NCBI GenBank assembly: GCA_029261135.1
Contig: JAJDBX010000047.1
Location: 1-64,000, forward strand
Direction of reading: 5' to 3'
Source of the DNA: Nitrospirota bacterium
GTDB taxonomy: Bacteria > Nitrospirota > Nitrospiria > SBBL01 > JAADHI01
Length of the DNA: 64,000 nt
In this document: positions 1-64,000 of the stretch, one piece after another
Position numbering within the stretch: the stretch's first letter is position 1
Layout: each line of letters begins with the position of its first letter
Program-made: the position numbers and the translations under genes
The notes under the pieces: generated by a model
What the model saw: the letters and a program-made list of their open reading frames with translations, nothing else
What the model was told of the DNA's origin: nothing
The model's database searches: none

Positions 1-190
1 AGTAGAAATCTTCGATGTTTTCAGAAAACTGTAGAGTGAAGAGTTCTGGAAGAACTTCATGGTATTCTCCAAACCTCAATTAAAAAAACTCTAGTCCTCT
101 GGAGAAATAGGCTTTATTTAGCATTCGAAATCTCCCGAACCTGCCTTGCTCACTTAATCTCTAGTCACATCTTTTCAACACAAAATCCAC

Positions 191-229
191 TTGACAAATT
201 TATTATGCCTACCTATAATGGTAGGCATA
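191..229 (+). promoter_or_regulatory. Sigma70 promoter with -10 box inside a perfect palindromic operator
   Basis: A consensus -35 TTGACA (191-196) is followed after 17 bases by a consensus -10 TATAAT (214-219). The -10 box is exactly the spacer between two 10-base arms that are perfect reverse complements (204-213 and 220-229; core TGCCTACC / GGTAGGCA). A dimeric repressor bound there would cover the -10 and the expected start near 226. The arrangement resembles LexA-type control, but the motif is not one I can assign to a known LexA box. The first gene begins 42 bases downstream with AAGGA as ribosome-binding site. Confidence 0.8.
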
Positions 230-270
230 TGCCAAGCATCACAAAATAAAGACAAAAAGGAATAGAAAAC

Positions 271-927
271 ATGAATTCAATCATTGAAACGCAAAAAGAG
301 ATCCATTTCCAGGGGCCGCCCTTCTCACTCATTTCCGGGAAAGATGGCGGAGTCTTTGTGTTTTATGGAGACCTCTCTCTTTTTTCACTCACCCCCTTAC
401 TCGCCGCATGGCGTCTCAATAATCACGAACGCGTGCTGCTTTTAGATGGCAACAACAGCTTCAGCCCCTACCCGCTTGTGCAACTCGCAAAAGAGATGGG
501 ACATGATCCAGAGCACTTCCTTTCATCGCTTTTTGTTTCCCGTGCATTTACCTGCCACCAGATGGCTTCATTGGTTTTCAACCAACTCCATAGAGAAATT
601 GCGCAACACCAGCCGCGTTTGGTTATTCTGGCAGGCCCCTTGGAAACCTTTTACGATGAATCGGTTCCTTTTATTGAAGCAAAAAACCTTTTGCTTCATC
701 TGGTCACCGCACTTGGCCAAAGCGTCCCAGGCCACATTTTTGTCATCCTTTCGCCATTTCCTAAAAAAATGGCAGGACGCCGTACCTTTTTTTTATCCCA
801 TATGAAGAAACACGCAACGCGGGTCTTTCGTATCGCGCCGCCCGAGGTATCGTCCCAAACATCCATTCGCATTATCGAAGAAAAACCGAACGCTCAAGAA
901 TGGCTGTTTCCGATTCGGCGAGTATAA
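271..927 (+). CDS. RecA/RadA-superfamily-like protein without Walker A
   Basis: A 218-residue soluble protein resembling the C-terminal part of RecA/Rad51/RadA ATPases. A Walker-B-like strand VLLLDGNNSF (about residues 55-64) is followed by VSRAFTCHQ (about 89-97), a stretch characteristic of archaeal-type RadA/RadB relatives, and then by LVILAGPLETFYDE. No GXXXXGKT/S Walker A is present; the N-terminus reads FVFYGDLSLFSL instead, so ATP hydrolysis is doubtful. It is the first gene of a three-gene unit with heavy overlaps (28 bases with the next gene) that ends in a family-B DNA polymerase. By analogy with ImuA in imuA-imuB-dnaE2 cassettes, it may be a recombinase-like adaptor for the polymerase. 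Fold assignment is fairly good; function is inference. Confidence 0.7.
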   Translation: MNSIIETQKEIHFQGPPFSLISGKDGGVFVFYGDLSLFSLTPLLAAWRLNNHERVLLLDGNNSFSPYPLVQLAKEMGHDPEHFLSSLFVSRAFTCHQMASLVFNQLHREIAQHQPRLVILAGPLETFYDESVPFIEAKNLLLHLVTALGQSVPGHIFVILSPFPKKMAGRRTFFLSHMKKHATRVFRIAPPEVSSQTSIRIIEEKPNAQEWLFPIRRV

Positions 928-1241
928 GGAAGAGCGCATTGGGAAGAACACTCGCAACATTTACACAGCTGATTGCAAAAGAAGTCTCATCCTGGCGCGC
1001 CTTTCGACGTGCCTTGCGACGCGAAGATCAAGTCTATTTGGATGAGCTCTTTCAATCGGTAAAATACCATGCCTCCGCCGGAAGTTATGCCTCTAAAGCC
1101 ACTCCTTTTGAGGCGATGGTTGTTGCCATGCTCATCGAATCGTACAAATCAAATACCCTACTCGAGAAACGCGTTGCCCTTCTCGAAAAAAACAAGCAGG
1201 AAACAAATGGCCCAGAAAACCCTCAGAGGATGGATTTTTGA
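900..1241 (+). CDS. Small unknown protein of the RecA-like/PolB cassette
   Basis: A 113-residue protein that I do not recognise. It is basic in the first half (residues about 34-42 read AFRRALRRE) and predicted helical, with a short C-terminal coiled-coil-like stretch (LLEKRVALLEKNK, about 86-98). The ATG start lies 28 bases inside the preceding gene, and the polymerase start lies 35 bases inside this gene, so the three genes are almost certainly translationally coupled. Position and size suggest a bridging or accessory subunit between the RecA-like protein and the polymerase. No catalytic motif is visible. Confidence 0.65.
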   Translation: MAVSDSASIRKSALGRTLATFTQLIAKEVSSWRAFRRALRREDQVYLDELFQSVKYHASAGSYASKATPFEAMVVAMLIESYKSNTLLEKRVALLEKNKQETNGPENPQRMDF

Positions 1242-3423
1242 TGTCTACCCCGTCGCGGAGGGCATGTGTCTTTGGCTGATTGAGACATCAGGCACAAAAT
1301 ATCGACTCATCGATCAGTTTAGTCCGTCCTTTTATATCGGCGGGCCGACGCGAGCACTCAAAAAAGCCCTCACCTTTATCTCCAGGTTTAAAATCCCGCT
1401 TCATGTTCAAGCCACAGAAAGGATTGAATTTTATTCGGGACAACACATTCCGGTGCTTCAAATCACCACGGTAAATCCACTTCATTTCCCCAAAGTGGTG
1501 CAGTGGCTGATTACTTTCGAACATCAAAAAAAGGATAGTGCCACAACACTTTCACTCTACAATTCTGACCTCTCCCTACCGCAACATTACTTCTTTTTCA
1601 AAAAAATCTTTCCGCTTTCTTTCTGCCAAATTACCCTGAAAAGTAAAAGTGAAATCCTAAAAATTGATCTACAGGATTCGCCCTGGGCGACCGATTATGC
1701 CATTCCGCCCCTATCCATCATGAAACTGCGGATGGAAGGACAGTCAATAAACCCCAAACAAAGAGAATCGGGCCGTTTGGAGATCACGGTTGAAGGCCGT
1801 TGCCATACCCTAGAGGGAGAAAATGAATTCGATATTGTGAAGCAATTTGACCGAAACCTGCAGCGCTACGACCCAGATCTCATCCTATCTGAATGGGGCG
1901 ACCCTTATATTTTGCCAAAACTCATTGAAGCCGCAGCACGATTTAAGATGCCGCTTCATTTAAATCGGGAACCCGGTGGAAAGGTTCAATCTAAAAAAGA
2001 ACGCTCCTATTTCTCTTATGGACACATCATTCATAAAGCGGCAGCAAGAACGCTCTTAGGGCGATGGCACATCGACCGTCGCAATTCTTTTTTATATGGC
2101 CATACCGGACTGGAAGGGATCTTTGAATTTGCACGGCTTTCTAAAATCCCCGTTCAGCAGACAGCGCGTGCCTCAACGGGAACGGGCATTACATCTATGC
2201 AAATGGATCTGGCCTTTCAAGATGGCATTTTAATCCCTTGGCGAAAACGCGTACCGGAAGCCTTTAAAAGTGCAAAACAACTGCTGCTCATAGACAAAGG
2301 CGGGCTAACCTATGCACCAAAACCCGCATTCCATGAAGCGGTAGGTGAAATTGATTTTGCTTCGATGTATCCCTCCATCATGGCCAAGTACAATATTTCC
2401 CCTGAAACCATCAATTGCCACTGCTGCCCACATAACCGCGTGCCGGAAATTGGGCATCATCTCTGTCGAAAACGCGCAGGCTTGATCCCTCGATTTCTTC
2501 AACCCTTTCTCAAAAAACGTGCCGCATATAAACAGCTTAAAAAAGCTGAAACAGATCCCATCAAAAAGAAACAATACGACCAACGGCAATCGGCTTTAAA
2601 ATGGGGGCTGGTGACCACCTTTGGGTATCAAGGCTATAAAAATGCACGTTTCGGAAAAATCGAGGCACATGAAGCGATTACCGCCTATGCCCGGGAAAAA
2701 CTGCTTCAAGCCAAAGAGATTGCCGAAAAAGAAGGTTTTGAAATGCTGCACGCCATTGTCGACTCACTCTGGCTGAAACGTGCACAGGCAAGCGAGTCCG
2801 ACTACGAAACATTGAGCCAACGCATATCAAAAGAATGTGAAATTCCCATCTCTTTTAAAGGCATTTATCAATGGTTGCTCTTTCCACCCTCTAAAACAAA
2901 TCCCAAAGTGGGTGTGCCCAACCGTTATTTTGGTCTATTTCGTTCAGGTAAAACAAAACTGCGCGGCATCGAAGTCCGCCGTTCTGATACCCCCGCTTTT
3001 ATTAAAGCGGCGCAGCATGCGATGCTCGAAATCCTAAGTAACGCGAAGAACTGCCGGGAATATCGATCGCTTTTGCCCAAAGTAAAAATGTGTTTTGAAT
3101 ATTACCGGGATCAACTGAGAACGGGCCAAGTCCCCTTCTTTGAACTGGCGATTTCTAAATCGCTCTCAAAAGCACCAGAGGAATACCAACAAGCCAACCT
3201 CACAGCCATTGTCGCAAAAGAGCTTTCAGGGCGGGGCGTTCATTTATCTGCAGGACAGCGAATTTCCTATGTGATTACAGACATGAAAGCAACAGTAAAA
3301 TCAGACCGGGCACGCGCCCTGGGTTTTATCGATGGAAGTTGGAGCTATGATCTTGAAAAATACGAATCCCTTTTGACTGAGGCCTACGAAGTGCTATTAC
3401 AAAAAAACGGTTTGGAGGAATAG
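1207..3423 (+). CDS. Family-B DNA polymerase with apparently inactive exonuclease
   Basis: A 738-residue B-family DNA polymerase. The open frame extends to 1069, but residue 1 at 1207 (MAQKTLRGW) matches where the family begins. Motif A is DFASMYPS (Asp383). Motif B is KWGLVTTFGYQGYKNARFG. Motif C reads HAIVDSLW: the essential second aspartate is kept (Asp519) while the first of the usual DTD is Ile517. In the exonuclease domain the expected DIE of Exo I reads RME (Arg175, Glu177), and the FD of Exo II reads YI (Ile235), so two metal-binding aspartates appear lost. An active synthetic site with no proofreading would suit error-prone or translesion synthesis. The alignment was done by eye. Confidence 0.88.
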   Translation: MAQKTLRGWIFDVYPVAEGMCLWLIETSGTKYRLIDQFSPSFYIGGPTRALKKALTFISRFKIPLHVQATERIEFYSGQHIPVLQITTVNPLHFPKVVQWLITFEHQKKDSATTLSLYNSDLSLPQHYFFFKKIFPLSFCQITLKSKSEILKIDLQDSPWATDYAIPPLSIMKLRMEGQSINPKQRESGRLEITVEGRCHTLEGENEFDIVKQFDRNLQRYDPDLILSEWGDPYILPKLIEAAARFKMPLHLNREPGGKVQSKKERSYFSYGHIIHKAAARTLLGRWHIDRRNSFLYGHTGLEGIFEFARLSKIPVQQTARASTGTGITSMQMDLAFQDGILIPWRKRVPEAFKSAKQLLLIDKGGLTYAPKPAFHEAVGEIDFASMYPSIMAKYNISPETINCHCCPHNRVPEIGHHLCRKRAGLIPRFLQPFLKKRAAYKQLKKAETDPIKKKQYDQRQSALKWGLVTTFGYQGYKNARFGKIEAHEAITAYAREKLLQAKEIAEKEGFEMLHAIVDSLWLKRAQASESDYETLSQRISKECEIPISFKGIYQWLLFPPSKTNPKVGVPNRYFGLFRSGKTKLRGIEVRRSDTPAFIKAAQHAMLEILSNAKNCREYRSLLPKVKMCFEYYRDQLRTGQVPFFELAISKSLSKAPEEYQQANLTAIVAKELSGRGVHLSAGQRISYVITDMKATVKSDRARALGFIDGSWSYDLEKYESLLTEAYEVLLQKNGLEE

Positions 3424-3450
3424 AGGGATTGGTCTCAGAAATTTTATCTC

Positions 3451-4233
3451 TTAGCTAGGCAGCTTCGCAATCACAGAAATGGTACTGTAGTAAACTGACC
3501 AATACTTTTCATCTTTTGCGTTGGCGATGTACTCCTTCAAATCAACATCTCCCGCTTCGCCTGTTGTAATGTATTTGTCGTGCAATGCTTCGGTTGATTC
3601 AGCCATAACTTTTGCCACGGGTGAGTTTCCCGATGCGAAATGAATTTTTGAAACCACGTCGGTAATTTCAAAACCTGCTGCCTCTAATTTTTGAGGGAGC
3701 GTCAGGCCATATCCGGGATTTAAGCCCATATCAGTGAACATGCGGCAGATTGCCGTATTCACACGGCCTTGTGAAATGTCTAAAGGGTCGTTTAATAATT
3801 GTGCCGATGTAAAATCAGGTTCTTCGAGCACAATATAGGCGCCCGGTTTCAAAACCGGCTTTATTTTAGGGATCATATCTTGGTCTTCAGCATTATGAAT
3901 CAAGACATAACGGCAATGCAGCAAATCAAAAGACGTTTCGAAATGAGCGTCAGAGAAATTTCCTTCGATGATTTGAAGAGGCGCTCCATTCAAATCATCA
4001 ACGTACTTTGTGTTTTTGTCGATACCGACAACCAAGCCGCGTTCCCCTACCCTGTCTCCCAGCCATGTCAAAATCGATCCCGCACCCGGCCCGATTTCTA
4101 AACAGTGCCAGCCGTTTTTCACCCCGGTTTTTTCTAAGAATTGAATCGAATCGGCATCAAAAGCTGCTTCGATGAGCTTCAAGCGTTTTAGTTCTTTATC
4201 CTCTTTGTGTGAATCAAATATATATTCACTCAT
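3451..4233 (-). CDS. Class I SAM-dependent methyltransferase
   Basis: A 260-residue protein with a Rossmann-type methyltransferase core. Motif I is LEIGPGAGS (about residues 45-53), the acidic ribose-binding residue follows in VVGIDKN, and a motif-IV-like LLHCRYVLIHN lies about 30 residues later. The C-terminal part (KVMAESTEALHDKY) resembles small-molecule methyltransferases of the Methyltransf_25/UbiE-like group. The substrate cannot be told. It is convergent with the polymerase gene, ending 27 bases from it, and is transcribed away from the flavoprotein gene on its other side, so it is probably monocistronic. Confidence 0.8.
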   Translation of the reverse strand: MSEYIFDSHKEDKELKRLKLIEAAFDADSIQFLEKTGVKNGWHCLEIGPGAGSILTWLGDRVGERGLVVGIDKNTKYVDDLNGAPLQIIEGNFSDAHFETSFDLLHCRYVLIHNAEDQDMIPKIKPVLKPGAYIVLEEPDFTSAQLLNDPLDISQGRVNTAICRMFTDMGLNPGYGLTLPQKLEAAGFEITDVVSKIHFASGNSPVAKVMAESTEALHDKYITTGEAGDVDLKEYIANAKDEKYWSVYYSTISVIAKLPS

Positions 4234-4334
4234 CCCGACTCTCCCTGTAGCATTTCATCTCGCGGAAACGAATCGTAGCATATTTTTCAAAATCGTTTAA
4301 AATAAACTTCAATATTCATTGAGCCGCTCCGCTG

Positions 4335-5312
4335 ATGATAAAAAATCAATTCACTGAACACGCCGGCATTGAAATTCCCATTATCTGCGGCGCAATGTAC
4401 CCTTGTAGCAATCCCGAACTGATCGCGGCAGTTTCCGAAGCAGGCGGGATTGGCATCATCCAGCCCATCTCCCTCACTTACGTGCATGCCTATGATTTTC
4501 GCGAAGGCATTCGTTTCATTCGTCAACGCACGAAAAAACCTATCGGCATGAATGCTCTCATTGAAAAGAGTTCAAAACGGTATCAGCATAAAATGTCGCA
4601 ATGGATTGATATCGCGCTTGAAGAAGGCCTGCGTTTTTTTATTACCTCCCTTGGAAAACCAAGCTGGGTCGTGAAGCGCGTTCATGCGATGGGCGGGATT
4701 GTTTATCATGATGTCACGAATCGACACTGGGCGGAGAAAGGGATTGCCTCCGGGGTGGATGGCCTGATTGCTGTCAACAATCGTGCAGGTGGTCATGTCG
4801 GAGGAAAAAGCACTGAAGCGCTTTTTGATGAAATAAAAGACCTTGGTCTTCCCCTCATTTGTGCGGGCGGCATTGGGGACGAAGCCGCGTTTGCAAAGGC
4901 AATGCAGTTGGGCTATTTAGGGGTGCAAATGGGCACACGATTTATTGCCACAGAAGAGTGCCGCACGAACCATGCCTATAAAAAGGCGATACTGAAAGCA
5001 AGGGAAGAAGACATCGTCCTCAGTGAGCGTATCACAGGAGTGCCTTTATCTATCATCAAAACAGATGACATTAAACACATGGGACTCAAGGCCGGGGCCC
5101 TAGCACGGTTCATGTTAAAGGGGCGAAACACCAAACATCTCATGAGAATCATTTATGCCCTCAAATCCCTTTTTCAGCTCAAACGGGCTTTGCTGGATGA
5201 AAATGGCACAAAAGAATATTGGCAGGCAGGAAAAAGTGTCTCTGGCATTCAAAGCATTGAAAAAGCCGGGGATATTGTGCGGAGATTTGGCAAAATAGGA
5301 TCCGGAATATGA
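4335..5312 (+). CDS. Nitronate monooxygenase / FMN-dependent TIM-barrel oxidoreductase
   Basis: A 325-residue protein of the nitronate monooxygenase (2-nitropropane dioxygenase) family, which also contains FabK-type enoyl-ACP reductases. Family landmarks are IPIICGAMYPCSNPELIAAVSEAGG at the N-terminus, NNRAGGHVG (about residues 147-155) near the flavin, and the phosphate-binding PLICAGGIGDEAAFAKAMQLGYLGVQMGTRF region (about 175-205). FMN binding is expected. The physiological substrate could be an alkyl nitronate or an unsaturated acyl thioester; the sequence does not decide. It is divergent from the methyltransferase gene with about 100 bases between starts, and is followed by a long region without genes. 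Confidence 0.85.
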   Translation: MIKNQFTEHAGIEIPIICGAMYPCSNPELIAAVSEAGGIGIIQPISLTYVHAYDFREGIRFIRQRTKKPIGMNALIEKSSKRYQHKMSQWIDIALEEGLRFFITSLGKPSWVVKRVHAMGGIVYHDVTNRHWAEKGIASGVDGLIAVNNRAGGHVGGKSTEALFDEIKDLGLPLICAGGIGDEAAFAKAMQLGYLGVQMGTRFIATEECRTNHAYKKAILKAREEDIVLSERITGVPLSIIKTDDIKHMGLKAGALARFMLKGRNTKHLMRIIYALKSLFQLKRALLDENGTKEYWQAGKSVSGIQSIEKAGDIVRRFGKIGSGI

Positions 5313-5950
5313 AAGCAAGGTGCGATCACAGGCATCCCATTTTGAATGATCATTTGATGCGCCATTCCTCATTTCGGTCTTGAATCAGACAGGATAGACA
5401 GGACTTGGCTCAGGAAGCCTCTTTGATAAAAAACCTGTTGTCTATCAATAAAATAAATTCTTAATCTGGAAAAATTCTTAGTCAATTTCCATAAAATTCC
5501 TTAATAGTCTAGATATTAAAGGTGAATGCAGTAGCAAAAAATATTTCTGACACAATTATAGTCAAGGGTTCTAAGCTCTGTCTCAGTTCGGGCGAACTAA
5601 TGCCTCTATGAAGCAAAGTAAACCTTTTGAGAAATTGTTAAGATCTCTAAGCAAGGGAATGGACTCGTCATGCTGGTTTTACTCCTAAAAAAATTCTTCA
5701 CCATCAATTTGCAATGGGTAAAAGGACTCATAACCTGCAAAGCGATTCAGATTGTCACGCTTGACATACCATCACAAATGTTTCGCTGGCGAAAAGGCTT
5801 CAATCATGAGCCTCTCTCCTTAGTACGAAAGAGCATCGGTTTTACACATGGATCTTAAAAAAAGGCGTTTTTTTAGTTCTGATGGCAGACGACGCAAAAA
5901 GATAAACTCCTCGTGGACTCAGATAAGCCACTTCTATATTCAGGATGAGT
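5313..5950. other. Intergenic region without a supported gene
   Basis: This stretch separates the flavoprotein gene from the 3' end of the flagellar operon. It is A+T-rich in its first half, with short imperfect repeats of AAAATTCTTA type near 5450-5510. A 62-codon reading frame (5670-5858) has no recognisable similarity and I do not support it. A7-GGCG-T7 at 5857-5874 could form a weak A/T-only hairpin between the convergent units. csrA and fliW, often found after flgL, are not present here. Confidence 0.6.
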
Positions 5951-7180
5951 TTACCGAAGAAAATCAAGAAGGGTCTGTCTGACGATTCTTGCAGAAGTTG
6001 CCAGTGTTGCCTCTAGAGCAGTCTGCTGGAGAAGTAAGCCCGAGATGGCCGTGCCAAGATCAACATCCTCTCGCGCCGATTTGAGTTGTGTCACCGCTAA
6101 TTTAAAGTCTTTTAGCATTGCCGCTGTGCTGTCCACTCGATTGAGCCTCGCCCCGACTAAAGCACGTTCATTATTCACGCCGTCAAATGCACCATCGATG
6201 TTGCCCAAGGCGGTCTGAATTCCGGTCACACTATTTGTTTCTAATGCCGTTTGCAGGGATGCAACGGTTGATAAAAGACTCGTCCCCACAGAAGATCCGT
6301 TAATCTCTGCCCGAAAAAGCCGATCACCCGGGAGATTTTTGACCACGCTGGTGTTTTCTCCAATCAGGATTGCGTTTTCCGCTGAATCGCCTAAATAGGT
6401 TCCAGCAGGTCGATTGGTTCCTGGCCCGGCCCCAATGACCGTCGCAAAGGCCGTTCCAGAATTCGCTGTAGCAGCAGATGTCCCTCCGACCCCATTGGAG
6501 GTAACAACAAGATGATCAGTATCAAAGGTCACAGCGACACTGATTCCGGCAGATTGAAATGTTGTTGCCGCATTGATGGCCGTCTGCACTTGAGTGGCGA
6601 GCTGAGCGCCTGTCGCATTCACGATGGGAGCGATGGTGACATTATTTGTAACCCCATCGACCGTTATATTCAAAACATCATTTGATGCAGCAGTGATGGT
6701 CGCAGGTGTGGTAATTGTTGTCCCGATAAACCTTCCTTGATTCACAAAGGGCTGGGTGTTGGTTTCATTTCCAGAGAAGATATAGGCCCCTTCATGATTG
6801 GTATTGGCCAAAGCAATCAGTTGATCATAAATTTGACGCACTTCCTGGGCAATGATGGTTCGATCGGCTGCCGTATTCGTCGCATTCGCTCCCTGAACTG
6901 CCAGTTCCCGAGCACGATGCAATTGATCCTGAACGGTCTGAATGACCGTATCACTGGCCACAACATAAGACTCCAGTCGATCAATGTTTCTCAAATATTG
7001 ATTAGAGGCTTCTAAAGATTTGTCAAAGTTGATTATTTCGGCCTGACCAATCGGGTCATCGGAAGGTCTATTGATTTTCTTCCCGGTCGTGACCTGCTCT
7101 TGAAGCATCAAGATCGCAGAAGACTGACGCCGGAGACGGTTCGTCAAATTATCAAAAACCATTTGTTCTGAAACACGCAT
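5951..7180 (-). CDS. flgL: Flagellar hook-filament junction protein FlgL
   Basis: A 409-residue FlgL (HAP3), which joins the hook to the flagellin filament outside the cell. The N-terminal domain is typical: MRVSEQMVFDNLTNRL, then TGKKINRPSDDP and a long helix. The C-terminal D0 helix contains the flagellin-like VDLGTAISGLLLQQTALEATLATSA. Between about residues 155 and 275 lies an extra Thr/Ala/Gly-rich segment with LNITVDGVTNNVTIAP, resembling the Flagellin_IN repeat usually seen in flagellins; most FlgL proteins are about 300 residues. It is the last gene of the flg operon, 41 bases after flgK. Confidence 0.95.
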   Translation of the reverse strand: MRVSEQMVFDNLTNRLRRQSSAILMLQEQVTTGKKINRPSDDPIGQAEIINFDKSLEASNQYLRNIDRLESYVVASDTVIQTVQDQLHRARELAVQGANATNTAADRTIIAQEVRQIYDQLIALANTNHEGAYIFSGNETNTQPFVNQGRFIGTTITTPATITAASNDVLNITVDGVTNNVTIAPIVNATGAQLATQVQTAINAATTFQSAGISVAVTFDTDHLVVTSNGVGGTSAATANSGTAFATVIGAGPGTNRPAGTYLGDSAENAILIGENTSVVKNLPGDRLFRAEINGSSVGTSLLSTVASLQTALETNSVTGIQTALGNIDGAFDGVNNERALVGARLNRVDSTAAMLKDFKLAVTQLKSAREDVDLGTAISGLLLQQTALEATLATSARIVRQTLLDFLR

Positions 7181-7221
7181 GGATCAATCCTCTTTAAGCA
7201 CAAATGATTTTGTTCTTGGCT

Positions 7222-8868
7222 CTACCGCTTCATTGACAGGATCACTTGAAACATTTCATCTGCAGTCGTAATGATCTTTGCCGCCGCTTGATAAGCACGC
7301 TGGAACTTAATAATCCCGGCCATTTCTTCATCTAGAGAAACACCAGATGTCTCCTGACGTACATTTTTCAATTGTTCCCGAAGGCTGGTTTCAATTGTAA
7401 GTCCTCTTTGTGCGGTTCGGGTACCAATTCCCACATCGCCAACAATGCCCCCATATGAAACCTGCAGGGTTTCACTGCCTAAAGCACTCAGTGTTTTGTT
7501 CTGAATCTCAGCCATTAAAATCGCATTGCCGTTATCACCAGGCGTACCTGCAGCCGTTGTGGCCGCCGCAATTTTATCTGGATCAGTTAAGCTTACGGCC
7601 ATTGATGCAGCAGAATTTTTATGTGCAGAAATACGAAAAATATCCCCGGCAATCGGGCTACCACTGCTGAGTGTCACCGTCAAGCCTTCAAAGGTTTGCG
7701 GCAAGGCTCCCGGAGTCGACGCCGCCCCGGTACTTCGGTTTGTGATTGTATAGTTCGTACCTGACAATGATAAGTCATACTCATCAAATGTGAGTAGGGC
7801 CGCATTTGCGACAGTAACCGTCACAACCCCTGTTCCTGTATTGGCCGTTAGTGCTCTCGCTGTTGGGGTCAAGGGAGAGAAAAAGTCATTCGCGGTTGTG
7901 CCGTCTAATCCATAACCTGCACCATGTTGTTGATTCACTTCATTGATCACACCCGTGGCCAACTGATCTAAGCGATTGATATAAGAAGGAACCGTCGTAT
8001 CTCGAATATCAAGGAGGCCCTTCAAACGGCCATTTTTGATCGCGGTTGTGATATCTGTTCTCGAGCTTACGTTGCCGGGATCATAAGAGATATTCACAAA
8101 ACCGTCATTATCGGAACCGGGCACACCGACCAAAGATCCAAAAATACTGCCTTCCACAAGGGTTTTTCCATTGCCAACAAACAGAGTCACTTGACCAAAG
8201 GTATCTTCAATCGTCTGAATATCAATTCGCTCAGCCACTTTATTAATTAAACCTTGCCGCTCATCAAGCAAGTCATTCGGATTCTGCCCTGAAATGGTCA
8301 TTTCTTTGATCCGATTATTCAAAGTGGCAATTTGACTTGCAAATTGATTGATTTCCCCTAAAATCCCACTGATTTCTTGATCGGCGTCAATCCGTACCTG
8401 CTTAAACTGCGTATCGGTCGTCACAAATTGCTGGGATAAGTTTTTTGCCCGTTCCAATAGAACAGAACGTGCTGAGGTATCGGATGGATTATTGGAGACA
8501 TCTTGTATCGCAGCAAAAAATTGTGAGAGCGACAAGTTTAATCCAGTGCCATTGCCATCCGTAAACGCAAGTTCAACACGACTAAGGAGCCCGGCCTCTG
8601 CTTCCAATTGCCCATAACTCGATTCGCCTGAAGTCACCTGATTTTCGATAAAACGATTGACCACACGTCGAATTTCACTCACCTGAACACCTGTCCCTGT
8701 CTGGCCAGGCGCGCCCACCACTGGAGGGGTTGTCGTTAAAACCACCTCTTGGCGAGAATAATCAGGCGTATTGACATTGGCGATATTATGAGAAATCGTT
8801 TCAAGCCCCTTCTGGTTTGCCGAGAGGGCAAGGCGACCTGTATTGAACATTCCTGAAATACCAGACAT
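7222..8868 (-). CDS. flgK: Flagellar hook-associated protein FlgK
   Basis: A 548-residue FlgK (HAP1), a structural protein of the hook-filament junction exported by the flagellar type III system. The N-terminus MSGISGMFNTGRLAL followed by ISHNIANVNTPDYSRQ is the rod/hook-family signature. The C-terminus has the matching SLDEEMAGIIKFQRAYQAAAK helix. A Thr/Val-rich insertion at about residues 340-420 forms the variable outer domain. It lies between flgN and flgL with short gaps. FlgN, encoded just upstream, is the expected export chaperone for FlgK and FlgL. Confidence 0.96.
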   Translation of the reverse strand: MSGISGMFNTGRLALSANQKGLETISHNIANVNTPDYSRQEVVLTTTPPVVGAPGQTGTGVQVSEIRRVVNRFIENQVTSGESSYGQLEAEAGLLSRVELAFTDGNGTGLNLSLSQFFAAIQDVSNNPSDTSARSVLLERAKNLSQQFVTTDTQFKQVRIDADQEISGILGEINQFASQIATLNNRIKEMTISGQNPNDLLDERQGLINKVAERIDIQTIEDTFGQVTLFVGNGKTLVEGSIFGSLVGVPGSDNDGFVNISYDPGNVSSRTDITTAIKNGRLKGLLDIRDTTVPSYINRLDQLATGVINEVNQQHGAGYGLDGTTANDFFSPLTPTARALTANTGTGVVTVTVANAALLTFDEYDLSLSGTNYTITNRSTGAASTPGALPQTFEGLTVTLSSGSPIAGDIFRISAHKNSAASMAVSLTDPDKIAAATTAAGTPGDNGNAILMAEIQNKTLSALGSETLQVSYGGIVGDVGIGTRTAQRGLTIETSLREQLKNVRQETSGVSLDEEMAGIIKFQRAYQAAAKIITTADEMFQVILSMKR

Positions 8869-8898
8869 ATCTCTATTCCTAAATTATAGGTTTAAACG

Positions 8899-9408
8899 CT
8901 AACTTCTTGTAATTGTCTTTCCGGCTGAGCGGCTATTTATTTTTCCAGTATGCTGATAGGTGGTCACATCTGATGTGAGGTGCCTGAGTAAGGCAAAAAG
9001 ATCTGAAATCTGCCCGAGAACCCGTTCAATTAAAATACCGTTCACATGATTAATTTCTTCTATACTCGATGTGAGTCCCTCAAGACGACTTCTGAGTGAT
9101 TCTAGTTTTTCCTGATCGGAAGATGTTACGAACGGAATAAGTGTTTTGAGCGTGGGGGGGGAGGTGCCGTGATTTATACTTTGTAATGATTGAATGCGTT
9201 CTTTTTCGAGCTGCGCCACGCGGTCGAGTAATTTCTTTTTTTGAGAAACACAACGAAGCAGTGGTTCGACTTTTCCCTCAATAATAAGGCGTTTTTCCTC
9301 CTGAATCCGTGTAAGTAGCTCATGGTGTACTTTAACCATCTCTTCAAGTATTGCAATGAGCTGAGTGGACTCTGACTCAGAAAGTCTTTGAGGAGCTGCA
9401 ACAATCAT
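8899..9408 (-). CDS. flgN: FlgN-family flagellar export chaperone
   Basis: A 169-residue, almost entirely helical protein. The pattern LIAILEEMVKVHHELLTRIQEEKRLIIEG at about residues 17-45 and KKKLLDRVAQLEKERI after it is typical of FlgN chaperones, which hold FlgK and FlgL before export. Length is close to the usual 140-160. Synteny supports the call: 11 bases after flgM and 30 bases before flgK, the standard flgM-flgN-flgK-flgL order. Sequence similarity in this family is low, so the name rests partly on position. Confidence 0.85.
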   Translation of the reverse strand: MIVAAPQRLSESESTQLIAILEEMVKVHHELLTRIQEEKRLIIEGKVEPLLRCVSQKKKLLDRVAQLEKERIQSLQSINHGTSPPTLKTLIPFVTSSDQEKLESLRSRLEGLTSSIEEINHVNGILIERVLGQISDLFALLRHLTSDVTTYQHTGKINSRSAGKTITRS

Positions 9409-9419
9409 ACAATACCCCT

Positions 9420-9740
9420 TTATGAAAGGTTATCAAGTAAGGTTGAACGAATCAGTTTTTCGGCAATCTTTGTGGTATTGGGCCGGTATGTTCCTGCCTC
9501 AACCTGAGTACGCACTTGTTCCACTTTTTCGGCACGCACATCCGTGCCTGTTGTGGCCAGTTTGTTCAATTTTTGAAAGGTGCGCGCTTGTTCAGAAATA
9601 TCAACCTGATCTGCGGCAGAGGATGGAGAAGCTTGTTGGCTTTCTTGAGACTTCCCGGCTTTCGTAACACCGACGCCACGACTATTGCCAAGAATGGTTT
9701 TTTCTAAAAGCGAATGTTGGTCTTTCTCTGAGATCTTCAT
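9420..9740 (-). CDS. flgM: Anti-sigma28 factor FlgM
   Basis: A 106-residue FlgM, which binds and inhibits the flagellar sigma factor FliA until it is exported through the finished hook. The disordered, Ser/Gln-rich N-terminal half is typical. The conserved C-terminal half shows DQVDISEQAR, then RAEKVEQVRTQVEAGTY and KIAEKLI. The start at 9740 follows GGAG at good spacing and lies just below a near-consensus sigma28 promoter, giving the usual autoregulatory loop in which FliA transcribes its own inhibitor. Confidence 0.95.
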   Translation of the reverse strand: MKISEKDQHSLLEKTILGNSRGVGVTKAGKSQESQQASPSSAADQVDISEQARTFQKLNKLATTGTDVRAEKVEQVRTQVEAGTYRPNTTKIAEKLIRSTLLDNLS

Positions 9741-9768
9741 AGTTTACTCCTTTTCCTACCCATTTCTT

Positions 9769-9796
9769 TTATCGGCGAATCGCCTTAAAAACTTTA
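9769..9796 (-). promoter_or_regulatory. Sigma28 (FliA) promoter for flgM-flgN-flgK-flgL
   Basis: On the minus strand TAAAGTTT (9796-9789) is followed after 12 bases by GCCGATAA (9776-9769). Both elements match the sigma28 consensus TAAAGTTT-N11-GCCGATAA exactly; only the spacer is one base longer. The predicted start is near 9762, about 22 bases before the flgM ATG. The element lies within the last codons and stop of the rod-binding-protein gene, so late genes can be switched on separately from the upstream hook-basal-body genes. Confidence 0.85.
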
Positions 9797-10179
9797 GGGC
9801 CCTCTATTTGATCAAGGGGTCTCTCAGTAGATTCAAGTGAGCGCGACAATTTTTCTGTAAGCATCTTTGCCAAGCCGATTCCACCGCTCTCTGATATTTT
9901 TTTCGCGATCTCTTCATCAAACATAGACTCATACAAGTCCTGTCCCAATCCTACGCCACTTTCCTCGCTTTTTGGAACCCCTTTTCTCATTTCTTTTAAG
10001 AGCGATTGAATAAAGTAGGACTCAAATGCCTTGGCTCCTTTTTTGATTTCAGCCAGTTTTTCAATGGATTCGACCTGTTTTTTACCTATCGTTTCAGTAG
10101 ACTGAATCGCTGCTTTCGCTGAATGCGTTTGATCAAGAATCTGCCGATGCATCGAAAAAAAATTCGTTCCATTTATCAT
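9769..10179 (-). CDS. FlgJ-type rod-binding protein without muramidase domain
   Basis: A 136-residue protein matching only the N-terminal rod-binding domain of FlgJ: KGAKAFESYFIQSLLKEMRKGVP (about residues 48-70), LGQDLYESMFDEEIAKKISESGGIGLAKML (about 78-107). It is thought to act as the scaffold for rod assembly in the periplasm. The C-terminal glucosaminidase domain found in enterobacterial FlgJ is absent, as in many other phyla, so a separate peptidoglycan hydrolase must open the wall. It lies between flgI and flgM; its last codons contain the sigma28 promoter. Confidence 0.9.
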   Translation of the reverse strand: MINGTNFFSMHRQILDQTHSAKAAIQSTETIGKKQVESIEKLAEIKKGAKAFESYFIQSLLKEMRKGVPKSEESGVGLGQDLYESMFDEEIAKKISESGGIGLAKMLTEKLSRSLESTERPLDQIEGPKVFKAIRR

Positions 10180-10214
10180 GAGTCCACCCTACCTTGTGAA
10201 TAGAATAAAAAATT

Positions 10215-11384
10215 TTACAAAATTTCTAGCTCTGCGTGCAAAGCCCCGGCCGCCTTAATCGATTGCAAAATAGAGATCAAATCTCTGGGTGTCACACCGA
10301 TTGAATTCAAGCCCTGAATGAGTGTCCCTATCGTGGTTCCTCCCCGCATCAATACAATTTTTGAATCCCCTTCAACAACATCCGAATCCTGTTGGGGTAC
10401 GATAACCGTTTCTGATCCTCTCGGAGCCAATGCAGCGGGTTGAGAAACCTGTAATTCCGTTTTCACACGAATGGTGAGGTTTCCATGCGCTATCGCAACA
10501 TCAGAGACACGCACTTGATCGCCCATAACGATCGTCCCCGTGCGCTCGTTCACGACGACTTTTGCGGAAAAATCAATGGGAACATCCAAGGCTTCTATCA
10601 TTGCAAGCAGTGCCACTTCCCGACCCTTATAATCATGACTCACCACCAATTCGACGGTCGCGGAATCAATAGGATGGGCCACCGGTGCCGATTTCGAGCT
10701 TGCACCAAAGGCCTTGTTGATCGTTTCTGCAAGACGTAGTGCTGTCGTAAAATCTTGCTGTCTCAGCAAGATTTTGAAACGTTCCATCTTCGCAAACTCA
10801 AAGGGCACTTCTCGTTCAACCAATGCCCCACTTGGAATTCTACCCGCAGTGGGATGGTTTTTCTGAGTGCTATCTCCACCACCTCCCCCGATAAAACCGC
10901 CAATCGACACCGAACCCTGCGCAACGGCATACACGCTTTGATCTGGACCTTTTAAGGGAGTCAACAACAAGGTCCCCCCCTGAAGACTTGTCGCATCTCC
11001 GAGGGATGAAATGACAACATCAAGCTGTGTGCCCGTTCGAGTAAAGGGCGGGAGGACTGCGGTGACCATCACGGCCGCAACATTTTTAACTTTCACCGCA
11101 TTTGGATCAACAGAAATACCCATCCGTGTCAACATACTGGAAAGAGACTGAACAGTGAAAAGGGTTCCCGTTTTGTCTCCTGTACCATTCAAACCTACGA
11201 CCAGGCCATAACCGATTAAGGCGTTATTACGAACCCCTTCAATGGACGCAATATCTTTTATTCTCGCCGCATGAGAAGGGACAGAGAAAAGAACAAGAAC
11301 TAGAAAAAGACCCATCGCGTAGATAAACAGGATGAAATTTGCCAGATAATATGATCTTTTATGTGTCCAATTTCTTTCAATCAC
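10215..11384 (-). CDS. flgI: Flagellar P-ring protein FlgI
   Basis: A 389-residue FlgI, the P-ring subunit around the rod in the peptidoglycan layer. A signal peptide precedes ARIKDIASIEGVRNN; the hydrophobic core is ANFILFIYAMGLFLVLVLFSV and cleavage is expected after SHA. Conserved blocks include NALIGYGLVVGLNGTGDKT and VVNERTGTIVMGDQVRV. The n-region before the hydrophobic core is longer than usual, so translation may begin at a later codon. A P-ring together with FlgH supports a Gram-negative envelope. Confidence 0.96.
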   Translation of the reverse strand: MIERNWTHKRSYYLANFILFIYAMGLFLVLVLFSVPSHAARIKDIASIEGVRNNALIGYGLVVGLNGTGDKTGTLFTVQSLSSMLTRMGISVDPNAVKVKNVAAVMVTAVLPPFTRTGTQLDVVISSLGDATSLQGGTLLLTPLKGPDQSVYAVAQGSVSIGGFIGGGGGDSTQKNHPTAGRIPSGALVEREVPFEFAKMERFKILLRQQDFTTALRLAETINKAFGASSKSAPVAHPIDSATVELVVSHDYKGREVALLAMIEALDVPIDFSAKVVVNERTGTIVMGDQVRVSDVAIAHGNLTIRVKTELQVSQPAALAPRGSETVIVPQQDSDVVEGDSKIVLMRGGTTIGTLIQGLNSIGVTPRDLISILQSIKAAGALHAELEIL

Positions 11385-11418
11385 TTAGATATCCCCACTC
11401 ATTCCTTGTAATGTATGC

Positions 11419-12171
11419 TTAAAATGGCCAAATAAAATCAAGAATACGCATCAGCCAACCGGGACTCTGCTTATCACTCACCACGCCCGTTCCCGAATAT
11501 TCAATCTTTGCATCCGCGATCACCGTTGAAAGTATCGTATTCCCTTGCTGAATATCTTCAGGACGCACCACCCCGCTCACTGCCAGATATTCTTTTTCAT
11601 TATTAATCAATACTTCGCGTTCGCCTTCGATCATCATATTTCCATTAGGATAAATCGCCGTCACAATGGCCGTGACTTCTGCTGTAAGGCTACCGCTCCG
11701 ACTGGTTGCGCCATCACCTGAAAAAGAATCTGAAAAATCAGCGCCCGCCCCGAGATTTGCCAGTGTATTTGAAGGGGTGCCAAAAAGAGCAGCGGTTGAT
11801 GCGCTTAAAGCGGAAGTCCGATCTGTTGTCGTCCCTGCTGCCTTCGACCCTTGCGCATTCTCAACCACACGAACGGTCACAATATCTCCGACATGGCTCG
11901 CCTTGGCATCTTGAAAAAAGAAACTGCGTGATTGGTTGTCAGCCCACAATGATCCTTTGTTATTCTTTTTCTTCGATCCATGTTTCAAATTCAAATTCAT
12001 CGAAATCAAGGGCTTTTCAGGAAGCGCAGAAGAAGTCAAAGCGCGATCCTTTAATCGAGAGTCTTTATTGGAAACCCGAATCAAGCCTTTCGCACCACAA
12101 GCAGACATCGTAGTAAAAACAAAAAAAACCAAGATCAATCGCCCGAGGCCTTTATTTTCATAACCCTTCAT
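11419..12171 (-). CDS. flgH: Flagellar L-ring lipoprotein FlgH
   Basis: A 250-residue FlgH, the outer-membrane L-ring lipoprotein. The signal peptide ends in a lipobox-like TMSAC (lipidated Cys at about residue 25). Typical blocks are GSLWADNQSRSFFFQDAKASHVGDIVTV, the region VRVVENAQGSKAAGTTTDR and, near the end, SGVVRPEDI with SGTGVVSDKQSPGWL. The gene abuts flgA (one base apart) and precedes flgI, the usual order. The ring needs FlgI and the chaperone FlgA, both encoded here. Confidence 0.96.
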   Translation of the reverse strand: MKGYENKGLGRLILVFFVFTTMSACGAKGLIRVSNKDSRLKDRALTSSALPEKPLISMNLNLKHGSKKKNNKGSLWADNQSRSFFFQDAKASHVGDIVTVRVVENAQGSKAAGTTTDRTSALSASTAALFGTPSNTLANLGAGADFSDSFSGDGATSRSGSLTAEVTAIVTAIYPNGNMMIEGEREVLINNEKEYLAVSGVVRPEDIQQGNTILSTVIADAKIEYSGTGVVSDKQSPGWLMRILDFIWPF

Positions 12172-12912
12172 TTAGCGGCTCCTTTGAAGGTTAACTCCAA
12201 CATCCCCGGAGTTGAGCACTTCACCAAAAACCATCTTTTTTGAATCAAGATTAACGACTTTAATTGTTTCACCCAGATTGCCATCCTGTTTTGCCTCGCC
12301 AGTGGTCAAGATCTTAAGACCTTCTGATTTGAATACCATCGTCACACGGTCTCCACGGCGAATCAGGGGAGCAAGTTCGAGCTGATCAACACGAACAGGA
12401 ACGCCTTTCCCAAGGGATTGTATCAGCCGTTTCCCAATCACTGCTTCCGGGTCATTTTCATAACGACGTCTCTGATTTCGTGTGCGAATCATTTCAAGTG
12501 TGACGTCATCGGCTTCCACGATATCAAGGCGACGGAGTTTTCTCCGCGTAACAACCACTTTCTGTATTTTCACAATATCCGCGCTGACCCGATGCTCCAT
12601 TGCATGCCCATCATGACTCAGCAAACCAATCACAAAAATACGACGTCCCAGAAGACGGCCACGATTTGTCGGCTTAACACGAACAACTTCCCCTTGAATG
12701 TTCAAGGACTGGCCATTCGTCGCACTCAATTTTGATACCTGGATTTCTGGTAGATCCACTGAAAGTGCCTCTGCAACATACAATTGCAGTTTTGAAACAA
12801 TTTTATCTTCCAAGGATCGTGTTTCCAAAGCGACCTCTGCGGAACGCACGATGGGCGTGAAAGATAAAATAATGAATAAGATTGGAATCATCGAAGCCCT
12901 TAAATATCTCAT
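12172..12912 (-). CDS. flgA: P-ring assembly chaperone FlgA
   Basis: A 246-residue periplasmic protein with an N-terminal signal peptide (hydrophobic core MIPILFIILSFTPI) and the C-terminal SAF-type fold of FlgA: VVVTRRKLRRLDIVEADDV, then IGKRLIQSLGKGVPVRVDQLELAPLI and VNLDSKKMVFGEVLNSGDV. FlgA assists polymerisation of FlgI into the P-ring. The gene sits 3 bases after flgG and one base before flgH, so these genes are co-transcribed. Confidence 0.93.
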   Translation of the reverse strand: MRYLRASMIPILFIILSFTPIVRSAEVALETRSLEDKIVSKLQLYVAEALSVDLPEIQVSKLSATNGQSLNIQGEVVRVKPTNRGRLLGRRIFVIGLLSHDGHAMEHRVSADIVKIQKVVVTRRKLRRLDIVEADDVTLEMIRTRNQRRRYENDPEAVIGKRLIQSLGKGVPVRVDQLELAPLIRRGDRVTMVFKSEGLKILTTGEAKQDGNLGETIKVVNLDSKKMVFGEVLNSGDVGVNLQRSR

Positions 12913-12915
12913 CTT

Positions 12916-13701
12916 TTACCTTTTAATATTGTTCGCGACAGACATCATGTCATCAGAGGTCTGTATGGCTTTTGAATTCAGCTCGTAGGCCCGTTGAGCC
13001 ACAATCATATTGACCATTTCTTCAGCGATATTCACATTCGATCCTTCAAGTGCACCCTGCAAAACGGTTCCAAATCCGTCAAGCCCTGCTGTCCCAATCG
13101 TTGCTTCGCCTGAAGCTGCTGTATTCTGGTAAAGATTTTTTCCGATACTATTGAGGCCTGCCGGGTTGGTAAAACGGGCCAGTTCAATCGTTCCCAAGAC
13201 TGATGGCGTTGCACTTCCGGGGGTTGCCGCTGAAATTTCACCTTGCGGGGAAATCGTCAGCGCAATCGAATCGATTGGCACCGTGATATCCGGGAGTACG
13301 GGATAGCCTTCAGCGGTAACAATATTGCCGTCACTTCCAATCTTGAAAGAACCGCTTCTTGTATAAGCAATGGATCCATCGGACATGGTCACTTGAAAAA
13401 ATCCCTCTCCTTCAATCGCAATATCAAGTGGGGCATCGGTCTGCTGAAAATCACCCTGTGCAAAACCACGATAAACGGCAACCGGGTTAACCCCTGAGCC
13501 AATCTGAATGCCCACTGGCACTTCCCCTGAACTCGTCGTTGTCCCGGCAGATTTCAAAGTTTGATAGGTTAAATCCTGAAAATCCCATCGTCCCTTTTTA
13601 AATCCCACTGTAGAAACATTGGCCAAATTATTGGCAATGACTGCAACCGACAATTGTTGTGCTGCCATTCCTGTACTGGCGATTGAAAGTGCTCGCATCA
13701 T
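12916..13701 (-). CDS. flgG: Flagellar distal rod protein FlgG
   Basis: A 261-residue FlgG, the main protein of the distal rod. It begins MMRALSIASTGMAAQQLSVAVIANNLANVSTVGFKKGR, the rod signature, and carries DAPLDIAIEGEGFFQV in the middle and SNVNIAEEMVNMIVAQRAYELNSKAIQTSDDMM at the C-terminus. Length matches the usual 260-262. It follows flgF after a 50-base gap and shares the same operon. Confidence 0.96.
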   Translation of the reverse strand: MMRALSIASTGMAAQQLSVAVIANNLANVSTVGFKKGRWDFQDLTYQTLKSAGTTTSSGEVPVGIQIGSGVNPVAVYRGFAQGDFQQTDAPLDIAIEGEGFFQVTMSDGSIAYTRSGSFKIGSDGNIVTAEGYPVLPDITVPIDSIALTISPQGEISAATPGSATPSVLGTIELARFTNPAGLNSIGKNLYQNTAASGEATIGTAGLDGFGTVLQGALEGSNVNIAEEMVNMIVAQRAYELNSKAIQTSDDMMSVANNIKR

Positions 13702-13751
13702 AATGTTCTCTCCACTCGTTCAGGTTTAAAAATATGAATAAAAAAACCGCC

Positions 13752-14501
13752 CTATAAAGCGCCAATATCATTTGAGGCCGAAGCCTGAATTGTATCTGCC
13801 GTCTGTATTGCTTTTTGGGCCGCTTCATAAAGTCGCATTACATCGATCATTGCGACCATTTCTTCTACGGGATTGACATTGGAGCCCTCAAGTGCCCCTT
13901 GCTGAAGGGAAGCCTCTAAAGATTGAATCGCTTGACCACGGGTCACAGTAAAAAGGTTTCCCCCGACTTTTTCTAATGTTGAAGGGTCTGAAACAACGTA
14001 AATTGGGATCTGATCAATTTCAACAGGATCAGCACCCACTTCATTCACAAAGAGAGTACCATCGGATTGGATCGTCACCTGTCCTGAGGGCAAAATAATC
14101 GGACCGCTCCCTCCTAATACAGGGTATCCTTGCATCGTGACCACCTGTCCTGCTGCATCTAAAGTAAAGTGACCGCTACGTGTATATTGAACACCATTTG
14201 GACTTTGAACCCCAAAAAAACCTTCGCCTTGAATCGCAATATCCAAAGGCTCATTCGTCACCTGGATATCCCCCGCTGAAAAATCGGTCACAATATCCAC
14301 CAAAGTGCCATAGGTCGCATCAACAAGAAGGACTTCTTCAATAGGGTGCGTGAGCGCATCGACTTTAGGTGTTAATCCTTCAAAAAGGGCAAAATCTTTT
14401 TTGAAACCGCTTGTGCTGACATTGGCCAAGTTATTTGTAATCATCTCCAGTCTTTTTTCTTGGGCCAATGCGCCTGAGAGCGCCGGGTATACTGAATCCA
14501 T
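13752..14501 (-). CDS. flgF: Flagellar proximal rod protein FlgF
   Basis: A 249-residue rod protein of the FlgF/FlgG family. MDSVYPALSGALAQEKRLEMITNNLANVSTSGFKKD opens the N-terminal domain, NEPLDIAIQGEGFFGV sits in the middle and GALEGSNVNPVEEMVAMIDVMRLYEAAQKAIQT closes the protein. It is shorter than FlgG and is the first gene of the operon, which fits FlgF rather than a second FlgG. A sigma54-like element lies about 50 bases upstream of the start codon. Confidence 0.93.
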   Translation of the reverse strand: MDSVYPALSGALAQEKRLEMITNNLANVSTSGFKKDFALFEGLTPKVDALTHPIEEVLLVDATYGTLVDIVTDFSAGDIQVTNEPLDIAIQGEGFFGVQSPNGVQYTRSGHFTLDAAGQVVTMQGYPVLGGSGPIILPSGQVTIQSDGTLFVNEVGADPVEIDQIPIYVVSDPSTLEKVGGNLFTVTRGQAIQSLEASLQQGALEGSNVNPVEEMVAMIDVMRLYEAAQKAIQTADTIQASASNDIGAL

Positions 14502-14549
14502 CTCATCTCCTCAAGGGATTTCATTTTTACCGTGTGTCCACGCAATAGA

Positions 14550-14564
14550 GCAAGTTTCATACCA
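14550..14564 (-). promoter_or_regulatory. Candidate sigma54 promoter of the flgF operon
   Basis: On the minus strand TGGTATGAAACTTGC has the GG-N10-GC spacing of sigma54 (-24/-12) promoters; it matches TGG at -24 and TTGC at -12 but lacks the CAC after TGG. The predicted start is near 14538, about 37 bases before the flgF ATG at 14501. RpoN control of hook-basal-body genes is common in flagellated bacteria with a FlrC/FleR-type activator. No rpoN or activator gene is in this window. Confidence 0.5.
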
Positions 14565-14775
14565 AGCCATTCTTATCAACACAATGCACTCTTTTGATCC
14601 TAAAATCGTCAAAATATTGTCCAATAGAACATTTTTACCGAGGCAATCCGTGATAGAGCGGCAAAAATTTCCTATAAACCGTTATCCCCTTGACAGCATG
14701 GAATGACATGACGTTCAATGAAAAATTCAACTCACATCAATCAACAGAACGTATTTTTTGAGATAGGAGTTTCTC

Positions 14776-15774
14776 GTGGATCTAGAAAACAAAGAGGTAA
14801 GCTTAGCCACCTTTTCCGGAGGCTGCTTTTGGTGTATGGAATCCCCTTTTGAAGCACGAGAAGGGGTCATTGATGTCATATCGGGTTACACCGGGGGGAA
14901 GGAGCTTGATCCGAGCTACGAGGCCGTCGCCTCGGGGAAAACAAGCCACCTTGAAGCGATTCAAATCACATACGATCCAGCCCAGATCACCTATGACACG
15001 CTACTAGCGATTTTTTGGAGACAGATCGATCCCACCGATGACGGCGGATCTTTTGTAGATAGAGGGGCGCACTACCGCAGTGCAATCTTTTACCACGATG
15101 AAGAGCAAAAGTGTGCAGCCGATACCTCAAAATCAGAACTGGAGACCTCTGGAAAATTCCCCAAACCCATTGTGACTCAAATCCTAGAGGCCACGCCATT
15201 TTATGCCGCAGAATCCTATCATCAAGATTATTATAAAAAAAATGAAACCCATTACAAACGATACAGAGCAGGCTCCGGTCGAGATACTTACTTAAAAAAG
15301 GTTTGGGAAGATGAAGCGAACCCAGAAAAAAACAATCAAAACCCGTCTAAAGCAGCGTTGGAAGAAAAATTGACCCCGCTTCAATTCAAAGTAACACAAG
15401 AAGACAGCACGGAGCCCCCATTCCAAAATGACTATTGGGACAACAAAGCCGAGGGCATTTATGTGGATATCGTCTCAGGCGAGCCGCTCTTCAGTTCTTT
15501 GGATAAATTTGACTCCGGTACAGGCTGGCCCAGTTTCACCCAAAGTATTGACTCAGAAGGACTCACAGAAAAAAAAGACGGTTCCATGTACATGGTTCGA
15601 ACCGAAGTCCGAAGTAAAAAAGCCGACTCCCACTTAGGGCACCTCTTTGATGACGGCCCGCCACCCACAGGCCAGCGTTATTGCATCAATTCTGCATCAC
15701 TGCGCTTTATTACAAAAATTGACCTTGAAAAAGAAGGGTATGGGGAATTTACCGTGCTCTTTGATAAGGAATAA
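14776..15774 (+). CDS. msrAB: Methionine sulfoxide reductase MsrA-MsrB fusion
   Basis: A 332-residue two-domain enzyme that repairs both stereoisomers of methionine sulfoxide. The MsrA domain (about 1-165) has the catalytic motif [12 protein letters not shown] (Cys at about residue 16) and the SYHQDYY signature. The MsrB domain (about 195-332) has [36 protein letters not shown] with the catalytic Cys in RYCIN. The two CXXC zinc sites of many MsrB proteins are absent ([15 protein letters not shown] region), so this is the zinc-free form. Start is GTG with TAGGAG upstream. No signal peptide is seen, so it should act in the cytoplasm. There is no thioredoxin domain as in PilB. Confidence 0.94.
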
Positions 15775-15799
15775 AACGGAGAGATGCGTTTACCCCGCT

Positions 15800-16477
15800 T
15801 CATTGAGGTATCTTAAGCAGACCAATGATGCGAACAACGGCGAGGCCGCTGCCTTCGATTTTTAATTTTCCCTTTGCGAGCACTTCTTTTAAACTTTTTT
15901 TCCCAAAGGCTAAGGCAACAAAGGTCTTTTCATCTGTTGTAACTCTTGCACGAGCATCTCTCATCGCACCCGATTCGATCTCTAAACGGCTGTCAAAAAT
16001 CCGAATGTGAAACAAAAATCCACCCACATCAAAGGAAGAACAAACATTGAAGCCCTCTGATGCTTTCGCATCAAATGCAGCCTTCATTCCGAGCAGGACC
16101 CATTCGGTGCGAGAAGTGGCTTTGGCTTTATAAGCACCCGCATATTCAGTGCCCCATCGCATCAAAGCCATCATCGGGGCTTCCAATGCCTTCCCTCGCT
16201 CTGTCAATTGATACACAAAGGAAGAGGCAGGCGCGGGCAGCACCTCTTTCTGGATCGTTCCAGATCGCACCAATGCTTTAAGGCGTGCTGCCAATAAATT
16301 TGTCCCTATTCCCGAAAGTGCCTCAATAATGTCTTTATAACGTTTCGGGCCCATGAGTAACTCACGGATGATCAACAAAGTCCATCGTTCTCCAATCAAA
16401 TCCAGGCTGAGTGCTAAAGGACAATTTTGCTTATAACTTCTTTTTATCATTAACGTTTTTACGATTGAATCGGACAT
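15800..16477 (-). CDS. HxlR-type transcriptional regulator with SCP2-like C-terminal domain
   Basis: A 225-residue protein. Residues about 17-110 form an HxlR winged helix: NCPLALSLDLIGERWTLLIIRELLMGPKRYKDI and LLAARLKALVRSGTIQ. HxlR proteins are usually 100-120 residues; here a further 110 residues end in DEKTFVALAFGKKSLKEVLAKGKLKIEGS, which resembles the SCP2 sterol/lipid-binding fold and may sense a hydrophobic ligand. It is divergent from the addB-like gene (162-base A+T-rich spacer) and may control itself or that gene. The ligand and targets are unknown. Confidence 0.8.
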   Translation of the reverse strand: MSDSIVKTLMIKRSYKQNCPLALSLDLIGERWTLLIIRELLMGPKRYKDIIEALSGIGTNLLAARLKALVRSGTIQKEVLPAPASSFVYQLTERGKALEAPMMALMRWGTEYAGAYKAKATSRTEWVLLGMKAAFDAKASEGFNVCSSFDVGGFLFHIRIFDSRLEIESGAMRDARARVTTDEKTFVALAFGKKSLKEVLAKGKLKIEGSGLAVVRIIGLLKIPQ

Positions 16478-16638
16478 AAACTTAATTAACCCATAATAGC
16501 TACTATATTTTTATAAAGTGTAATAAACATTTTATTAATACACAAGAAAAATGACCCATCTAAAAAAAAATACAAAAATATTCCAAATAAAATGGAACAC
16601 GCTTTTCTTCTGAAGGAGACTCCGGTATAAAACAAGTC

Positions 16639-19600
16639 ATGAAAATTTTCCTCGGCCCTTTTCACCCACATCTTGAAAAAGCCCTCGCCGAAGAAATTCA
16701 ACACATCAAAGAGAAGAATCCGCTCACGCCCCTACTGGTGCTGGTTCCCTCGGATGCGCTAAAACAGCACCTGACAAAGCTGCTCACCCTGGATCATCAG
16801 CTCAACTTATTGCACTTTTCAATCATCACCTTTCATCAGCTTTCAAATATGCTTTATGAAGAAAAATATGGGGAGAATATCCTCCCCTTCCAAAATGAGC
16901 ACTTTTTCGAGGAAATGCTTCGACATCTCCTACACCCCACATCTACTTCAACTGACTATTTTTCTAGATTTAACGATACGGATCATGGATCAGAGGCCCT
17001 TTGGAGCACAATACGCGATTTAAAAGATGGCCTTGTTGACGCTTATATTTTGTTAGAGGCTTTAAAAGAAGGGCATTTTGAAAAGAGGGCGATCAAAAAC
17101 GAACTGCCTCACCTGTTTACCCTGTATCAACAGATCAAAACCCTTTGTCAAAAAAACGATATTTTCGATTATGGTGATCTCACCGTCCGTGCAAGTACAA
17201 TCGTCAAAACCTCGGACACCCTCAAAGCGTTCGGCAGGATTTTATACTATGGATTTTATGATCTGACACAAATCCAAATCGATTTTTTTCACGAAGTCAC
17301 CCGGCACTACCCCAGCACCTTATTTTTCCCCCTCATACAAAAACATCCGGGCTGGACGTTTTCTGAGCGGTTTTTTGAGCAATATGTCGAGGGCTGGGTG
17401 ACCGATTCCAGCCAAATCATCGACTTAACTGAGAAACCCGCTTCAGCTCAGCCATTCAGACATCTCGATCTTTTCACAGAAACAGCACCCCTTAACACAG
17501 AGGCTAGCCTTTCTTGCACAATTTTTAATTGTTATGACAAGAACGATGAAATACTGACCGTCGCAAAAGAGATCGTCAGACTCGTCAGCGATGAAAGCGT
17601 TTCCTTTTCTGAAATAGGTATTGTCACGAGGGACAGCACCCCCTATCAGACAGCCATGAAAAATATCTTTTCAAAACATCTCATCCCTATCACCACGCCC
17701 TATGAAGAAACACTCATACAATACCCTAAGGTAAAATCTGTATTTCTCATGACAAAGCTCCTTGGAGATAACTTCCCCCGCGCAACGGTAATTGAGCTTG
17801 TCACTTCACCCTATTTTGAAACAACAGTTTTTGGTACAAAGAAGAGCACTGCACAACCCTATCTCTGGGATGGACTCACAAGGAATGCGAAAGTCACCCA
17901 GGGCATTACGGCCTGGGAACGACTAAGACAGTACAAACCCAAAGGCACACCTAAGCCAAGCGACCTCAAGATTATCCGCGAGCAAGCACAACTGCTTTTT
18001 GAAATTGTTTCAATTTTGTATCAAGATTTAAATCAACTACCTCAATCCGCTTCTTGGTCATTTTATGCAAAGCAATGGCAAAACCTGCTTGTAAAAACCC
18101 TCGGACTTCCCTCGGACAAAATGGAAGAACCTCTTTTAACAGACGAAGCACAGATCCATAACAGCATCCTCGATATCCTGCAAAATTTAGCCGAGCTCGA
18201 CCGCGTCGCCGATTCGGTTTCTCACGAGACCTTTATCCAAACCCTCCAAAAATGGCTCCTAAAAAGCGGACTTTTAGTCAAAGAAGGAAATCACTCCGGC
18301 ATTTCAGTGATGAATATCATGCAGGCACGAGGCATCCCCTTCAAATTCCTGTTCATTCTGGGTTTAAACGAAGGACACTTTCCCAGGAGTATCCGAGAAG
18401 ACCCTTTTTTACAAGATACACATCGACATGTATTAGAAAGCGATCTCGGATTTAAAATTGGAGAAAAACTCGCAGGCTACGATGAAGAACGCCTCCTCTT
18501 CACCCTTCTGGTGGGTGCAGCGGAAAAACGAATTTACGCGATTTATCATCGTATCGATTCTATGGGCAAGCCCGCTTCACCCTCTTGGTATTTGGACGAA
18601 CTCCGCCACGTCTTTACCGGTGTAAATGAGGCGAAATTCAATGAGATCACGATTCCGCGTGGCTTGATTGACAGAAAATCCGTCACGCCTTTTCATCGCG
18701 CGGATCTCCTTTTGCCTTTTGAACTCGCAATTCGTGAGAACCTCACGTCACAACAATTAAATGACACGCTCCTGAAACAGCTTCCTTTTTCACCCGAACT
18801 TTACAAACATGGCCGCAAGGCATTAATGTCTCAGGAGACAAAAGGGCCACTCACACCCTATGATGGTCTCATTCACAATGTAACTTTAGACTGGAAAAAA
18901 ATATGCGATAAGGGCATTTCACCCACCCGTCTTGAGCGTTATGCGAGATGCCCTTATCAGTTCTTCAGCACCCAATTCTTAAACTTGACTCCGCAAGAAA
19001 TCCCGGAAGAGGAAACACAAGTACTCGCATCAGATATGGGACAACTGATTCATAACATCCTCCATCTCTTTTATGCGGGCCTCTTGAAATCAGGATATTT
19101 CAGCAATCCTTCAAAAAGACGGAATGTGGATCACCATTTTAAACTCGTCAGCAACGAAGTCTTCAAAATGCACGAAATCGAAAATATCATTCAATATCCC
19201 CTCTACTGGGAGGAGTTCAAAAAGCAAATCACAACCATGCTTTATGAAGTCATTCAAATGGACCTGGCGCACCTGTCAGAATCAGGATACCGCCCTAAAG
19301 GATTTGAAGTCTCCTGTCGTCAAATACTCGAGGAAGATTGGCCAGAAATGTGGGGCATTATCGACCGGATTGATGTTCAAGATGAAACAGGTCAAGTTCG
19401 GGTGATTGATTACAAAACCACTTTACGACAATCACCCCAAGCCCTCGAAAAAAATCTCCTGACTTCAGCGCTCCGGGGTTTACGTTTGCAGGCCCCCATC
19501 TATCTTCGACTGGCCGATTCCGATAGTAAAGCGGGTGCGAAAGAAGAGCATCAAAGCGAATCGGTCTTTTATCACATCGCCCCAAACTGGCCGGATGGCC

Positions 19601-19875
19601 CCTTGGTCATTTCAAAATTCGCTCAAGCATATTGGTTGGGTGAAACAGGGGAACAACTAAAAAAAACCATCACAAGCCTTCTCAAAGGGATAGAAACGGG
19701 ACGATTTTTTATGAATCCGGGGGATCATTGTAACTACTGTGATGTGCGTGCAAGCTGCCGATTAAACCACATCCCATCATGGAATCGGCTTCAAGGCGAT
19801 CCCCTATTTGAAGAACACGCTTTAATGCAAAAAAAGAAGCCAACACGGCCTTTAAAAAAAGGCAAGGCATCGTGA
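16639..19875 (+). CDS. addB: AddB-like helicase/nuclease subunit
   Basis: A 1078-residue protein of the AddB/RecC-like group. It has no recognisable Walker A at the N-terminus (FLGPFHPHLEKALAEE), so the helicase part is probably structural. A PD-(D/E)XK nuclease core lies near the C-terminus: GIIDRIDV and VRVIDYKTT (about residues 910-935). Four cysteines (Cys771 in RCPYQF; Cys1031, 1034 and 1040 in CNYCDVRASC) match the 4Fe-4S staple of AddB nucleases. The GTG start of the next gene overlaps its stop by 4 bases. With AddA it should process double-strand DNA ends for recombination. Confidence 0.88.
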   Translation: MKIFLGPFHPHLEKALAEEIQHIKEKNPLTPLLVLVPSDALKQHLTKLLTLDHQLNLLHFSIITFHQLSNMLYEEKYGENILPFQNEHFFEEMLRHLLHPTSTSTDYFSRFNDTDHGSEALWSTIRDLKDGLVDAYILLEALKEGHFEKRAIKNELPHLFTLYQQIKTLCQKNDIFDYGDLTVRASTIVKTSDTLKAFGRILYYGFYDLTQIQIDFFHEVTRHYPSTLFFPLIQKHPGWTFSERFFEQYVEGWVTDSSQIIDLTEKPASAQPFRHLDLFTETAPLNTEASLSCTIFNCYDKNDEILTVAKEIVRLVSDESVSFSEIGIVTRDSTPYQTAMKNIFSKHLIPITTPYEETLIQYPKVKSVFLMTKLLGDNFPRATVIELVTSPYFETTVFGTKKSTAQPYLWDGLTRNAKVTQGITAWERLRQYKPKGTPKPSDLKIIREQAQLLFEIVSILYQDLNQLPQSASWSFYAKQWQNLLVKTLGLPSDKMEEPLLTDEAQIHNSILDILQNLAELDRVADSVSHETFIQTLQKWLLKSGLLVKEGNHSGISVMNIMQARGIPFKFLFILGLNEGHFPRSIREDPFLQDTHRHVLESDLGFKIGEKLAGYDEERLLFTLLVGAAEKRIYAIYHRIDSMGKPASPSWYLDELRHVFTGVNEAKFNEITIPRGLIDRKSVTPFHRADLLLPFELAIRENLTSQQLNDTLLKQLPFSPELYKHGRKALMSQETKGPLTPYDGLIHNVTLDWKKICDKGISPTRLERYARCPYQFFSTQFLNLTPQEIPEEETQVLASDMGQLIHNILHLFYAGLLKSGYFSNPSKRRNVDHHFKLVSNEVFKMHEIENIIQYPLYWEEFKKQITTMLYEVIQMDLAHLSESGYRPKGFEVSCRQILEEDWPEMWGIIDRIDVQDETGQVRVIDYKTTLRQSPQALEKNLLTSALRGLRLQAPIYLRLADSDSKAGAKEEHQSESVFYHIAPNWPDGPLVISKFAQAYWLGETGEQLKKTITSLLKGIETGRFFMNPGDHCNYCDVRASCRLNHIPSWNRLQGDPLFEEHALMQKKKPTRPLKKGKAS

Positions 19876-22800
19876 AATTTATTCCTTTAGATCAAATAGA
19901 TCGCAAGATCGCAGCGACGACATTTGATCAAAATATCATCGTCACCGCCGGTGCGGGCACCGGGAAGACCACTCTGCTCATCAACCGACTCATCCACCTA
20001 CTCATGCGGGAGCACGAATCGATTCAAATTGATCAAATCATTGCCCTCACCTTCACCAATAAGTCCGCCACTGAAATGCAATATCGGCTCAGAGAAACAC
20101 TTACAGCATTGATCTCCTCAGATGAAAATACCGAAAGAGTGTCAGATCTTATCCAAAGATACAAACTGAATAAAGAGACCATCGACAATCGATCCAAAGC
20201 GGCCATTCGCCTTTTAGAGCGAAGTGGGATCGGTACCATCCATCATTTTGCAACAACACTTCTGCGCCTTTACCCCATTGAAGCCGGGGTGACACCCCAA
20301 TTTCAAATTGATGAAACAGGAGGAGAGACAGATAATTTATTTGAAGAGATCTGGAGAAAGTGGCTACAGACAGAACTTCAGTTGGATAACCCTAGAAAAA
20401 ATTTGTGGAAAACAGTCCTTGCACAGCTAGACTTATCCGGCCTTGAAGAAACGGCAAAAGTGCTCAGTTCAGAAAGCATCTCCTTTGCGTCTTTAATCCA
20501 AGAAAAGAATACAACACTGCCTTTGCCCATCCGACACTGGCTTCAATCTCTCAAAGAAGAAACAAGCGCGCTTTTAAATGAACATCCAGAAACACGCTTA
20601 ATTGAACGGATGCTCGCCACCGCACTGCATGTCTTTCAAGAACCCCTTAAAAAAGGGGCCTCTGATCATGCGCCGCTTGAGAATGAAGAGGAAGAACTCG
20701 CCCGTAGCACACCGACAAAAGTGAAAGGATGGGAAGTCGGTGAATTTAAATCGGCAAAAAAACTGATCAGAATTGCACAACAACTGCTCCACATCAACGC
20801 AACAGGATTACAGGATCTGATTCAACTCCTAAACCCTTTTGTCATTCTATTTCGAAAAGAAACCGACAAACGCGATCTGATTTCTTTTGATGACCTGCTC
20901 ATTAAAACAAGAAACCTTCTCCGGGATTATCCCGATGTGCGCGAAGTGCTTAAACAACGTTATCACGCCATCCTCATCGACGAGTTTCAAGATACCGATC
21001 CCTTACAATATGAAATCTTGCTCTTCCTCGCAGAGCAAACAAAAACAAGCGCGCTCAATTGGCGTGAGGTCAAACTTTCGCCCGGAAAACTTTTTGTGGT
21101 GGGCGATCCAAAACAGTCGATCTACGGATTTCGTCAAGCCGATATTGAAGCCTATCATCACGTACAAAAGATGATTCTTGCCCAAAATGGCATCGCCTGT
21201 ACTCTCAGAACAAACTTTCGAAGCCATGATAAAATACTGAATGTCGTCAACACCCTTTGCCAAGAACTGATTCTTCCCAAAGGAGGGTTGCAAGCCCCCT
21301 ACATTCCGATTCACCCAGCTGGGATCAAAGATAAGTCCAATGAAGTGGAACAGAGCACACTTCCCTTTCGTCAGGTCTCCTTCAGATCAATCGATAATGA
21401 GAATTTGAGGCTCAATGCAGAACAAGGCAAGAAAATGGAAGGAGAAGCCATCGCAGAATGGTTATGCGACAGCGTCCTAGGGAAAGCAATGATCTTAGAT
21501 TCCGAGGGAAAAACCAAGACGGTCAAGCCAGGAGATGTGGCCATTTTAACGCGATCCCTGACGGGCATACATCACACCCTCGAAGCCCTGAGACGTGCAG
21601 GGATAAAATATTTTGTTGAAGGGGAAAAGCATTTCTATCAAAACCAGGAAGTGATCGATGCCATCAATCTACTCCGCATCATCGTTGATCCCAATGACCG
21701 TATTGCCTTGGTGGGTGTCCTGCGCTCCCCTATTGGCGGACTCAGTGATGAAACGATTTATACACTCTATCAAAAAAATAAGCTAAATTATCAAATCTCC
21801 TATGAGGGGTTAACCTCCCCCCTTCAAGAACTTTATCGTTTATTGTCACGGCTGCATCACAGCGTCTTCAAACTACCGGTCGGAGAAGCCGTCGCACGAA
21901 TTTTTGAAGAGACTCCCCTGACCCTTTTGGCTTCTGCTGCAATCAAGGGGGAACAGGCGATAGCCAATATCGAAAAAATACGGCACCTGGCAGAACAACT
22001 GGGCGAAAATGGAGAGACCGGTTTTCGTGAAATTGTCGATAATTTTGAAAAAAAGAGACGTGAAGAAATGAATGAGACAGAAAGCCCTCTGGCGGAAGAG
22101 GGTGTCGATGCCGTAAAAGTATTCAGCATCCATAAATCTAAAGGTCTGGAATTTCCTCTGGTGATCTTGGCCGGATGTCAGAGTGGATCTGCCCCGAAAG
22201 AACGAGAGGCCGTAAAAGTCCGGCATGACTGGTCCACTGATTTAGGCGGCCTTCGTGTTAGAAAAATGAGGGATCTCAATTCTATATTTCTCGCCGAAAA
22301 AGAACGTTTGCGTGAAGAAGAAGAGGAAAAACGTATTTTGTATGTGGCCATGACACGGGCGAGAGAACACCTGATGATCTCTTCTGTACCAAAATCAAGG
22401 ATTCAAAACGGGAGCTTTCTGGCACAATTTCGAGAAGGCTTTGGAGAAACTCTATTTGAACGTTTAATGTCGCGCGAATCAGGGGAAATCTCTGTAGGAA
22501 ATAATGTCATTTCCAAAATAAACATCACCGAAGTAAAAGCGCATTATCTTTCACAAGCAAACAAAGAAAGCGATCTAGGAGATGAAGAATCCACCAAAGC
22601 CGCTAAAATATGGGAAAAGCGTCAGCAGGATTACGAAAAAATCACCAATCAGCCGATTTTCACAACCCCCTCTCAACGTAAAGCCTTCGACAATAAACCC
22701 ATGCCAGCCCTCAAGCTTAAAGACGGACAAAGGATATCTTTAAAAAAAGCGGCGTTCATCGGAAATCTCGCGCATCGTTTTTTAGAACGATGGGACTTTT

Positions 22801-23228
22801 CATCAGACCACACTCTCTATCGAAATCAACTTATCTCCTTTTTAAAGCAACAGTCATTTGTAGACGCCGCTTGTAGTCGAGAAGAGGCCAGTCAAGAACT
22901 CGAAACCATCTTCCAAACTTTCTTCCACTCCCCGCCCTATAATACGCTCACTCAAGCTGAGATCATCGGACGCGAAGTGCCGTTTATCATCCCCTGGGAA
23001 GGCCAAGTCATGAAAGGCGTCATTGATCTCATTTACAAAATCAAAGGCGACCTTTTCATTGCAGAATACAAAACAGACCGGATTAAAAAAGGTGAACTCT
23101 CAGAAGCCGCAAAAAAATACGGACACCAACTTCACATCTACCCCGAAGCTGTTAAACGATCACTTAAAAAGGAAGTGAAAGGAATGCAGCTTATTTTTCT
23201 GAGGATCGGAGAATCACTCCAGTGTTAA
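19872..23228 (+). CDS. addA: AddA-like UvrD-family helicase with C-terminal nuclease
   Basis: A 1118-residue superfamily I helicase. Walker A is AGAGTGKTT (residues 26-34), motif Ia LTFTNKSATEM, Walker B ILIDEFQDTDPLQ, motif III VVGDPKQSIYGFRQAD, motif V SIHKSKGLEFPLVIL and motif VI LYVAMTRAREHLM. The C-terminal nuclease has MKGVIDLIYK and IAEYKTDR (about residues 1045-1070). It unwinds and trims double-strand ends together with the upstream AddB-like subunit; the 4-base overlap implies equal expression. RecBCD/AddAB-type pairs feed RecA. Confidence 0.93.
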   Translation: MKFIPLDQIDRKIAATTFDQNIIVTAGAGTGKTTLLINRLIHLLMREHESIQIDQIIALTFTNKSATEMQYRLRETLTALISSDENTERVSDLIQRYKLNKETIDNRSKAAIRLLERSGIGTIHHFATTLLRLYPIEAGVTPQFQIDETGGETDNLFEEIWRKWLQTELQLDNPRKNLWKTVLAQLDLSGLEETAKVLSSESISFASLIQEKNTTLPLPIRHWLQSLKEETSALLNEHPETRLIERMLATALHVFQEPLKKGASDHAPLENEEEELARSTPTKVKGWEVGEFKSAKKLIRIAQQLLHINATGLQDLIQLLNPFVILFRKETDKRDLISFDDLLIKTRNLLRDYPDVREVLKQRYHAILIDEFQDTDPLQYEILLFLAEQTKTSALNWREVKLSPGKLFVVGDPKQSIYGFRQADIEAYHHVQKMILAQNGIACTLRTNFRSHDKILNVVNTLCQELILPKGGLQAPYIPIHPAGIKDKSNEVEQSTLPFRQVSFRSIDNENLRLNAEQGKKMEGEAIAEWLCDSVLGKAMILDSEGKTKTVKPGDVAILTRSLTGIHHTLEALRRAGIKYFVEGEKHFYQNQEVIDAINLLRIIVDPNDRIALVGVLRSPIGGLSDETIYTLYQKNKLNYQISYEGLTSPLQELYRLLSRLHHSVFKLPVGEAVARIFEETPLTLLASAAIKGEQAIANIEKIRHLAEQLGENGETGFREIVDNFEKKRREEMNETESPLAEEGVDAVKVFSIHKSKGLEFPLVILAGCQSGSAPKEREAVKVRHDWSTDLGGLRVRKMRDLNSIFLAEKERLREEEEEKRILYVAMTRAREHLMISSVPKSRIQNGSFLAQFREGFGETLFERLMSRESGEISVGNNVISKINITEVKAHYLSQANKESDLGDEESTKAAKIWEKRQQDYEKITNQPIFTTPSQRKAFDNKPMPALKLKDGQRISLKKAAFIGNLAHRFLERWDFSSDHTLYRNQLISFLKQQSFVDAACSREEASQELETIFQTFFHSPPYNTLTQAEIIGREVPFIIPWEGQVMKGVIDLIYKIKGDLFIAEYKTDRIKKGELSEAAKKYGHQLHIYPEAVKRSLKKEVKGMQLIFLRIGESLQC

Positions 23229-23385
23229 TCCTCTCTGCGAATGCCAGGGAAAAATCCCCTCGTACTCCTATGGCAAAATGAGAAGGCACTCATAGCCACA
23301 TCCAGGTTTAAGAAAAAATTCTTAATATTCAGAAATTATGGAAGACCTGTTCTGAAGATGCAAGAGACGAGACCTGCCTGAGGAA

Positions 23386-23517
23386 ATGCATCAATTGGTT
23401 TACGGTCTGGCGAACACCGATCCAACCTATGGTGCAGCCGTCGTAAGGTTCGTCGAAATGAAATTAGAACAAAAACAGAAGCCACTTTTAAATACGACGG
23501 CTCAGTTTTCAAAATAG
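23386..23517 (+). other. Possible 43-codon ORF or gene remnant
   Basis: An ATG-initiated frame reads MHQLVYGLANTDPTYGAAV, then a Lys/Glu/Gln-rich tail ending QFSK. It lies in the 296-base gap between the convergent addA-like and der genes. The frame is open back to 23356 without a start, and no ribosome-binding site is evident. It could be a remnant of a longer gene. I recognise no family. Confidence 0.2.
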
Positions 23518-23524
23518 AACACCC

Positions 23525-24838
23525 CTACTTGCGTTTTCTCTCCCTTAGCTTAATTCGAATGGGCACACCCTGAAAACCAAACGCGCTACGAAACTTATTT
23601 TGGATATATCGGATATAATTTTCTTGAACGCCTTTTGGCGCATTGGTGAAGATGACAAAAATGGGTGGGGCTGTGCTCGTTTGAGTGATGTAATATAGAT
23701 GTACGGGTTTTCCTTTATAGGTTGATGGAGGATTATTTACTAGAAGTTTTTCAAAAAATCGATTCAAATCTCCTGTGGTGACACGGGTATTAAATGCTTC
23801 GTACACTTGATCAATTTTTTGAAAAAGGCGCGGAACGCCTTTTCGTTCAATCGCCGAAATATGCATGGTTTGCAAGTCACTCACAAAAGGAAAACGGCGC
23901 AGCAATTGCCGCTCAATCTCGTCTTGCCCACCCTCTTTTTTTTTGACCAAGTCTGATTTATTGACCAACAAAATCATGCCCCGTCCCGCATCAAGAATCA
24001 TACCGGCCAATTTCGTATCCTGCTCTGTAATGCCTTCGTCGCCATCCACCAACAAGAGTGCAATGGTTGCCCGTTTAATTGCGCTTTTTGCACGAGATAC
24101 ACTATATTGCTCGACACCCCAAACCACTTTCCCTCGTCTTCGAATCCCGGCAGTGTCTATAAATAGATACTCTTTTTTGTCATGCGTCACGAGGGCATCA
24201 ATAGTATCACGCGTCGTGCCCGCAATATCACTGGTTAAAAGCCGTTCTTCTTTTAAGATGGCATTAATCAGGGTCGATTTTCCCACATTCGGCCGCCCTA
24301 AGAGCACGACTGTCGGGCCCTCAAGCGGCGGTTCATCCTCAATCAGGATAAAGTGTTTCGCGAGAACATCCAAAAGATCAGACAAACCGATATTGTGTTC
24401 TGAAGAAATGGGATACAGCCTTGCACCAAGGGCATAAAATTCATCCAAACGATCTTGCCCCTTGCCTTCCGTTTTATTGATGACATGGTAGACCGGCTTT
24501 TCACATTTACGGAGTATTTCTTGAACGGCTTGATCGACCGGGGTCACCCCATCAAGCGCATCCAAAACAAACAGAATAACATCGGAGGAAGCAATGGCTT
24601 TTTCAGATTGCTCTTGTACTGCATCGGTAAATGCACCATCGACATTCGCCAACATTCCGCCGGTATCGACCAAAAGATATTCTCGGTTTTGATACTGGCA
24701 GAGGGCTTCATTCCGATCGCGCGTAATGCCGGGTTCATCTTGAACAATGGCCTTCCGTCGTCCAACGAGCTTATTAAACAGGGTCGATTTCCCCACATTG
24801 GGACGACCAATAATTGCAATAACGGGTCTTTTTTTCAT
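23525..24838 (-). CDS. der: Ribosome-assembly GTPase Der (EngA)
   Basis: A 437-residue GTPase with two tandem G domains and a C-terminal KH-like domain, required for 50S subunit maturation. The first G domain has GRPNVGKST (about residues 10-18), DTGGML and NKTE; the second has GRPNVGKST (about 181-189), DTAGIRRRGKV and NKSD. The G4 motif of domain 1 is NKTE instead of the usual NKXD, a conservative change. The C-terminus ends in basic RIKLRERKRK. It overlaps the upstream unknown gene by one base. Confidence 0.97.
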   Translation of the reverse strand: MKKRPVIAIIGRPNVGKSTLFNKLVGRRKAIVQDEPGITRDRNEALCQYQNREYLLVDTGGMLANVDGAFTDAVQEQSEKAIASSDVILFVLDALDGVTPVDQAVQEILRKCEKPVYHVINKTEGKGQDRLDEFYALGARLYPISSEHNIGLSDLLDVLAKHFILIEDEPPLEGPTVVLLGRPNVGKSTLINAILKEERLLTSDIAGTTRDTIDALVTHDKKEYLFIDTAGIRRRGKVVWGVEQYSVSRAKSAIKRATIALLLVDGDEGITEQDTKLAGMILDAGRGMILLVNKSDLVKKKEGGQDEIERQLLRRFPFVSDLQTMHISAIERKGVPRLFQKIDQVYEAFNTRVTTGDLNRFFEKLLVNNPPSTYKGKPVHLYYITQTSTAPPIFVIFTNAPKGVQENYIRYIQNKFRSAFGFQGVPIRIKLRERKRK

Positions 24839-25269
24839 TACCAGCGACTTCCTTTTGAGGCTTCTTCCTCAGCTTTATTTTTTGCCACAATCTCACGCCA
24901 AATTTCCGGCACCGATTCGTCTTCAAGCTTAACTCTAAAATTGCGTGTTGCCACAAAGGTCATGCCATGATAGAGGTTGATTTTATACTTACCTCGGCCA
25001 TAGTTTTTTTCGAGATAGGCCATCAATTTAGGCAGTTCAAAGATTTCTTTGAGCTCTTCCGTCGTCCGTTCTTCAAGTTCGTTAAAGATCACAATCATGC
25101 CTACTTTTTCTTCAATCAAGATCTTAATCGAGGCATCTGGAAAAATATCCACATATTTTTCGCGCATCACCGATAACTCAGGTGCACCGCTTGAAGCAGT
25201 ACGCCGGATCTTTCGGACGTACTCTTTAAACATCTCCCAAAGCCAGCCTTTCATGGGAATTTCTTCCAT
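24838..25269 (-). CDS. Unknown 143-residue protein upstream of der
   Basis: A soluble, charged 143-residue protein that I do not recognise. It reads as alpha/beta: SIKILIEEKVGMIVIFNE suggests paired strands, and a conserved-looking block NYGRGKYKINLYHGMTFVATRNFRVK lies at about residues 87-112. The ATG at 25269 follows AGGGAG at good spacing and is preferred over Met6. Its stop overlaps the der start by one base, so the two are co-translated. The tight coupling to der makes a role in ribosome assembly or RNA handling conceivable, but nothing in the sequence proves it. Confidence 0.7.
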   Translation of the reverse strand: MEEIPMKGWLWEMFKEYVRKIRRTASSGAPELSVMREKYVDIFPDASIKILIEEKVGMIVIFNELEERTTEELKEIFELPKLMAYLEKNYGRGKYKINLYHGMTFVATRNFRVKLEDESVPEIWREIVAKNKAEEEASKGSRW

Positions 25270-25336
25270 TTCATTTCTCCCTAATAGAATTGTTTTTCAG
25301 CTTCCCCTTTTAATAAAAAGGGAGCGATTAAACCGT

Positions 25337-28300
25337 TTAAACCGTTAAACTTTTATAAATTTGTGGCAGTCGCGCTGGCAGAGATTCGATCTGATCAATG
25401 ACCATATAAGACACATCGCCATACATGCCTTTTAAATATTCTGCTCCCTCTCGATCCACTGTAATGCAATAGGGATGCACACCGCTATTTTTCGCTTCAC
25501 GCAAGGCCACTTTTGTATCGGCGGTAGCATAGGATCCCCGGTAATCGTCATCAAGGGGTTTGCCATCGCTCATCAGTATCAATATTTTTGTTTTGAAAGG
25601 TTGTGCCACCAATTTTGATACGGCATGTCGTATCGCTGCGCCATCCCTATTTTGAATCGCGGGCGCAATATGCGCAATGCGTCGATCAATGCTGCGATTA
25701 TAAACCGTATCGAAATCCTTCATAACAGAAAAATCAACCGTATCCTTTCCCTTGCCCGAAAACCCGTAAATCGCAAAGACATCCCCAATGGCATCTACGG
25801 CCCTAGACATCAAAATCAGCGCCTCTTTTTCAATTTGTAGAATGCTTTTATCACGATGAGGAAGTTGTTGTTGTGTTGAGCCACTCATATCAACCAAAAA
25901 AGCCACGGCCACGCTCCGCTCTTTTTTTTGATGAGAAATATAAATCCGATCTGAAGGGTTCATGCCTGCCTTCATTTCAACCCGTGCCGTCATGAGGGCG
26001 TCCAAATCCAGGGCATCACCTTCTCTGTCTCCTTTGATACGTTTAAAGCCTTCGGGGCGAAGCAACTGAAACGCAGAGGTGATGGAATGAATCATCCCGT
26101 GATAAGCGCTTAGTATACTTTGAACGCTTTCATCTTCTCCTTCCATAGCCTGCGATTCGACCACACGGCACCAGCGAGGTCGATAGTCATCCTCTACACA
26201 ATCCCATTCATCGTAATAAAATGCACGTTTTTGATCGTGCATTACTTGATCTCCTTCCGCCGCCCTCATATTCTCCACCATCTGCTCAATCTGATCCTTG
26301 GGGTCTCCCTCTTTCAGACTTTGAAGTTTAACCTCACCCGACTCGACCGATTTTGAAAGCGCGGTGGCCACCGCTTCACTAGAAAGATCAAGTCCTGCCG
26401 CTTTTAATTTTTCGATAAGCCTGTCGGTATATTTTTTCTTAATGGCTTCAGTCTGCTCAACACGTTTAGGATCAAGCATGCCCCGGGTGGAAGCCCGCAA
26501 TTCGCCCGACTCTTCTCCTTTTCCCTCTCTGCGAATCCCCTCTTCGTCAAAGGCTTCCATCGGACCCGTCATATCCTCCGGGTGTTCTTCCCCTTCGTAA
26601 AGATAATCAAAGGCCGTCGCAGCAGCTTTCATCGAAGTCGCAACGCTTGCATGGGATTCATGCACCGCGCCCAAGACTTGGCAAAGCTCAAATATAATTT
26701 TTTGGATTTGTTGCGGGATATCCTCTTTCGTTTTTCCCGTTAAAGAAATTTGAAGCAACAATTCCAATACTACAGCACGCGGACTAAGCCCCGACAGTAT
26801 CGGTCGATGATCCAAATCATGCGCCCGCATTCGATTCATCGGGCCGCGCAGGCCGGGGTATTCCCGCCGCAAGGCCGCTTCAACGCGCGCGCCTTCTGCA
26901 ATTTGAAAAAACTGCTCAATCAAGTAGGGCTCTGGAAAAAGTGAAAAAAATGAAGTCAGACTCGTAAATCCACCCCGTTTTTCGTATTTGTTTTGGAGGG
27001 ATTCAATCAGATCTGCCGTTTCATTCATTTGCGGGTAAAACGAATGATATTCGAGATAACCCGCCTGATAGGCCGTGGCCACTTTATACCATTCAAAATT
27101 CATGTGATTGTCTGAAAAATAGCAAATGTGCGGTGGCAAGTAGATCGTTTCGCCATCGGTTGTCGGGGTATCCGGTGTATTTTTAGATGCAGGGCTTTCA
27201 GATTCATCTTCAGTCTCTATCTTATCTAACTTTGAAGTGGATTTAATCGAAACAGATTTCCCCGAAAGGGCTTCGGCAAAAATCTTAAGTGTTTTTGAAA
27301 TAGAGGAAAGCGAAACGCCGCCTCGCAATCGTGTGATCGCGTCACGACCTGATCGCCCTTTGAGTGAAAAAAAACCCTCAACCGATGAAGACCCCTTTTT
27401 CAAAAACAATATCCCTTCATCCACCCAGGCAGGGAACTGCGTGGCGATATCCCCCATCTCTTTGAGTACCTTGGGTGCGCTTAAATAGAGACTGCTCGCC
27501 ATTTCGGCATCAAAGGCCGCAAGGTCCAAGGCCTTTTCAAGTAAGGTTTTATGAAGATTCAATGCTTGTAATAAGGGAAAACCCGAAAGCGAATCCGTAA
27601 AAAGCTGGCCCGCAAGCAGTGGATTTTGCACGGACACCGCGTAAGTCAATTCGAGGAATTGGGTCTTTTCACTCTCATCTTCCAAAGATGAAAAGACTTC
27701 GGGGCTATGGCGCATATACAACAAGGTCGGCAGCAGCTTTTCTGTTGCGAGATTCCGTCCAACCTTAATCCAAAGCGGAATCAAGTCCATGCTCAAGTGA
27801 GGGAGAAGGTTCGGCGTAATACGAAAATATTCGATCGAAAGCGTATAGTCCACCCGTCCAAGCGCACGACCAGTCAAGACCCAAGCCGAAAATGCTTCAT
27901 CCGTGAGTGAAACATTCGATAGGAGGATGGGCGCTTGCCGATAATACTCCACGGCGAGATTGAAGTTTTCATCTGCGACCAATAAACCCTGTTCGATGAA
28001 CTGATCTCGCATTTGGCGAGATGAGATCTGTGAAAAAACGCGAGGGGCCTCTTTAAAAAATCGGATACCTGAGGCAGCAGATTCCTGACTAATTTTAATG
28101 CCCATGCCGACCCAGCGCCCCACTTCATCGACAGAAATGGACTGAAGCACTTCTGTCAATACCCTGAAATATGCGGCGGCCGCTTTCAGAGAATAATCTG
28201 AAAGGATTAAACCAATATTTAAGACGGACAGTTGAAAGTTTGGATCGACCGCTTTAAAAGCCGTGACGATTTCTTCAATGTCATCTGTATCAAGGGTCGG

Positions 28301-28345
28301 CTCAAAAAGGTTTTGAATGACTGTGGATGGAGAAGGCTCACTCAT
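25337..28345 (-). CDS. CbbO/NorD-type VWA-domain protein with long N-terminal helical region
   Basis: A 1002-residue cytoplasmic protein. The C-terminal von Willebrand A domain has the metal-binding MIDAS motif DMSGST and [14 protein letters not shown], matching CbbO and NorD, the partners of MoxR-type ATPases that activate RuBisCO or nitric oxide reductase. The first 350 residues contain repeated helical units of the type [31 protein letters not shown] and [13 protein letters not shown], about 33 residues apart, suggesting a tandem helical-repeat scaffold. The middle is acidic ([17 protein letters not shown]). It overlaps the ATPase gene by 4 bases. No RuBisCO or Nor gene is nearby, so its client enzyme is unknown. 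Confidence 0.87.
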
Positions 28346-29157
28346 TCAAAAAAGCTCTGGATAATTTCAGTCAAACTGCGGCGCATTTCCGCATCATCCG
28401 TCAAAGCATCTGCAATCGTCGCCTGACAGGCGAGATGAATCGGAACGCCTTTACCAATCAGTTGTCCTGCGTAAATCAGCAAGCGGGTACTAATCCCCTC
28501 CTCAAGTCCGTGATTTTTGAGATTTCGTATTTTTTGGCCGATGGAAACCAGGCGCTCTGCCGTTTCTTGATCGACCCCGGACTCCCGAACCACGATACCG
28601 ACCTCTATGGCAGGGGAGGGATAATCAAAATTAATGGCAATAAACCGTTGCCGCGTACTCTGTTTTAAGTCTTTTAAAAGGGACTGATAGCCGGGGTTAT
28701 AGGAAATAACAATCATGAAATCGTCTGAAGCATGAATCACTTCGCCCTTTTTTTCGATGGGAAGGATGCGGCGGTCATCCGTTAAAGGATGAATCACAAC
28801 AGTCGTATCTTTACGGGCCTCGACCACCTCGTCAAGATAACAAATCGCGCCATGCTTCACGGCTAAAGCAAGGGGACCATCGGACCAAACCGTTTCATCG
28901 CCCTGTAACAAATAGCGGCCAACCAAGTCGGAGGCCGTCAAATCTTCATGACAGGCCACGGTGATCAGGGGCTTTTTCAATTGATAGGCCATGTGCGCGA
29001 CAAAACGGCTTTTGCCGCAACCGGTGGGTCCCTTCAGAAGTACAGGCCTTTTAGAATCGTGTGCGGCCTTAAATAGAGGTATTTCCTCTGCAACGGCTTG
29101 ATAATACGGCTCTTCTTTTAAATAAAACGATTCCATCATCGACTGTGGATTCATCAA
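28342..29157 (-). CDS. MoxR-family AAA+ ATPase, CbbQ/NorQ type
   Basis: A 271-residue AAA+ ATPase. Walker A is [10 protein letters not shown] (about residues 42-51), Walker [12 protein letters not shown] (about 110-120), with the CbbQ-like tail [16 protein letters not shown]. It forms hexamers that, with the VWA partner encoded downstream, remodel a metalloenzyme. The pair is commonly called cbbQ-cbbO or norQ-norD; neither client is present, so I give no symbol. It is the first gene of the unit; a TATAAT -10 box lies about 28 bases upstream of the start. Confidence 0.9.
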
Positions 29158-29182
29158 AATTCCTCATAAAATAATGGTGTAG

Positions 29183-29211
29183 ATTATAACCTGTCCTGTA
29201 GATGAAAACAA
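29183..29211 (-). promoter_or_regulatory. Sigma70 promoter for the MoxR/VWA operon
   Basis: On the minus strand a perfect TATAAT (29188-29183) is preceded after 17 bases by TTGTTT (29211-29206), which keeps only TTG of the -35 consensus. The start would fall near 29176, giving a leader of about 20 bases before the ATG at 29157. The weak -35 box suggests modest or activator-dependent transcription. Confidence 0.5.
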
Positions 29212-29265
29212 TTACAAGAGGGCAAAACGAAGCCCAAGAAAATCACTCAGATCGATGAAGAGCGC

Positions 29266-29295
29266 TTGGAATCGGGTAAAAAGCTATGCTATAAT
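29266..29295 (+). promoter_or_regulatory. Promoter of tRNA-His
   Basis: TTGGAA (29266-29271) and a perfect TATAAT (29290-29295) are separated by 18 bases. The predicted start near 29302 is about 13 bases before the tRNA, leaving a short 5' leader for RNase P. Confidence 0.6.
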
Positions 29296-29314
29296 TACCG
29301 GAATAAAAATTCAT

Positions 29315-29390
29315 GGTGAGTGTAGCTCAATGGCAGAGCACTGGTTTGTGGATCCAGTGGTTGAGGGTTCGATTCCCTTCATTCACCCCA
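29315..29390 (+). tRNA. tRNA-His (anticodon GTG)
   Basis: A full cloverleaf can be drawn. Acceptor GTGAGTG pairs with CATTCAC; the D arm starts GCTC, the anticodon loop reads TTGTGGA with GTG, and the T arm is GAGGGTTCGATTCCCTT. The extra 5' G at 29315 (G-1) faces C73, the identity element of tRNA-His. CCA is encoded at 29388-29390. Confidence 0.97.
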
Positions 29391-29455
29391 ATTATGCAAT
29401 TTGGCTTCAAACCTGTTGAGCTAAATGGACTGATTACATCAGGGAAGGGTCGCAC

Positions 29456-29782
29456 ATGGCTAAAAAAAAGCTAGATCAAAAAACCTCTGCACTCCTTGCT
29501 TTAGAAGCAAAGATGATCGAAAAAGATCAGGAAGTTTACAGTCTGGAAACCTATATTCCTGACCTGTTTTCTGAAATTGAAGAGGTCATCGCAACCGAAA
29601 AACCAGAGCGTCTATTAGATGAAACTGAACTAAAAACATTCCAAACGCTCATTCATGAACACACAGGTGGGGAACGGAGAGAAAACTCTGATCGTAGAAC
29701 AAAGGATGACCAAAACCCAGAAAACCGTCGCGATAGTGAGCGCAGATGGATGGGGAAACCTCGCCAACGATCGTCTGAATAA
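29456..29782 (+). CDS. Small highly charged unknown protein between two tRNAs
   Basis: A 108-residue hydrophilic protein. The first two thirds are helical and acidic (MIEKDQEVYSLETYIPDLF, IEEVIATEKPERLLDETEL). The last third is rich in Arg, Asn, Asp and Glu, with repeated ERR/DRR units (GGERRENSDRR, ENRRDSERRWMG), probably disordered. I recognise no family. AAGGG is 11 bases before the ATG. It sits between tRNA-His and tRNA-Arg in the same direction and could be read from the tRNA-His promoter. Confidence 0.6.
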   Translation: MAKKKLDQKTSALLALEAKMIEKDQEVYSLETYIPDLFSEIEEVIATEKPERLLDETELKTFQTLIHEHTGGERRENSDRRTKDDQNPENRRDSERRWMGKPRQRSSE

Positions 29783-29846
29783 TCAGAAACATCAATCATC
29801 AAAACGATCAGAATTTCAGTGATCTTAAAGTCTTTTTTACCTAAAT

Positions 29847-29923
29847 GCGCCCATAGCTCAGCTGGATAGAGTACTTGGCTTCGAACCAAGCGGTCGGGGG
29901 TTCGAATCCCTCTGGGCGCACCA
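29847..29923 (+). tRNA. tRNA-Arg (anticodon TCG)
   Basis: Acceptor GCGCCCA pairs perfectly with TGGGCGC and is followed by A73 and an encoded CCA. The anticodon stem CTTGG/CCAAG encloses the loop CTTCGAA, giving anticodon TCG, which reads CGA. The T arm GGGGGTTCGAATCCCTC is canonical. Confidence 0.97.
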
Positions 29924-30233
29924 ATCTTTTCACAAACAAAACAATACTTTAGATAAGAAAACACGGAAAAACAATCTTACAGGAAATTTTAATTGTAGGC
30001 GCGGTGTATAGGCAGTCGAACGAAAAAAAGGGGTGCTTTATGGGGTTTTGGAAGAACAGTGACGACCCACTAATAAAAAATTAGACGTGTGAAAGGTACC
30101 GCCACCCATTTGATACTTGTCCTACTCTATTTCCTTTTCTAAGGAAGATGAGACAAGGGATTTGAAATTTAATCCTTCTCAATAACAAAAAATAACTGAC
30201 AGAAAATCTTAAACAGACCTTCAACACAGCCGA

Positions 30234-30650
30234 TCAGACAAAAAACCTCTCCCATGATCCTGCTTCATCCAGGAGTTTTCCTTTTATTGCGACGTTCTTT
30301 CTTGAGAAGATCTGGTTTCTCCCTCCATCTTTGACATGATACAAATACTGATCCGAAATCTTGATCATCTCTTCACAATTTTCCGTATCCTCAGGAAAAG
30401 AAGACAGGCCAATACTTATCCTCACATTACTCAGAGGAATACCCTCAGCCTGCGGAAAGAGATGAGTTTCAATGTGTTTTCTAAAGTTTTCAACTGCATA
30501 TAGTACATTTTCTTTAGCGGTCGATGAAGGATTACGACAAACTCCTCCCCTCCATAGCAGGCTAAGACCTTTATTTCACATTTTTTTTCAGAAAGGAGCC
30601 GACCGAGCGTCTTGAGAACGAGGTCATATCGGTGACATCGGGTGACTTCG
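30234..30650 (-). pseudogene. Frameshifted, 5'-truncated diguanylate cyclase (GGDEF domain)
   Basis: The minus strand encodes a decayed GGDEF domain. One frame reads HRYDLVLKTLGRLLSEKKC, then CYGGEEFVVIL, with the active-site GGEEF at 30553-30539. A single-base shift just after it moves the reading to SSTAKENVLYAVENFRKHIE and on to VRISIGLSSFPEDTENCEEMIKI, then YLYHVKDGGRNQI, the family's C-terminal landmarks. The upstream DIDXFK region and any sensor domain are missing. The change is one indel plus 5' loss, so the remnant seems recent. A sequencing error could explain the shift but not the lost start. Confidence 0.8.
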
Positions 30651-30725
30651 TTTTTTTTAATGTTAGTTTAATTCCGAAAAATCTCAGAATAGTATCAGAA
30701 TAAACCTGAATGAGCACAAAATGAC

Positions 30726-31868
30726 TTATCGGCTCTCATAAAATGACTGAATCGCATCTACAACCCAATTTTGCATTTCATCGGTCAATTCTGGATAAAT
30801 CGGTAATGCCAGAGTTTCTTTTGCGGCGCGTTCCCCTTCAGGGCAATCCCCTTCTTTGTATCCAAGATCATCAAAACATTCCTGAAGATGAACCGGAACG
30901 GGGTAATAGACCTCTGAGCCGATCTCTTCTTTTGCAAGATAGGCCCTGAGTGCATCTCGGTCTTTAACGCGAAGCACAAACTGATTATAAACATGGTAAT
31001 GTGCCGCACCGGAATCCGCATAAACCGCTTCAGGCAGACTCACAACCCCTTTTTCGATGAGGCCGCTCTTTTGAAATAATTCGGTATAAAATTTTGCATT
31101 TTGTTGTCGATTTGCTGTCCAGCCATCAAGGTATTTCAACTTCACGCCAACAACGCCTGCTTGAATCGAATCGAGCCGAAAATTTCCGCCAATCAATTTA
31201 TGATAATATTTCGGATGACCGCCATGAACTCGCATTTTAAGAACTTTATCTGCTAGCGCAGGATCATTGGTCGTCACAATCCCGCCATCCCCCATCGCCC
31301 CCAAGTTTTTACTGGGAAAAAATGAAAAGCAACCCAAGTCGCCAAAACTACCCGCCCGTTTTCCATTTTGGCCTTCCGCACCTATGGCCTGAGCGGCATC
31401 TTCGATCACCTTCAGGTGATGCTTTTCCGCAATAGCCATAATAGGTGCCATATCCGCCACCTGACCATAAAGATCAACCGGGATGATCGCTTTTGTCTTT
31501 GGTGTAATCGCGGCCTCAATTTTTTCAGGGGCGATGTTAAAGCTGACGGGGTCGATATCCACAAAAACAGGCAAGGCACCTACCCGTGCAATAACCCCTG
31601 CCGTTGCAAAGAAGGTGTAAGGTGTTGTGATCACTTCATCACCGGGTCCGATATCTAAGGCCATCAGGGCAATCAAGAGCGCGTCTGTGCCAGAAGAGAC
31701 ACCAATCGCAAAATCGGTTTGACAATAGCTTGCGATTTTTTCTTCTAAATCTTTGACTTCAGGTCCAAGAATAAAATATTGCGTGCGAAATACATTCTTA
31801 AAAACCTCAAAAATTTCTTCTTGAATGGGTTCGTGGTGGGCTTTTAAATCCAGTAACGGGACTTTCAT
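30726..31868 (-). CDS. DegT/DnrJ/EryC1/StrS sugar aminotransferase (WbpE-like)
   Basis: A 380-residue PLP-dependent aminotransferase. It begins VPLLDLKAHHEPI; GVSSGTDALLIALMALDIGPGDEVITTPYTFFATAG is the classical family block. The PLP lysine lies in FFPSKNLGAMGDGG (about residue 189). Together with the fused dehydrogenase-acetyltransferase 24 bases upstream in transcription, it should convert a 3-keto nucleotide sugar to the 3-amino sugar, as WbpE does in UDP-2,3-diacetamido-uronic acid synthesis. The product would go into O-antigen or another surface glycan. Confidence 0.9.
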   Translation of the reverse strand: MKVPLLDLKAHHEPIQEEIFEVFKNVFRTQYFILGPEVKDLEEKIASYCQTDFAIGVSSGTDALLIALMALDIGPGDEVITTPYTFFATAGVIARVGALPVFVDIDPVSFNIAPEKIEAAITPKTKAIIPVDLYGQVADMAPIMAIAEKHHLKVIEDAAQAIGAEGQNGKRAGSFGDLGCFSFFPSKNLGAMGDGGIVTTNDPALADKVLKMRVHGGHPKYYHKLIGGNFRLDSIQAGVVGVKLKYLDGWTANRQQNAKFYTELFQKSGLIEKGVVSLPEAVYADSGAAHYHVYNQFVLRVKDRDALRAYLAKEEIGSEVYYPVPVHLQECFDDLGYKEGDCPEGERAAKETLALPIYPELTDEMQNWVVDAIQSFYESR

Positions 31869-31892
31869 CTGGTTTTTCTTATGCTCCTATAC

Positions 31893-33497
31893 TTATTGTA
31901 GTTCAATTTGATCTTTATTTTTAAAATACTGTTTATCACAATCCGGACAGCTGCCACGATCCTCTACAAATGAAAGTTTTACGCCGCATTCACAGGACCA
32001 ACCACTCAAACGTCCAGGGTTTCCAGTCACCAAAGCATAATCGGGAACATCCTTTGTCACCACAGCACCGGCACCAATGAAAGCATACTTCCCTATTGTA
32101 ATACCACACACAATCGTACAATTCGCACCCAGTGTAGCGCCACGCTTCACCAAAGTCTTTCTCAGTTCCTGCATCCGGGGGATTTCACTCCTCGGATTAA
32201 AGACATTGGTAAACACCATCGACGGCCCGCAAAAGACATTGTCTTCTAAAGTCACTCCTTCATACACAGAAACATTGTTCTGAATTTTTGCGCCGTTCCC
32301 AATAGTGACATTCGGGCCGATGACACAGTTCTGTCCAATTTGACACTTCTTTCCAATTCGCGTCCCTTCAAGGACATGTGAAACATGCCAAATTTTAGAG
32401 CCAGCCCCAATCTCAACACCTTCATCAATAAAGGCTGAGTCGTGGGCAAAATAGGGACGTTTTTTTCCGACCATGCCAGAACGTTTGTAGGAAGTGTTTT
32501 TCGCCAAAGCATTTTGGCAGGATTGAAGGACGCGAAGCACGCGAAGCCCTTCTTCGCCATCTGTTACAGGTTGAGAGCGATTTTGAATGGACTCTAAAAA
32601 ATGTAGACACTCCGCACGAAGAGGTTCACCACTATCACACTCGACAGATTCCGCCTCAGCCTTATTCGGAATCGGGAGATGGTTTTTCCACTCAATAGAA
32701 TGGGGATAAAGCAGTAATTTTTCTTTTTTCTCCATATCGTCGAAAACGGCCATTTTACGATCACCGACGACAATCAATTTCTGTTCTTTAAATGGATGAA
32801 GCCAGGAGACAAAAATATGAGCTTTAACGCCGCTTGGAAAAGAGAGCAGGCTCACAGTCACATCAGCAATTTGGGGGTGAAGATAATTTCCACCCTGTGC
32901 CTCAACCTTGTTAGGTTCCTCATCTAAAAGACCTAATATGACAGAGATATCATGCGGGGCAAAAGACCATAAAATATTTTCCTCGCGTCGAATTTTTCCG
33001 AGATTCAATCGGTTGGAGTAAATATATTGAATCCGACCCAGCTCACCACTGTTGATCAATGATTTTAATTTTTGGATCACTGGATGATACCAGAGTAAAT
33101 GACCGACCATTAAAATCCGATCATTCTCTTTGGCTAAAGACACCAGCGCTTCCCCCGTCTGCACAGAAAGGCAAAGCGGTTTTTCAACAAAGACATCTTT
33201 TCCCGCTAGAATCGACTGGCGAATAAAATCATGATGTGTCTCAGCCGGTGTGGCAATCGCAACGCCAACAATGTCATCCCTTTCTAAAATTTTAGAGAAA
33301 GAAAGCATTTCAAGATCAGGATATTGATCACTCAGAATAGCCAATCGTTCATCATCTTGATCACAAATAGCAGTGAGCGCGTTCAGGTGGTTAAAATTAC
33401 GGACAAGATTCTTGCCCCAATACCCGCTACCCACCACAGCAATTTTCGGTGGATTTGGAAGGCTCTCATTAGCCAATTGATTCATCTCATCACTCAA
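31893..33497 (-). CDS. Gfo/Idh/MocA dehydrogenase fused to hexapeptide acetyltransferase (WbpB-WbpD-like)
   Basis: A 534-residue fusion. Residues about 1-330 are a Gfo/Idh/MocA NAD(P)-dependent oxidoreductase: [17 protein letters not shown] is the Rossmann motif and [11 protein letters not shown] carries the EKP signature. Residues about 345-500 form a left-handed beta-helix acetyltransferase with imperfect hexapeptide repeats ([20 protein letters not shown]). A short C-terminal Cys motif (CECGVKL and CPDCDKQ) looks like a zinc ribbon. It combines oxidation of UDP-GlcNAcA at C3 with N-acetylation of the amine that the neighbouring aminotransferase installs, so one polypeptide does the steps before and after it. 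Confidence 0.9.
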
Positions 33498-33533
33498 ACG
33501 ATACCGAAATTAAATTTAACACAAAATCTCAGA

Positions 33534-34136
33534 TTAGGGGGATGTCAGTCGCGCATTCACATGTTTTTGCGTCTCTTCAACATTCGTATGATGTATCGCC
33601 TGCCATCCGCAAGATATCGCCCCTTCTACATTTTTTTTTATATCGTCAATAAACAAGGTCGTCTCCGGATTTAAATCAAAACGCTTCTCTGCTTCACGGA
33701 AAATGGCTTCTTCTGGTTTCATCGCAGCAACTTCAAAAGAAGCCAGCATGCCCATCCCTAGTTGATCAAGCTTATATTCAGAAATCAAATAATCCCAATG
33801 AAGCGCACTGGTATTACTCAAGATAAAAATACCATAAGTATTTTTGAGATCAGAAGCCCATTCTATCATTTGGGTGATTGGGTCAAAAATTTGAACCCAC
33901 TTCTTCGTCAAAAGTTCACGATTAACCGGATGGGTAAAAAGTTCTGAGAGCTTGTCTATGAATTCATCGCTAGAAATAGATCCGTATTCATAGTCGACTA
34001 GATTTGTCCGCGCTGCAAAGTCTTCAACACTTTTAAAAAAAATGCCATGCTTACTAAAATAATAAAAAAGGTCATCGTAGTTAAAATCGACTAAGACGCG
34101 ACCCAGGTCAAATACGATATTTTTAATTCCGCTCAA
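33534..34136 (-). CDS. HAD-IA family phosphatase, YihX-like
   Basis: A 200-residue haloacid-dehalogenase hydrolase. Motif I is VFDLGRVLVD, with Leu rather than Asp two residues after the nucleophile as in YihX-type proteins. Motif II is ILSNTS, motif III Lys is in KPEEAIF, and motif IV is LFIDDIKKNV. It probably dephosphorylates a sugar phosphate. It lies upstream of the sugar-biosynthesis pair on the same strand (36-base gap), which fits a role in nucleotide-sugar supply, but the link is positional. Confidence 0.85.
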   Translation of the reverse strand: MSGIKNIVFDLGRVLVDFNYDDLFYYFSKHGIFFKSVEDFAARTNLVDYEYGSISSDEFIDKLSELFTHPVNRELLTKKWVQIFDPITQMIEWASDLKNTYGIFILSNTSALHWDYLISEYKLDQLGMGMLASFEVAAMKPEEAIFREAEKRFDLNPETTLFIDDIKKNVEGAISCGWQAIHHTNVEETQKHVNARLTSP

Positions 34137-34273
34137 TAGTTTAGCTATACTTTCATTTTAGAACAAGCACTCGATCGTTACCCTGAATATGCCTGTGAAT
34201 GTCTATATTCTGAAATTTTCTTTATCGAAAGGACTGTGAGATGAATACCTGTTTTGAATCACTTCCAGATTAT

Positions 34274-34690
34274 TTAGCCGAAGACTTGTTCACGAGGATC
34301 CTCTTCACTGGAAATATTAGATTGAGAAAATTTTTCGTCTGTTGAAAGTGACCCTCTTTCTATTGCAACAACCGCTGGTTTTTTAGAACCAAATGTACGA
34401 ATCATATACTCCGTCGCAAGCTTGGGTTCTAGTCGCTTCCCACAGGTAAAAATATCCACTGCGGCATAATCAAACTCCGGCCAAGTATGGATAGTGAAAT
34501 GAGATTCTGCGATAACAACCACACCGCTAATACCCAATGGACTAAAGTAATGAAAGCGACTTTCAATGATCGTGGCATTTGCGAGTCTCGCCGCCTCAAG
34601 TAAAACGGCCTCTACCTTTTTAAGATCATTTAATATCTTAAAATGACACTCTTCTAACTCTAAAAGTATGTGTCGTCCAAGTGGATCCAT
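34274..34690 (-). CDS. speD: S-adenosylmethionine decarboxylase proenzyme
   Basis: A 138-residue SpeD, which makes decarboxylated SAM for spermidine. The self-cleavage site is Glu62-Ser63 in AESHFTIHTWPE; Ser63 becomes the pyruvoyl group. The catalytic Cys lies in VDIFTCG. The last 25 residues (from about SLSTDEKFS) are hydrophilic and extend beyond the usual fold. No speE is adjacent, so the aminopropyl transferase must be elsewhere or the product is used differently. A consensus-like promoter lies 37-64 bases upstream. Confidence 0.95.
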   Translation of the reverse strand: MDPLGRHILLELEECHFKILNDLKKVEAVLLEAARLANATIIESRFHYFSPLGISGVVVIAESHFTIHTWPEFDYAAVDIFTCGKRLEPKLATEYMIRTFGSKKPAVVAIERGSLSTDEKFSQSNISSEEDPREQVFG

Positions 34691-34726
34691 GTAAATCTCA
34701 ACGAATGAATATAAAAAATGATGTTA

Positions 34727-34754
34727 AATATATATTAAAGCAATCATTTGTCAA
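34727..34754 (-). promoter_or_regulatory. Sigma70 promoter of speD
   Basis: On the minus strand a perfect TTGACA (34754-34749) is followed after 16 bases by TATATT (34732-34727); an alternative -10, TATTTA, gives an 18-base spacer. The start would be near 34720, about 30 bases before the ATG. Confidence 0.55.
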
Positions 34755-34873
34755 CAATGGAGGACAGAATTGAATAAGATGAAATACGAATAGGATAATA
34801 TTTTTTTAGAATTCCCAATCAATAAAAAGGGAAAACTCAAAAAAAACTGACTCAAGATAAAAAATCCTATTTA

Positions 34874-35794
34874 TCAACGATATTGAAGGAAGCCATCATG
34901 GCTGGCAATTTCAGGAAAAAACGTATCAGGAATTTCTTCCACTCCTGGGTCTCTGAGTGATAGGACAAAAACTGTTAATGCTTTCGCCTCCTCCTCTGTT
35001 AAGTCCCAATTCGGCATGGAAGTTGGCGAAGTGCGATCTTTTGGATTTGGGGCATCTGGATTGCCAGGCACAATTTTTTGTGGATCTTTAAAATGCTCAA
35101 ACTCCCAAACCCGCGTAATATGGTCTTCAGACTCGATCTGTGAAAAATCATGAACGAGCGTGAAAGCAAGCTCAGTTTTACTCCCCATGTTTGAGAGCTC
35201 AGGTGCAAGTGGTGGGTTCGTCCCAAACTGACGGATCGCGTGACATGCACCGCAACCCAAGTCGAGTGCCAGTTTTTTCCCTTTCATTAAAACATCCGCT
35301 TCAGGCCAATACACCCCCCTTGCAAGCAGTTCATAGTGACACTTTGTACAAGCGGCTTGGACATATTCGCCAGATAAAAGCTGCCGGTCAAGGTGTTTCA
35401 CCACCCCATGTGTCGCATCAACAGTAACGGCTTGCCCATTTCCTTCATGACAAATGGTACAACCAAATTTTTCAAAAGAATGTTTTGAAATATAGCCCTC
35501 ATCTTTGAAATTGGGATGCGTGGTAAAGGGTTGTGGCTCATTTTCAAAAGCAGGATTGGCAATACCCGCATGGCACGTCGTACATCGATCAGCTCGATTA
35601 AGTTTTTTATCCCAAATTTGGGTTACCTGAATAGCAGAATTCGCAATTTTCGGATCTCCGACCACTTCAGCAAGCTTTTTGTAATAAGTTTCCTGATAGC
35701 CTTTCCATTCTGCAGTTTCCTCACGATAAACAAATAAACCAAGTTGAAGAACAATGAGAAAACCTGAAATTGCAAAAACAATATGCTTTAGCAT
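34874..35794 (-). CDS. Membrane-anchored tetraheme cytochrome c
   Basis: A 306-residue protein with an N-terminal membrane anchor (IVFAISGFLIVLQLGLFVY) and four CXXCH motifs: CTTCH, CTICH, CTKCH and CGACH. The last half has a MPNWDLTEEEAKALTVFVLSL pattern typical of class I cytochromes c. It is the last gene of the cytochrome b/Rieske block and is separated from the cytochrome b C-half by only the 46-codon membrane gene. It is likely the electron-accepting cytochrome of the bc-type complex, in place of cytochrome c1 or f. Confidence 0.9.
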   Translation of the reverse strand: MLKHIVFAISGFLIVLQLGLFVYREETAEWKGYQETYYKKLAEVVGDPKIANSAIQVTQIWDKKLNRADRCTTCHAGIANPAFENEPQPFTTHPNFKDEGYISKHSFEKFGCTICHEGNGQAVTVDATHGVVKHLDRQLLSGEYVQAACTKCHYELLARGVYWPEADVLMKGKKLALDLGCGACHAIRQFGTNPPLAPELSNMGSKTELAFTLVHDFSQIESEDHITRVWEFEHFKDPQKIVPGNPDAPNPKDRTSPTSMPNWDLTEEEAKALTVFVLSLRDPGVEEIPDTFFPEIASHDGFLQYR

Positions 35795-35856
35795 GCGGGA
35801 ACCAATCCTCCTCTAAATCCAAAAATCTCGTAAAGAACGAAAAGAAAGTAGTGATG

Positions 35857-35997
35857 TTATTTTTTTGTCTTATCTTCCTTAAATGCCTTCTCTAACCAGA
35901 GGGAAGTGCCTATAAACGCACCCATGAACACGATCGTCCCAACAACAAAAAAGAGTCCAATACCCAATCGATAGGGATAAGCCCAAATATCATCCAT
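35857..35997 (-). CDS. 46-residue single-span membrane peptide of the bc-type complex
   Basis: The frame starts MDDIWAYPYRLGIGLFFVV and continues with a hydrophobic stretch ending at about residue 34, then a basic/acidic tail ending EDKTKK. One transmembrane helix is predicted. It lies 23 bases after the cytochrome b C-half stop and 62 bases before the tetraheme cytochrome, in the same direction. Small single-helix subunits are usual in cytochrome bc1, b6f and cbb3 complexes, so a structural subunit is the likely role. I know no exact family. Confidence 0.65.
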   Translation of the reverse strand: MDDIWAYPYRLGIGLFFVVGTIVFMGAFIGTSLWLEKAFKEDKTKK

Positions 35998-36020
35998 TTA
36001 TAAGCCCTCATACATCGTTG

Positions 36021-36875
36021 TTAAAATTTAAACCACGGCGTGACCAAAACATACTTCACATCTGCAAGTAGTCTTAAGAAAATTTTCATGGGGACACCCA
36101 TCATAGATATAAAGAAAAACATCATCACGTTGTAACGAACAAAGCCTAATCTCCGATAAAAATCTCGAAAGAAAATGAAAGGAACTGTAAAACCCACAGC
36201 GTAAAAACCAAGGAATAAGGCCCAAGTGATTAGATTCCCTATCGTCACAGCATACCGACCCAGCGTGACTAGCGGGGCTTCACTCAATCCAAGTGTATTT
36301 TGAAGAATAATCTGCAGGTCTATCAATTTGACCGCCCCAGCGGGCATGTGAACGTGAGGATCATCCCAGGGCCAATACCAAGACCAATCCAGCCCTCTAA
36401 AAAAAACCCCGATTAAGATCAGTATCCACCAGAGGGACAAACCAAAACCAAAACCCAACATTGAAAATTTTCGTTCCTTAAAAGTGTAGTACCCTTTACC
36501 CAGGGGATTTGGATCAACATAGGGAATTAAAATCAATCCAATGATAATAAATGTTGGGAGAACCATACCTGCCAGCCAGGGATCAAAATAAACCAATAAC
36601 TCCTGAAGCCCTAAAAAGTACCAGGGGGCTTTTGTTGGGTTGGGTGTTGTGTCTGCACTGGCCAACTCTTCCAAGGGTGCGGGTGAAACCAAAGAGAGAA
36701 ATAATAAGATTGCGGTCGCAACCATCATACAAATAAGCTCGAGATAGACTAAATTGGGCCAGACAAGAACGGTATCTTCGGGGCCAATTTTCTTAAGCGC
36801 TGTTTTCTTGATGAGTTCGGCTAAACTATTTTTCTTAGGTGAACTAGAAAGCGAATCGGAAGCCTGATCTGACAT
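36021..36875 (-). CDS. Cytochrome b C-terminal half / subunit IV-like
   Basis: A 284-residue membrane protein equivalent to the C-terminal part of cytochrome b (PetD-like). After a hydrophilic N-terminus of about 45 residues it has LVYLELICMMVATAILLFLSLV, then NPTKAPWYFLGLQELLVYF with the quinol-site-like P-W block, and further helices. It is longer than PetD (160 residues) because extra helices follow about residue 140. With the N-half it forms the split cytochrome b of a bc-type quinol:acceptor oxidoreductase. Confidence 0.9.
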   Translation of the reverse strand: MSDQASDSLSSSPKKNSLAELIKKTALKKIGPEDTVLVWPNLVYLELICMMVATAILLFLSLVSPAPLEELASADTTPNPTKAPWYFLGLQELLVYFDPWLAGMVLPTFIIIGLILIPYVDPNPLGKGYYTFKERKFSMLGFGFGLSLWWILILIGVFFRGLDWSWYWPWDDPHVHMPAGAVKLIDLQIILQNTLGLSEAPLVTLGRYAVTIGNLITWALFLGFYAVGFTVPFIFFRDFYRRLGFVRYNVMMFFFISMMGVPMKIFLRLLADVKYVLVTPWFKF

Positions 36876-36900
36876 ATATTCCCTCTACAAAATGAATAGC

Positions 36901-37671
36901 TTAAAGTGGTCCAGAAAACCCATCTTTGCGAATTCTCCAAAAATGGACGGCAATAAAAAGAGCAGTAATTAAAGGCAAAGCAAGACAATGAAGGACATAA
37001 AAACGAAGTAGGGCACTTTGTCCGACAACTGTTCCCCCCAATAGCGCAAAGGCCATATCATTCCCTGAATTTCTACCCAGCTCCGGACCAAAAGGACCTG
37101 ATGCACCGATGAAGGGTGTGGCCTCAGCCATTTTACTACCAACGGTAACCGCCCAAAGTGCCAGTTGATCCCATGGCAGCAAATACCCAGTCCAGCTTAA
37201 TACCAAGGTCGTCACTAACAAAATCACCCCGACAACCCAATTAAATTCCCTTGGCGGCTTGTAAGAACCCGTCATAAAAACACGCGTCATATGCATCCAA
37301 ACAGAAAAGACCATTGCGTGTGCTGACCATCGATGAACGGCTCTGAAGAGGCTTCCAAAATAAATCACAGTGCCTAAGTCACGAATGTCATTATAGGCAC
37401 GACGTGTGTCAGGGACGTAGTAGAACATTAAAACAACCCCTGTAATCGCGAGCATAATGAAAAAGAAAAATGTTAATCCACCCAAGCACCACGTAAATTT
37501 AATTTTAAGGGCACCTCGCTGAACACGAACAGGATGTAAATGGAGGATCACATTACTAAACATCACCAAGGCACGATTGCCATCTGTATCTGGATAACCA
37601 TGTCTAAAGATAGATTTAAAGACCTGCGTCTTATTCACTATCCCACGAATTTGCTCAAGTAATTTCAACAT
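36901..37671 (-). CDS. Cytochrome b N-terminal half (PetB-like)
   Basis: A 256-residue four-helix membrane protein that binds two b hemes. Helix B contains [30 protein letters not shown] and helix [23 protein letters not shown], each with two His about 14 residues apart. [10 protein letters not shown] is the conserved loop motif. It follows the Rieske gene by 22 bases and precedes the C-half by 25, the typical order of a split b6f/bc complex. Confidence 0.94.
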
Positions 37672-37693
37672 ACTTGCTGTATCTCCTCCGATC

Positions 37694-38251
37694 CTATACT
37701 TTCAAAAAATATGGCTCGACTTCACGTCCGGCTTCTTCCACCATCAGGCCTTCTGGGGTTCCCACTGGATCTGGATCTTGCCTTGTATTGAAACTCACAA
37801 CAATTTCGCCATCAACAGGATCAAGGGAAATCGCTGCACGCCATAAAGTACGTGGCGCAGGTCCACCCACGACATTTCCATGCGTATCATAGATGCTGCC
37901 ATGACAAGGGCAACGAAACAGACTCTGATCTTGAAAAAAATTTGGCGTACATCCCAAATGTCGACAAATGGCAACCATGACATAAATGCCACGTTCATTA
38001 CGAACAACCCAAATCTGACGTTCCTTTTTTAATTTAGTATCGACACCAATACCATAATTTTCAGGTTTTCCGATCTTAAATACCGTAGGAGGCTCATAAA
38101 GAACGGAAGGGATCATATACCGAGCAGCCCCAAGACCCGCACCGCCAAGTGCTGTTACGATACTTCCCCACCCGACGCCTAGGCCCATCAGCGTAAAGAA
38201 TCGCCTTCGACTCACATCCGGGTCTTCGATATTTCCTTTATTATCTGCCAT
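37694..38251 (-). CDS. Rieske 2Fe-2S protein of the bc-type complex
   Basis: A 185-residue protein. The N-terminus [19 protein letters not shown] is a twin-arginine signal that stays as membrane anchor. The cluster ligands are in CRHLGCTPN and CPCHGSIYD, with GGPAPRTL after them. It accepts one electron from quinol at the cytochrome b site and passes it to a c-type cytochrome. It is the first gene of the core bc module here. Confidence 0.96.
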
Positions 38252-38298
38252 GATCTAATTACTCCTCAATACCACCTTGCCAAGCGGAAACTTGGATT

Positions 38299-38790
38299 TT
38301 ATTTCTTTTTCCTTTTCTTTTTCTTCCCTTGCTTAAGCTTTGAGTCCATTATTTTATTCTTTTTCTTATTTTTTATTAAACCGAAATAAACCACTATCGC
38401 CAGAACGGTGAGTGAAGCCCCTGTTAAATAAATCCATACTGCTGCACTCTCTGCCGGGGCACCAAAATTAACAGTAATGCCCCTAAATGAAACACCATCT
38501 TCAGGATCAAAAGAAATGGTGAGGTTCTTCTGAACTTCTCCGACAGAAACAACAATTTCGTCACCTAGATTGTCATTATGAAGATGAAATAAAACTTCAT
38601 ATCGTCCTGAACCATCGGTTGTTGCACTTTTCTTCTGTCCCCCTTTATGTTCTAAAGAAACAGTGACATTTTTTCTATACTTCCCTGCATCATCTGTCAC
38701 CTGACCCGATACAACATAACGATGATCTGCCTCATGTTCTGCATGCAGAGGGCTTACACAGAGAAGAGATCCGCTAAAAAAAAGCAACAC
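38299..38790 (-). CDS. Exported membrane-anchored beta-sandwich protein
   Basis: A 163-residue protein with a signal peptide (LLFFSGSLLCVSPLHA), a carboxypeptidase-regulatory-like beta-sandwich (VSGQVTDDAGKYRKNVTVSLEHKGG, then SATTDGSGRYEVLFHL) and a C-terminal membrane helix (AVWIYLTGASLTVLAIVVYFGLI) followed by a very basic tail ending KKKRKKK. No heme motif. The GTG start at 38790 has no clear ribosome-binding site; the frame is open upstream with only ATT codons (IIHKQIIW), so the start is uncertain. Its place between a diheme protein and the Rieske gene suggests a docking or assembly subunit. Confidence 0.75.
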   Translation of the reverse strand: MLLFFSGSLLCVSPLHAEHEADHRYVVSGQVTDDAGKYRKNVTVSLEHKGGQKKSATTDGSGRYEVLFHLHNDNLGDEIVVSVGEVQKNLTISFDPEDGVSFRGITVNFGAPAESAAVWIYLTGASLTVLAIVVYFGLIKNKKKNKIMDSKLKQGKKKKRKKK

Positions 38791-38918
38791 CCAAATAATT
38801 TGTTTATGAATAATTCCCGTAAAAAAAATTTTGTAAATACCACCCTATCTATGTCCACATCAACGATCAACTCAATAGGAGAAATTGTGATGGATTCTAA
38901 AATAATGGAATCAGATAA

Positions 38919-40499
38919 TCAAGATGAACTGGATGCCTTTTTATTCTTTTTTAAAAGCTTAACCAGAACAAATTCCACTCCAAAAACAAATATAATCACA
39001 ACTGGCGGTAGTATATAAACACTCTTAGGGGTTTCCGGTTCCATTAACACAAAATACCAGGGTGTGATTGATCTTTTTGAAGCCACTTCTCCATTTGTGC
39101 CATCCATTGCAAAAAAGGCAATCGGATAAAATGACCCTATCTCAAATTGAATATCTTTCTCTTTATCAGAAGTTTGAAGGGATCTCTTCATGACCACCTG
39201 GTATTGGCCATTTTTAAATCGACCACTCCCTTTGACATTCGACTCACTCTTCTTTACTTCGCCATTTAAAATACCATTCGCAGTAGTTTCAAAAACTTGA
39301 TTTCCGTCAGACTGCCAATTCCATAGATTCACCCCTAATTTTTCATCACCCATAATAAAATAAGGTTTCTTTACACCACCCGGTTGAAGCTTTTCCGGGA
39401 ATTGAATGGCGACTTGATCTGTATAAATTTTCTTTTTAGCACTGGGTTTACTTGCCTTGCTGCTGCTACGATCATCCCAAATGAGTTTAAAACCAATTTC
39501 TTTATCATTATAAAGTGATTTAACTGTAATATCAGTCACGGTAGGCGTAAAAAGTCTTTCCTCAAAAGAAATCTGTCCCATCATCGGGAACCAACTAGAT
39601 GGAGCTTGATCCCACAGAGGATCTTCCGGATCAGTAGGAATCCCCTCCTCAATGGAAAGAGGCTTGATTAATGAGCCTCTTTCCGGATTTGGCGTCGGGG
39701 AAAGAGAACGGACATAATTCGCAACATCCCAACTTTCCTCATTATTTAATTTGTCTGCAAAAGAAGGCATCGGGGTTCCATTTATACCCGTATTAATTCG
39801 GGTATAAATATCTTTGGCTTCACCCCCACCGCGAAAAAGCCAATTTTTGTTAAGGTTCCTTGGATAAACTGAATCTCCTCGGTGGTTCCTCAAGACTAAA
39901 GAAGTCGGTCCATCCCCACGACCTTCGGCACCATGGCAAAGCGTACATCCCAAGGCGGTAAACTTTTTCTTACCTCTCTCGATACTTTCCTCACTCGTTG
40001 GAACGGGTTCTCCAATTTTCAAAGCAGATGCTCTATCTGCCTGTTTTTCCCATTTATCCGAAAATGTCTTAATATATTTAATAACCTGACGGCGCTGTTT
40101 TTTAGTCAAGACATCAGCCCAGTCCGGCATTCCTGTACCTGGAAGTCCGTTGCTAATCACGCGAAATAAATCATCGTCTGTCGGGAGTGAATTTCTTGGC
40201 GTCGTGCGGTACTTAAATTCTGCTTTCTTAAAACTCCTCGGTTTAGGTTGGAAGCGATCAGCCGCAGGGCCATCACCATCCCCTTCATCACCATGGCAGG
40301 AGATACAGCGTTTTTTATAAATCATTTCCCCTGCAGCGAGATCATCATTAGGAAGAGTTTCACTATCAGGCTGAGCAGTCGTTTTTACTTCTTCATGTTC
40401 CTCATCAGCAAAAAGATAAGGTTGGCCCCCTAAAATAGTGAATAAAAACACTAATAAAAACAAACTTTGAATATCATTTTTTATGAACAACTTACTCAT
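38919..40499 (-). CDS. Diheme cytochrome c with ethylbenzene-dehydrogenase-gamma/NxrC-like domain
   Basis: A 526-residue protein counted from MSKLFIKN, which gives a good signal peptide; the open frame extends to 40673, inside the preceding gene. Two cytochrome c domains carry CISCHGDEGDG and CTLCHGAEGRG. The C-terminal half (EDPLWDQAPSSWFPM, then TVKSLYNDKEIGFKLIWDD, and SDGNQVFETTANG) resembles the heme-b-binding gamma subunits of type II DMSO-reductase-family enzymes (EbdC, ClrC, NxrC). It ends in a membrane helix (YILPPVVIIFVFGVEFVLV). Start and previous stop overlap as ATGAGTAA. No molybdopterin alpha subunit is in the window. Confidence 0.85.
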   Translation of the reverse strand: MSKLFIKNDIQSLFLLVFLFTILGGQPYLFADEEHEEVKTTAQPDSETLPNDDLAAGEMIYKKRCISCHGDEGDGDGPAADRFQPKPRSFKKAEFKYRTTPRNSLPTDDDLFRVISNGLPGTGMPDWADVLTKKQRRQVIKYIKTFSDKWEKQADRASALKIGEPVPTSEESIERGKKKFTALGCTLCHGAEGRGDGPTSLVLRNHRGDSVYPRNLNKNWLFRGGGEAKDIYTRINTGINGTPMPSFADKLNNEESWDVANYVRSLSPTPNPERGSLIKPLSIEEGIPTDPEDPLWDQAPSSWFPMMGQISFEERLFTPTVTDITVKSLYNDKEIGFKLIWDDRSSSKASKPSAKKKIYTDQVAIQFPEKLQPGGVKKPYFIMGDEKLGVNLWNWQSDGNQVFETTANGILNGEVKKSESNVKGSGRFKNGQYQVVMKRSLQTSDKEKDIQFEIGSFYPIAFFAMDGTNGEVASKRSITPWYFVLMEPETPKSVYILPPVVIIFVFGVEFVLVKLLKKNKKASSSS

Positions 40500-41241
40500 C
40501 ACCTTCAAGTTCCCAAGTCCTTGGTTTCCAGCCCGTATAATCATAGAGAAACATAATGACTTTCCATCGTTCTTCTTCAGATAGAATGAGCTCCCATCTC
40601 GGCATTGCTGAATCCCAAGGAGTCGATTCTTCAGGAAGACCAATCCCTCCTGTTTTGATGCGCCAAAATACAAATGATTCCATCAGCATCGAAATGGTAG
40701 TGGCATCAGCAAAATTAGCCGGCTTTACATTTAATGCATGAGCAAAGAACCCTTTACCATCTAACTTATCGCCATGACAGAAAACACAATTTTTGTAAAA
40801 TACTTCCCGACCTTCTTCAATATATTGTTCGTGATTGGCTTCATCGTCACCAAAAGGGTTGGTAAAACCCGCGGCAGAACCTGGAGGGGCCGGATGAATG
40901 ACACGTTGAGGAAAAGGGGGGTTAAAATTAGGCAACACACTTTGATAGGAACGAAAGCCAAAAAAGAGCGGGATAAGAATAAAAACGGCAATACGGCTCA
41001 GTTTCCGCAAACCACTTTCATTGTCATCCCCCCGAATAAAATCAACGATCGGAATATAAAAATTTCCAAAATCATCTTCAAAAATAGAAACGTAAAGCAA
41101 AATCGAAATAGTCACCAAGGTCATGTACATAAAGATGACACTTGAAGGAAGAGGACTTGTAATGAGAGGCATTCCCAACTTAAGTAATAAGTAAAAGCCC
41201 AATTCAAGCGCAAAAGCCTTTGCAATCAAAGGTAATTTCAC
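40492..41241 (-). CDS. Membrane-bound monoheme cytochrome c
   Basis: A 249-residue protein. Two or three N-terminal membrane helices (about residues 5-55 and 88-105) precede a periplasmic cytochrome c domain with CVFCHGDKLDGKG (about residue 155) and an axial Met in SAMPRWELILSEEERWKVIMFLY. It lies 2 bases after the diheme lipoprotein gene and overlaps the next gene by 8 bases. It probably relays electrons between the bc-type and oxidase modules. Confidence 0.87.
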   Translation of the reverse strand: MKLPLIAKAFALELGFYLLLKLGMPLITSPLPSSVIFMYMTLVTISILLYVSIFEDDFGNFYIPIVDFIRGDDNESGLRKLSRIAVFILIPLFFGFRSYQSVLPNFNPPFPQRVIHPAPPGSAAGFTNPFGDDEANHEQYIEEGREVFYKNCVFCHGDKLDGKGFFAHALNVKPANFADATTISMLMESFVFWRIKTGGIGLPEESTPWDSAMPRWELILSEEERWKVIMFLYDYTGWKPRTWELEGDE

Positions 41242-41243
41242 AG

Positions 41244-42056
41244 TTACATCTCCTCCCCGGCTTTTATTTCAGACTCACTCTCTTCAGTCGCAAGCTCATC
41301 ATTACCTGAAGCGTCTTCTCTTAAAGTACTCACATAGATTGCAATGGCAAGGGCATCCTCATCAGGCACATCTAAATTAGGCATTCGTGTACTCGCTTTA
41401 AAGGCTTGAGGATTTTTAATCCAGCGGAAAATAAATTGTGTCTGCAACATGGATCCTGCTTTAGATAAATCAGGCCCTAGTGTGCCTCCTTCACCATTGA
41501 CGACATGGCATGCATTACACCCGACCTCTTCAAAAATGTCACCTCCACTGGCAACGAGTTCTTCAAAAGCATCATCATCAGGCACCATAGATGCCATTAA
41601 TTCATCGAAGACCTTTTCTTTCACCCTTGCATATCTCGGCTTTTTATGATCAAAAAAGGCCTCTTTCGTCTCAGCATTTTCAAAAACAATGGGGGAGGCT
41701 TCATTCGGATGAAGCGTGCGAATATAGGCGACGAGAGACCAAAGCTCTTCCTCAGAGAAAACTTTACCCCATACCGGCATCCCTGCAGAGAGATCCACTC
41801 CATAACCACCGAGTTCAAGGACTTCATAGATCTCATCATTCGAGAGTTTCGCCATGTAGTCTTCTTCACCATCGGTCAAGTCACGGGGCGCCGGATCAAG
41901 GTTAGCGGCATTATATCCATCGCCATTCCCTCCCTCTCCATGACAAGAAGCACAAAACCGGCTAAAGATTTTATGGCCTTTGGCAACGTATTTGTCTTCA
42001 CATCCAGATGCCACCATCATAAGAATAACTAAGATTGGAAGAGTAAACGCCCTCAC
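41244..42056 (-). CDS. Diheme cytochrome c lipoprotein
   Basis: About 270 residues from the GTG at 42056. The signal peptide RAFTLPILVILMMVASGC ends in a lipobox, so the protein is lipid-anchored. The first domain has CASCHGEGGNGDG and MPVWGKVFSEEELWSLVAYIRTL; the second has CNACHVVNGEGGTLGPDLS and MPNLDVPDEDALAIAIYVSTL. An upstream ATG in the same frame (42194) would put 62 bases inside the oxidase gene and give no normal signal peptide, so I reject it. The second domain resembles the cytochrome c of cbb3/caa3 systems. Confidence 0.87.
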   Translation of the reverse strand: MRAFTLPILVILMMVASGCEDKYVAKGHKIFSRFCASCHGEGGNGDGYNAANLDPAPRDLTDGEEDYMAKLSNDEIYEVLELGGYGVDLSAGMPVWGKVFSEEELWSLVAYIRTLHPNEASPIVFENAETKEAFFDHKKPRYARVKEKVFDELMASMVPDDDAFEELVASGGDIFEEVGCNACHVVNGEGGTLGPDLSKAGSMLQTQFIFRWIKNPQAFKASTRMPNLDVPDEDALAIAIYVSTLREDASGNDELATEESESEIKAGEEM

Positions 42057-42132
42057 CTTTTCTCTAAAAAATAACCTTTTTATAACTGATTCTCCTTGAA
42101 ACCTATTGTCATTGAGACAAAAAATAATGGGA

Positions 42133-44556
42133 CTAAAACGACTGCGTATCGATCGACATAGCCAGATCTCCCACAGGCTCCATATTATCTTCATTGTGTT
42201 CAGCGGGTGTTACCTCTGGGGCCATGACCGGTTCTTCAGGAACAACATCCATCCCTTTTTTTGATGCAGCCTTTAATTCGTCTAGCGTTACCGTGACTTT
42301 GCCGCCATTACTCTGAACAAAAGCGATGATCGTGAGAAGTTCTTCCTCGGTAAGACCAATGGGGGCTTTATTGATAATGGGCATTTCTGCTGAATACATC
42401 ACCGGTTTGACCGGATCAAAATCGAGTTTTACATAGGCATCTGGCTTCGTTAGTGTCTCATAAATGAATTCCCGCGTGAGTCGCCCGCCCACCCCAAGTA
42501 AATTAGGACAACGACCCGCTCCGGCACCAATCGAATGACATAAGGCACATTGTCCCTTACTATAAAAAATATCTTGCCCTATCTGAACCATGTCATCCGT
42601 ACCCTTAATCTTCGTCAGATCCAACTCATTTTTCTCAGGAGGAAGACCAATCTTCTGAGGGACCTGATATCCGACATAGGTATAAGCCAACAAGAATGTG
42701 CCCACAACAGCCGTCACTTTAAGAAGAACATACTTCCCGCCCTCTTTTGGAATCTTACGTTCTTCTTCGGATTTATCCCCGAAAAGATCTGTAAACCACA
42801 TAAAAACGGGGGCAAGAAAGAAATACCGCGTCGAGAAACGATTATGACGAATTGTGAGTGAAGTCCAGAAGACGATACCCACCATGACGCAGAAAATCGC
42901 AGTGGATAACACAAAAAGAAAGGATGCAAGGCCGAGTGTCGGTGTGTAGGCATAGGCGGAGGTATCTTCCAATACCCCGTAAATGTGCCAGTGGACCCGC
43001 GAAGCAGAACGGGCATATCCCATCAGAGCCATGGTTAAAACTACAAAAACGGCATTGATGATCAAAGCATACTGAGACCGTGCAGGCATCACCCCCCACT
43101 TCATCTCATGGGTCAGCTTTGCCGATCTAAGTGAAAGAGCTGTAAGCGGAGTGATCGTAAAAAGGACAAAAAGAACCGCTAAGACCTGGGCCACTGAAAG
43201 TACATTCACACGGTAAACGGAGGGGACAAAATAACCATAGACCCCCAGCCAGATAATGATCACCACAGATGCCACCATCACAAGAACGGTGTAGATATTT
43301 GCCGCCTTACGCCATTTAACGGTGATTACCTTGTCTGCCCGCCAGTAAAGAATAAAACAGACAAAAGTCGTTAAGATCATTAAGTTAACAACGGTCAATT
43401 TTGCCGACATGACCCCGAATACACCCAGCAAAGGATGATGTGCGCCACCCATCGCCCTGGCCTCAGAAACGCTGGCGACAAGAGAATGAGGAGTCAACCA
43501 GACAGAAAAAGAACCGACCAGTGCAACCAACATAATAATGATCGCATTTTTATATTTCGGTGCGGAATGCGTTCGATAGGCGATGCCTTGCCAAAAATAA
43601 TAGTTGGCTCCGACAAAAAGAACACCGATGAGTACCGCTTGAAGAATGAAAAGCCAAGAAAGAATCCCTCCCATCAGTGTAATGCCCATCTGCTGGTTAT
43701 ACTCATAGACTTCGCGCATGAGAAAATAACCGGCAAAAGGCATCGGAAGAAGCCCGAAGACGCCGATAAAATTTCCAACATAGCCCATCCAATCGTAATG
43801 CTCTCTTTCTTCCTGCGTTTTCGCACCCAAATAAGCCACGCCTGCATAAGCACCGCAAACAAATCCTCCAAGGATCAGATTCCCAACAACGCGGTGAATA
43901 ATGACAGGAAGCCAGGTCGGATTATTGAGGGCAGTCCATGCTTTCTCCCACATCCCCAAACCAGGATTCAAAACCACCGGACTGGCCTGAAATGAAAGAA
44001 AACCACTCGGCAATATAACAAGCAGCATTCCAGCAACATTAAGCATCAGTCCCCAGAAAAGATGTAAGCCTTTCCGGTCTTGCCATTTATCCCATCTATC
44101 CCAATAGACATAAACGGAAAGAGTCTCGTAAAGGAAAAGAAAAAGATAGAGATAATAGGTGGGCTTAAAAATGTCTGCCATGGCTGTCATGAGTGTGGGG
44201 TAAAAGACGAGAAGCGCAAAAAGGAAGAAGATACCGACCATGGCCGTCGTTGCAAAACAAGCGACGATGAGATCCATAAATTCCTGAGCCAATCGGTCGT
44301 ATCGCTTTTCTCCTGTCATAATACCGACCACTTCAATAGAGATAATAAACATCGGCACACCCAAGACAAATGCCCCAAATAAAATGTGAACTTGGGACAA
44401 GACCCAGATCAAATTACGGCTCCCGATCCCCTCTATATCACGGTATACAGATTCATAGGTTTGGGCAAAGAGTGTGCCCGATGGGATTAAGAGAAGCATC
44501 ATAAAAATAAGACTGCTCCAAACCATCGGTTGTTTGATTGCTTTTTTAAAAGTCAT
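42133..44556 (-). CDS. Cytochrome bd-like oxidase subunit fused to cytochrome c
   Basis: About 807 residues; the ATG at 44556 follows GGGGG and is preferred over the one 21 bases upstream. The N-terminal 450-500 residues form a CydA-like multi-helix core: SQVHILFGAFVLGVPMF (possible heme ligand His), a second candidate His in PVIIHRVVGNLILGG. The GRQPW quinol-loop motif of true cytochrome bd is absent. More helices follow, then a C-terminal cytochrome c domain with CALCHSIGAGAGRCPNLLG and Met in AEMPIINKAPIGLTEEEL. Such bd-like oxidases are known from Nitrospira and relatives. The fused heme c suggests electrons arrive from cytochrome c rather than quinol. No separate CydB is present. Confidence 0.87.
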   Translation of the reverse strand: MTFKKAIKQPMVWSSLIFMMLLLIPSGTLFAQTYESVYRDIEGIGSRNLIWVLSQVHILFGAFVLGVPMFIISIEVVGIMTGEKRYDRLAQEFMDLIVACFATTAMVGIFFLFALLVFYPTLMTAMADIFKPTYYLYLFLFLYETLSVYVYWDRWDKWQDRKGLHLFWGLMLNVAGMLLVILPSGFLSFQASPVVLNPGLGMWEKAWTALNNPTWLPVIIHRVVGNLILGGFVCGAYAGVAYLGAKTQEEREHYDWMGYVGNFIGVFGLLPMPFAGYFLMREVYEYNQQMGITLMGGILSWLFILQAVLIGVLFVGANYYFWQGIAYRTHSAPKYKNAIIIMLVALVGSFSVWLTPHSLVASVSEARAMGGAHHPLLGVFGVMSAKLTVVNLMILTTFVCFILYWRADKVITVKWRKAANIYTVLVMVASVVIIIWLGVYGYFVPSVYRVNVLSVAQVLAVLFVLFTITPLTALSLRSAKLTHEMKWGVMPARSQYALIINAVFVVLTMALMGYARSASRVHWHIYGVLEDTSAYAYTPTLGLASFLFVLSTAIFCVMVGIVFWTSLTIRHNRFSTRYFFLAPVFMWFTDLFGDKSEEERKIPKEGGKYVLLKVTAVVGTFLLAYTYVGYQVPQKIGLPPEKNELDLTKIKGTDDMVQIGQDIFYSKGQCALCHSIGAGAGRCPNLLGVGGRLTREFIYETLTKPDAYVKLDFDPVKPVMYSAEMPIINKAPIGLTEEELLTIIAFVQSNGGKVTVTLDELKAASKKGMDVVPEEPVMAPEVTPAEHNEDNMEPVGDLAMSIDTQSF

Positions 44557-44592
44557 GACAATCCCCCTTCCATTCATAATTATTGAGGAATT

Positions 44593-46389
44593 TCAAGATT
44601 GTTTCTCAACAACAGTCGACCAGGGGTTCAATAGACGTCTAAGTGCCTTGGTCGCATAAAAATCAAAAGTCGCAAATTTAGGAACATGAAAATGAAACCA
44701 TCCAAACTTCATCCCAGCAAACATCAAGGCGGCACCGAGACCGATTGCAAGCAAACCAGAACCCAGGTTATGCAAGACAGTTGAAAATGTTTCCGCTCCC
44801 GGATAGAGAATGCCCATGCCCGAGACCTGGGTCTGAACATTGTACAAAAGCTGGTATCCATGAGACGCGGCATCATAACCAAACCCGGACAAAGCGGGCC
44901 CAATGGCCGTTTCAAGTAACCAATTCGGGAATAATCCTAAAAAGAGAATCGCAACGGAAAACCCAATCATCCCCACGCGCATCGGCAAAGGTGCGGGCTG
45001 CACATCCTTATACTTTTCCGGACGCTTCCCCCGAAAAGTCAACATAAAGAGCTTCATGTTTGAGGCAAAGGTTCCTGCTGCGGTAATAATAAAAATCTTC
45101 TCCACAATCCATAGGATTGAATCCTGCCCATGTTCCGCAGATTCGATAATGGCATGATGAAGAATTGTTTTACTTGCAAAACCATTAAACAAGGGAACAC
45201 CAGAAATGCCACATACAGCAATAAAGAGGCAAATCGCCGTAACCGGCATATTTTTCATGAGTCCGCCAAGCTTGTACATATCCAACTCGTTGGTTCTGAA
45301 ATAAACAGCGCCAACCCCTAAAAAGAGGGCGGCTTTAAAGAGGGCATGGTTGACAATATGGTATAAAGCACCCGCAAGCCCCATCGCCCCATCCTTACCA
45401 AGGTAAGCCGCACAGCCAATCCCCATGACAATATATCCCATCTGGCTAATACTATGGAAGGCGAGCATTCGCTTGGAATTAGAAGCAAGTAAGGCCGAAA
45501 TCACAGCAAAGAACATCGTGATGGTTCCAATCAAAATTGTTGCATAACCAATGTTGCTTAAGGTCAGCCAATCTGCCATTGAGGCAGCCCCCTCAGGGAC
45601 AAAGAGCAAATTGACCACTCTGAAAATGCCGTAGGCTCCTGCCTTAATCATGGCGGCGGAAAGAAGTGCAGAAGCAGGAGAAGGTGCAACGGGATGGGCT
45701 TCCGGCAACCAGAAATGTTCAAAAAAGAGGCCGGCCTTCCCTCCAAATCCGATGACCATTAAAGCAGCGATTTGATATTTTAATCCTGTACTCATGGTAG
45801 AGGCGACACTACCCGAAACCGCTGCGATATCCACTCCGCCCGTATAGTGTTTCAAGAGGACGATCCCTGATAGTAAGAGCAGGCTTGTGGCAACACCGAC
45901 ATATAGATAAAGGTTTGCGCCTTTGATTGCCGCCTTATCTCCTTTGTGCGCAATCAAAGGATAAGGGAAGATCAAAAGGCCCTCAAAAAAGATAAAGAGT
46001 GTAAAGAAATCACCCGCAAGTAATACGCCGAGATTCGCCGCCAATGTCAGCAAGGAGAAGAAATCGTAGCGACAACGGTTCTTTTCATGGGTCATATAAG
46101 TGATGCTAAAGATGGAACAAAATATCCAGAGGAATGCAGTAATAAGCGCGATAAGCAGACCCGCTGAATCAACTTTAAACGTCAACTCCATCCCGGGAAG
46201 CCAAGAAAGCGCGTAAAACACCCCTCCGTCTGTGGCACCACTATAGATACTTAACAACAGGAGAAATGGAATCGTGCATGAAGCGATAACGATCCCGTCC
46301 CTGTATTTGTCCGAATCTTTCTTGATGAATAAGGCAAAAGCCCCGATGATCGGGATGGCAATTACCCAGACAGGAATGGCCGTCTCCAT
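44593..46389 (-). CDS. NuoL/MrpA/HyfB-like proton-translocating membrane subunit
   Basis: A 598-residue polytopic protein of the complex I/Mrp antiporter-like family. Family marks are FFTLFIFFEGLLIFPYPLIAHKG (conserved Glu in the fifth helix), FGGKAGLFFEHFWLPEAHPVAPSPASALLSAAMIKAGAYG (Lys and the HP-X-PSALLS block) and AFHSISQMGYIVMGIG. It lacks the long C-terminal lateral helix seen in NuoL. It lies between the NuoM-like gene and the bd-like oxidase, with 36 bases to the latter's start, and no NADH-dehydrogenase genes are near, so it may couple oxidase turnover to ion movement. Confidence 0.9.
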   Translation of the reverse strand: METAIPVWVIAIPIIGAFALFIKKDSDKYRDGIVIASCTIPFLLLLSIYSGATDGGVFYALSWLPGMELTFKVDSAGLLIALITAFLWIFCSIFSITYMTHEKNRCRYDFFSLLTLAANLGVLLAGDFFTLFIFFEGLLIFPYPLIAHKGDKAAIKGANLYLYVGVATSLLLLSGIVLLKHYTGGVDIAAVSGSVASTMSTGLKYQIAALMVIGFGGKAGLFFEHFWLPEAHPVAPSPASALLSAAMIKAGAYGIFRVVNLLFVPEGAASMADWLTLSNIGYATILIGTITMFFAVISALLASNSKRMLAFHSISQMGYIVMGIGCAAYLGKDGAMGLAGALYHIVNHALFKAALFLGVGAVYFRTNELDMYKLGGLMKNMPVTAICLFIAVCGISGVPLFNGFASKTILHHAIIESAEHGQDSILWIVEKIFIITAAGTFASNMKLFMLTFRGKRPEKYKDVQPAPLPMRVGMIGFSVAILFLGLFPNWLLETAIGPALSGFGYDAASHGYQLLYNVQTQVSGMGILYPGAETFSTVLHNLGSGLLAIGLGAALMFAGMKFGWFHFHVPKFATFDFYATKALRRLLNPWSTVVEKQS

Positions 46390-46454
46390 CTAAACGCTCC
46401 TCAAAACAATTTCGCAGTCATAAAAATACTTTTTAAATAGTCTTCTTAAAATCA

Positions 46455-47999
46455 TCATTGCATCAATTTAACAAATTGCATTAGAAATTCAGGGAATATA
46501 CCCAATAGCATGGAAACCACTGCAGTGATGCACAAGGGAACAAGAACAAACAGAGGTGATTCCTTAATCTGACTGACCACAGTGCCTCTTAGGCTCCCTG
46601 AAGCAGCAGCGCCCACACTCTGGGGAACCAAGATAGGAGCAACTTCCTCTTCATCCTCCTCAGATTTCCCAAAAAAACCATTGATCACAATCGGGACAAA
46701 ATAGAATGCATTTAACAGCGCGCTCGTCGCCAAAACAATCAGGGTCCAAAATTCATTCGCTTCTGTGGAGCCGACCATTAAATACCACTTACTGACAAAG
46801 CCCCCTGCAGGAGGAATACCCACCATACTGAGCGTGGCAATCGCAAAAGCGGCAAAGGTCCAAGGCATCTTCCGACCCAAGCCATTCAATTGAGAAACAT
46901 GCGTCTTTTTACTTGCCACATAAATTGAACCGGCACAGAAAAAGAGGGTAATTTTAGCAAAAGCATGCATTGCGATGTGCATAATACCACCGGTCAATCC
47001 ACTGGGGGTGAGTAAAGCGCCCCCTAAAACCATGTAAGAGAGTTGACTCACGGTAGAATAGGCAATCCGCTCTTTTAGATTATTGGCTTTCATGCAGTAG
47101 ATCGAGGCCGTAATAATCGTAATAGAAGCGATAATGGCGGTCACCTCCCCCAGACTCAATGCACCGAGATGCAATGCACCCACCAAATCAAAACCAAAAA
47201 TATTAATGATGACGCGTAAGACACAAAATGCACCTGTATTCACAACGGCAACAGCGTGCAAAAGGGCACTGACTGGAGTAGGCGCAACCATTGAAGCAGG
47301 AAGCCAGGAATGAAGCGGCATAAATGCCACCTTGCCAATTCCAGCCAAATAACAAATATAAATCAGCACGAGGAGCGTTTTATCAACCCCCTCGGGGAAA
47401 ATACCGTTAGGCGCAAAATCAACTGAACCGGCAAAGTAGTAGGTACCAAGAATCGCCGGAATCAAAAAGAGTTTCGAGGTCCCGAGAAGGTAAGCAAGGT
47501 ATTTGTTGGCTTTTTCCCATGCATCGTGGGTTTCATGATGGGCAACCAGGGGATAGGTAAAAAAGGTAATTAGCTCGTAAAAGAGAAAGAGTGTAAACCA
47601 ATTATTCGAAAAGGCGGCTCCCATTGTGGCAACCAAGGTGACCGCAAAACAAAAATAGAACCGCGTTTGCGCATGTTCGTTCAAGCTTCGCATGTATCCA
47701 ATAGAGTAAAAGGACGTCAAGATCCAAGTGAAAGAAGCAACAAGCCCGAAAACAAGGCCTAAACCATCAACCCTAAATCCGATCGGAACCGAAGGCCAAA
47801 ATGAATAAAGTATATAATGAAGGGTATTTCCCTCAAGAACAGAGGGGATCATGCTGAGGACGACGAAAAACATCAAAAATGCCGTTATCAGCGTCGCCCC
47901 TTCCCGAAGGTTCGGTTTCTTACGAAACCAAAGAATAAATCCAGATCCAATAGTTGGGATCAAGATGGCTAAAAGGGGTTTAATTGAATCAATTTCCAT
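46455..47999 (-). CDS. NuoM/MrpD-like proton-translocating membrane subunit
   Basis: A 514-residue polytopic protein. It has NWFTLFLFYELITFFTYPLVAHHET (the conserved membrane Glu), AGIGKVAFMPLHSWLPASMVAPTPVSALLHAVAVVNTGAFC (Lys and the HSWLP-X-A block) and AYSTVSQLSYMVLGGAL. It is the paralogue of the neighbouring NuoL-like gene, 65 bases away. In complex I each such unit moves one proton; a free pair beside a bd-like oxidase suggests an electrogenic oxidase complex. Confidence 0.9.
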   Translation of the reverse strand: MEIDSIKPLLAILIPTIGSGFILWFRKKPNLREGATLITAFLMFFVVLSMIPSVLEGNTLHYILYSFWPSVPIGFRVDGLGLVFGLVASFTWILTSFYSIGYMRSLNEHAQTRFYFCFAVTLVATMGAAFSNNWFTLFLFYELITFFTYPLVAHHETHDAWEKANKYLAYLLGTSKLFLIPAILGTYYFAGSVDFAPNGIFPEGVDKTLLVLIYICYLAGIGKVAFMPLHSWLPASMVAPTPVSALLHAVAVVNTGAFCVLRVIINIFGFDLVGALHLGALSLGEVTAIIASITIITASIYCMKANNLKERIAYSTVSQLSYMVLGGALLTPSGLTGGIMHIAMHAFAKITLFFCAGSIYVASKKTHVSQLNGLGRKMPWTFAAFAIATLSMVGIPPAGGFVSKWYLMVGSTEANEFWTLIVLATSALLNAFYFVPIVINGFFGKSEEDEEEVAPILVPQSVGAAASGSLRGTVVSQIKESPLFVLVPLCITAVVSMLLGIFPEFLMQFVKLMQ

Positions 48000-48086
48000 A
48001 CTTTAACTTATATCTCTACTCACTTAGCGTCTTCATTGACAGAGGGAAATCAACGAACACAATCCCTAATTCCTTCAAATACACTA

Positions 48087-48614
48087 CTATTTTTCAACAG
48101 TATGTTCGATCTCTGAGTGATCATGAACCGCCGGTTTATTGCCATGAGACCATGTATGCTCATAGGCGACCGTCTTCCAAATTTCTTCCTCTGTAAGCTC
48201 TTTACCCCATGCAGGCATACTGGTCTTTTTCACCCCTTCAGAGATCCGCCAAAACCAGTAGCTTTCTGAAAGTCGGTTCATCCGCTTCGTCGAACGAAAA
48301 TCTTTGGCGCCTCTCTTTTTTGGACGATCTTTTTTCTTATTAATGGCATGGCAAGTCGCACAACCATCTTTAGCAACCTTCTTTTTTCTCTTGTACACAT
48401 ATTCTATTTTTCTTGTTTCAAAAATCTTCTTACCTTCTGCGATAATCTTCGCATCGGTCCACCATCCGCTTGGCATCTTCTTCCCGGCAAATTCTTTCGG
48501 GACAGGCTTCAGTGGCTTATCATCGTCATCTTTTTTCGCTTGTCCGAGAGAGGGTATCAGAAGCACAACTAACATCACTAGACAGAACATAGAAACCAGA
48601 AATTTACGACTCAT
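48087..48614 (-). CDS. Lysine-rich periplasmic monoheme cytochrome c
   Basis: A 175-residue protein with a signal peptide (FLVSMFCLVMLVVLLIPSLGQA) and one CATCH heme site followed by a very basic stretch (INKKKDRPKKRGAK). The probable axial Met is in TSMPAWGKELTEEEIWKTVAYEH. The C-terminus is His-rich (HTWSHGNKPAVHDHSEIEH). The strong positive charge suggests docking to acidic partners. It is the second cytochrome of the operon, 22 bases after the tetraheme gene. Confidence 0.88.
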   Translation of the reverse strand: MSRKFLVSMFCLVMLVVLLIPSLGQAKKDDDDKPLKPVPKEFAGKKMPSGWWTDAKIIAEGKKIFETRKIEYVYKRKKKVAKDGCATCHAINKKKDRPKKRGAKDFRSTKRMNRLSESYWFWRISEGVKKTSMPAWGKELTEEEIWKTVAYEHTWSHGNKPAVHDHSEIEHTVEK

Positions 48615-48636
48615 TCTTTAACCCTTTCATTATGTT

Positions 48637-49815
48637 TTATCCTTCGTTTCCTTCTTCAGAAGCATCTTCATCGGCATGAGCAGTATTTCCTCTGTCGATC
48701 TGGCTATTGAATGAATCAATCATGTGACAACCCATACAATTTTTTGTTTCAACAAGTTTCTTTCCCTTTTTAAGCTGTTCTGGATCTGGCATCGCTTCAT
48801 TAGCAACCGTCCTCGCGGCTGAAGCATTCCCACTGATACTATAGAGGTAGGCTAATAGAGAACGAATTTCGTCATCTGGTATATTAAAATTAGGCATAGG
48901 GGAATCGGGACGAATTGCCTGCGGATTTTTAATCCAATAAAACAGCCATTCAGGCCGTATTCGCTCAAGTGCATAAGAAAGTTCAGGACCAACAACCCCT
49001 CCTTCTCCATCAGCGGAGCGCTTATGACAACCATCACAGGCATACTGCTCAATAAAAAGAAACTCTCCCTTTTCTATTTCCGCCGAGTCAGTAGGATCCC
49101 ACCCCGTCAACACACTGGAATTTATCCCAGCGTCTTTTAAAGTCATTAAATAGGCGACAAGTGCATCAAGCTCTGCATCCGTAAAATAGAAGTTTGGCAT
49201 TTTCGCTTTACTAAAAGGCATGTAGCCTATCGGACGCAAGCGCTCAGGTTGTTTTAAAAATCGGGTCAGCCATTCTTTATTTAACTTACTGCCTTCATGA
49301 CCAATATTAGGACCAATAGGACGTAGAGATGTCGCCTCTTTTGAATGACAAACCAAGCACTTTTCATCTCCTGTTTTTTTCAGATCGACAAAGCGAACCA
49401 CATCCGAGAGCTTTGTCCCATTTTCCTCCGACAAGGTTCGGATATAAGCGACAAGGTCATTGATCTGTTCAGGCGAAAAAACACTTCCCCACGGTGGCAT
49501 ATAATAGGATATATCGATAGCTGCACCACCGCCTTCAATAGTTTCATAGATTTCTTCATCGTCTAGCTTATCGATGGCAGAATCAGTGAGGTCTGTCGGA
49601 TGCACATCGCCAAGACTATCTGCATTGAGACCATCCCCTTTTCCAGAAACACCATGACAAACGGCACAGTAATACTCGTAGAGATGTTTTCCCTGTCTGG
49701 GGTCGGGTTCTTCCCCTTGGGCTAGAGAAGGAAGTGAGATCACTACAGAAACGACAAGACAAATAGGAACAACCAAGCGGACTAATCTAAAAACCGTCTT
49801 TTCTCTTCCGTGCAA
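48637..49815 (-). CDS. Periplasmic tetraheme cytochrome c, first cytochrome of the operon
   Basis: About 392 residues. Four heme motifs are seen: CAVCHGVSGKGDG, CLVCH, CDGCHKRSADGEGG and CMGCH. Three Met-ligand-like loops follow the pattern MPPWGSVFSPEQINDLVAYIRTL, AKMPNFYFTDAELDALVAYLMTL and SPMPNFNIPDDEIRSLLAYLYSI, so the protein looks like repeated class I domains plus a C-terminal heme. I prefer the TTG at 49815, which has AAAGGG seven bases upstream and gives a normal signal peptide (RLVVPICLVVSVVISLPSLAQG); the frame is open to a TTG at 49848. It probably collects electrons for the downstream oxidase. Confidence 0.86.
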   Translation of the reverse strand: MHGREKTVFRLVRLVVPICLVVSVVISLPSLAQGEEPDPRQGKHLYEYYCAVCHGVSGKGDGLNADSLGDVHPTDLTDSAIDKLDDEEIYETIEGGGAAIDISYYMPPWGSVFSPEQINDLVAYIRTLSEENGTKLSDVVRFVDLKKTGDEKCLVCHSKEATSLRPIGPNIGHEGSKLNKEWLTRFLKQPERLRPIGYMPFSKAKMPNFYFTDAELDALVAYLMTLKDAGINSSVLTGWDPTDSAEIEKGEFLFIEQYACDGCHKRSADGEGGVVGPELSYALERIRPEWLFYWIKNPQAIRPDSPMPNFNIPDDEIRSLLAYLYSISGNASAARTVANEAMPDPEQLKKGKKLVETKNCMGCHMIDSFNSQIDRGNTAHADEDASEEGNEG

Positions 49816-50023
49816 ATCCAAACCCTTTCCATACGTGCAGGCTAACAATCCCCTCTTTCTCCTTAATCTTGAGGAGTCTAAAAAGGGGGCGAACTTAATG
49901 TTTTACGCAAAAACCGAAACAACGAAACTTCGAGGTGGAAAGCAATGAACCCTTCCACAGAGCCAACAGAATAAATCGATCAATATTCTAAAGTCTCCAC
50001 AAAAAAATCTCCACCCGACATTT

Positions 50024-50140
50024 CTACGAAAATTCCTTGTATATATATTTTAGATAATAAAACGGTGTATAAAAAACCGGAAAAACAATCGAAATAGAGA
50101 ACACCATAAGGAGAAAAAACGACAAACTTTCAATCCTCAT
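50024..50140 (-). CDS. Possible 38-residue membrane peptide in the operon leader
   Basis: The frame starts MRIESLSFFLLMVFSISIVF and ends YLKYIYKEFS, giving one hydrophobic helix and a basic tail. Its ATG overlaps the stop of the preceding 29-codon ORF (TGATG), and AAGAGG lies about 11 bases upstream. Tiny single-helix subunits are common in terminal oxidases (CydX, CcoQ types), so it could be a subunit of the oxidase encoded downstream. A+T-rich DNA can yield hydrophobic frames by chance, so this is uncertain. Confidence 0.4.
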   Translation of the reverse strand: MRIESLSFFLLMVFSISIVFPVFYTPFYYLKYIYKEFS

Positions 50141-50229
50141 CAGAGACAGCACCTCTTGCACATTTCTGCTACCTTTATTTCAATAAACTTCTTATAAATC
50201 CGATAGTTACGCAATGAATATGGCTCCAT
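50140..50229 (-). CDS. Possible 29-residue leader peptide
   Basis: An ATG about 14 bases from the predicted transcription start opens a frame MEPYSLRNYRIYKKFIEIK that ends with MCKRCCL. No ribosome-binding site precedes it. The stop overlaps the ATG of the next tiny ORF. Translating it would melt the stem formed by the 9-base repeats of the leader, so it could act as a control peptide. The Cys-rich end is notable beside genes for c-type cytochromes. Confidence 0.3.
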   Translation of the reverse strand: MEPYSLRNYRIYKKFIEIKVAEMCKRCCL

Positions 50230-50243
50230 TTGCCGCAAGAGGT
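50151..50243 (-). repeat. Inverted repeat at the 5' end of the operon leader
   Basis: ACCTCTTGC (50243-50235, minus) and GCAAGAGGT (50159-50151, minus) are perfect complements 75 bases apart. The upstream arm coincides with the predicted RNA 5' end; the downstream arm contains AAGAGG, the ribosome-binding site of the 38-codon ORF. Pairing would hide that site. Confidence 0.55.
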
Positions 50244-50248
50244 TTCGA

Positions 50249-50277
50249 TTTATAACACACACTAAAAACCTTGTCAA
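50249..50277 (-). promoter_or_regulatory. Sigma70 promoter of the cytochrome operon
   Basis: On the minus strand a perfect TTGACA (50277-50272) is separated by 17 bases from TATAAA (50254-50249). The predicted start is near 50243, which is the first base of the 9-base arm ACCTCTTGC of the leader repeat. No other promoter of this quality was seen before the first cytochrome gene. Confidence 0.7.
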
Positions 50278-50598
50278 ATATTTTTAGGCCATGAGGCAAA
50301 CCTCGAATAAAATCATTTTTTTTTCACAAAAACACTTTCGTGGGATCTAAGCTAAGAGAAAACAACCTTGTTTTATGCCAATCAAAGAAATCATTTTGAG
50401 TCGATATTGAAACAGCTTGTTTAAAGATATGTAAATTAAGGGAGAAATGATCTTGTTCTCTGAACAATTTGTTTGTAAAGCAAAAGCTAGGAACCTCATC
50501 TCCTAAATTCACCCCAGCCTTTATGAGAACTTTCCTGATTTCATTTCTTTAGCTAAAAAAACAAACGAGATTCGTATGAAGAATTGGTAAAAATAAAG

Positions 50599-51372
50599 TT
50601 AGTACCCCTTATTTTCAATCTCTTTTTTAAGAGTACTTATTCTATGCTCGGCATGGGGATGTGTTGCAAAATAATTCAAAAACCGAGCACCTTCTTCCCG
50701 TTTAGCTATTTTTTTCATAAACGAAATGGCCCCTGTTACTTCACCATCTCTCTTATGTAACAAGTTAAGCGCAAATAAGTCTGCTGCCGTTTCCTGCTGT
50801 TGTGAAAACTGCATCTGCACCCCAACCAATGATTGGCCGATAAAATCGGTCGCAAAATTATCCGGGCCGATAAATAACCTTAGAAAAGTATATAACAACA
50901 GACCTCGTCCTAGCCCTTTGAGATGATCTCTGTTCACAAAATGGCCGAGTTCATGGGCCAGTACAAATGCCAACTCATGATCAGATTTAATCTCATCCAT
51001 CAGACCGCTATACACAACAATCTGCCCCCCCGGAAGCGCCATGGCATTAAACAGCTCACGATTAACCAGAGACACCTGATAAGGGAGTCTTTTTTCTGGC
51101 ATGGCGTCCACCAGGCCCTGCAAGAGTTCTTGAAGTTTTTTGGAGGATGCATTGTCCTCCGTATCCGTATAGATTTCCTGGAAAGGGCTTGCCAAGACCA
51201 ATTCTGCCTTGGCCGACAAAAGAGGTACGATATAATCGACACACAAACCCAAGATAAGATAAAGTGCCACCAATATTCCCAATACGCCAGATAAAAGAGC
51301 AAAAAAATCTTTCAAAGGGGAGAACTGTGAGACGTTGACGTTTGTTTTGGATTCTTTGGGGGTGTATTTCAA
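50599..51372 (-). CDS. Membrane-anchored M48 metallopeptidase
   Basis: A zinc peptidase of about 257 residues from a TTG at 51372, one base after the stop of the upstream gene; the open frame reaches 51474 but would overlap that gene by 101 bases. One membrane helix (LLSGVLGILVALYLILGLCV) is followed by the M48 domain: NAMALPGGQIVVYSGL, the zinc motif HELGHFVNRDH and the third ligand Glu in QQQETAADLFAL. Similar to Oma1/BepA-type proteases that act in envelope quality control. It is downstream of two YbjQ-like genes. Confidence 0.85.
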   Translation of the reverse strand: MKYTPKESKTNVNVSQFSPLKDFFALLSGVLGILVALYLILGLCVDYIVPLLSAKAELVLASPFQEIYTDTEDNASSKKLQELLQGLVDAMPEKRLPYQVSLVNRELFNAMALPGGQIVVYSGLMDEIKSDHELAFVLAHELGHFVNRDHLKGLGRGLLLYTFLRLFIGPDNFATDFIGQSLVGVQMQFSQQQETAADLFALNLLHKRDGEVTGAISFMKKIAKREEGARFLNYFATHPHAEHRISTLKKEIENKGY

Positions 51373-51373
51373 A

Positions 51374-51829
51374 CTATTTTCGATAGGTAATGGCAGTCCC
51401 GTAAACAAGGGCTTCAATACTGCCAATACTTTTTTTCCGGTTTGCACTCTTTCCAATTGCAGAAGTTTCAACACGCATATTTAAGACAATATCAGAAAAT
51501 AAAGCCTGTTTTTTCATGCGAAGCGTCGCTTCTCGCCGGGCACGATCCAGCAAGGTTTCATAAGACTTGACTCTTCCACCAAATATATTCCTCAAACCGG
51601 CAAGCATCCGTTTAAAATAATCGACAGAAATTACTGCACTGCCCTGCACCAAAGCCACACTTTCAATTTTAGCACCTTGATGGTCTATATTTTTAATCGT
51701 CACAGCAGGCAGTGAAAGGTACTGGCGTTCACGCGTTTCAATTGAACGATAGTGCCGCTTCTCCGCAATGGTACCGACAATATATCCCAGGCCTAGAAAA
51801 AAAAGAAGAGAAAGTAACTCCACGCCCAC
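51374..51829 (-). CDS. YbjQ/UPF0145-like protein with membrane anchor
   Basis: A 151-residue protein. A short N-terminal hydrophobic segment (LLSLLFFLGLGYIVGTIAE) is followed by a YbjQ-like fold: VALVQGSAVISVDYFKRMLAGLRNIFGGRVKSYETLLDRARREATLRM. The ending ALVYGTAI matches the family. YbjQ proteins form pentamers of unknown function. It follows its soluble paralogue by 6 bases; the membrane segment is the difference between the two. Confidence 0.82.
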   Translation of the reverse strand: MGVELLSLLFFLGLGYIVGTIAEKRHYRSIETRERQYLSLPAVTIKNIDHQGAKIESVALVQGSAVISVDYFKRMLAGLRNIFGGRVKSYETLLDRARREATLRMKKQALFSDIVLNMRVETSAIGKSANRKKSIGSIEALVYGTAITYRK

Positions 51830-51835
51830 ATCCCC

Positions 51836-52150
51836 TTATTCGACACGAACAGCTGTGCCATAGACATACAGCTCAGAAGCCCCTTGCGCAACAGATGATG
51901 TCGCAAAACGGACATTAATCACGGCATTGGCACCCAAGTGCCGGGCTTGGTCAATCATCCGATTGGTGGCTTCATCTCGTGATTCTTGCAAAAGTTCTGT
52001 ATAGCCTTTCAATTCACCACCCACCAGATTTTTTAAGGAGGCCATCAGATCTCTACCCAGATGTTTTGCCCTCACCGTGCTGCCTGAGACAAGACCAAAA
52101 TGTTCCATGATATTTTTACCCGGAACAGATTCAATATTTGTCAAAATCAT
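51836..52150 (-). CDS. YbjQ/UPF0145 family protein
   Basis: A 104-residue YbjQ family member of typical length: ILTNIESVPGKNIMEHFGLVSGSTVRAKHLGRDLMASLKNLVGGELKGYTELL, then ARHLGANAVINVRF and ASELYVYGTAV. Described as a putative heavy-metal-binding domain, but no Cys is present here. It is the first gene of a three-gene unit with the anchored YbjQ protein and the M48 peptidase. Confidence 0.9.
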   Translation of the reverse strand: MILTNIESVPGKNIMEHFGLVSGSTVRAKHLGRDLMASLKNLVGGELKGYTELLQESRDEATNRMIDQARHLGANAVINVRFATSSVAQGASELYVYGTAVRVE

Positions 52151-52239
52151 GGTTCCCCCCTGAAAAAATCAGCTTACACCTTTATAATAATAACCCGAAT
52201 AAATCAAAAGGCAAGAGGGCACGGTACCCCTCAGATGTA

Positions 52240-52268
52240 TTGACAGCAAACAGGGATTCACTTATGCT
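52240..52268 (+). promoter_or_regulatory. Sigma70 promoter of the CAAX-protease-like gene
   Basis: TTGACA (52240-52245) is followed after 17 bases by TATGCT (52263-52268). The predicted start near 52275 leaves a leader of about 105 bases before the ATG at 52380. Confidence 0.5.
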
Positions 52269-52379
52269 TCCATCCAGAGTTTAGAGCAGAAGAAGACAGT
52301 AAAATGCCGAAACACCTCAAATATTTCACATCAAAATACTGACTCAAATCTAAGGCGATAGGAACGGTTCATTCAAAAA

Positions 52380-53636
52380 ATGGCGATGAATAATTACGGC
52401 ATGATTATACTTTTCACATTGGTTCTGGAATACATCCTGAACCTCTCTGCAGATGTCTTGAATTTAAGTCGTCTGTCTGATGAACTTCCGGAAGAAGTGC
52501 AAGACATTTATAATGCAGATGAATATCGGAAGTCCCAAGATTACACCCGGGTCAACACCAAATTTGGCTTCCTGACGTCGACCTATCATCTTTTGGTGAC
52601 CTTTCTTTTTTGGTTTTCTGGGGGCTTTAATTTTTTGGATCAAGTCATCCGCACATGGGCATTCAGTCCGCTGATTACCGGGCTCATTTACATCGGCATC
52701 CTTCTCGTACTTAACAAACTCATTTCAATACCATTTTCTCTGTATGGCACTTTTGTGATTGAAGCACGATTCGGTTTTAACAAAACAACCCCCATGCTCT
52801 ATTTCAGCGACTTGATTAAAGGCGCCTTTCTCTCACTTCTTATCGGTGGCCCCATCCTCGCTTTATTGCTCGCTTTTTTTGAATGGGCGGGAACATGGGC
52901 CTGGCTCTATGCATGGGGGATCACCACCCTATTTACACTAGTGATTCAACTCATTGCGCCAACCTGGATCATGCCTTTGTTCAATAAATTTAAACCGCTC
53001 GAATCCGGAGAATTGAAAGACCAGATTATGGCATTCGCGAAGTCCATTCATTTCCCGCTGCAAAATGTTTTTGTGATGGATGGCTCCAAACGAAGCAGTA
53101 AATCAAACGCTTTTTTTACAGGCTTTGGAAAAAACAAACGAATCGCACTCTTTGATACTTTAATTGAAACACAAACGATTCCAGAACTGGTTTCGATTCT
53201 CGCACATGAAATCGGGCATTACAAAAAAAAACATATCACGCAAGGATTGATTTTAAGCACCCTACAAACCGGCATGATGTTTTATTTGCTGTCCATATTT
53301 ATTAGCCACTCTCGGCTTTACGACGCTTTTTATATGGCTCAGCCTTCTATTTACACTGGCCTCATTTTCTTTGGCATGCTCTACACACCGATTGAGCTTA
53401 TCCTCTCACTCTTTTTTAATTTGCTCTCAAGAAAAAATGAATATGAAGCAGATCGATTTGCGGTAGAATCTTTCAAGCAACCTGAAATCATGGTGGATGC
53501 ACTCAAAAAATTATCGGCGCACAATCTGGCAAACCTGACACCTCATCCTGTTTACACCTTTTTAAATTTCTCACATCCCCCACTGCTTGAACGCATTCGT
53601 GCCATCAGATCTGCTTCAGAACAGGGGATAGCTTAA
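52380..53636 (+). CDS. M48 CAAX-type (Ste24) membrane protease
   Basis: A 418-residue polytopic zinc protease of the Ste24/HtpX group. Several membrane helices precede and follow the catalytic part; the zinc motif is HEIGHYKKKH (about residues 277-286) and the third ligand is in NEYEADRFAVESF. The KRSSKSNAFFTGFGKNKRI block is a Ste24 hallmark. It probably degrades or processes membrane proteins. A second ATG six bases in could also serve as start. A DnaJ-type gene follows 27 bases later, which fits protein quality control. Confidence 0.92.
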   Translation: MAMNNYGMIILFTLVLEYILNLSADVLNLSRLSDELPEEVQDIYNADEYRKSQDYTRVNTKFGFLTSTYHLLVTFLFWFSGGFNFLDQVIRTWAFSPLITGLIYIGILLVLNKLISIPFSLYGTFVIEARFGFNKTTPMLYFSDLIKGAFLSLLIGGPILALLLAFFEWAGTWAWLYAWGITTLFTLVIQLIAPTWIMPLFNKFKPLESGELKDQIMAFAKSIHFPLQNVFVMDGSKRSSKSNAFFTGFGKNKRIALFDTLIETQTIPELVSILAHEIGHYKKKHITQGLILSTLQTGMMFYLLSIFISHSRLYDAFYMAQPSIYTGLIFFGMLYTPIELILSLFFNLLSRKNEYEADRFAVESFKQPEIMVDALKKLSAHNLANLTPHPVYTFLNFSHPPLLERIRAIRSASEQGIA

Positions 53637-53663
53637 AAATAAAATAAGGGATAACCTCGTCAT

Positions 53664-54611
53664 ATGGAATACAAAGATTATTATAAAGTTTTGGGGATTA
53701 CGCGTGAAGCGTTGCAAGATGAAATCAAAAAAGCCTATCGTAAACTCGCCAGAAAATACCATCCAGACACCAACAAATCTCCCGGCGCTGAAGATCGATT
53801 TAAAGGCATCAATGAGGCCCATGAAGTACTCAAAGATCCTAAAAAACGGGCGGCTTATGATGAACTAGGTGCAAACTGGCAAAGCGGGCAGGAATTTCGC
53901 CGCCCACAAAACAGGGAAAGAGCTTTCGATTTTGAAGGGGGCGGGTTTTCATACGGCGGATCAGGAGAATTTAGTGATTTTTTTGAAACCCTATTTGGTC
54001 AGGCTGCAGGTGGAATGGGGCGAGGCGGTAGCGCACCCATACGCGCAAAAGGATCAGATCAAACAACAGACATCCAAATTAACATCGAAGATGCCTATCA
54101 TGGGACAACTCAAATTATAACGCTTCGTAAAACCAAACGTGCTCCCGATGGCCGAGAAGTCCCCGAAGAACATCGTTTAAGTGTCAAAATTCCAAAAGGG
54201 ATTGAACAAGGACACAAGATCCGATTGGCCGGACAAGGCAGCCCTGGGATTGAAAATGGACCAGCCGGCGACCTCTTTTTAAAAGTCGAATTCAGGCCCC
54301 ACCCTTTTTATCGCGTCGAGGGGAAAAATCTCTATCTCAATTTTCCTGTCACCCCCTGGGAAATGGTACTCGGAGCAAGCCTTGAGACACCGACCCCCGA
54401 TGGCCCGGTTAAACTCAAAATTCCTCCAAATTCGCAACAAGGACAAAAGCTACGTTTGCGGGGAAGAGGCATCCCCTCAAAAGTGAAAGGGGATCTTTAC
54501 GTGATCCTGAACGTTGCGCTTCCACCCGCCACGAGCGATAAGGAAAAAGCAGCTTATCGGCAAATGGCAGATGATCTGGCATTTAATCCCCGAAAACACC
54601 TCGGCCTTTAA
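53664..54611 (+). CDS. DnaJ-family co-chaperone of CbpA type
   Basis: A 315-residue type B J-protein. The J domain (about residues 4-70) contains the HPD motif in RKYHPDTNKSPGAEDRF. A Gly/Phe-rich linker follows (GGGFSYGGSGEF), then two beta-sandwich C-terminal domains (IPKGIEQGHKIRLAGQGSPG, LRLRGRGIPSKVKGDLYV). The four CXXCXGXG zinc repeats of DnaJ are absent. It stimulates DnaK. It lies just after the Ste24-like protease gene. Confidence 0.94.
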   Translation: MEYKDYYKVLGITREALQDEIKKAYRKLARKYHPDTNKSPGAEDRFKGINEAHEVLKDPKKRAAYDELGANWQSGQEFRRPQNRERAFDFEGGGFSYGGSGEFSDFFETLFGQAAGGMGRGGSAPIRAKGSDQTTDIQINIEDAYHGTTQIITLRKTKRAPDGREVPEEHRLSVKIPKGIEQGHKIRLAGQGSPGIENGPAGDLFLKVEFRPHPFYRVEGKNLYLNFPVTPWEMVLGASLETPTPDGPVKLKIPPNSQQGQKLRLRGRGIPSKVKGDLYVILNVALPPATSDKEKAAYRQMADDLAFNPRKHLGL

Positions 54612-54705
54612 AGAAATTTAAAATTCCCCGATAAGGAACAATACATATCTTGAAGAGCACTTATTTTCTTTGTTAGTATTGGCTGGCATTCTTGGAGAAC
54701 CTAAA

Positions 54706-55140
54706 ATGGATACCTTATTTACAACACAAACATTAAAAACCTATGCCCAGATCTACCAGCAGATCACTGAAGGCAAAGAAATAATCAACGACGAAGAGGT
54801 GGTCGCCGATACCATCCGCTTGCACCCCGAATTTGACCCTTTTTGGCCTGATGGAGAATCAGCCATTCACCCTCAGGAAATCGACGACTATGTCGTAAAC
54901 CCACTCATTCATACGGGTTTACATGTGATCGTTGAAAAACAAATTCTGGATAAAAACCCTGAAGAAGTTGACTCAACCTTAAATACATTGCTCGCCAACG
55001 GGATTTCACGACACGATGCCATGCACCAGATTATAGGACTCTGGGGAGAACTTTATTTTAGGTCGGTTCGACAAAGCTCCTCCCTTTATGAGTGGGAATA
55101 CATAGAACTACTGAACAGATTGGCTGAACAAAACAAATAA
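54706..55140 (+). CDS. DUF1841-like protein
   Basis: A 144-residue cytoplasmic protein matching what I recall of the DUF1841 family: NPLIHTGLHVIVEKQILDKNP and GISRHDAMHQIIGLWGELYF, with conserved His residues. The ATG at 54706 has GGAGAA seven bases upstream and is preferred over 54670. Function of the family is not established. It is 9 bases before the ferredoxin gene and is likely co-transcribed with it. Confidence 0.82.
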   Translation: MDTLFTTQTLKTYAQIYQQITEGKEIINDEEVVADTIRLHPEFDPFWPDGESAIHPQEIDDYVVNPLIHTGLHVIVEKQILDKNPEEVDSTLNTLLANGISRHDAMHQIIGLWGELYFRSVRQSSSLYEWEYIELLNRLAEQNK

Positions 55141-55149
55141 GGAGAAGAT

Positions 55150-55476
55150 ATGCCAAAACCGAAATTCCATATTCTCGTCTGCACAACAAACCGTCCGCCC
55201 GGAAATCCACGTGGATCCTGCGGAGAAAAAAACAGCCAAGACCTTATCTCTACTTTTTATGAAGAAATGGAAAAAAAAATGCTCTTCGGTCAGATTCTCA
55301 TCACCGAATCAAGCTGCTTGGGCCCTTGCCCCATTGGCCCGACCGTTATTGTGTATCCTGACGGGGTTTGGTACAAAGCCGTCACCCCAAAAGACGTCGT
55401 AGACATCATGGAAGAGCACATCACCCAGGGAAAACCCGTGGAACGATTAATGGTTCCAGATGATTTATGGGGGTAA
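55150..55476 (+). CDS. Thioredoxin-like 2Fe-2S ferredoxin
   Basis: A 108-residue ferredoxin of the thioredoxin-fold (Shethna-type) class. It starts PKPKFHILVCTTNRPPGNPRGSCG with two Cys, and ESSCLGPCPIGPTVIVYPDGVWYKAVTP gives the other two, the usual C-X(8-10)-C ... C-X3-C arrangement. It binds one 2Fe-2S cluster and carries electrons in the cytoplasm; the partner is not evident. GGAG is six bases before the ATG. Confidence 0.92.
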   Translation: MPKPKFHILVCTTNRPPGNPRGSCGEKNSQDLISTFYEEMEKKMLFGQILITESSCLGPCPIGPTVIVYPDGVWYKAVTPKDVVDIMEEHITQGKPVERLMVPDDLWG

Positions 55477-55587
55477 ATAGAATTCTGACATGGGAGATTC
55501 TCTTGTGAATACAGTAGACCCCAGTCTTTTTATATTCTTTGTTTGAAGCCTCAACGACACTCGGGTAAAATGGTCGCTTTACTCCTT

Positions 55588-55719
55588 TTACTTTGTTTCA
55601 TTATCTGTTGATTCTAAAGCTTCTGCCTTTTCTTTCATCTTTTTGATCAGTTCCTGGTTCAGTTTGTGAAAATACTCTTCTTCTTTGCTATAACCTTGAT
55701 TTTTTAGATCCTCTTCCAT
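55588..55719 (-). CDS. 43-residue charged helical protein
   Basis: A small gene reading MEEDLKNQGYSKEEEYFHK at the start and ending LESTDNETK; the centre (LNQELIKKMKEKAEALE) is a strongly amphipathic helix. GGAG lies eight bases before the ATG, and codon use is like the neighbours. The EEEYFHKLNQELI block resembles short conserved proteins seen in other bacteria, but I cannot name the family. It is upstream of the TolC-like gene on the same strand in transcription terms only after its own stop, so probably independent. Confidence 0.6.
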   Translation of the reverse strand: MEEDLKNQGYSKEEEYFHKLNQELIKKMKEKAEALESTDNETK

Positions 55720-55751
55720 TTGACAAACTCCATACGATAAACAGTTTGATC

Positions 55752-57254
55752 CTATTTGAATGAAACTGTTTCGATTTGATATCGGCTAAGAAGTTGACCC
55801 GTCACATGCTCCAAATTAACGAGTGATTTGTTGTAATCAATGATCGCTTTTAATCCATTTCCTTTGGCCTCAGCAAGGTCATCTTGAAATTCCAGAAGAT
55901 CATGGCTGCTGATTAACCCAAGCGTGAAGCGTTCGTTACCGGCAGATAATTTTTCTTCTGCAAGTTTAAGTGCCCGTTGCGTGGCTTTAATCCTTTGGAA
56001 ATTCGTCCGAACCCGGCGAAGACCTTCTTTTGTCTCCAGGGTCACCTGCTGAATCACTTTTTTTCGTTGAAGCAGGGTTTGACGTAATCGTGTTTTTTCC
56101 CTTTGAAGGTCAGCACGGGCCGCATGATTCCCAATGGGAAAGGAAAACACGAAACCCGCTTCCCATTGATTATATGTCCCGGAATCCAGCTGATCGACTT
56201 CATCAGAAAAATCTTTTCCCAAACCGCTCAGTCCGAATCGACCTACGAAATCAAACGATGGAGAGAGTTTATTCTTCGCAATTTTTGAAGCAAGGGCTTG
56301 GTTTTGTAAGAGCAAATGATTTTGGCGAATTTCCAAGCGTCGCGAGAGCGCCAACTCAATGAGATGGGTGCTTTCAATCTGCTGTTCTAATTCTTTGGGT
56401 TGATCTATCGGATGAATCACAGGGGGATTGAACCTGGATAGTTCCGGCAAATCCAATAAAACCCTGAGTTGATCTTCTGTATCTCCCACCCCTTTTTGGG
56501 CAATAAAAACAGCTTCTTCGCGAGAGGCGACACCGGCTTCTGCAACCAGGATTTCAATCGGAGATAACACCCCAATCTCTACCTTGGTTCGACTTGAAGA
56601 CAAGAGCTGTTGAGCGGAGGCTAAGGTTTTCTTTTGAACTGCCAGATTTTTGAGTTGAAAAACCAAATCCCAATAGGCATTGCTGACATTTAATACAAGC
56701 GACGACACTTGTGACTCAAAAACAGCTTGAGAAAGCTCAATATCTGTTTTTGCAATTCGGATTGGACTTTCATTTACTTCGTGTCCACTCCCCTGTAAAA
56801 GTGGTTGTGTGAAAGAGAGTACGAGATTGCCGCTCAGCGCTGGATTGACCTGTTGAAAAGATGCACTGGATCGAGACTGCCTGAAAGCCACATCGAGATC
56901 CCCACCCGAGCGTAAACGCTGGTTAATACCGGCATTCAATCGCTGGTTTTCGAGGACGATACGGTCGGTGCCACTCGGACCGGTTTCAATTAAAGAGGTC
57001 GAGCTTCGTATCGTTCTGTCTGCGCGCAGATCAAAAGATAGTGTCGGATCAAACTGCGCTTCCTCCCAATCGAAGGCGGATAATTGCAAGCTAATACTTT
57101 CTTTTTCGACCTGAAGTCCGACATTATTCTTGATCGCCGTTTTCACAGCATGAGAGAGGGTTAAAAGAAGCGGATCAGGTGTTTGCGCAAGCAAACATTT
57201 CTCGGGACTAAAAAAAAAGAGAGAGACGATCCCCAGCAGAAAAAAGAAGTGCAT
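55752..57254 (-). CDS. TolC-like outer membrane efflux protein
   Basis: About 500 residues from the Met at 57254, which starts a signal peptide (HFFFLLGIVSLFFFSPEKCLLAQ); the open frame extends to 57359 with Met codons there and at 57305, so the start is not settled. Two repeats of the outer-membrane-efflux-protein domain are seen: LTLSHAVKTAIKNNVGLQVEKE at the start of the first and LIELALSRRLEIRQNHLLLQNQALASKIAKNKLSPSFDF in the second. It forms a trimeric channel for a type I secretion or RND/MFS pump, but no pump genes are next to it. Confidence 0.9.
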   Translation of the reverse strand: MHFFFLLGIVSLFFFSPEKCLLAQTPDPLLLTLSHAVKTAIKNNVGLQVEKESISLQLSAFDWEEAQFDPTLSFDLRADRTIRSSTSLIETGPSGTDRIVLENQRLNAGINQRLRSGGDLDVAFRQSRSSASFQQVNPALSGNLVLSFTQPLLQGSGHEVNESPIRIAKTDIELSQAVFESQVSSLVLNVSNAYWDLVFQLKNLAVQKKTLASAQQLLSSSRTKVEIGVLSPIEILVAEAGVASREEAVFIAQKGVGDTEDQLRVLLDLPELSRFNPPVIHPIDQPKELEQQIESTHLIELALSRRLEIRQNHLLLQNQALASKIAKNKLSPSFDFVGRFGLSGLGKDFSDEVDQLDSGTYNQWEAGFVFSFPIGNHAARADLQREKTRLRQTLLQRKKVIQQVTLETKEGLRRVRTNFQRIKATQRALKLAEEKLSAGNERFTLGLISSHDLLEFQDDLAEAKGNGLKAIIDYNKSLVNLEHVTGQLLSRYQIETVSFK

Positions 57255-57441
57255 TTTAAAATTTGTGTAATCTATCCCCTGAGTAAAATTAGCCTGAGTC
57301 TTCATGAATTTAAGAGCATAGCAAAAGGGGCTTATACTTTCAATTTTGACTGCCGTCATTATTTATAGTGAAGCCATACTCCTCATTGTTTATGAGAAAT
57401 TCACCCTTGCGACAAAGGCCTTTGAAAACTCAACATTATAG

Positions 57442-57471
57442 TTGTCTTAAACCAAGTGAGGGTGTTATAAT
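57442..57471 (+). promoter_or_regulatory. Sigma70 promoter of the Usp/PCP_red operon
   Basis: TTGTCT (57442-57447) and a perfect TATAAT (57466-57471) are separated by 18 bases. The start would be near 57478, leaving a leader of about 58 bases. GGGAG lies about seven bases before the ATG at 57536. Confidence 0.6.
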
Positions 57472-57535
57472 CCCGCACTTTTAAGTTATTACGGTTTTAG
57501 TTTGGAGTACGCTCAAATAGAGAGGGAGATACGCT

Positions 57536-60241
57536 ATGTATAAATCAATATATATCCCAGTCGACAACTCGGACTTCTCAAACACGGCCATTGACATCGG
57601 AATGGTGTTAGCCCAGCAGTTTGGTTCGAAAGTGATTGGAAGCCACGCCTATGCAGCAAAGCTACATGATAAGCGTTTCAAACAGATGGAAGCAGGCTTG
57701 CCGGAAGAATATCATGACGAAAATGAATTGGAACGGCAAAGAAAAATCCACGATTCTCTCATTACCCGCGGACTCGAAATTATCACCGATTCCTACCTCG
57801 ATATCATTGATGAAAAAGCAAGCGAATGCAATGTCCCCGTAGAGCGGGTTTCACTCGAAGGCAAAAATTACAAAGTCCTCGTCGAAGACATTGTTAAAAA
57901 TGGCTACGACCTCGTTATTTTAGGCGCGCTGGGTGTTGGCGCAGTCAAGGAAAGCATGATCGGCAGCGTGACCGAACGCACCGTCCGCCGTGTAAGAAAA
58001 TCAGACATTTTTGTGGTGAAAGAGCCTACGAATGGTGTTTCTGAAAATATGTGTAATCGAAAAATTATTGTTGCCGTCGATGGCAGTCATCACTCTTTTG
58101 GTGGCTTTAAAACCGCATTGGCCCTTGCGAAAGCCTACGACATGCCCTTGGATGTGGTCTCTGCATTTGACCCCTACTATCATTATGCTGTTTTTAATTC
58201 CATCTCAGGGGTACTAAATGAAGAAGCTGGCAAAGTGTTTCGTTTTAAAGAACAAGAAAAGCTCCATGAAGATGTGATCGATTCCGGCTTGGCCAAAATA
58301 TACCAATCTCACCTTGAGGTCTGTACAAAGTTGGCTGAGGAGGAAGGGGTAAAGATCAGCACCTCCCTACTTGATGGAAAACCCTTTGAGAAAGTCCTTC
58401 AGTACGTCAAAAAAGAAAAACCCTGGTTGCTGGTCGTCGGCCGGATCGGGGTGCATTCTGATAGCGAAATGGATGTCGGCAGCAACTCTGAAAATCTCGT
58501 TCGCATGGCCCCATGTAACGTCTTGATTTCAAACAAAACCTACATGCCACCCATTGATGCTATTGCAGAATACACCGTAGCCTGGACAGAAGAGGCCTCG
58601 AAACGCATGGAGAAGGTGCCGATTTTTGCACGAGGCGTTGCAAAGACAGCGGTCTATCGTTATGCCGTTGAAAAGGGGTTTTCGATTATTACCAACTCCG
58701 TTGTAGATGGGGCGATGGGAGACATCCTGCCCCCGTCCTCCATTGCGATGATGAAAAACATGGGTAAAGTCCTCGATGAAAAAGGAATCGACCGTGACAA
58801 GATGAAAGCCGACGATGCCGTCGCCGAAAGTCTGCGCAGCGGTGGCATTTCTGGCATGATGACCAATATCGTGAAAGACCGCGATACCGAACGCGCGGAA
58901 AGCTACGATGAAAAAGCGAAGTCCGATTTTCACGTTTGCAGTAACTGCGGATATACGGCAAAAGGCGCTAAACCGGTGACATGCCCGATCTGTAGCGCAG
59001 AAAGTGATGCCTTCAATTTTTTGGATAAGTCACTTTTTGAATCAGCAGCCAAGGCCGAAGGCGGACTTTCTCAGGAAATCGGTTACGATGGTGTGCCCTT
59101 GAATTGGACCGAGGACGCGAAAAACACGCTTCGTGCCATACCGGCAGGATTTGAACGGAGACGCGCAAAAGCAAAAGTTGAAAAGACCGCTCGAAAAATG
59201 GGGTTTCAAACCATTTCAAATGAATTTGCAATTCGCATGATCAAAGGGCTGGACGAAATTCTTGAAGAAGGGGTTGAAATCGGCGCCAATGCAATCTCAA
59301 AAGCAGTCAGCCAGATGAAGGCGGAAAAAGAAAGCATCGCAACTCCGGAACCCCAACAGGCTCCTCCAGAATTGACTTGGACCCCTGAAGGGAAAGCACG
59401 CATCGAAAAAGTCCCTGTGGGCTTTATGCGTGATGCGACACGACAACATATCGAAAACTACGCTTTTTCGAACAAAATAACGAATATCACTTTAGAGGTG
59501 GCTGAAGCCGGAATTGCAAAAGCGACAGAAGAGATGGAGTCTGTGCTTTCTGGCGCATCCAGTTTGGAAGAGATTCGGGAAAAAATGTCTCAGATGGCAG
59601 GAGCTGAAGAAGTCGCTGCACCACAAGAAAAGTCTTTCCATTTCTGTGGCATGTGCGGTCATGTGGTTCGAGAAGTTCCTCAAAGTTGCCCCATTTGCGA
59701 AGCAAAAAAAGGACGTTTTTTATTTATGGAAGAAGCGGTTGATTATTTTATTTGTATGGTCTGCAGCCTCGTCACCAAAAAAGTTTCTCCTGAACATTGT
59801 TCGCTCTGCGGTGCAGGGGGTGAATATGGATTAAAACTGGAGAGAAAAGAAAGTCCGGTCAAAGACGATGGCACACTGATGCGTTGGACTGAAGACGCAT
59901 CTCAAATTCTCTCAGAAATTCCAGAAGGTTTTATGCGAGATATGACCCGATGGCGTATTGAAGCCGATGCCCGTAAGAAAGGCATTCGTGAAGTGGATCC
60001 CTCTGTGGTTAAGAACAAATATACCCAGTGGGCTCAAGTTTCAAGAAAAGTAGAACGTCGGCTTGCATGGGATGATGACGCCATCTCCCGGATAGCGATC
60101 ATCCCTTCCTTTGTACGTGGAACCGTTGTGAATGAAATTGAAGCCTGTGCCTCTGAAAAAGGACTTTCCAAAGTGACAACAACCTTGCTCAATGAAGTCA
60201 CTAAACGCTGGGCTGAAGCCATGCGAAATCAAGGATTTTAA
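57536..60241 (+). CDS. Two universal-stress domains plus five PCP_red-like repeats and three zinc ribbons
   Basis: A 901-residue cytoplasmic protein. Residues 1-160 and about 178-335 are UspA domains; the first keeps the ATP-binding pattern GALGVGAVKESMIGSVTE. Five repeats follow of the type W-T-E-A-X5-L-X2-I-P-X-F-X-R, with Trp at 350, 524, 615, 784 and 845, matching the PCP_red domain known from the C-terminus of light-independent protochlorophyllide reductase BchB/ChlB. Between them lie three rubredoxin-like CXXC pairs: Cys468/471/483/486, 704/707/718/721 and 740/743/755/758. No photosynthesis genes are present. It may sense or carry a tetrapyrrole or redox signal. Its stop overlaps the start of the radical SAM gene (TAATG). 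Confidence 0.85.
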   Translation: MYKSIYIPVDNSDFSNTAIDIGMVLAQQFGSKVIGSHAYAAKLHDKRFKQMEAGLPEEYHDENELERQRKIHDSLITRGLEIITDSYLDIIDEKASECNVPVERVSLEGKNYKVLVEDIVKNGYDLVILGALGVGAVKESMIGSVTERTVRRVRKSDIFVVKEPTNGVSENMCNRKIIVAVDGSHHSFGGFKTALALAKAYDMPLDVVSAFDPYYHYAVFNSISGVLNEEAGKVFRFKEQEKLHEDVIDSGLAKIYQSHLEVCTKLAEEEGVKISTSLLDGKPFEKVLQYVKKEKPWLLVVGRIGVHSDSEMDVGSNSENLVRMAPCNVLISNKTYMPPIDAIAEYTVAWTEEASKRMEKVPIFARGVAKTAVYRYAVEKGFSIITNSVVDGAMGDILPPSSIAMMKNMGKVLDEKGIDRDKMKADDAVAESLRSGGISGMMTNIVKDRDTERAESYDEKAKSDFHVCSNCGYTAKGAKPVTCPICSAESDAFNFLDKSLFESAAKAEGGLSQEIGYDGVPLNWTEDAKNTLRAIPAGFERRRAKAKVEKTARKMGFQTISNEFAIRMIKGLDEILEEGVEIGANAISKAVSQMKAEKESIATPEPQQAPPELTWTPEGKARIEKVPVGFMRDATRQHIENYAFSNKITNITLEVAEAGIAKATEEMESVLSGASSLEEIREKMSQMAGAEEVAAPQEKSFHFCGMCGHVVREVPQSCPICEAKKGRFLFMEEAVDYFICMVCSLVTKKVSPEHCSLCGAGGEYGLKLERKESPVKDDGTLMRWTEDASQILSEIPEGFMRDMTRWRIEADARKKGIREVDPSVVKNKYTQWAQVSRKVERRLAWDDDAISRIAIIPSFVRGTVVNEIEACASEKGLSKVTTTLLNEVTKRWAEAMRNQGF

Positions 60242-61629
60242 TGACCTATCAAGCCTATTCTGTCTCATGGAATCTGACACAGCGCTGTAACCTTTTCTGC
60301 ACCCATTGTTACTTAAGTGCTTTCCCGAATGCCGACATCTCCGGTGATTTAACAACGGAAGAGTGTTTCAAGGTCATGGACGATATTGAAAAGGTGAATC
60401 CGAATGTCTTCCTTATCCTTACCGGTGGCGAACCACTGGTGAGGAAGGATATTTTCGACATCGCGGCCTATGGTTCCGACAAAGGCTTTACCTGTGTCCT
60501 GGGCACAAATGCTGTTCTTTTAGGGAAAACAGAAGCACGCAAGATGCGAGAAAGCGGACTTCAAGGGGCCTCAATCAGCCTGGATTCTGTTGATCCAAAA
60601 AAACACGATCAATTCCGGAAACTTGAACATTCCTGGAAGAATGCCATTCGGGGCATCGAATTTCTGAAGGAAGAAGGCCTCGATTTTTCAATCCACATGA
60701 GCGTGATGTCTTGGAATGTTTCTGAAATCCCATTAATGATCGATTTCTCCCGAAAGATCGGGGCAAAAGTCCTCAACTTTTTCTTCCTGGTTCAAACAGG
60801 TCGCGGCGAAGGGATTGAGGACATTACCCCCAGCCAATACCGGGAAATACTGAACTACCTTGCCCGAGCACAGGGCGTGGGCACAAAAGACGCGGCGGTT
60901 AAAGGATCTATTTTCAAAAATTTCGATGATCCCTGGACAAGTTCAGCGGGAGAAAGCCATGGCCTAATCCTTCGGGCAAAATGCGCACCCCATTTCCGTC
61001 GAGTGATCTATGAATTGGATAACGATTCTCCGCTATTAAAAAATTATGCCCAGGGCAGTTGTCCCGCAGGGAAATACTATTGTCGGATTACCCCCTCGGG
61101 AGACATTACGCCCTGTCCTTACATGCCTGTGACCGCAGGAAACCTCAGAGAACAACCCTTTGATGAAATCTGGCACAACTCCCCAGTTTTGAATGATTTA
61201 CGGGAGCCTGAACTGGGTGGCCGCTGCGGGGATTGTGAGTTTTCCGAAATGTGCAGCGGATGCCGGTGTCGAGCCTATGCGGCTCATGGAGATTATCTGG
61301 CGGAAGACCCGGCTTGTGATTATCAGCCGGGACAGTATGGTGGAGAAAAAATCACATTAGGCGCGGATCAGACCTTTGGCTTGGAAGTCAAAATGACCTT
61401 ACAATGGAGTCCGGCTTCCCTTGAGCGCTTGAATGGCCTGCCTTCCTTTGCCAGAGGCATGGTGTCCAGTGGCGTTGAACGTTATGCCAAAGAACAGGGC
61501 ATTCAAGTCATTACACCCGAAGTCATGCAAAAGGTGCGAGAAGCAGCCGAACTTCGCACGGGCCGCCGTTTTAGTTTTACAGAGTTTAACCGGACTGTGC
61601 CCGCAATGACCGATTCCGAAAAGAAATGA
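60241..61629 (+). CDS. Radical SAM/SPASM enzyme with C-terminal PCP_red-like repeat
   Basis: A 462-residue enzyme. The radical SAM cluster ligands are Cys16, 20 and 23 in RCNLFCTHCY; LILTGGEPLVRKD is the SAM-binding GGEP motif. The SPASM region (CPAGKYYCRITPSGDITPCPY, then CGDCEFSEMCSGCRC) binds further 4Fe-4S clusters. It resembles NirJ/AhbC/AhbD, which alter heme side chains, and also PqqE-type peptide maturases. The last 75 residues are a PCP_red-like repeat (Trp389, LPSFARGMVSSGVERYAKE), as in both neighbours, so the repeat probably recruits a shared substrate or partner. Confidence 0.9.
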   Translation: MTYQAYSVSWNLTQRCNLFCTHCYLSAFPNADISGDLTTEECFKVMDDIEKVNPNVFLILTGGEPLVRKDIFDIAAYGSDKGFTCVLGTNAVLLGKTEARKMRESGLQGASISLDSVDPKKHDQFRKLEHSWKNAIRGIEFLKEEGLDFSIHMSVMSWNVSEIPLMIDFSRKIGAKVLNFFFLVQTGRGEGIEDITPSQYREILNYLARAQGVGTKDAAVKGSIFKNFDDPWTSSAGESHGLILRAKCAPHFRRVIYELDNDSPLLKNYAQGSCPAGKYYCRITPSGDITPCPYMPVTAGNLREQPFDEIWHNSPVLNDLREPELGGRCGDCEFSEMCSGCRCRAYAAHGDYLAEDPACDYQPGQYGGEKITLGADQTFGLEVKMTLQWSPASLERLNGLPSFARGMVSSGVERYAKEQGIQVITPEVMQKVREAAELRTGRRFSFTEFNRTVPAMTDSEKK

Positions 61630-61640
61630 GAGGTCTTTAA

Positions 61641-62630
61641 ATGTTTGGATCAAAAAAAGAAGCAAGTACAATTTCATGGACGCCTGAAGCTGAAGCCAGA
61701 TTAAAAAAAGCCCCTTTCTTCTTAAGAAAGATGGTTCGAAATCTATCTGAAAAAAAAGCGACCGAGCTTGGCATCACCGAAATCACCGAAGAAGTCCTTG
61801 CGCAATTTAAAGATAAAATGATGACGCCAATGGCCGCACAAGGAACCGGGGCGGCACACGATGAAGCCGGGGTGGAAACAAAAACCCTTGCCTGGACACG
61901 TGAGGCCACAGAACGGCTCGAAACCGTGCCGGAATTTATGCGCAGCATGATTAAAAAAATTGCAGAAGAAGTCGCACTTGAGCGTGGACACCTTGAAGTC
62001 GACATCGAACTCCTTAAAAAAGCGGAAGCCCTTGGCGATGCGCAAGAAAACAGCAATGAGCCAGAAATTCCCTGGACGGATGCAGCAACCGTCCGACTAG
62101 AGCAGAAAATCGCAGAATCCCCTGACATGGCACGAGAGTTTGTCCGGGACATGTTAAAAAGTGATGCAGAGGATTTGGCACGGGAATTGGGCATCACACG
62201 TATTGATCTCGCCGCCGCCACACAGATATGGGATTCACCCAAAAGTGACATCACCTGGAGCCTTGAAGCCGAAAAACGTTTAATGACTTCCCCAGATTTC
62301 GTCCGAAGCGGGATCAAAAAAGCTGCTGAGCGCCGCGCCCGAAAAATGGGACTCACGACAATTGGCTCAGAACACCTGACCAAGTTTCGCAACGAAGCCA
62401 TGATGAAAGCCATGAAACGACTTCGTACTTTTGGGTACGACGAGATGACTTTTGATGGCTTTGAGGATGCCAAGGCCAAGATCAAACGACTCAAAAACAA
62501 CCCCGAGGCGGAAAAACGTCTGGACGATATCAAATCCTACATGGAAACCAAGGGTAAAGTCGGCCTAATTGATGAAGAGATGCTAGAACAAATGAAGGAC
62601 TACCTCAAAGATCCTTCAAAAAAAATGTGA
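61641..62630 (+). CDS. Protein built from four PCP_red-like repeats
   Basis: A 329-residue soluble protein starting 11 bases after the radical SAM gene. Four repeats of about 60 residues have Trp at 13, 85, 145 and 206: each reads W-T/S-X-E-A-X-X-R-L, then P-X-F-X-R-X-M/G-X-K, then a helix with E-X-X-A-R-X-X-G, then I-T/D. The third is the most diverged. A helical C-terminal region (EAEKRLDDIKSYMETKG) ends at LKDPSKKM. There are no zinc ribbons or Usp domains. It may be a scaffold for the same ligand as the two upstream proteins. Confidence 0.8.
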   Translation: MFGSKKEASTISWTPEAEARLKKAPFFLRKMVRNLSEKKATELGITEITEEVLAQFKDKMMTPMAAQGTGAAHDEAGVETKTLAWTREATERLETVPEFMRSMIKKIAEEVALERGHLEVDIELLKKAEALGDAQENSNEPEIPWTDAATVRLEQKIAESPDMAREFVRDMLKSDAEDLARELGITRIDLAAATQIWDSPKSDITWSLEAEKRLMTSPDFVRSGIKKAAERRARKMGLTTIGSEHLTKFRNEAMMKAMKRLRTFGYDEMTFDGFEDAKAKIKRLKNNPEAEKRLDDIKSYMETKGKVGLIDEEMLEQMKDYLKDPSKKM

Positions 62631-62652
62631 GATCAACCCTTAGAGAGACACA

Positions 62653-63090
62653 ATGAATCCTTCTGGAACCATTATTCACTGGTTACATCTGATGTCCGCT
62701 ATCATCTGGGTAGGCGGAAATGCTTTTCAGGCCTTTATCCTTATTCCTTTTATTAAGCCTGACAATCCAAGGCATGATATCCTTCTCAAGATTTCAAAGC
62801 GATTTACCCGCCTGTCTCTGGGTTTGCTCATCCTTTTGGTCATCACAGGAGGCATGAATATGGGTATTCGGGCCGCCGGAACAGAAGAAATCCCGAGTGG
62901 TTATATCTCTGCCCTGGCGATCAAGGTCTTTCTCATTGTCGCAATGGCTGCGGTTCCGCTCTTTAGCATGATTCGCCCCGATGATGAGAAATCTTCGAAG
63001 GTTCCCAGCTTGTCTTATGCCAAACTCAGTTTTGCTATTGGGATGGTCATCATCTTTCTTGCAGCAATGTTGAGAATGTGGACGTTTTAG
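62653..63090 (+). CDS. CopD-like four-helix membrane protein
   Basis: A 145-residue integral membrane protein with four helices. The first contains HWLHLMSAIIWVGGNAFQAF, the His/Trp-Val-Gly-Gly pattern of CopD and related heme- or copper-handling membrane proteins. The second is LSLGLLILLVITGGMNMG. It lies 22 bases after the PCP_red-repeat protein and probably belongs to that operon, which would bring a membrane heme or metal function into the system. Confidence 0.8.
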   Translation: MNPSGTIIHWLHLMSAIIWVGGNAFQAFILIPFIKPDNPRHDILLKISKRFTRLSLGLLILLVITGGMNMGIRAAGTEEIPSGYISALAIKVFLIVAMAAVPLFSMIRPDDEKSSKVPSLSYAKLSFAIGMVIIFLAAMLRMWTF

Positions 63091-63674
63091 TTTTTTCCAA
63101 AACCCGTCAGACAGTTCAGCACCTTCTTTTTATCTTTATTGCCCTTCTCCTGCTCCCAACAGATCTGTACGCGATTCATGCGATTTTTAAAGGCGTCTCC
63201 CCTATCCCAAGGGAACATGGGCCTTTAAAACTCGATATGGGACGTGACAACTTCCTTCAATTTTCCAAAAGTAAAGAAGTGCCTAAAGTCATTGGTCAAT
63301 TTTCGGATGAACATCAATACGAATTTGATCCCTCTGTTTTTTCTAAAGATGTCGAAAAAGTCATTTCCGATTTTTACAAAGACCGTCTTTTTCGAATCGA
63401 AATCAACTATAAATCGATGTCAAAAAAAATCGCACCCGTACAGGCCATCATCGATCAAAACACCCAACTTCATGGCCCTCCACGAATCAATACATTAACG
63501 GGACTCCGTCTTATTTTTTGGGATGACGGCGCAACGCGCCTGATTATGCAAATCGACGAAAATAACGCGCAGCTCACCTACTCTCTAACCTATATTGATG
63601 ACGATCTTTTTCATCAAGCCAGCCGGGATCGGGTTCAAAGAGAGATAGGCGGGCGTTCTTTTTACGGAAAATAA
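63078..63674 (+). CDS. Exported protein of unknown function
   Basis: A 198-residue protein whose start lies 13 bases inside the preceding gene. The N-terminus has a signal peptide (LLFIFIALLLLPTDLYA), so it is periplasmic or surface-attached. The mature part is rich in beta-type sequence (RLIFWDDGATRLIMQIDENNAQLTYSLTYIDDD) and lacks Cys. I recognise no family. It is the last gene of the operon. Confidence 0.65.
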   Translation: MDVLVFSKTRQTVQHLLFIFIALLLLPTDLYAIHAIFKGVSPIPREHGPLKLDMGRDNFLQFSKSKEVPKVIGQFSDEHQYEFDPSVFSKDVEKVISDFYKDRLFRIEINYKSMSKKIAPVQAIIDQNTQLHGPPRINTLTGLRLIFWDDGATRLIMQIDENNAQLTYSLTYIDDDLFHQASRDRVQREIGGRSFYGK

Positions 63675-64000
63675 TCTCATCTACCGTTATCCACAGAAAG
63701 TGTGGATAACTTGATAACAACTGCGATGAAACCGGTGAAATCCCTCGTTTCTGTTGAGCTTTTCACCAAAGTGCATAAGAATGAGGCACATATATTTACA
63801 CTGAAATATCAATGTCTTACAACTTATTTCTGGCAAATGATCATTCAAAATGCTACATTCATTTTTAAATATGAAAGTCAAGATACAAGATATGGAAAAT
63901 CACAGTAATAGACCTCTATATATCGATTTTTTAGATCGTCTGGGATCGCTATTTGTTTCTTAAAGTAAGGTGTGGTATAAGGTTTAGCTATTATGGATAA
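63675..64000. other. A+T-rich region with a mirrored DnaA-box pair; possible origin
   Basis: TTATCCACA (63687-63695) and its reverse complement TGTGGATAA (63701-63709) are both perfect DnaA boxes; with one flanking base each they form 10-base arms (63686-63695 and 63701-63710) around GAAAG. A one-mismatch box (TTATCCATA on the minus strand) is at the window's last ten bases. The DNA in between is A+T-rich and has no supported gene. It could be part of oriC, a DnaA-regulated promoter or a DnaA-titration site. Confidence 0.65.

Follow-up and report, generated by a model that had tools for sequence, protein, structure and literature searches.

A widespread PCP_red-containing gene set in Nitrospirota and other phyla suggests a hidden pathway for a respiratory cofactor

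An operon with ten PCP_red copies and its companion loci

What does the PCP_red domain (PF08369) do when it occurs in arrays, with no photosynthesis gene alongside? The window, a stretch of 64,000 nucleotides, raises this question with a tight five-gene operon at positions 57536-63674, encoded entirely on the + strand, with intergenic gaps of 11 and 22 bases and slight overlaps where the first two and the last two genes meet. The operon as first described is genuine, and a genome search listed all ten places of the predicted PCP_red copies, distributed over three consecutive proteins (five, one and four). Its features are as follows:

57536..60241, +, Usp-Usp/rubredoxin-like ribbon/PCP_red x5 protein, 901 aa (Pfam)
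58583..58711, +, PCP_red copy 1, 49.2 bits, above cut-off
58934..59014, +, rubredoxin-like ribbon 1 (CxxC...CxxC), RUBY_RBDX residues 467-493
59105..59224, +, PCP_red copy 2, 37.2 bits
59378..59506, +, PCP_red copy 3, 40.8 bits
59624..59806, +, rubredoxin-like ribbons 2 and 3, approximate limits (RUBY_RBDX stretches; CxxC pairs in the sequence)
59885..60013, +, PCP_red copy 4, 42.1 bits
60068..60196, +, PCP_red copy 5, 36.5 bits
60241..61629, +, radical SAM/SPASM/PCP_red enzyme, 462 aa (Pfam)
60286..60309, +, CxxxCxxC motif for the SAM-binding [4Fe-4S] cluster; C16, C20 and C23 invariant in 33 homologues
60982..61317, +, CAPH motif (C248) and SPASM-region cysteines, invariant
61405..61539, +, PCP_red copy 6, C-terminal to the radical SAM enzyme, 48.6 bits
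61641..62630, +, PCP_red x4 array protein, C-terminal tail conserved, 329 aa (Pfam)
61677..61811, +, PCP_red copy 7, 59.6 bits
61893..62024, +, PCP_red copy 8, 51.2 bits
62073..62213, +, PCP_red copy 9, degenerate, 26.2 bits, under cut-off singly
62256..62384, +, PCP_red copy 10, 44.5 bits
62653..63090, +, CopD-like membrane protein, 145 aa, CopD below cut-off
63078..63674, +, exported protein without family match, 198 aa

Nine of the ten copies passed the Pfam cut-off of 32.5 bits individually, and all three proteins exceeded it (169 bits for the fivefold protein, 45 for the radical SAM enzyme and 156 for the fourfold array), showing that the repeats are true PCP_red domains. A sequence search of the PDB with PCP_red matched 2kru, 2l09, 2ynm, 2xdq and 3aek. 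The domain is rare: Synechococcus alone was positive among 14 control genomes, so a chance match is excluded.

In the first protein, Pfam reported two Usp domains (PF00582, 115 bits), three RUBY_RBDX stretches (54 bits) and the five PCP_red copies. Sequence inspection found the G-2x-G-9x-G(S) nucleotide motif intact in both Usp domains, whose membership of the family follows from the score and the G-2x-G-9x-G(S/T) pattern. The fourth gene product scored 28.9 bits against CopD (PF05425; cut-off 32.1) and its relatives score lower, so that the predicted CopD-like membrane protein is a weak match to the CopD family; its residues H12, G22, P32, T65, G66, Y84 and K91 do not vary between the window lineage and relatives as distant as Poribacteria. 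On inspection, the N-terminus of the exported protein resembles a signal sequence; the protein was seen only in the window's own lineage, where homologues at the same place are 46-58% identical.

The original prediction was correct about the operon but not about the extent of the system, of which the operon is one part. The window genome contains 13 PCP_red places, all within proteins of three loci. One further locus encodes an Mrp-type Fe-S ATPase along with two other proteins, one joining a zinc ribbon to PCP_red and one resembling haem oxygenase; in the other, a B12 radical SAM gene precedes a gene that fuses a [2Fe-2S] ferredoxin to PCP_red, with a bd-like cytochrome nearby. Four distinct redox or regulatory modules carry a fused PCP_red, and the domain is also joined to further copies of itself. 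The loci split in the window genome are joined in Poribacteria (loci L103, L110 and L131) and in locus L107, where the Usp-PCP_red, Mrp, zinc-ribbon-PCP_red, CopD-like and radical SAM-PCP_red genes lie together. In most loci, a Usp-PCP_red orthologue is immediately upstream of the radical SAM-PCP_red gene. The array gene adjoins Mrp, zinc-ribbon-PCP_red and haem-oxygenase-like genes in L057, L066 and L087, and a homologue of its product is fused to the radical SAM-PCP_red protein in L075. The array protein had no match in a plasmid collection.

PCP_red as a candidate docking module

The domain had been expected to hold a tetrapyrrole here, as part of a system sensing, storing or modifying haem. 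Across 422 distinct PCP_red copies, neither His nor Cys is conserved at any position, and the sole frequent Met occurs in 52%; the domain therefore offers no iron ligand, and we rejected it as a haem ligand. The three PCP_red proteins of the window also lack c-type CxxCH motifs by inspection. These results speak against the view that the arrays bind, store or sense haem with the Usp domains as stress sensor, which we regard as quite improbable even though the Usp nucleotide motifs are intact and PCP_red is otherwise known from protochlorophyllide reductase; apart from the Usp domains, nothing supported sensing or storage. Without a conserved haem ligand, and judging from its sequence conservation, PCP_red seems to serve for docking and not for carrying haem.

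Comparison with the dark-operative enzyme, DPOR (BchL/BchN/BchB, ChlLNB), delimits the likeness. There, PCP_red is found at BchB C-termini (PDB 2kru, 2ynm, 2xdq and 3aek), and a P-loop ATPase and a ferredoxin are involved too. In contrast, PCP_red in the window genome has no nitrogenase-like NB core beside it and does not belong to a DPOR, the ATPase is of the Mrp/NUBPL type rather than BchL, the domain is found in arrays and attached to other enzymes, and phototrophy is not known in the hosts. The PCP_red part alone accounts for the matches to the BchB equivalog models, and no BchB-type protein lies beside any PCP_red copy found in the window genome. If the docking role is true, this orphan C-terminal domain of protochlorophyllide reductase gains a testable role other than pigment binding.

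The radical SAM enzyme and its possible substrate

Pfam reported Radical_SAM, SPASM and a single PCP_red in the 462-aa protein. Together with the CxxxCxxC motif, the SPASM-region cysteines C274, C292, C329, C332, C338, C341 and C359, invariant in 33 homologues, place it in the radical SAM/SPASM superfamily. Its predicted NirJ/Ahb-like character was borne out, since the nearest families are NirJ2 (312 bits) and AhbD (TIGR04545, 306 bits), both far under the cut-off of 500; scores of 192 bits for NirJ (TIGR04051, cut-off 515) and 111 for PqqE (TIGR02109, cut-off 381) put it outside those families. AhbD, NirJ and NirJ2, which belong to the pathways for siroheme-derived haem and haem d1, are the closest radical SAM/SPASM enzymes by profile and tree and share its CAPH motif and cysteine pattern. 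The radical SAM-PCP_red proteins nonetheless form one clade of their own with 100/100 support, drawn from several phyla and near but outside AhbD, and they differ in their scores far below the cut-offs, their C-terminal PCP_red, their gene neighbours and their occurrence where haem b is made otherwise. A second PCP-fused radical SAM group clusters with anammox AhbD-like enzymes (99/98). No nir genes were noticed in the loci read.

The closeness of the NirJ2 and AhbD models might point to an alternative haem b synthase, but the AhbD role is largely excluded, retaining only a very slim probability. In addition to the separation in the tree, protoporphyrinogen/coproporphyrinogen oxidase (PPOX) and ferrochelatase are encoded in the window genome, where they make such a role unnecessary, and in its relatives. 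Anammox genomes, in which our searches found neither enzyme, carry a separate AhbD-like protein (495-498 bits, cut-off 500) besides the radical SAM-PCP_red protein (about 290-345 bits). No protein exceeded the TIGR04545 cut-off in 23 genomes. Haem b synthesis was rejected on the basis of the PPOX, ferrochelatase and AhbD inventories.

An AlphaFold2 model of the enzyme (pLDDT 80, pTM 0.79) had PqqE (6c8v, best match), SuiB and anSME as nearest solved folds. This likeness, together with a SPASM domain with complete auxiliary-cluster cysteines, could mean that the enzyme matures a protein or peptide as those enzymes do, for instance a cupredoxin or a respiratory cytochrome subunit; the other PCP_red proteins would then present the client and donate electrons. 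Cupredoxin-like genes (C-x2-H-x2-M) directly upstream of Usp-PCP_red in Rokubacteria and L107 fit this idea, and the presence of SCO1 and CopD-like genes in the neighbourhood may point to copper sites. The haem-oxygenase-fold protein of the Mrp locus also gives a weak TENA/PQQC match, a further resemblance to the PqqE system. We nevertheless consider peptide maturation somewhat unlikely, because the AhbD/NirJ2 profiles score about 300-327 bits, far above PqqE at 101-132, no pqq genes were seen, no small precursor peptide was noticed adjoining the radical SAM gene, and Pfam reported no peptide-recognition domain.

The B12 radical SAM gene raises another possibility, namely that the system modifies a quinone or other lipid-soluble carrier of these respiratory chains. 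This gene is directly upstream of Usp-PCP_red in Nitrospira and of ferredoxin-PCP_red in the window lineage, and its products are related to cyanobacterial Slr0320 (NF045585; 443 bits in Nitrospira and 468 in the window genome, under the cut-off of 775, hence outside the family). According to the part of PMC8065906 consulted, electrons pass slowly from QA to QB in an slr0320 mutant, and methylation of a quinone was proposed; that part mentions no link with PCP_red arrays. An O-methyltransferase also occurs near the Nitrospira gene with two PCP_red copies. Quinone modification is still improbable, as the B12 enzyme is also found without radical SAM-PCP_red (e.g., family f24), did not turn up close to it in the loci of Poribacteria, Rokubacteria or anammox bacteria, and the core radical SAM enzyme groups with haem-type enzymes in the tree.

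Distribution, respiratory neighbours and a putative mechanism

PCP_red was present in 114 of 114 sampled genomes of the class, usually in 9-14 copies, and in 51 of 182 genomes elsewhere in the phylum, mostly in 1-3 copies, the two sets having been split by hand. Relatives of the radical SAM enzyme occurred in 156 of 164 class genomes, and radical SAM-PCP_red proteins also in Rokubacteria, Poribacteria, Nitrospinota and anammox bacteria; the genes co-occur widely, within the class and in other phyla. Essentially every sampled member of Nitrospira's class has the gene set, as do anammox bacteria and Nitrospinota, and these groups account for much of global nitrite turnover. We found no mention of it in the literature searched, whose coverage excluded most subscription journals; this shared gene set of nitrite oxidisers, anammox bacteria and several relatives is undescribed.

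The predicted tie to cytochromes holds, mostly in the form of operon neighbours in other phyla. COX3 and COX4 lie beside the system in Rokubacteria, COX3, COX4 and SCO1 in Poribacteria, bc complex genes in L107 and Scalindua, NxrB in Brocadia, and a bd-like cytochrome near the twofold PCP_red gene of Nitrospira. Control searches gave one weak match in 18 arbitrary 20-kb windows, which were few and hand-picked; some of the neighbourhood query genes had themselves been taken from these loci. The 10 kb around the radical SAM locus held none of the respiratory genes searched for in most Nitrospira and Nitrospina. A link to nitrite oxidoreductase alone was rejected, NxrB being absent in the window genome, its relatives G005/G011, G023 and Poribacteria. 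As this enzyme is missing from the window genome and Poribacteria, the gene set follows no single respiratory complex.

The gene set hints at a hidden pathway for building or repairing a respiratory cofactor. Our favoured, though tentative, reading is a system of several enzymes that matures a cofactor for respiratory electron-transfer complexes, with PCP_red docking and haem as the preferred putative substrate. PCP_red would be the docking module shared by the radical SAM enzyme, the Usp-rubredoxin protein, the [2Fe-2S] ferredoxin and the zinc-ribbon partner of the Mrp-type ATPase, and the PCP_red-only arrays may act as a scaffold gathering these partners. The AlphaFold2 model of the fourfold array protein, built from five sequences, was poor (pLDDT 59), so this scaffolding role is proposed from sequence. 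The radical SAM enzyme, being on the AhbD/NirJ side, would most likely act downstream of ordinary haem b synthesis, modifying a haem or a precursor that bears one. Mrp may provide Fe-S clusters, the ferredoxin and ribbons electrons, and the Usp pair could make the reaction ATP- or energy-dependent, while the CopD-like protein might retain the product or couple the step at the membrane. Counting against this reading, peptides are common substrates of SPASM enzymes, and the Usp, ribbon and Mrp modules are of a generic kind. If the system makes or installs a cofactor, part of these organisms' respiratory chemistry has been missed so far.

A more specific proposal, which we hold to be unlikely, is that PCP_red serves as a general docking domain for an undescribed complex of radical SAM enzyme, Usp-rubredoxin protein, ferredoxin, Mrp ATPase and CopD-like membrane protein, which makes a previously unknown modified haem. 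The high-potential respiratory chains using it would be those of Nitrospira, Nitrospina, anammox bacteria, the window lineage, Rokubacteria and Poribacteria.

The operon, its repeat and two companion loci

The five genes at 57536-63674 lie on the + strand with intergenic gaps of at most 22 bases. In Pfam analyses the first protein (Usp-PCP) combines a pair of Usp domains with three rubredoxin-like ribbons and five PCP_red repeats. The second (rSAM-PCP) has a single PCP_red besides Radical_SAM and SPASM, and the third (the array protein) has four PCP_red. This bears out the predicted 5+1+4 repeats in three consecutive proteins, and profile matching, whose failure had been named as refuting the idea, was positive, nine of the ten PCP_red places exceeding the curated cut-off singly in the genome profile search. 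The fourth product is CopD-like, with a score under the cut-off, an invariant His near the N-terminus and an invariant Lys further along; a possible resemblance to HemJ serves as a lead only. The fifth matched no Pfam or NCBIfam family. Approximately 8 kb upstream of the operon, a large respiratory cluster (34874-49848) contains a bd-like cytochrome that carries a c-type haem domain, membrane subunits of the proton-pump type, Rieske, a split cytochrome b and several multihaem cytochromes.

The original prediction that PCP_red holds a tetrapyrrole as in protochlorophyllide reductase was not upheld. The conserved positions are W1, P13, F15, R17, E25, A28, G32 and I/V36; no conserved His or Cys was found among 422 distinct copies, and Met occupies position 19 in 52%, which argues against iron ligation by the domain. 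Haem storage or sensing is a rival explanation for the system. Solved relatives are the BchB C-terminal domain (2kru), Asr4154 (2l09) and full DPOR structures. As the common trait of PCP_red members is fusion to a redox or nucleotide-using partner, we infer that the domain may be a docking module.

The window genome has two further PCP_red loci. On contig C41 (L010), an Mrp/NUBPL-type P-loop ATPase gene precedes those for a Cys-rich zinc-ribbon-like protein with two PCP_red (Zn-PCP) and a haem-oxygenase-fold protein of the iron-containing redox enzyme type; after these come genes for lipoyl synthase and dihydrolipoyl dehydrogenase (L010:5246-8889). Contig C62 (L011) encodes a B12-binding radical SAM protein akin to cyanobacterial Slr0320 and, next after it, a [2Fe-2S] ferredoxin-PCP_red fusion, whose PCP_red scores 24-25 bits, under the cut-off (E about 1e-5), with cytochrome bd-like genes nearby. 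Several family members retain this pair. The Slr0320 relative is the basis for another rival, quinone modification (PMC8065906). Such relatives (L011:6702-8279, L163:5870-7495) occur widely among Nitrospirota that are not phototrophs, and some of the families that have them lack rSAM-PCP.

Conservation of the gene set

The three loci belong to one system, because genes lying at separate loci of the window genome stand together elsewhere. Usp-PCP, Mrp, Zn-PCP, CopD-like and rSAM-PCP genes share one stretch in Poribacteria and at locus L107; the array gene adjoins Mrp, Zn-PCP and haem-oxygenase-like genes at three loci (L057, L066, L087); the radical SAM enzyme is fused to the array protein, conserved C-terminal tail included, at L075; and a B12 radical SAM gene directly precedes Usp-PCP in Nitrospira. 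Co-occurrence elsewhere, whose absence would likewise have counted as refuting, was found as well, Usp-PCP lying directly upstream of rSAM-PCP in Nitrospira and Rokubacteria as in the window lineage. The PCP_red gene set is a real, conserved, multi-component system with a well-supported architecture. A literature search, with most subscription journals outside its reach, found no described counterpart. The newness lies in the architecture; if the mechanism were ordinary radical SAM maturation, the system would be a variant of that.

PCP_red is a rare domain, and Synechococcus was the one control genome of 14 to contain it. Among 296 genomes drawn from the phylum, with the class split counted by hand from rows, it occurred in all 114 genomes of the window's class (usually 9-14 copies) and in 51 of 182 outside it (mostly one to three). 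A radical SAM relative was found in 156/164 class genomes (hand count) by whole-protein search, which does not prove the PCP_red tail in each. Named genomes with rSAM-PCP include Nitrospira and other Nitrospirota, Nitrospinota, Rokubacteria/Methylomirabilota, Poribacteria and the anammox bacteria Brocadia and Scalindua.

The radical SAM enzyme

The CxxxCxxC motif and SPASM-region cysteines are kept throughout rSAM-PCP homologues. The enzyme had been called NirJ/Ahb-like, and NirJ2 and AhbD are indeed nearest in NCBIfam, though with scores far below their cut-offs. AhbD and NirJ remove side chains from haem-type macrocycles (review PMC7242693). In a 47-protein tree, 30 rSAM-PCP proteins formed one clade (100/100) separate from AhbD-like enzymes. 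The window protein clusters with Rokubacteria (100/100) rather than Nitrospira, which makes a transfer of the gene between phyla probable. C-terminal PCP_red also marks a second radical SAM lineage, which joins the anammox AhbD-like enzymes (99/98):

L189:4403-5794, directly after a Usp-PCP gene
L072:3583-4968
L079:990-2378

These groups share a CAPH motif. The closest solved structure to the predicted rSAM-PCP model (pLDDT 80, pTM 0.79) is PqqE, and the fold alone therefore leaves a small molecule or a peptide as substrate; peptide or metalloprotein maturation is a further rival.

A role as haem b synthase was rejected. The window genome encodes protoporphyrinogen/coproporphyrinogen oxidase (341 bits) and ferrochelatase (297 bits), and Brocadia and Scalindua have, besides rSAM-PCP, a separate AhbD-like protein (495-498 bits versus a cut-off of 500, thus 2-5 bits short; L200, L201, L202). 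Whichever way haem b is made, rSAM-PCP therefore does something additional. Profile searches of Brocadia and Scalindua gave no match over cut-off to protoporphyrinogen oxidase or ferrochelatase, which, with the near-cut-off AhbD, suggests that these bacteria make haem via the siroheme route.

Respiratory neighbours and a candidate mechanism

Respiratory genes adjoin PCP_red genes in several phyla. In Rokubacteria and Poribacteria, genes for cytochrome oxidase subunits III and IV stand ahead of Usp-PCP, joined in Poribacteria by SCO1; genes for Rieske, cytochrome b and a multihaem cytochrome c lie upstream at L107 and beside rSAM-PCP in Scalindua; nitrite oxidoreductase genes adjoin Usp-PCP in Brocadia; and bd-like cytochromes occur near PCP_red genes in Nitrospira as on contig C62. 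Among eighteen arbitrary 20-kb windows from genomes of the same kinds there was one weak match, a comparison with few controls and with query genes partly taken from these PCP_red loci. The predicted tie to cytochromes holds, chiefly through operon neighbours in other phyla; most Nitrospira and Nitrospina rSAM loci lack a neighbour of the tested kinds. Nitrite oxidoreductase was rejected as the common client because neither Poribacteria nor the window genome encodes it.

We favor a maturation system that would act on haem or a haem-bearing precursor for respiratory complexes. On array proteins, PCP_red would bring the radical SAM enzyme together with Mrp as its source of Fe-S clusters and with the ferredoxin and rubredoxin-like ribbons as donors of electrons, and the nucleotide-binding Usp pair might be an ATP-dependent switch.

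In Rokubacteria and at L107, the gene immediately before Usp-PCP encodes a cupredoxin-like protein. Periplasmic cupredoxin-like proteins with a carboxypeptidase-regulatory tail adjoin PCP_red or bc-complex genes (L107:5561-6283, L099:7095-7844, L098, L129, L149). In Nitrospira (L235:9910-10404 with L235:11350-12330), a short Cys-rich protein with two PCP_red is encoded close to both a gene of the O-methyltransferase family and a bd-like cytochrome.
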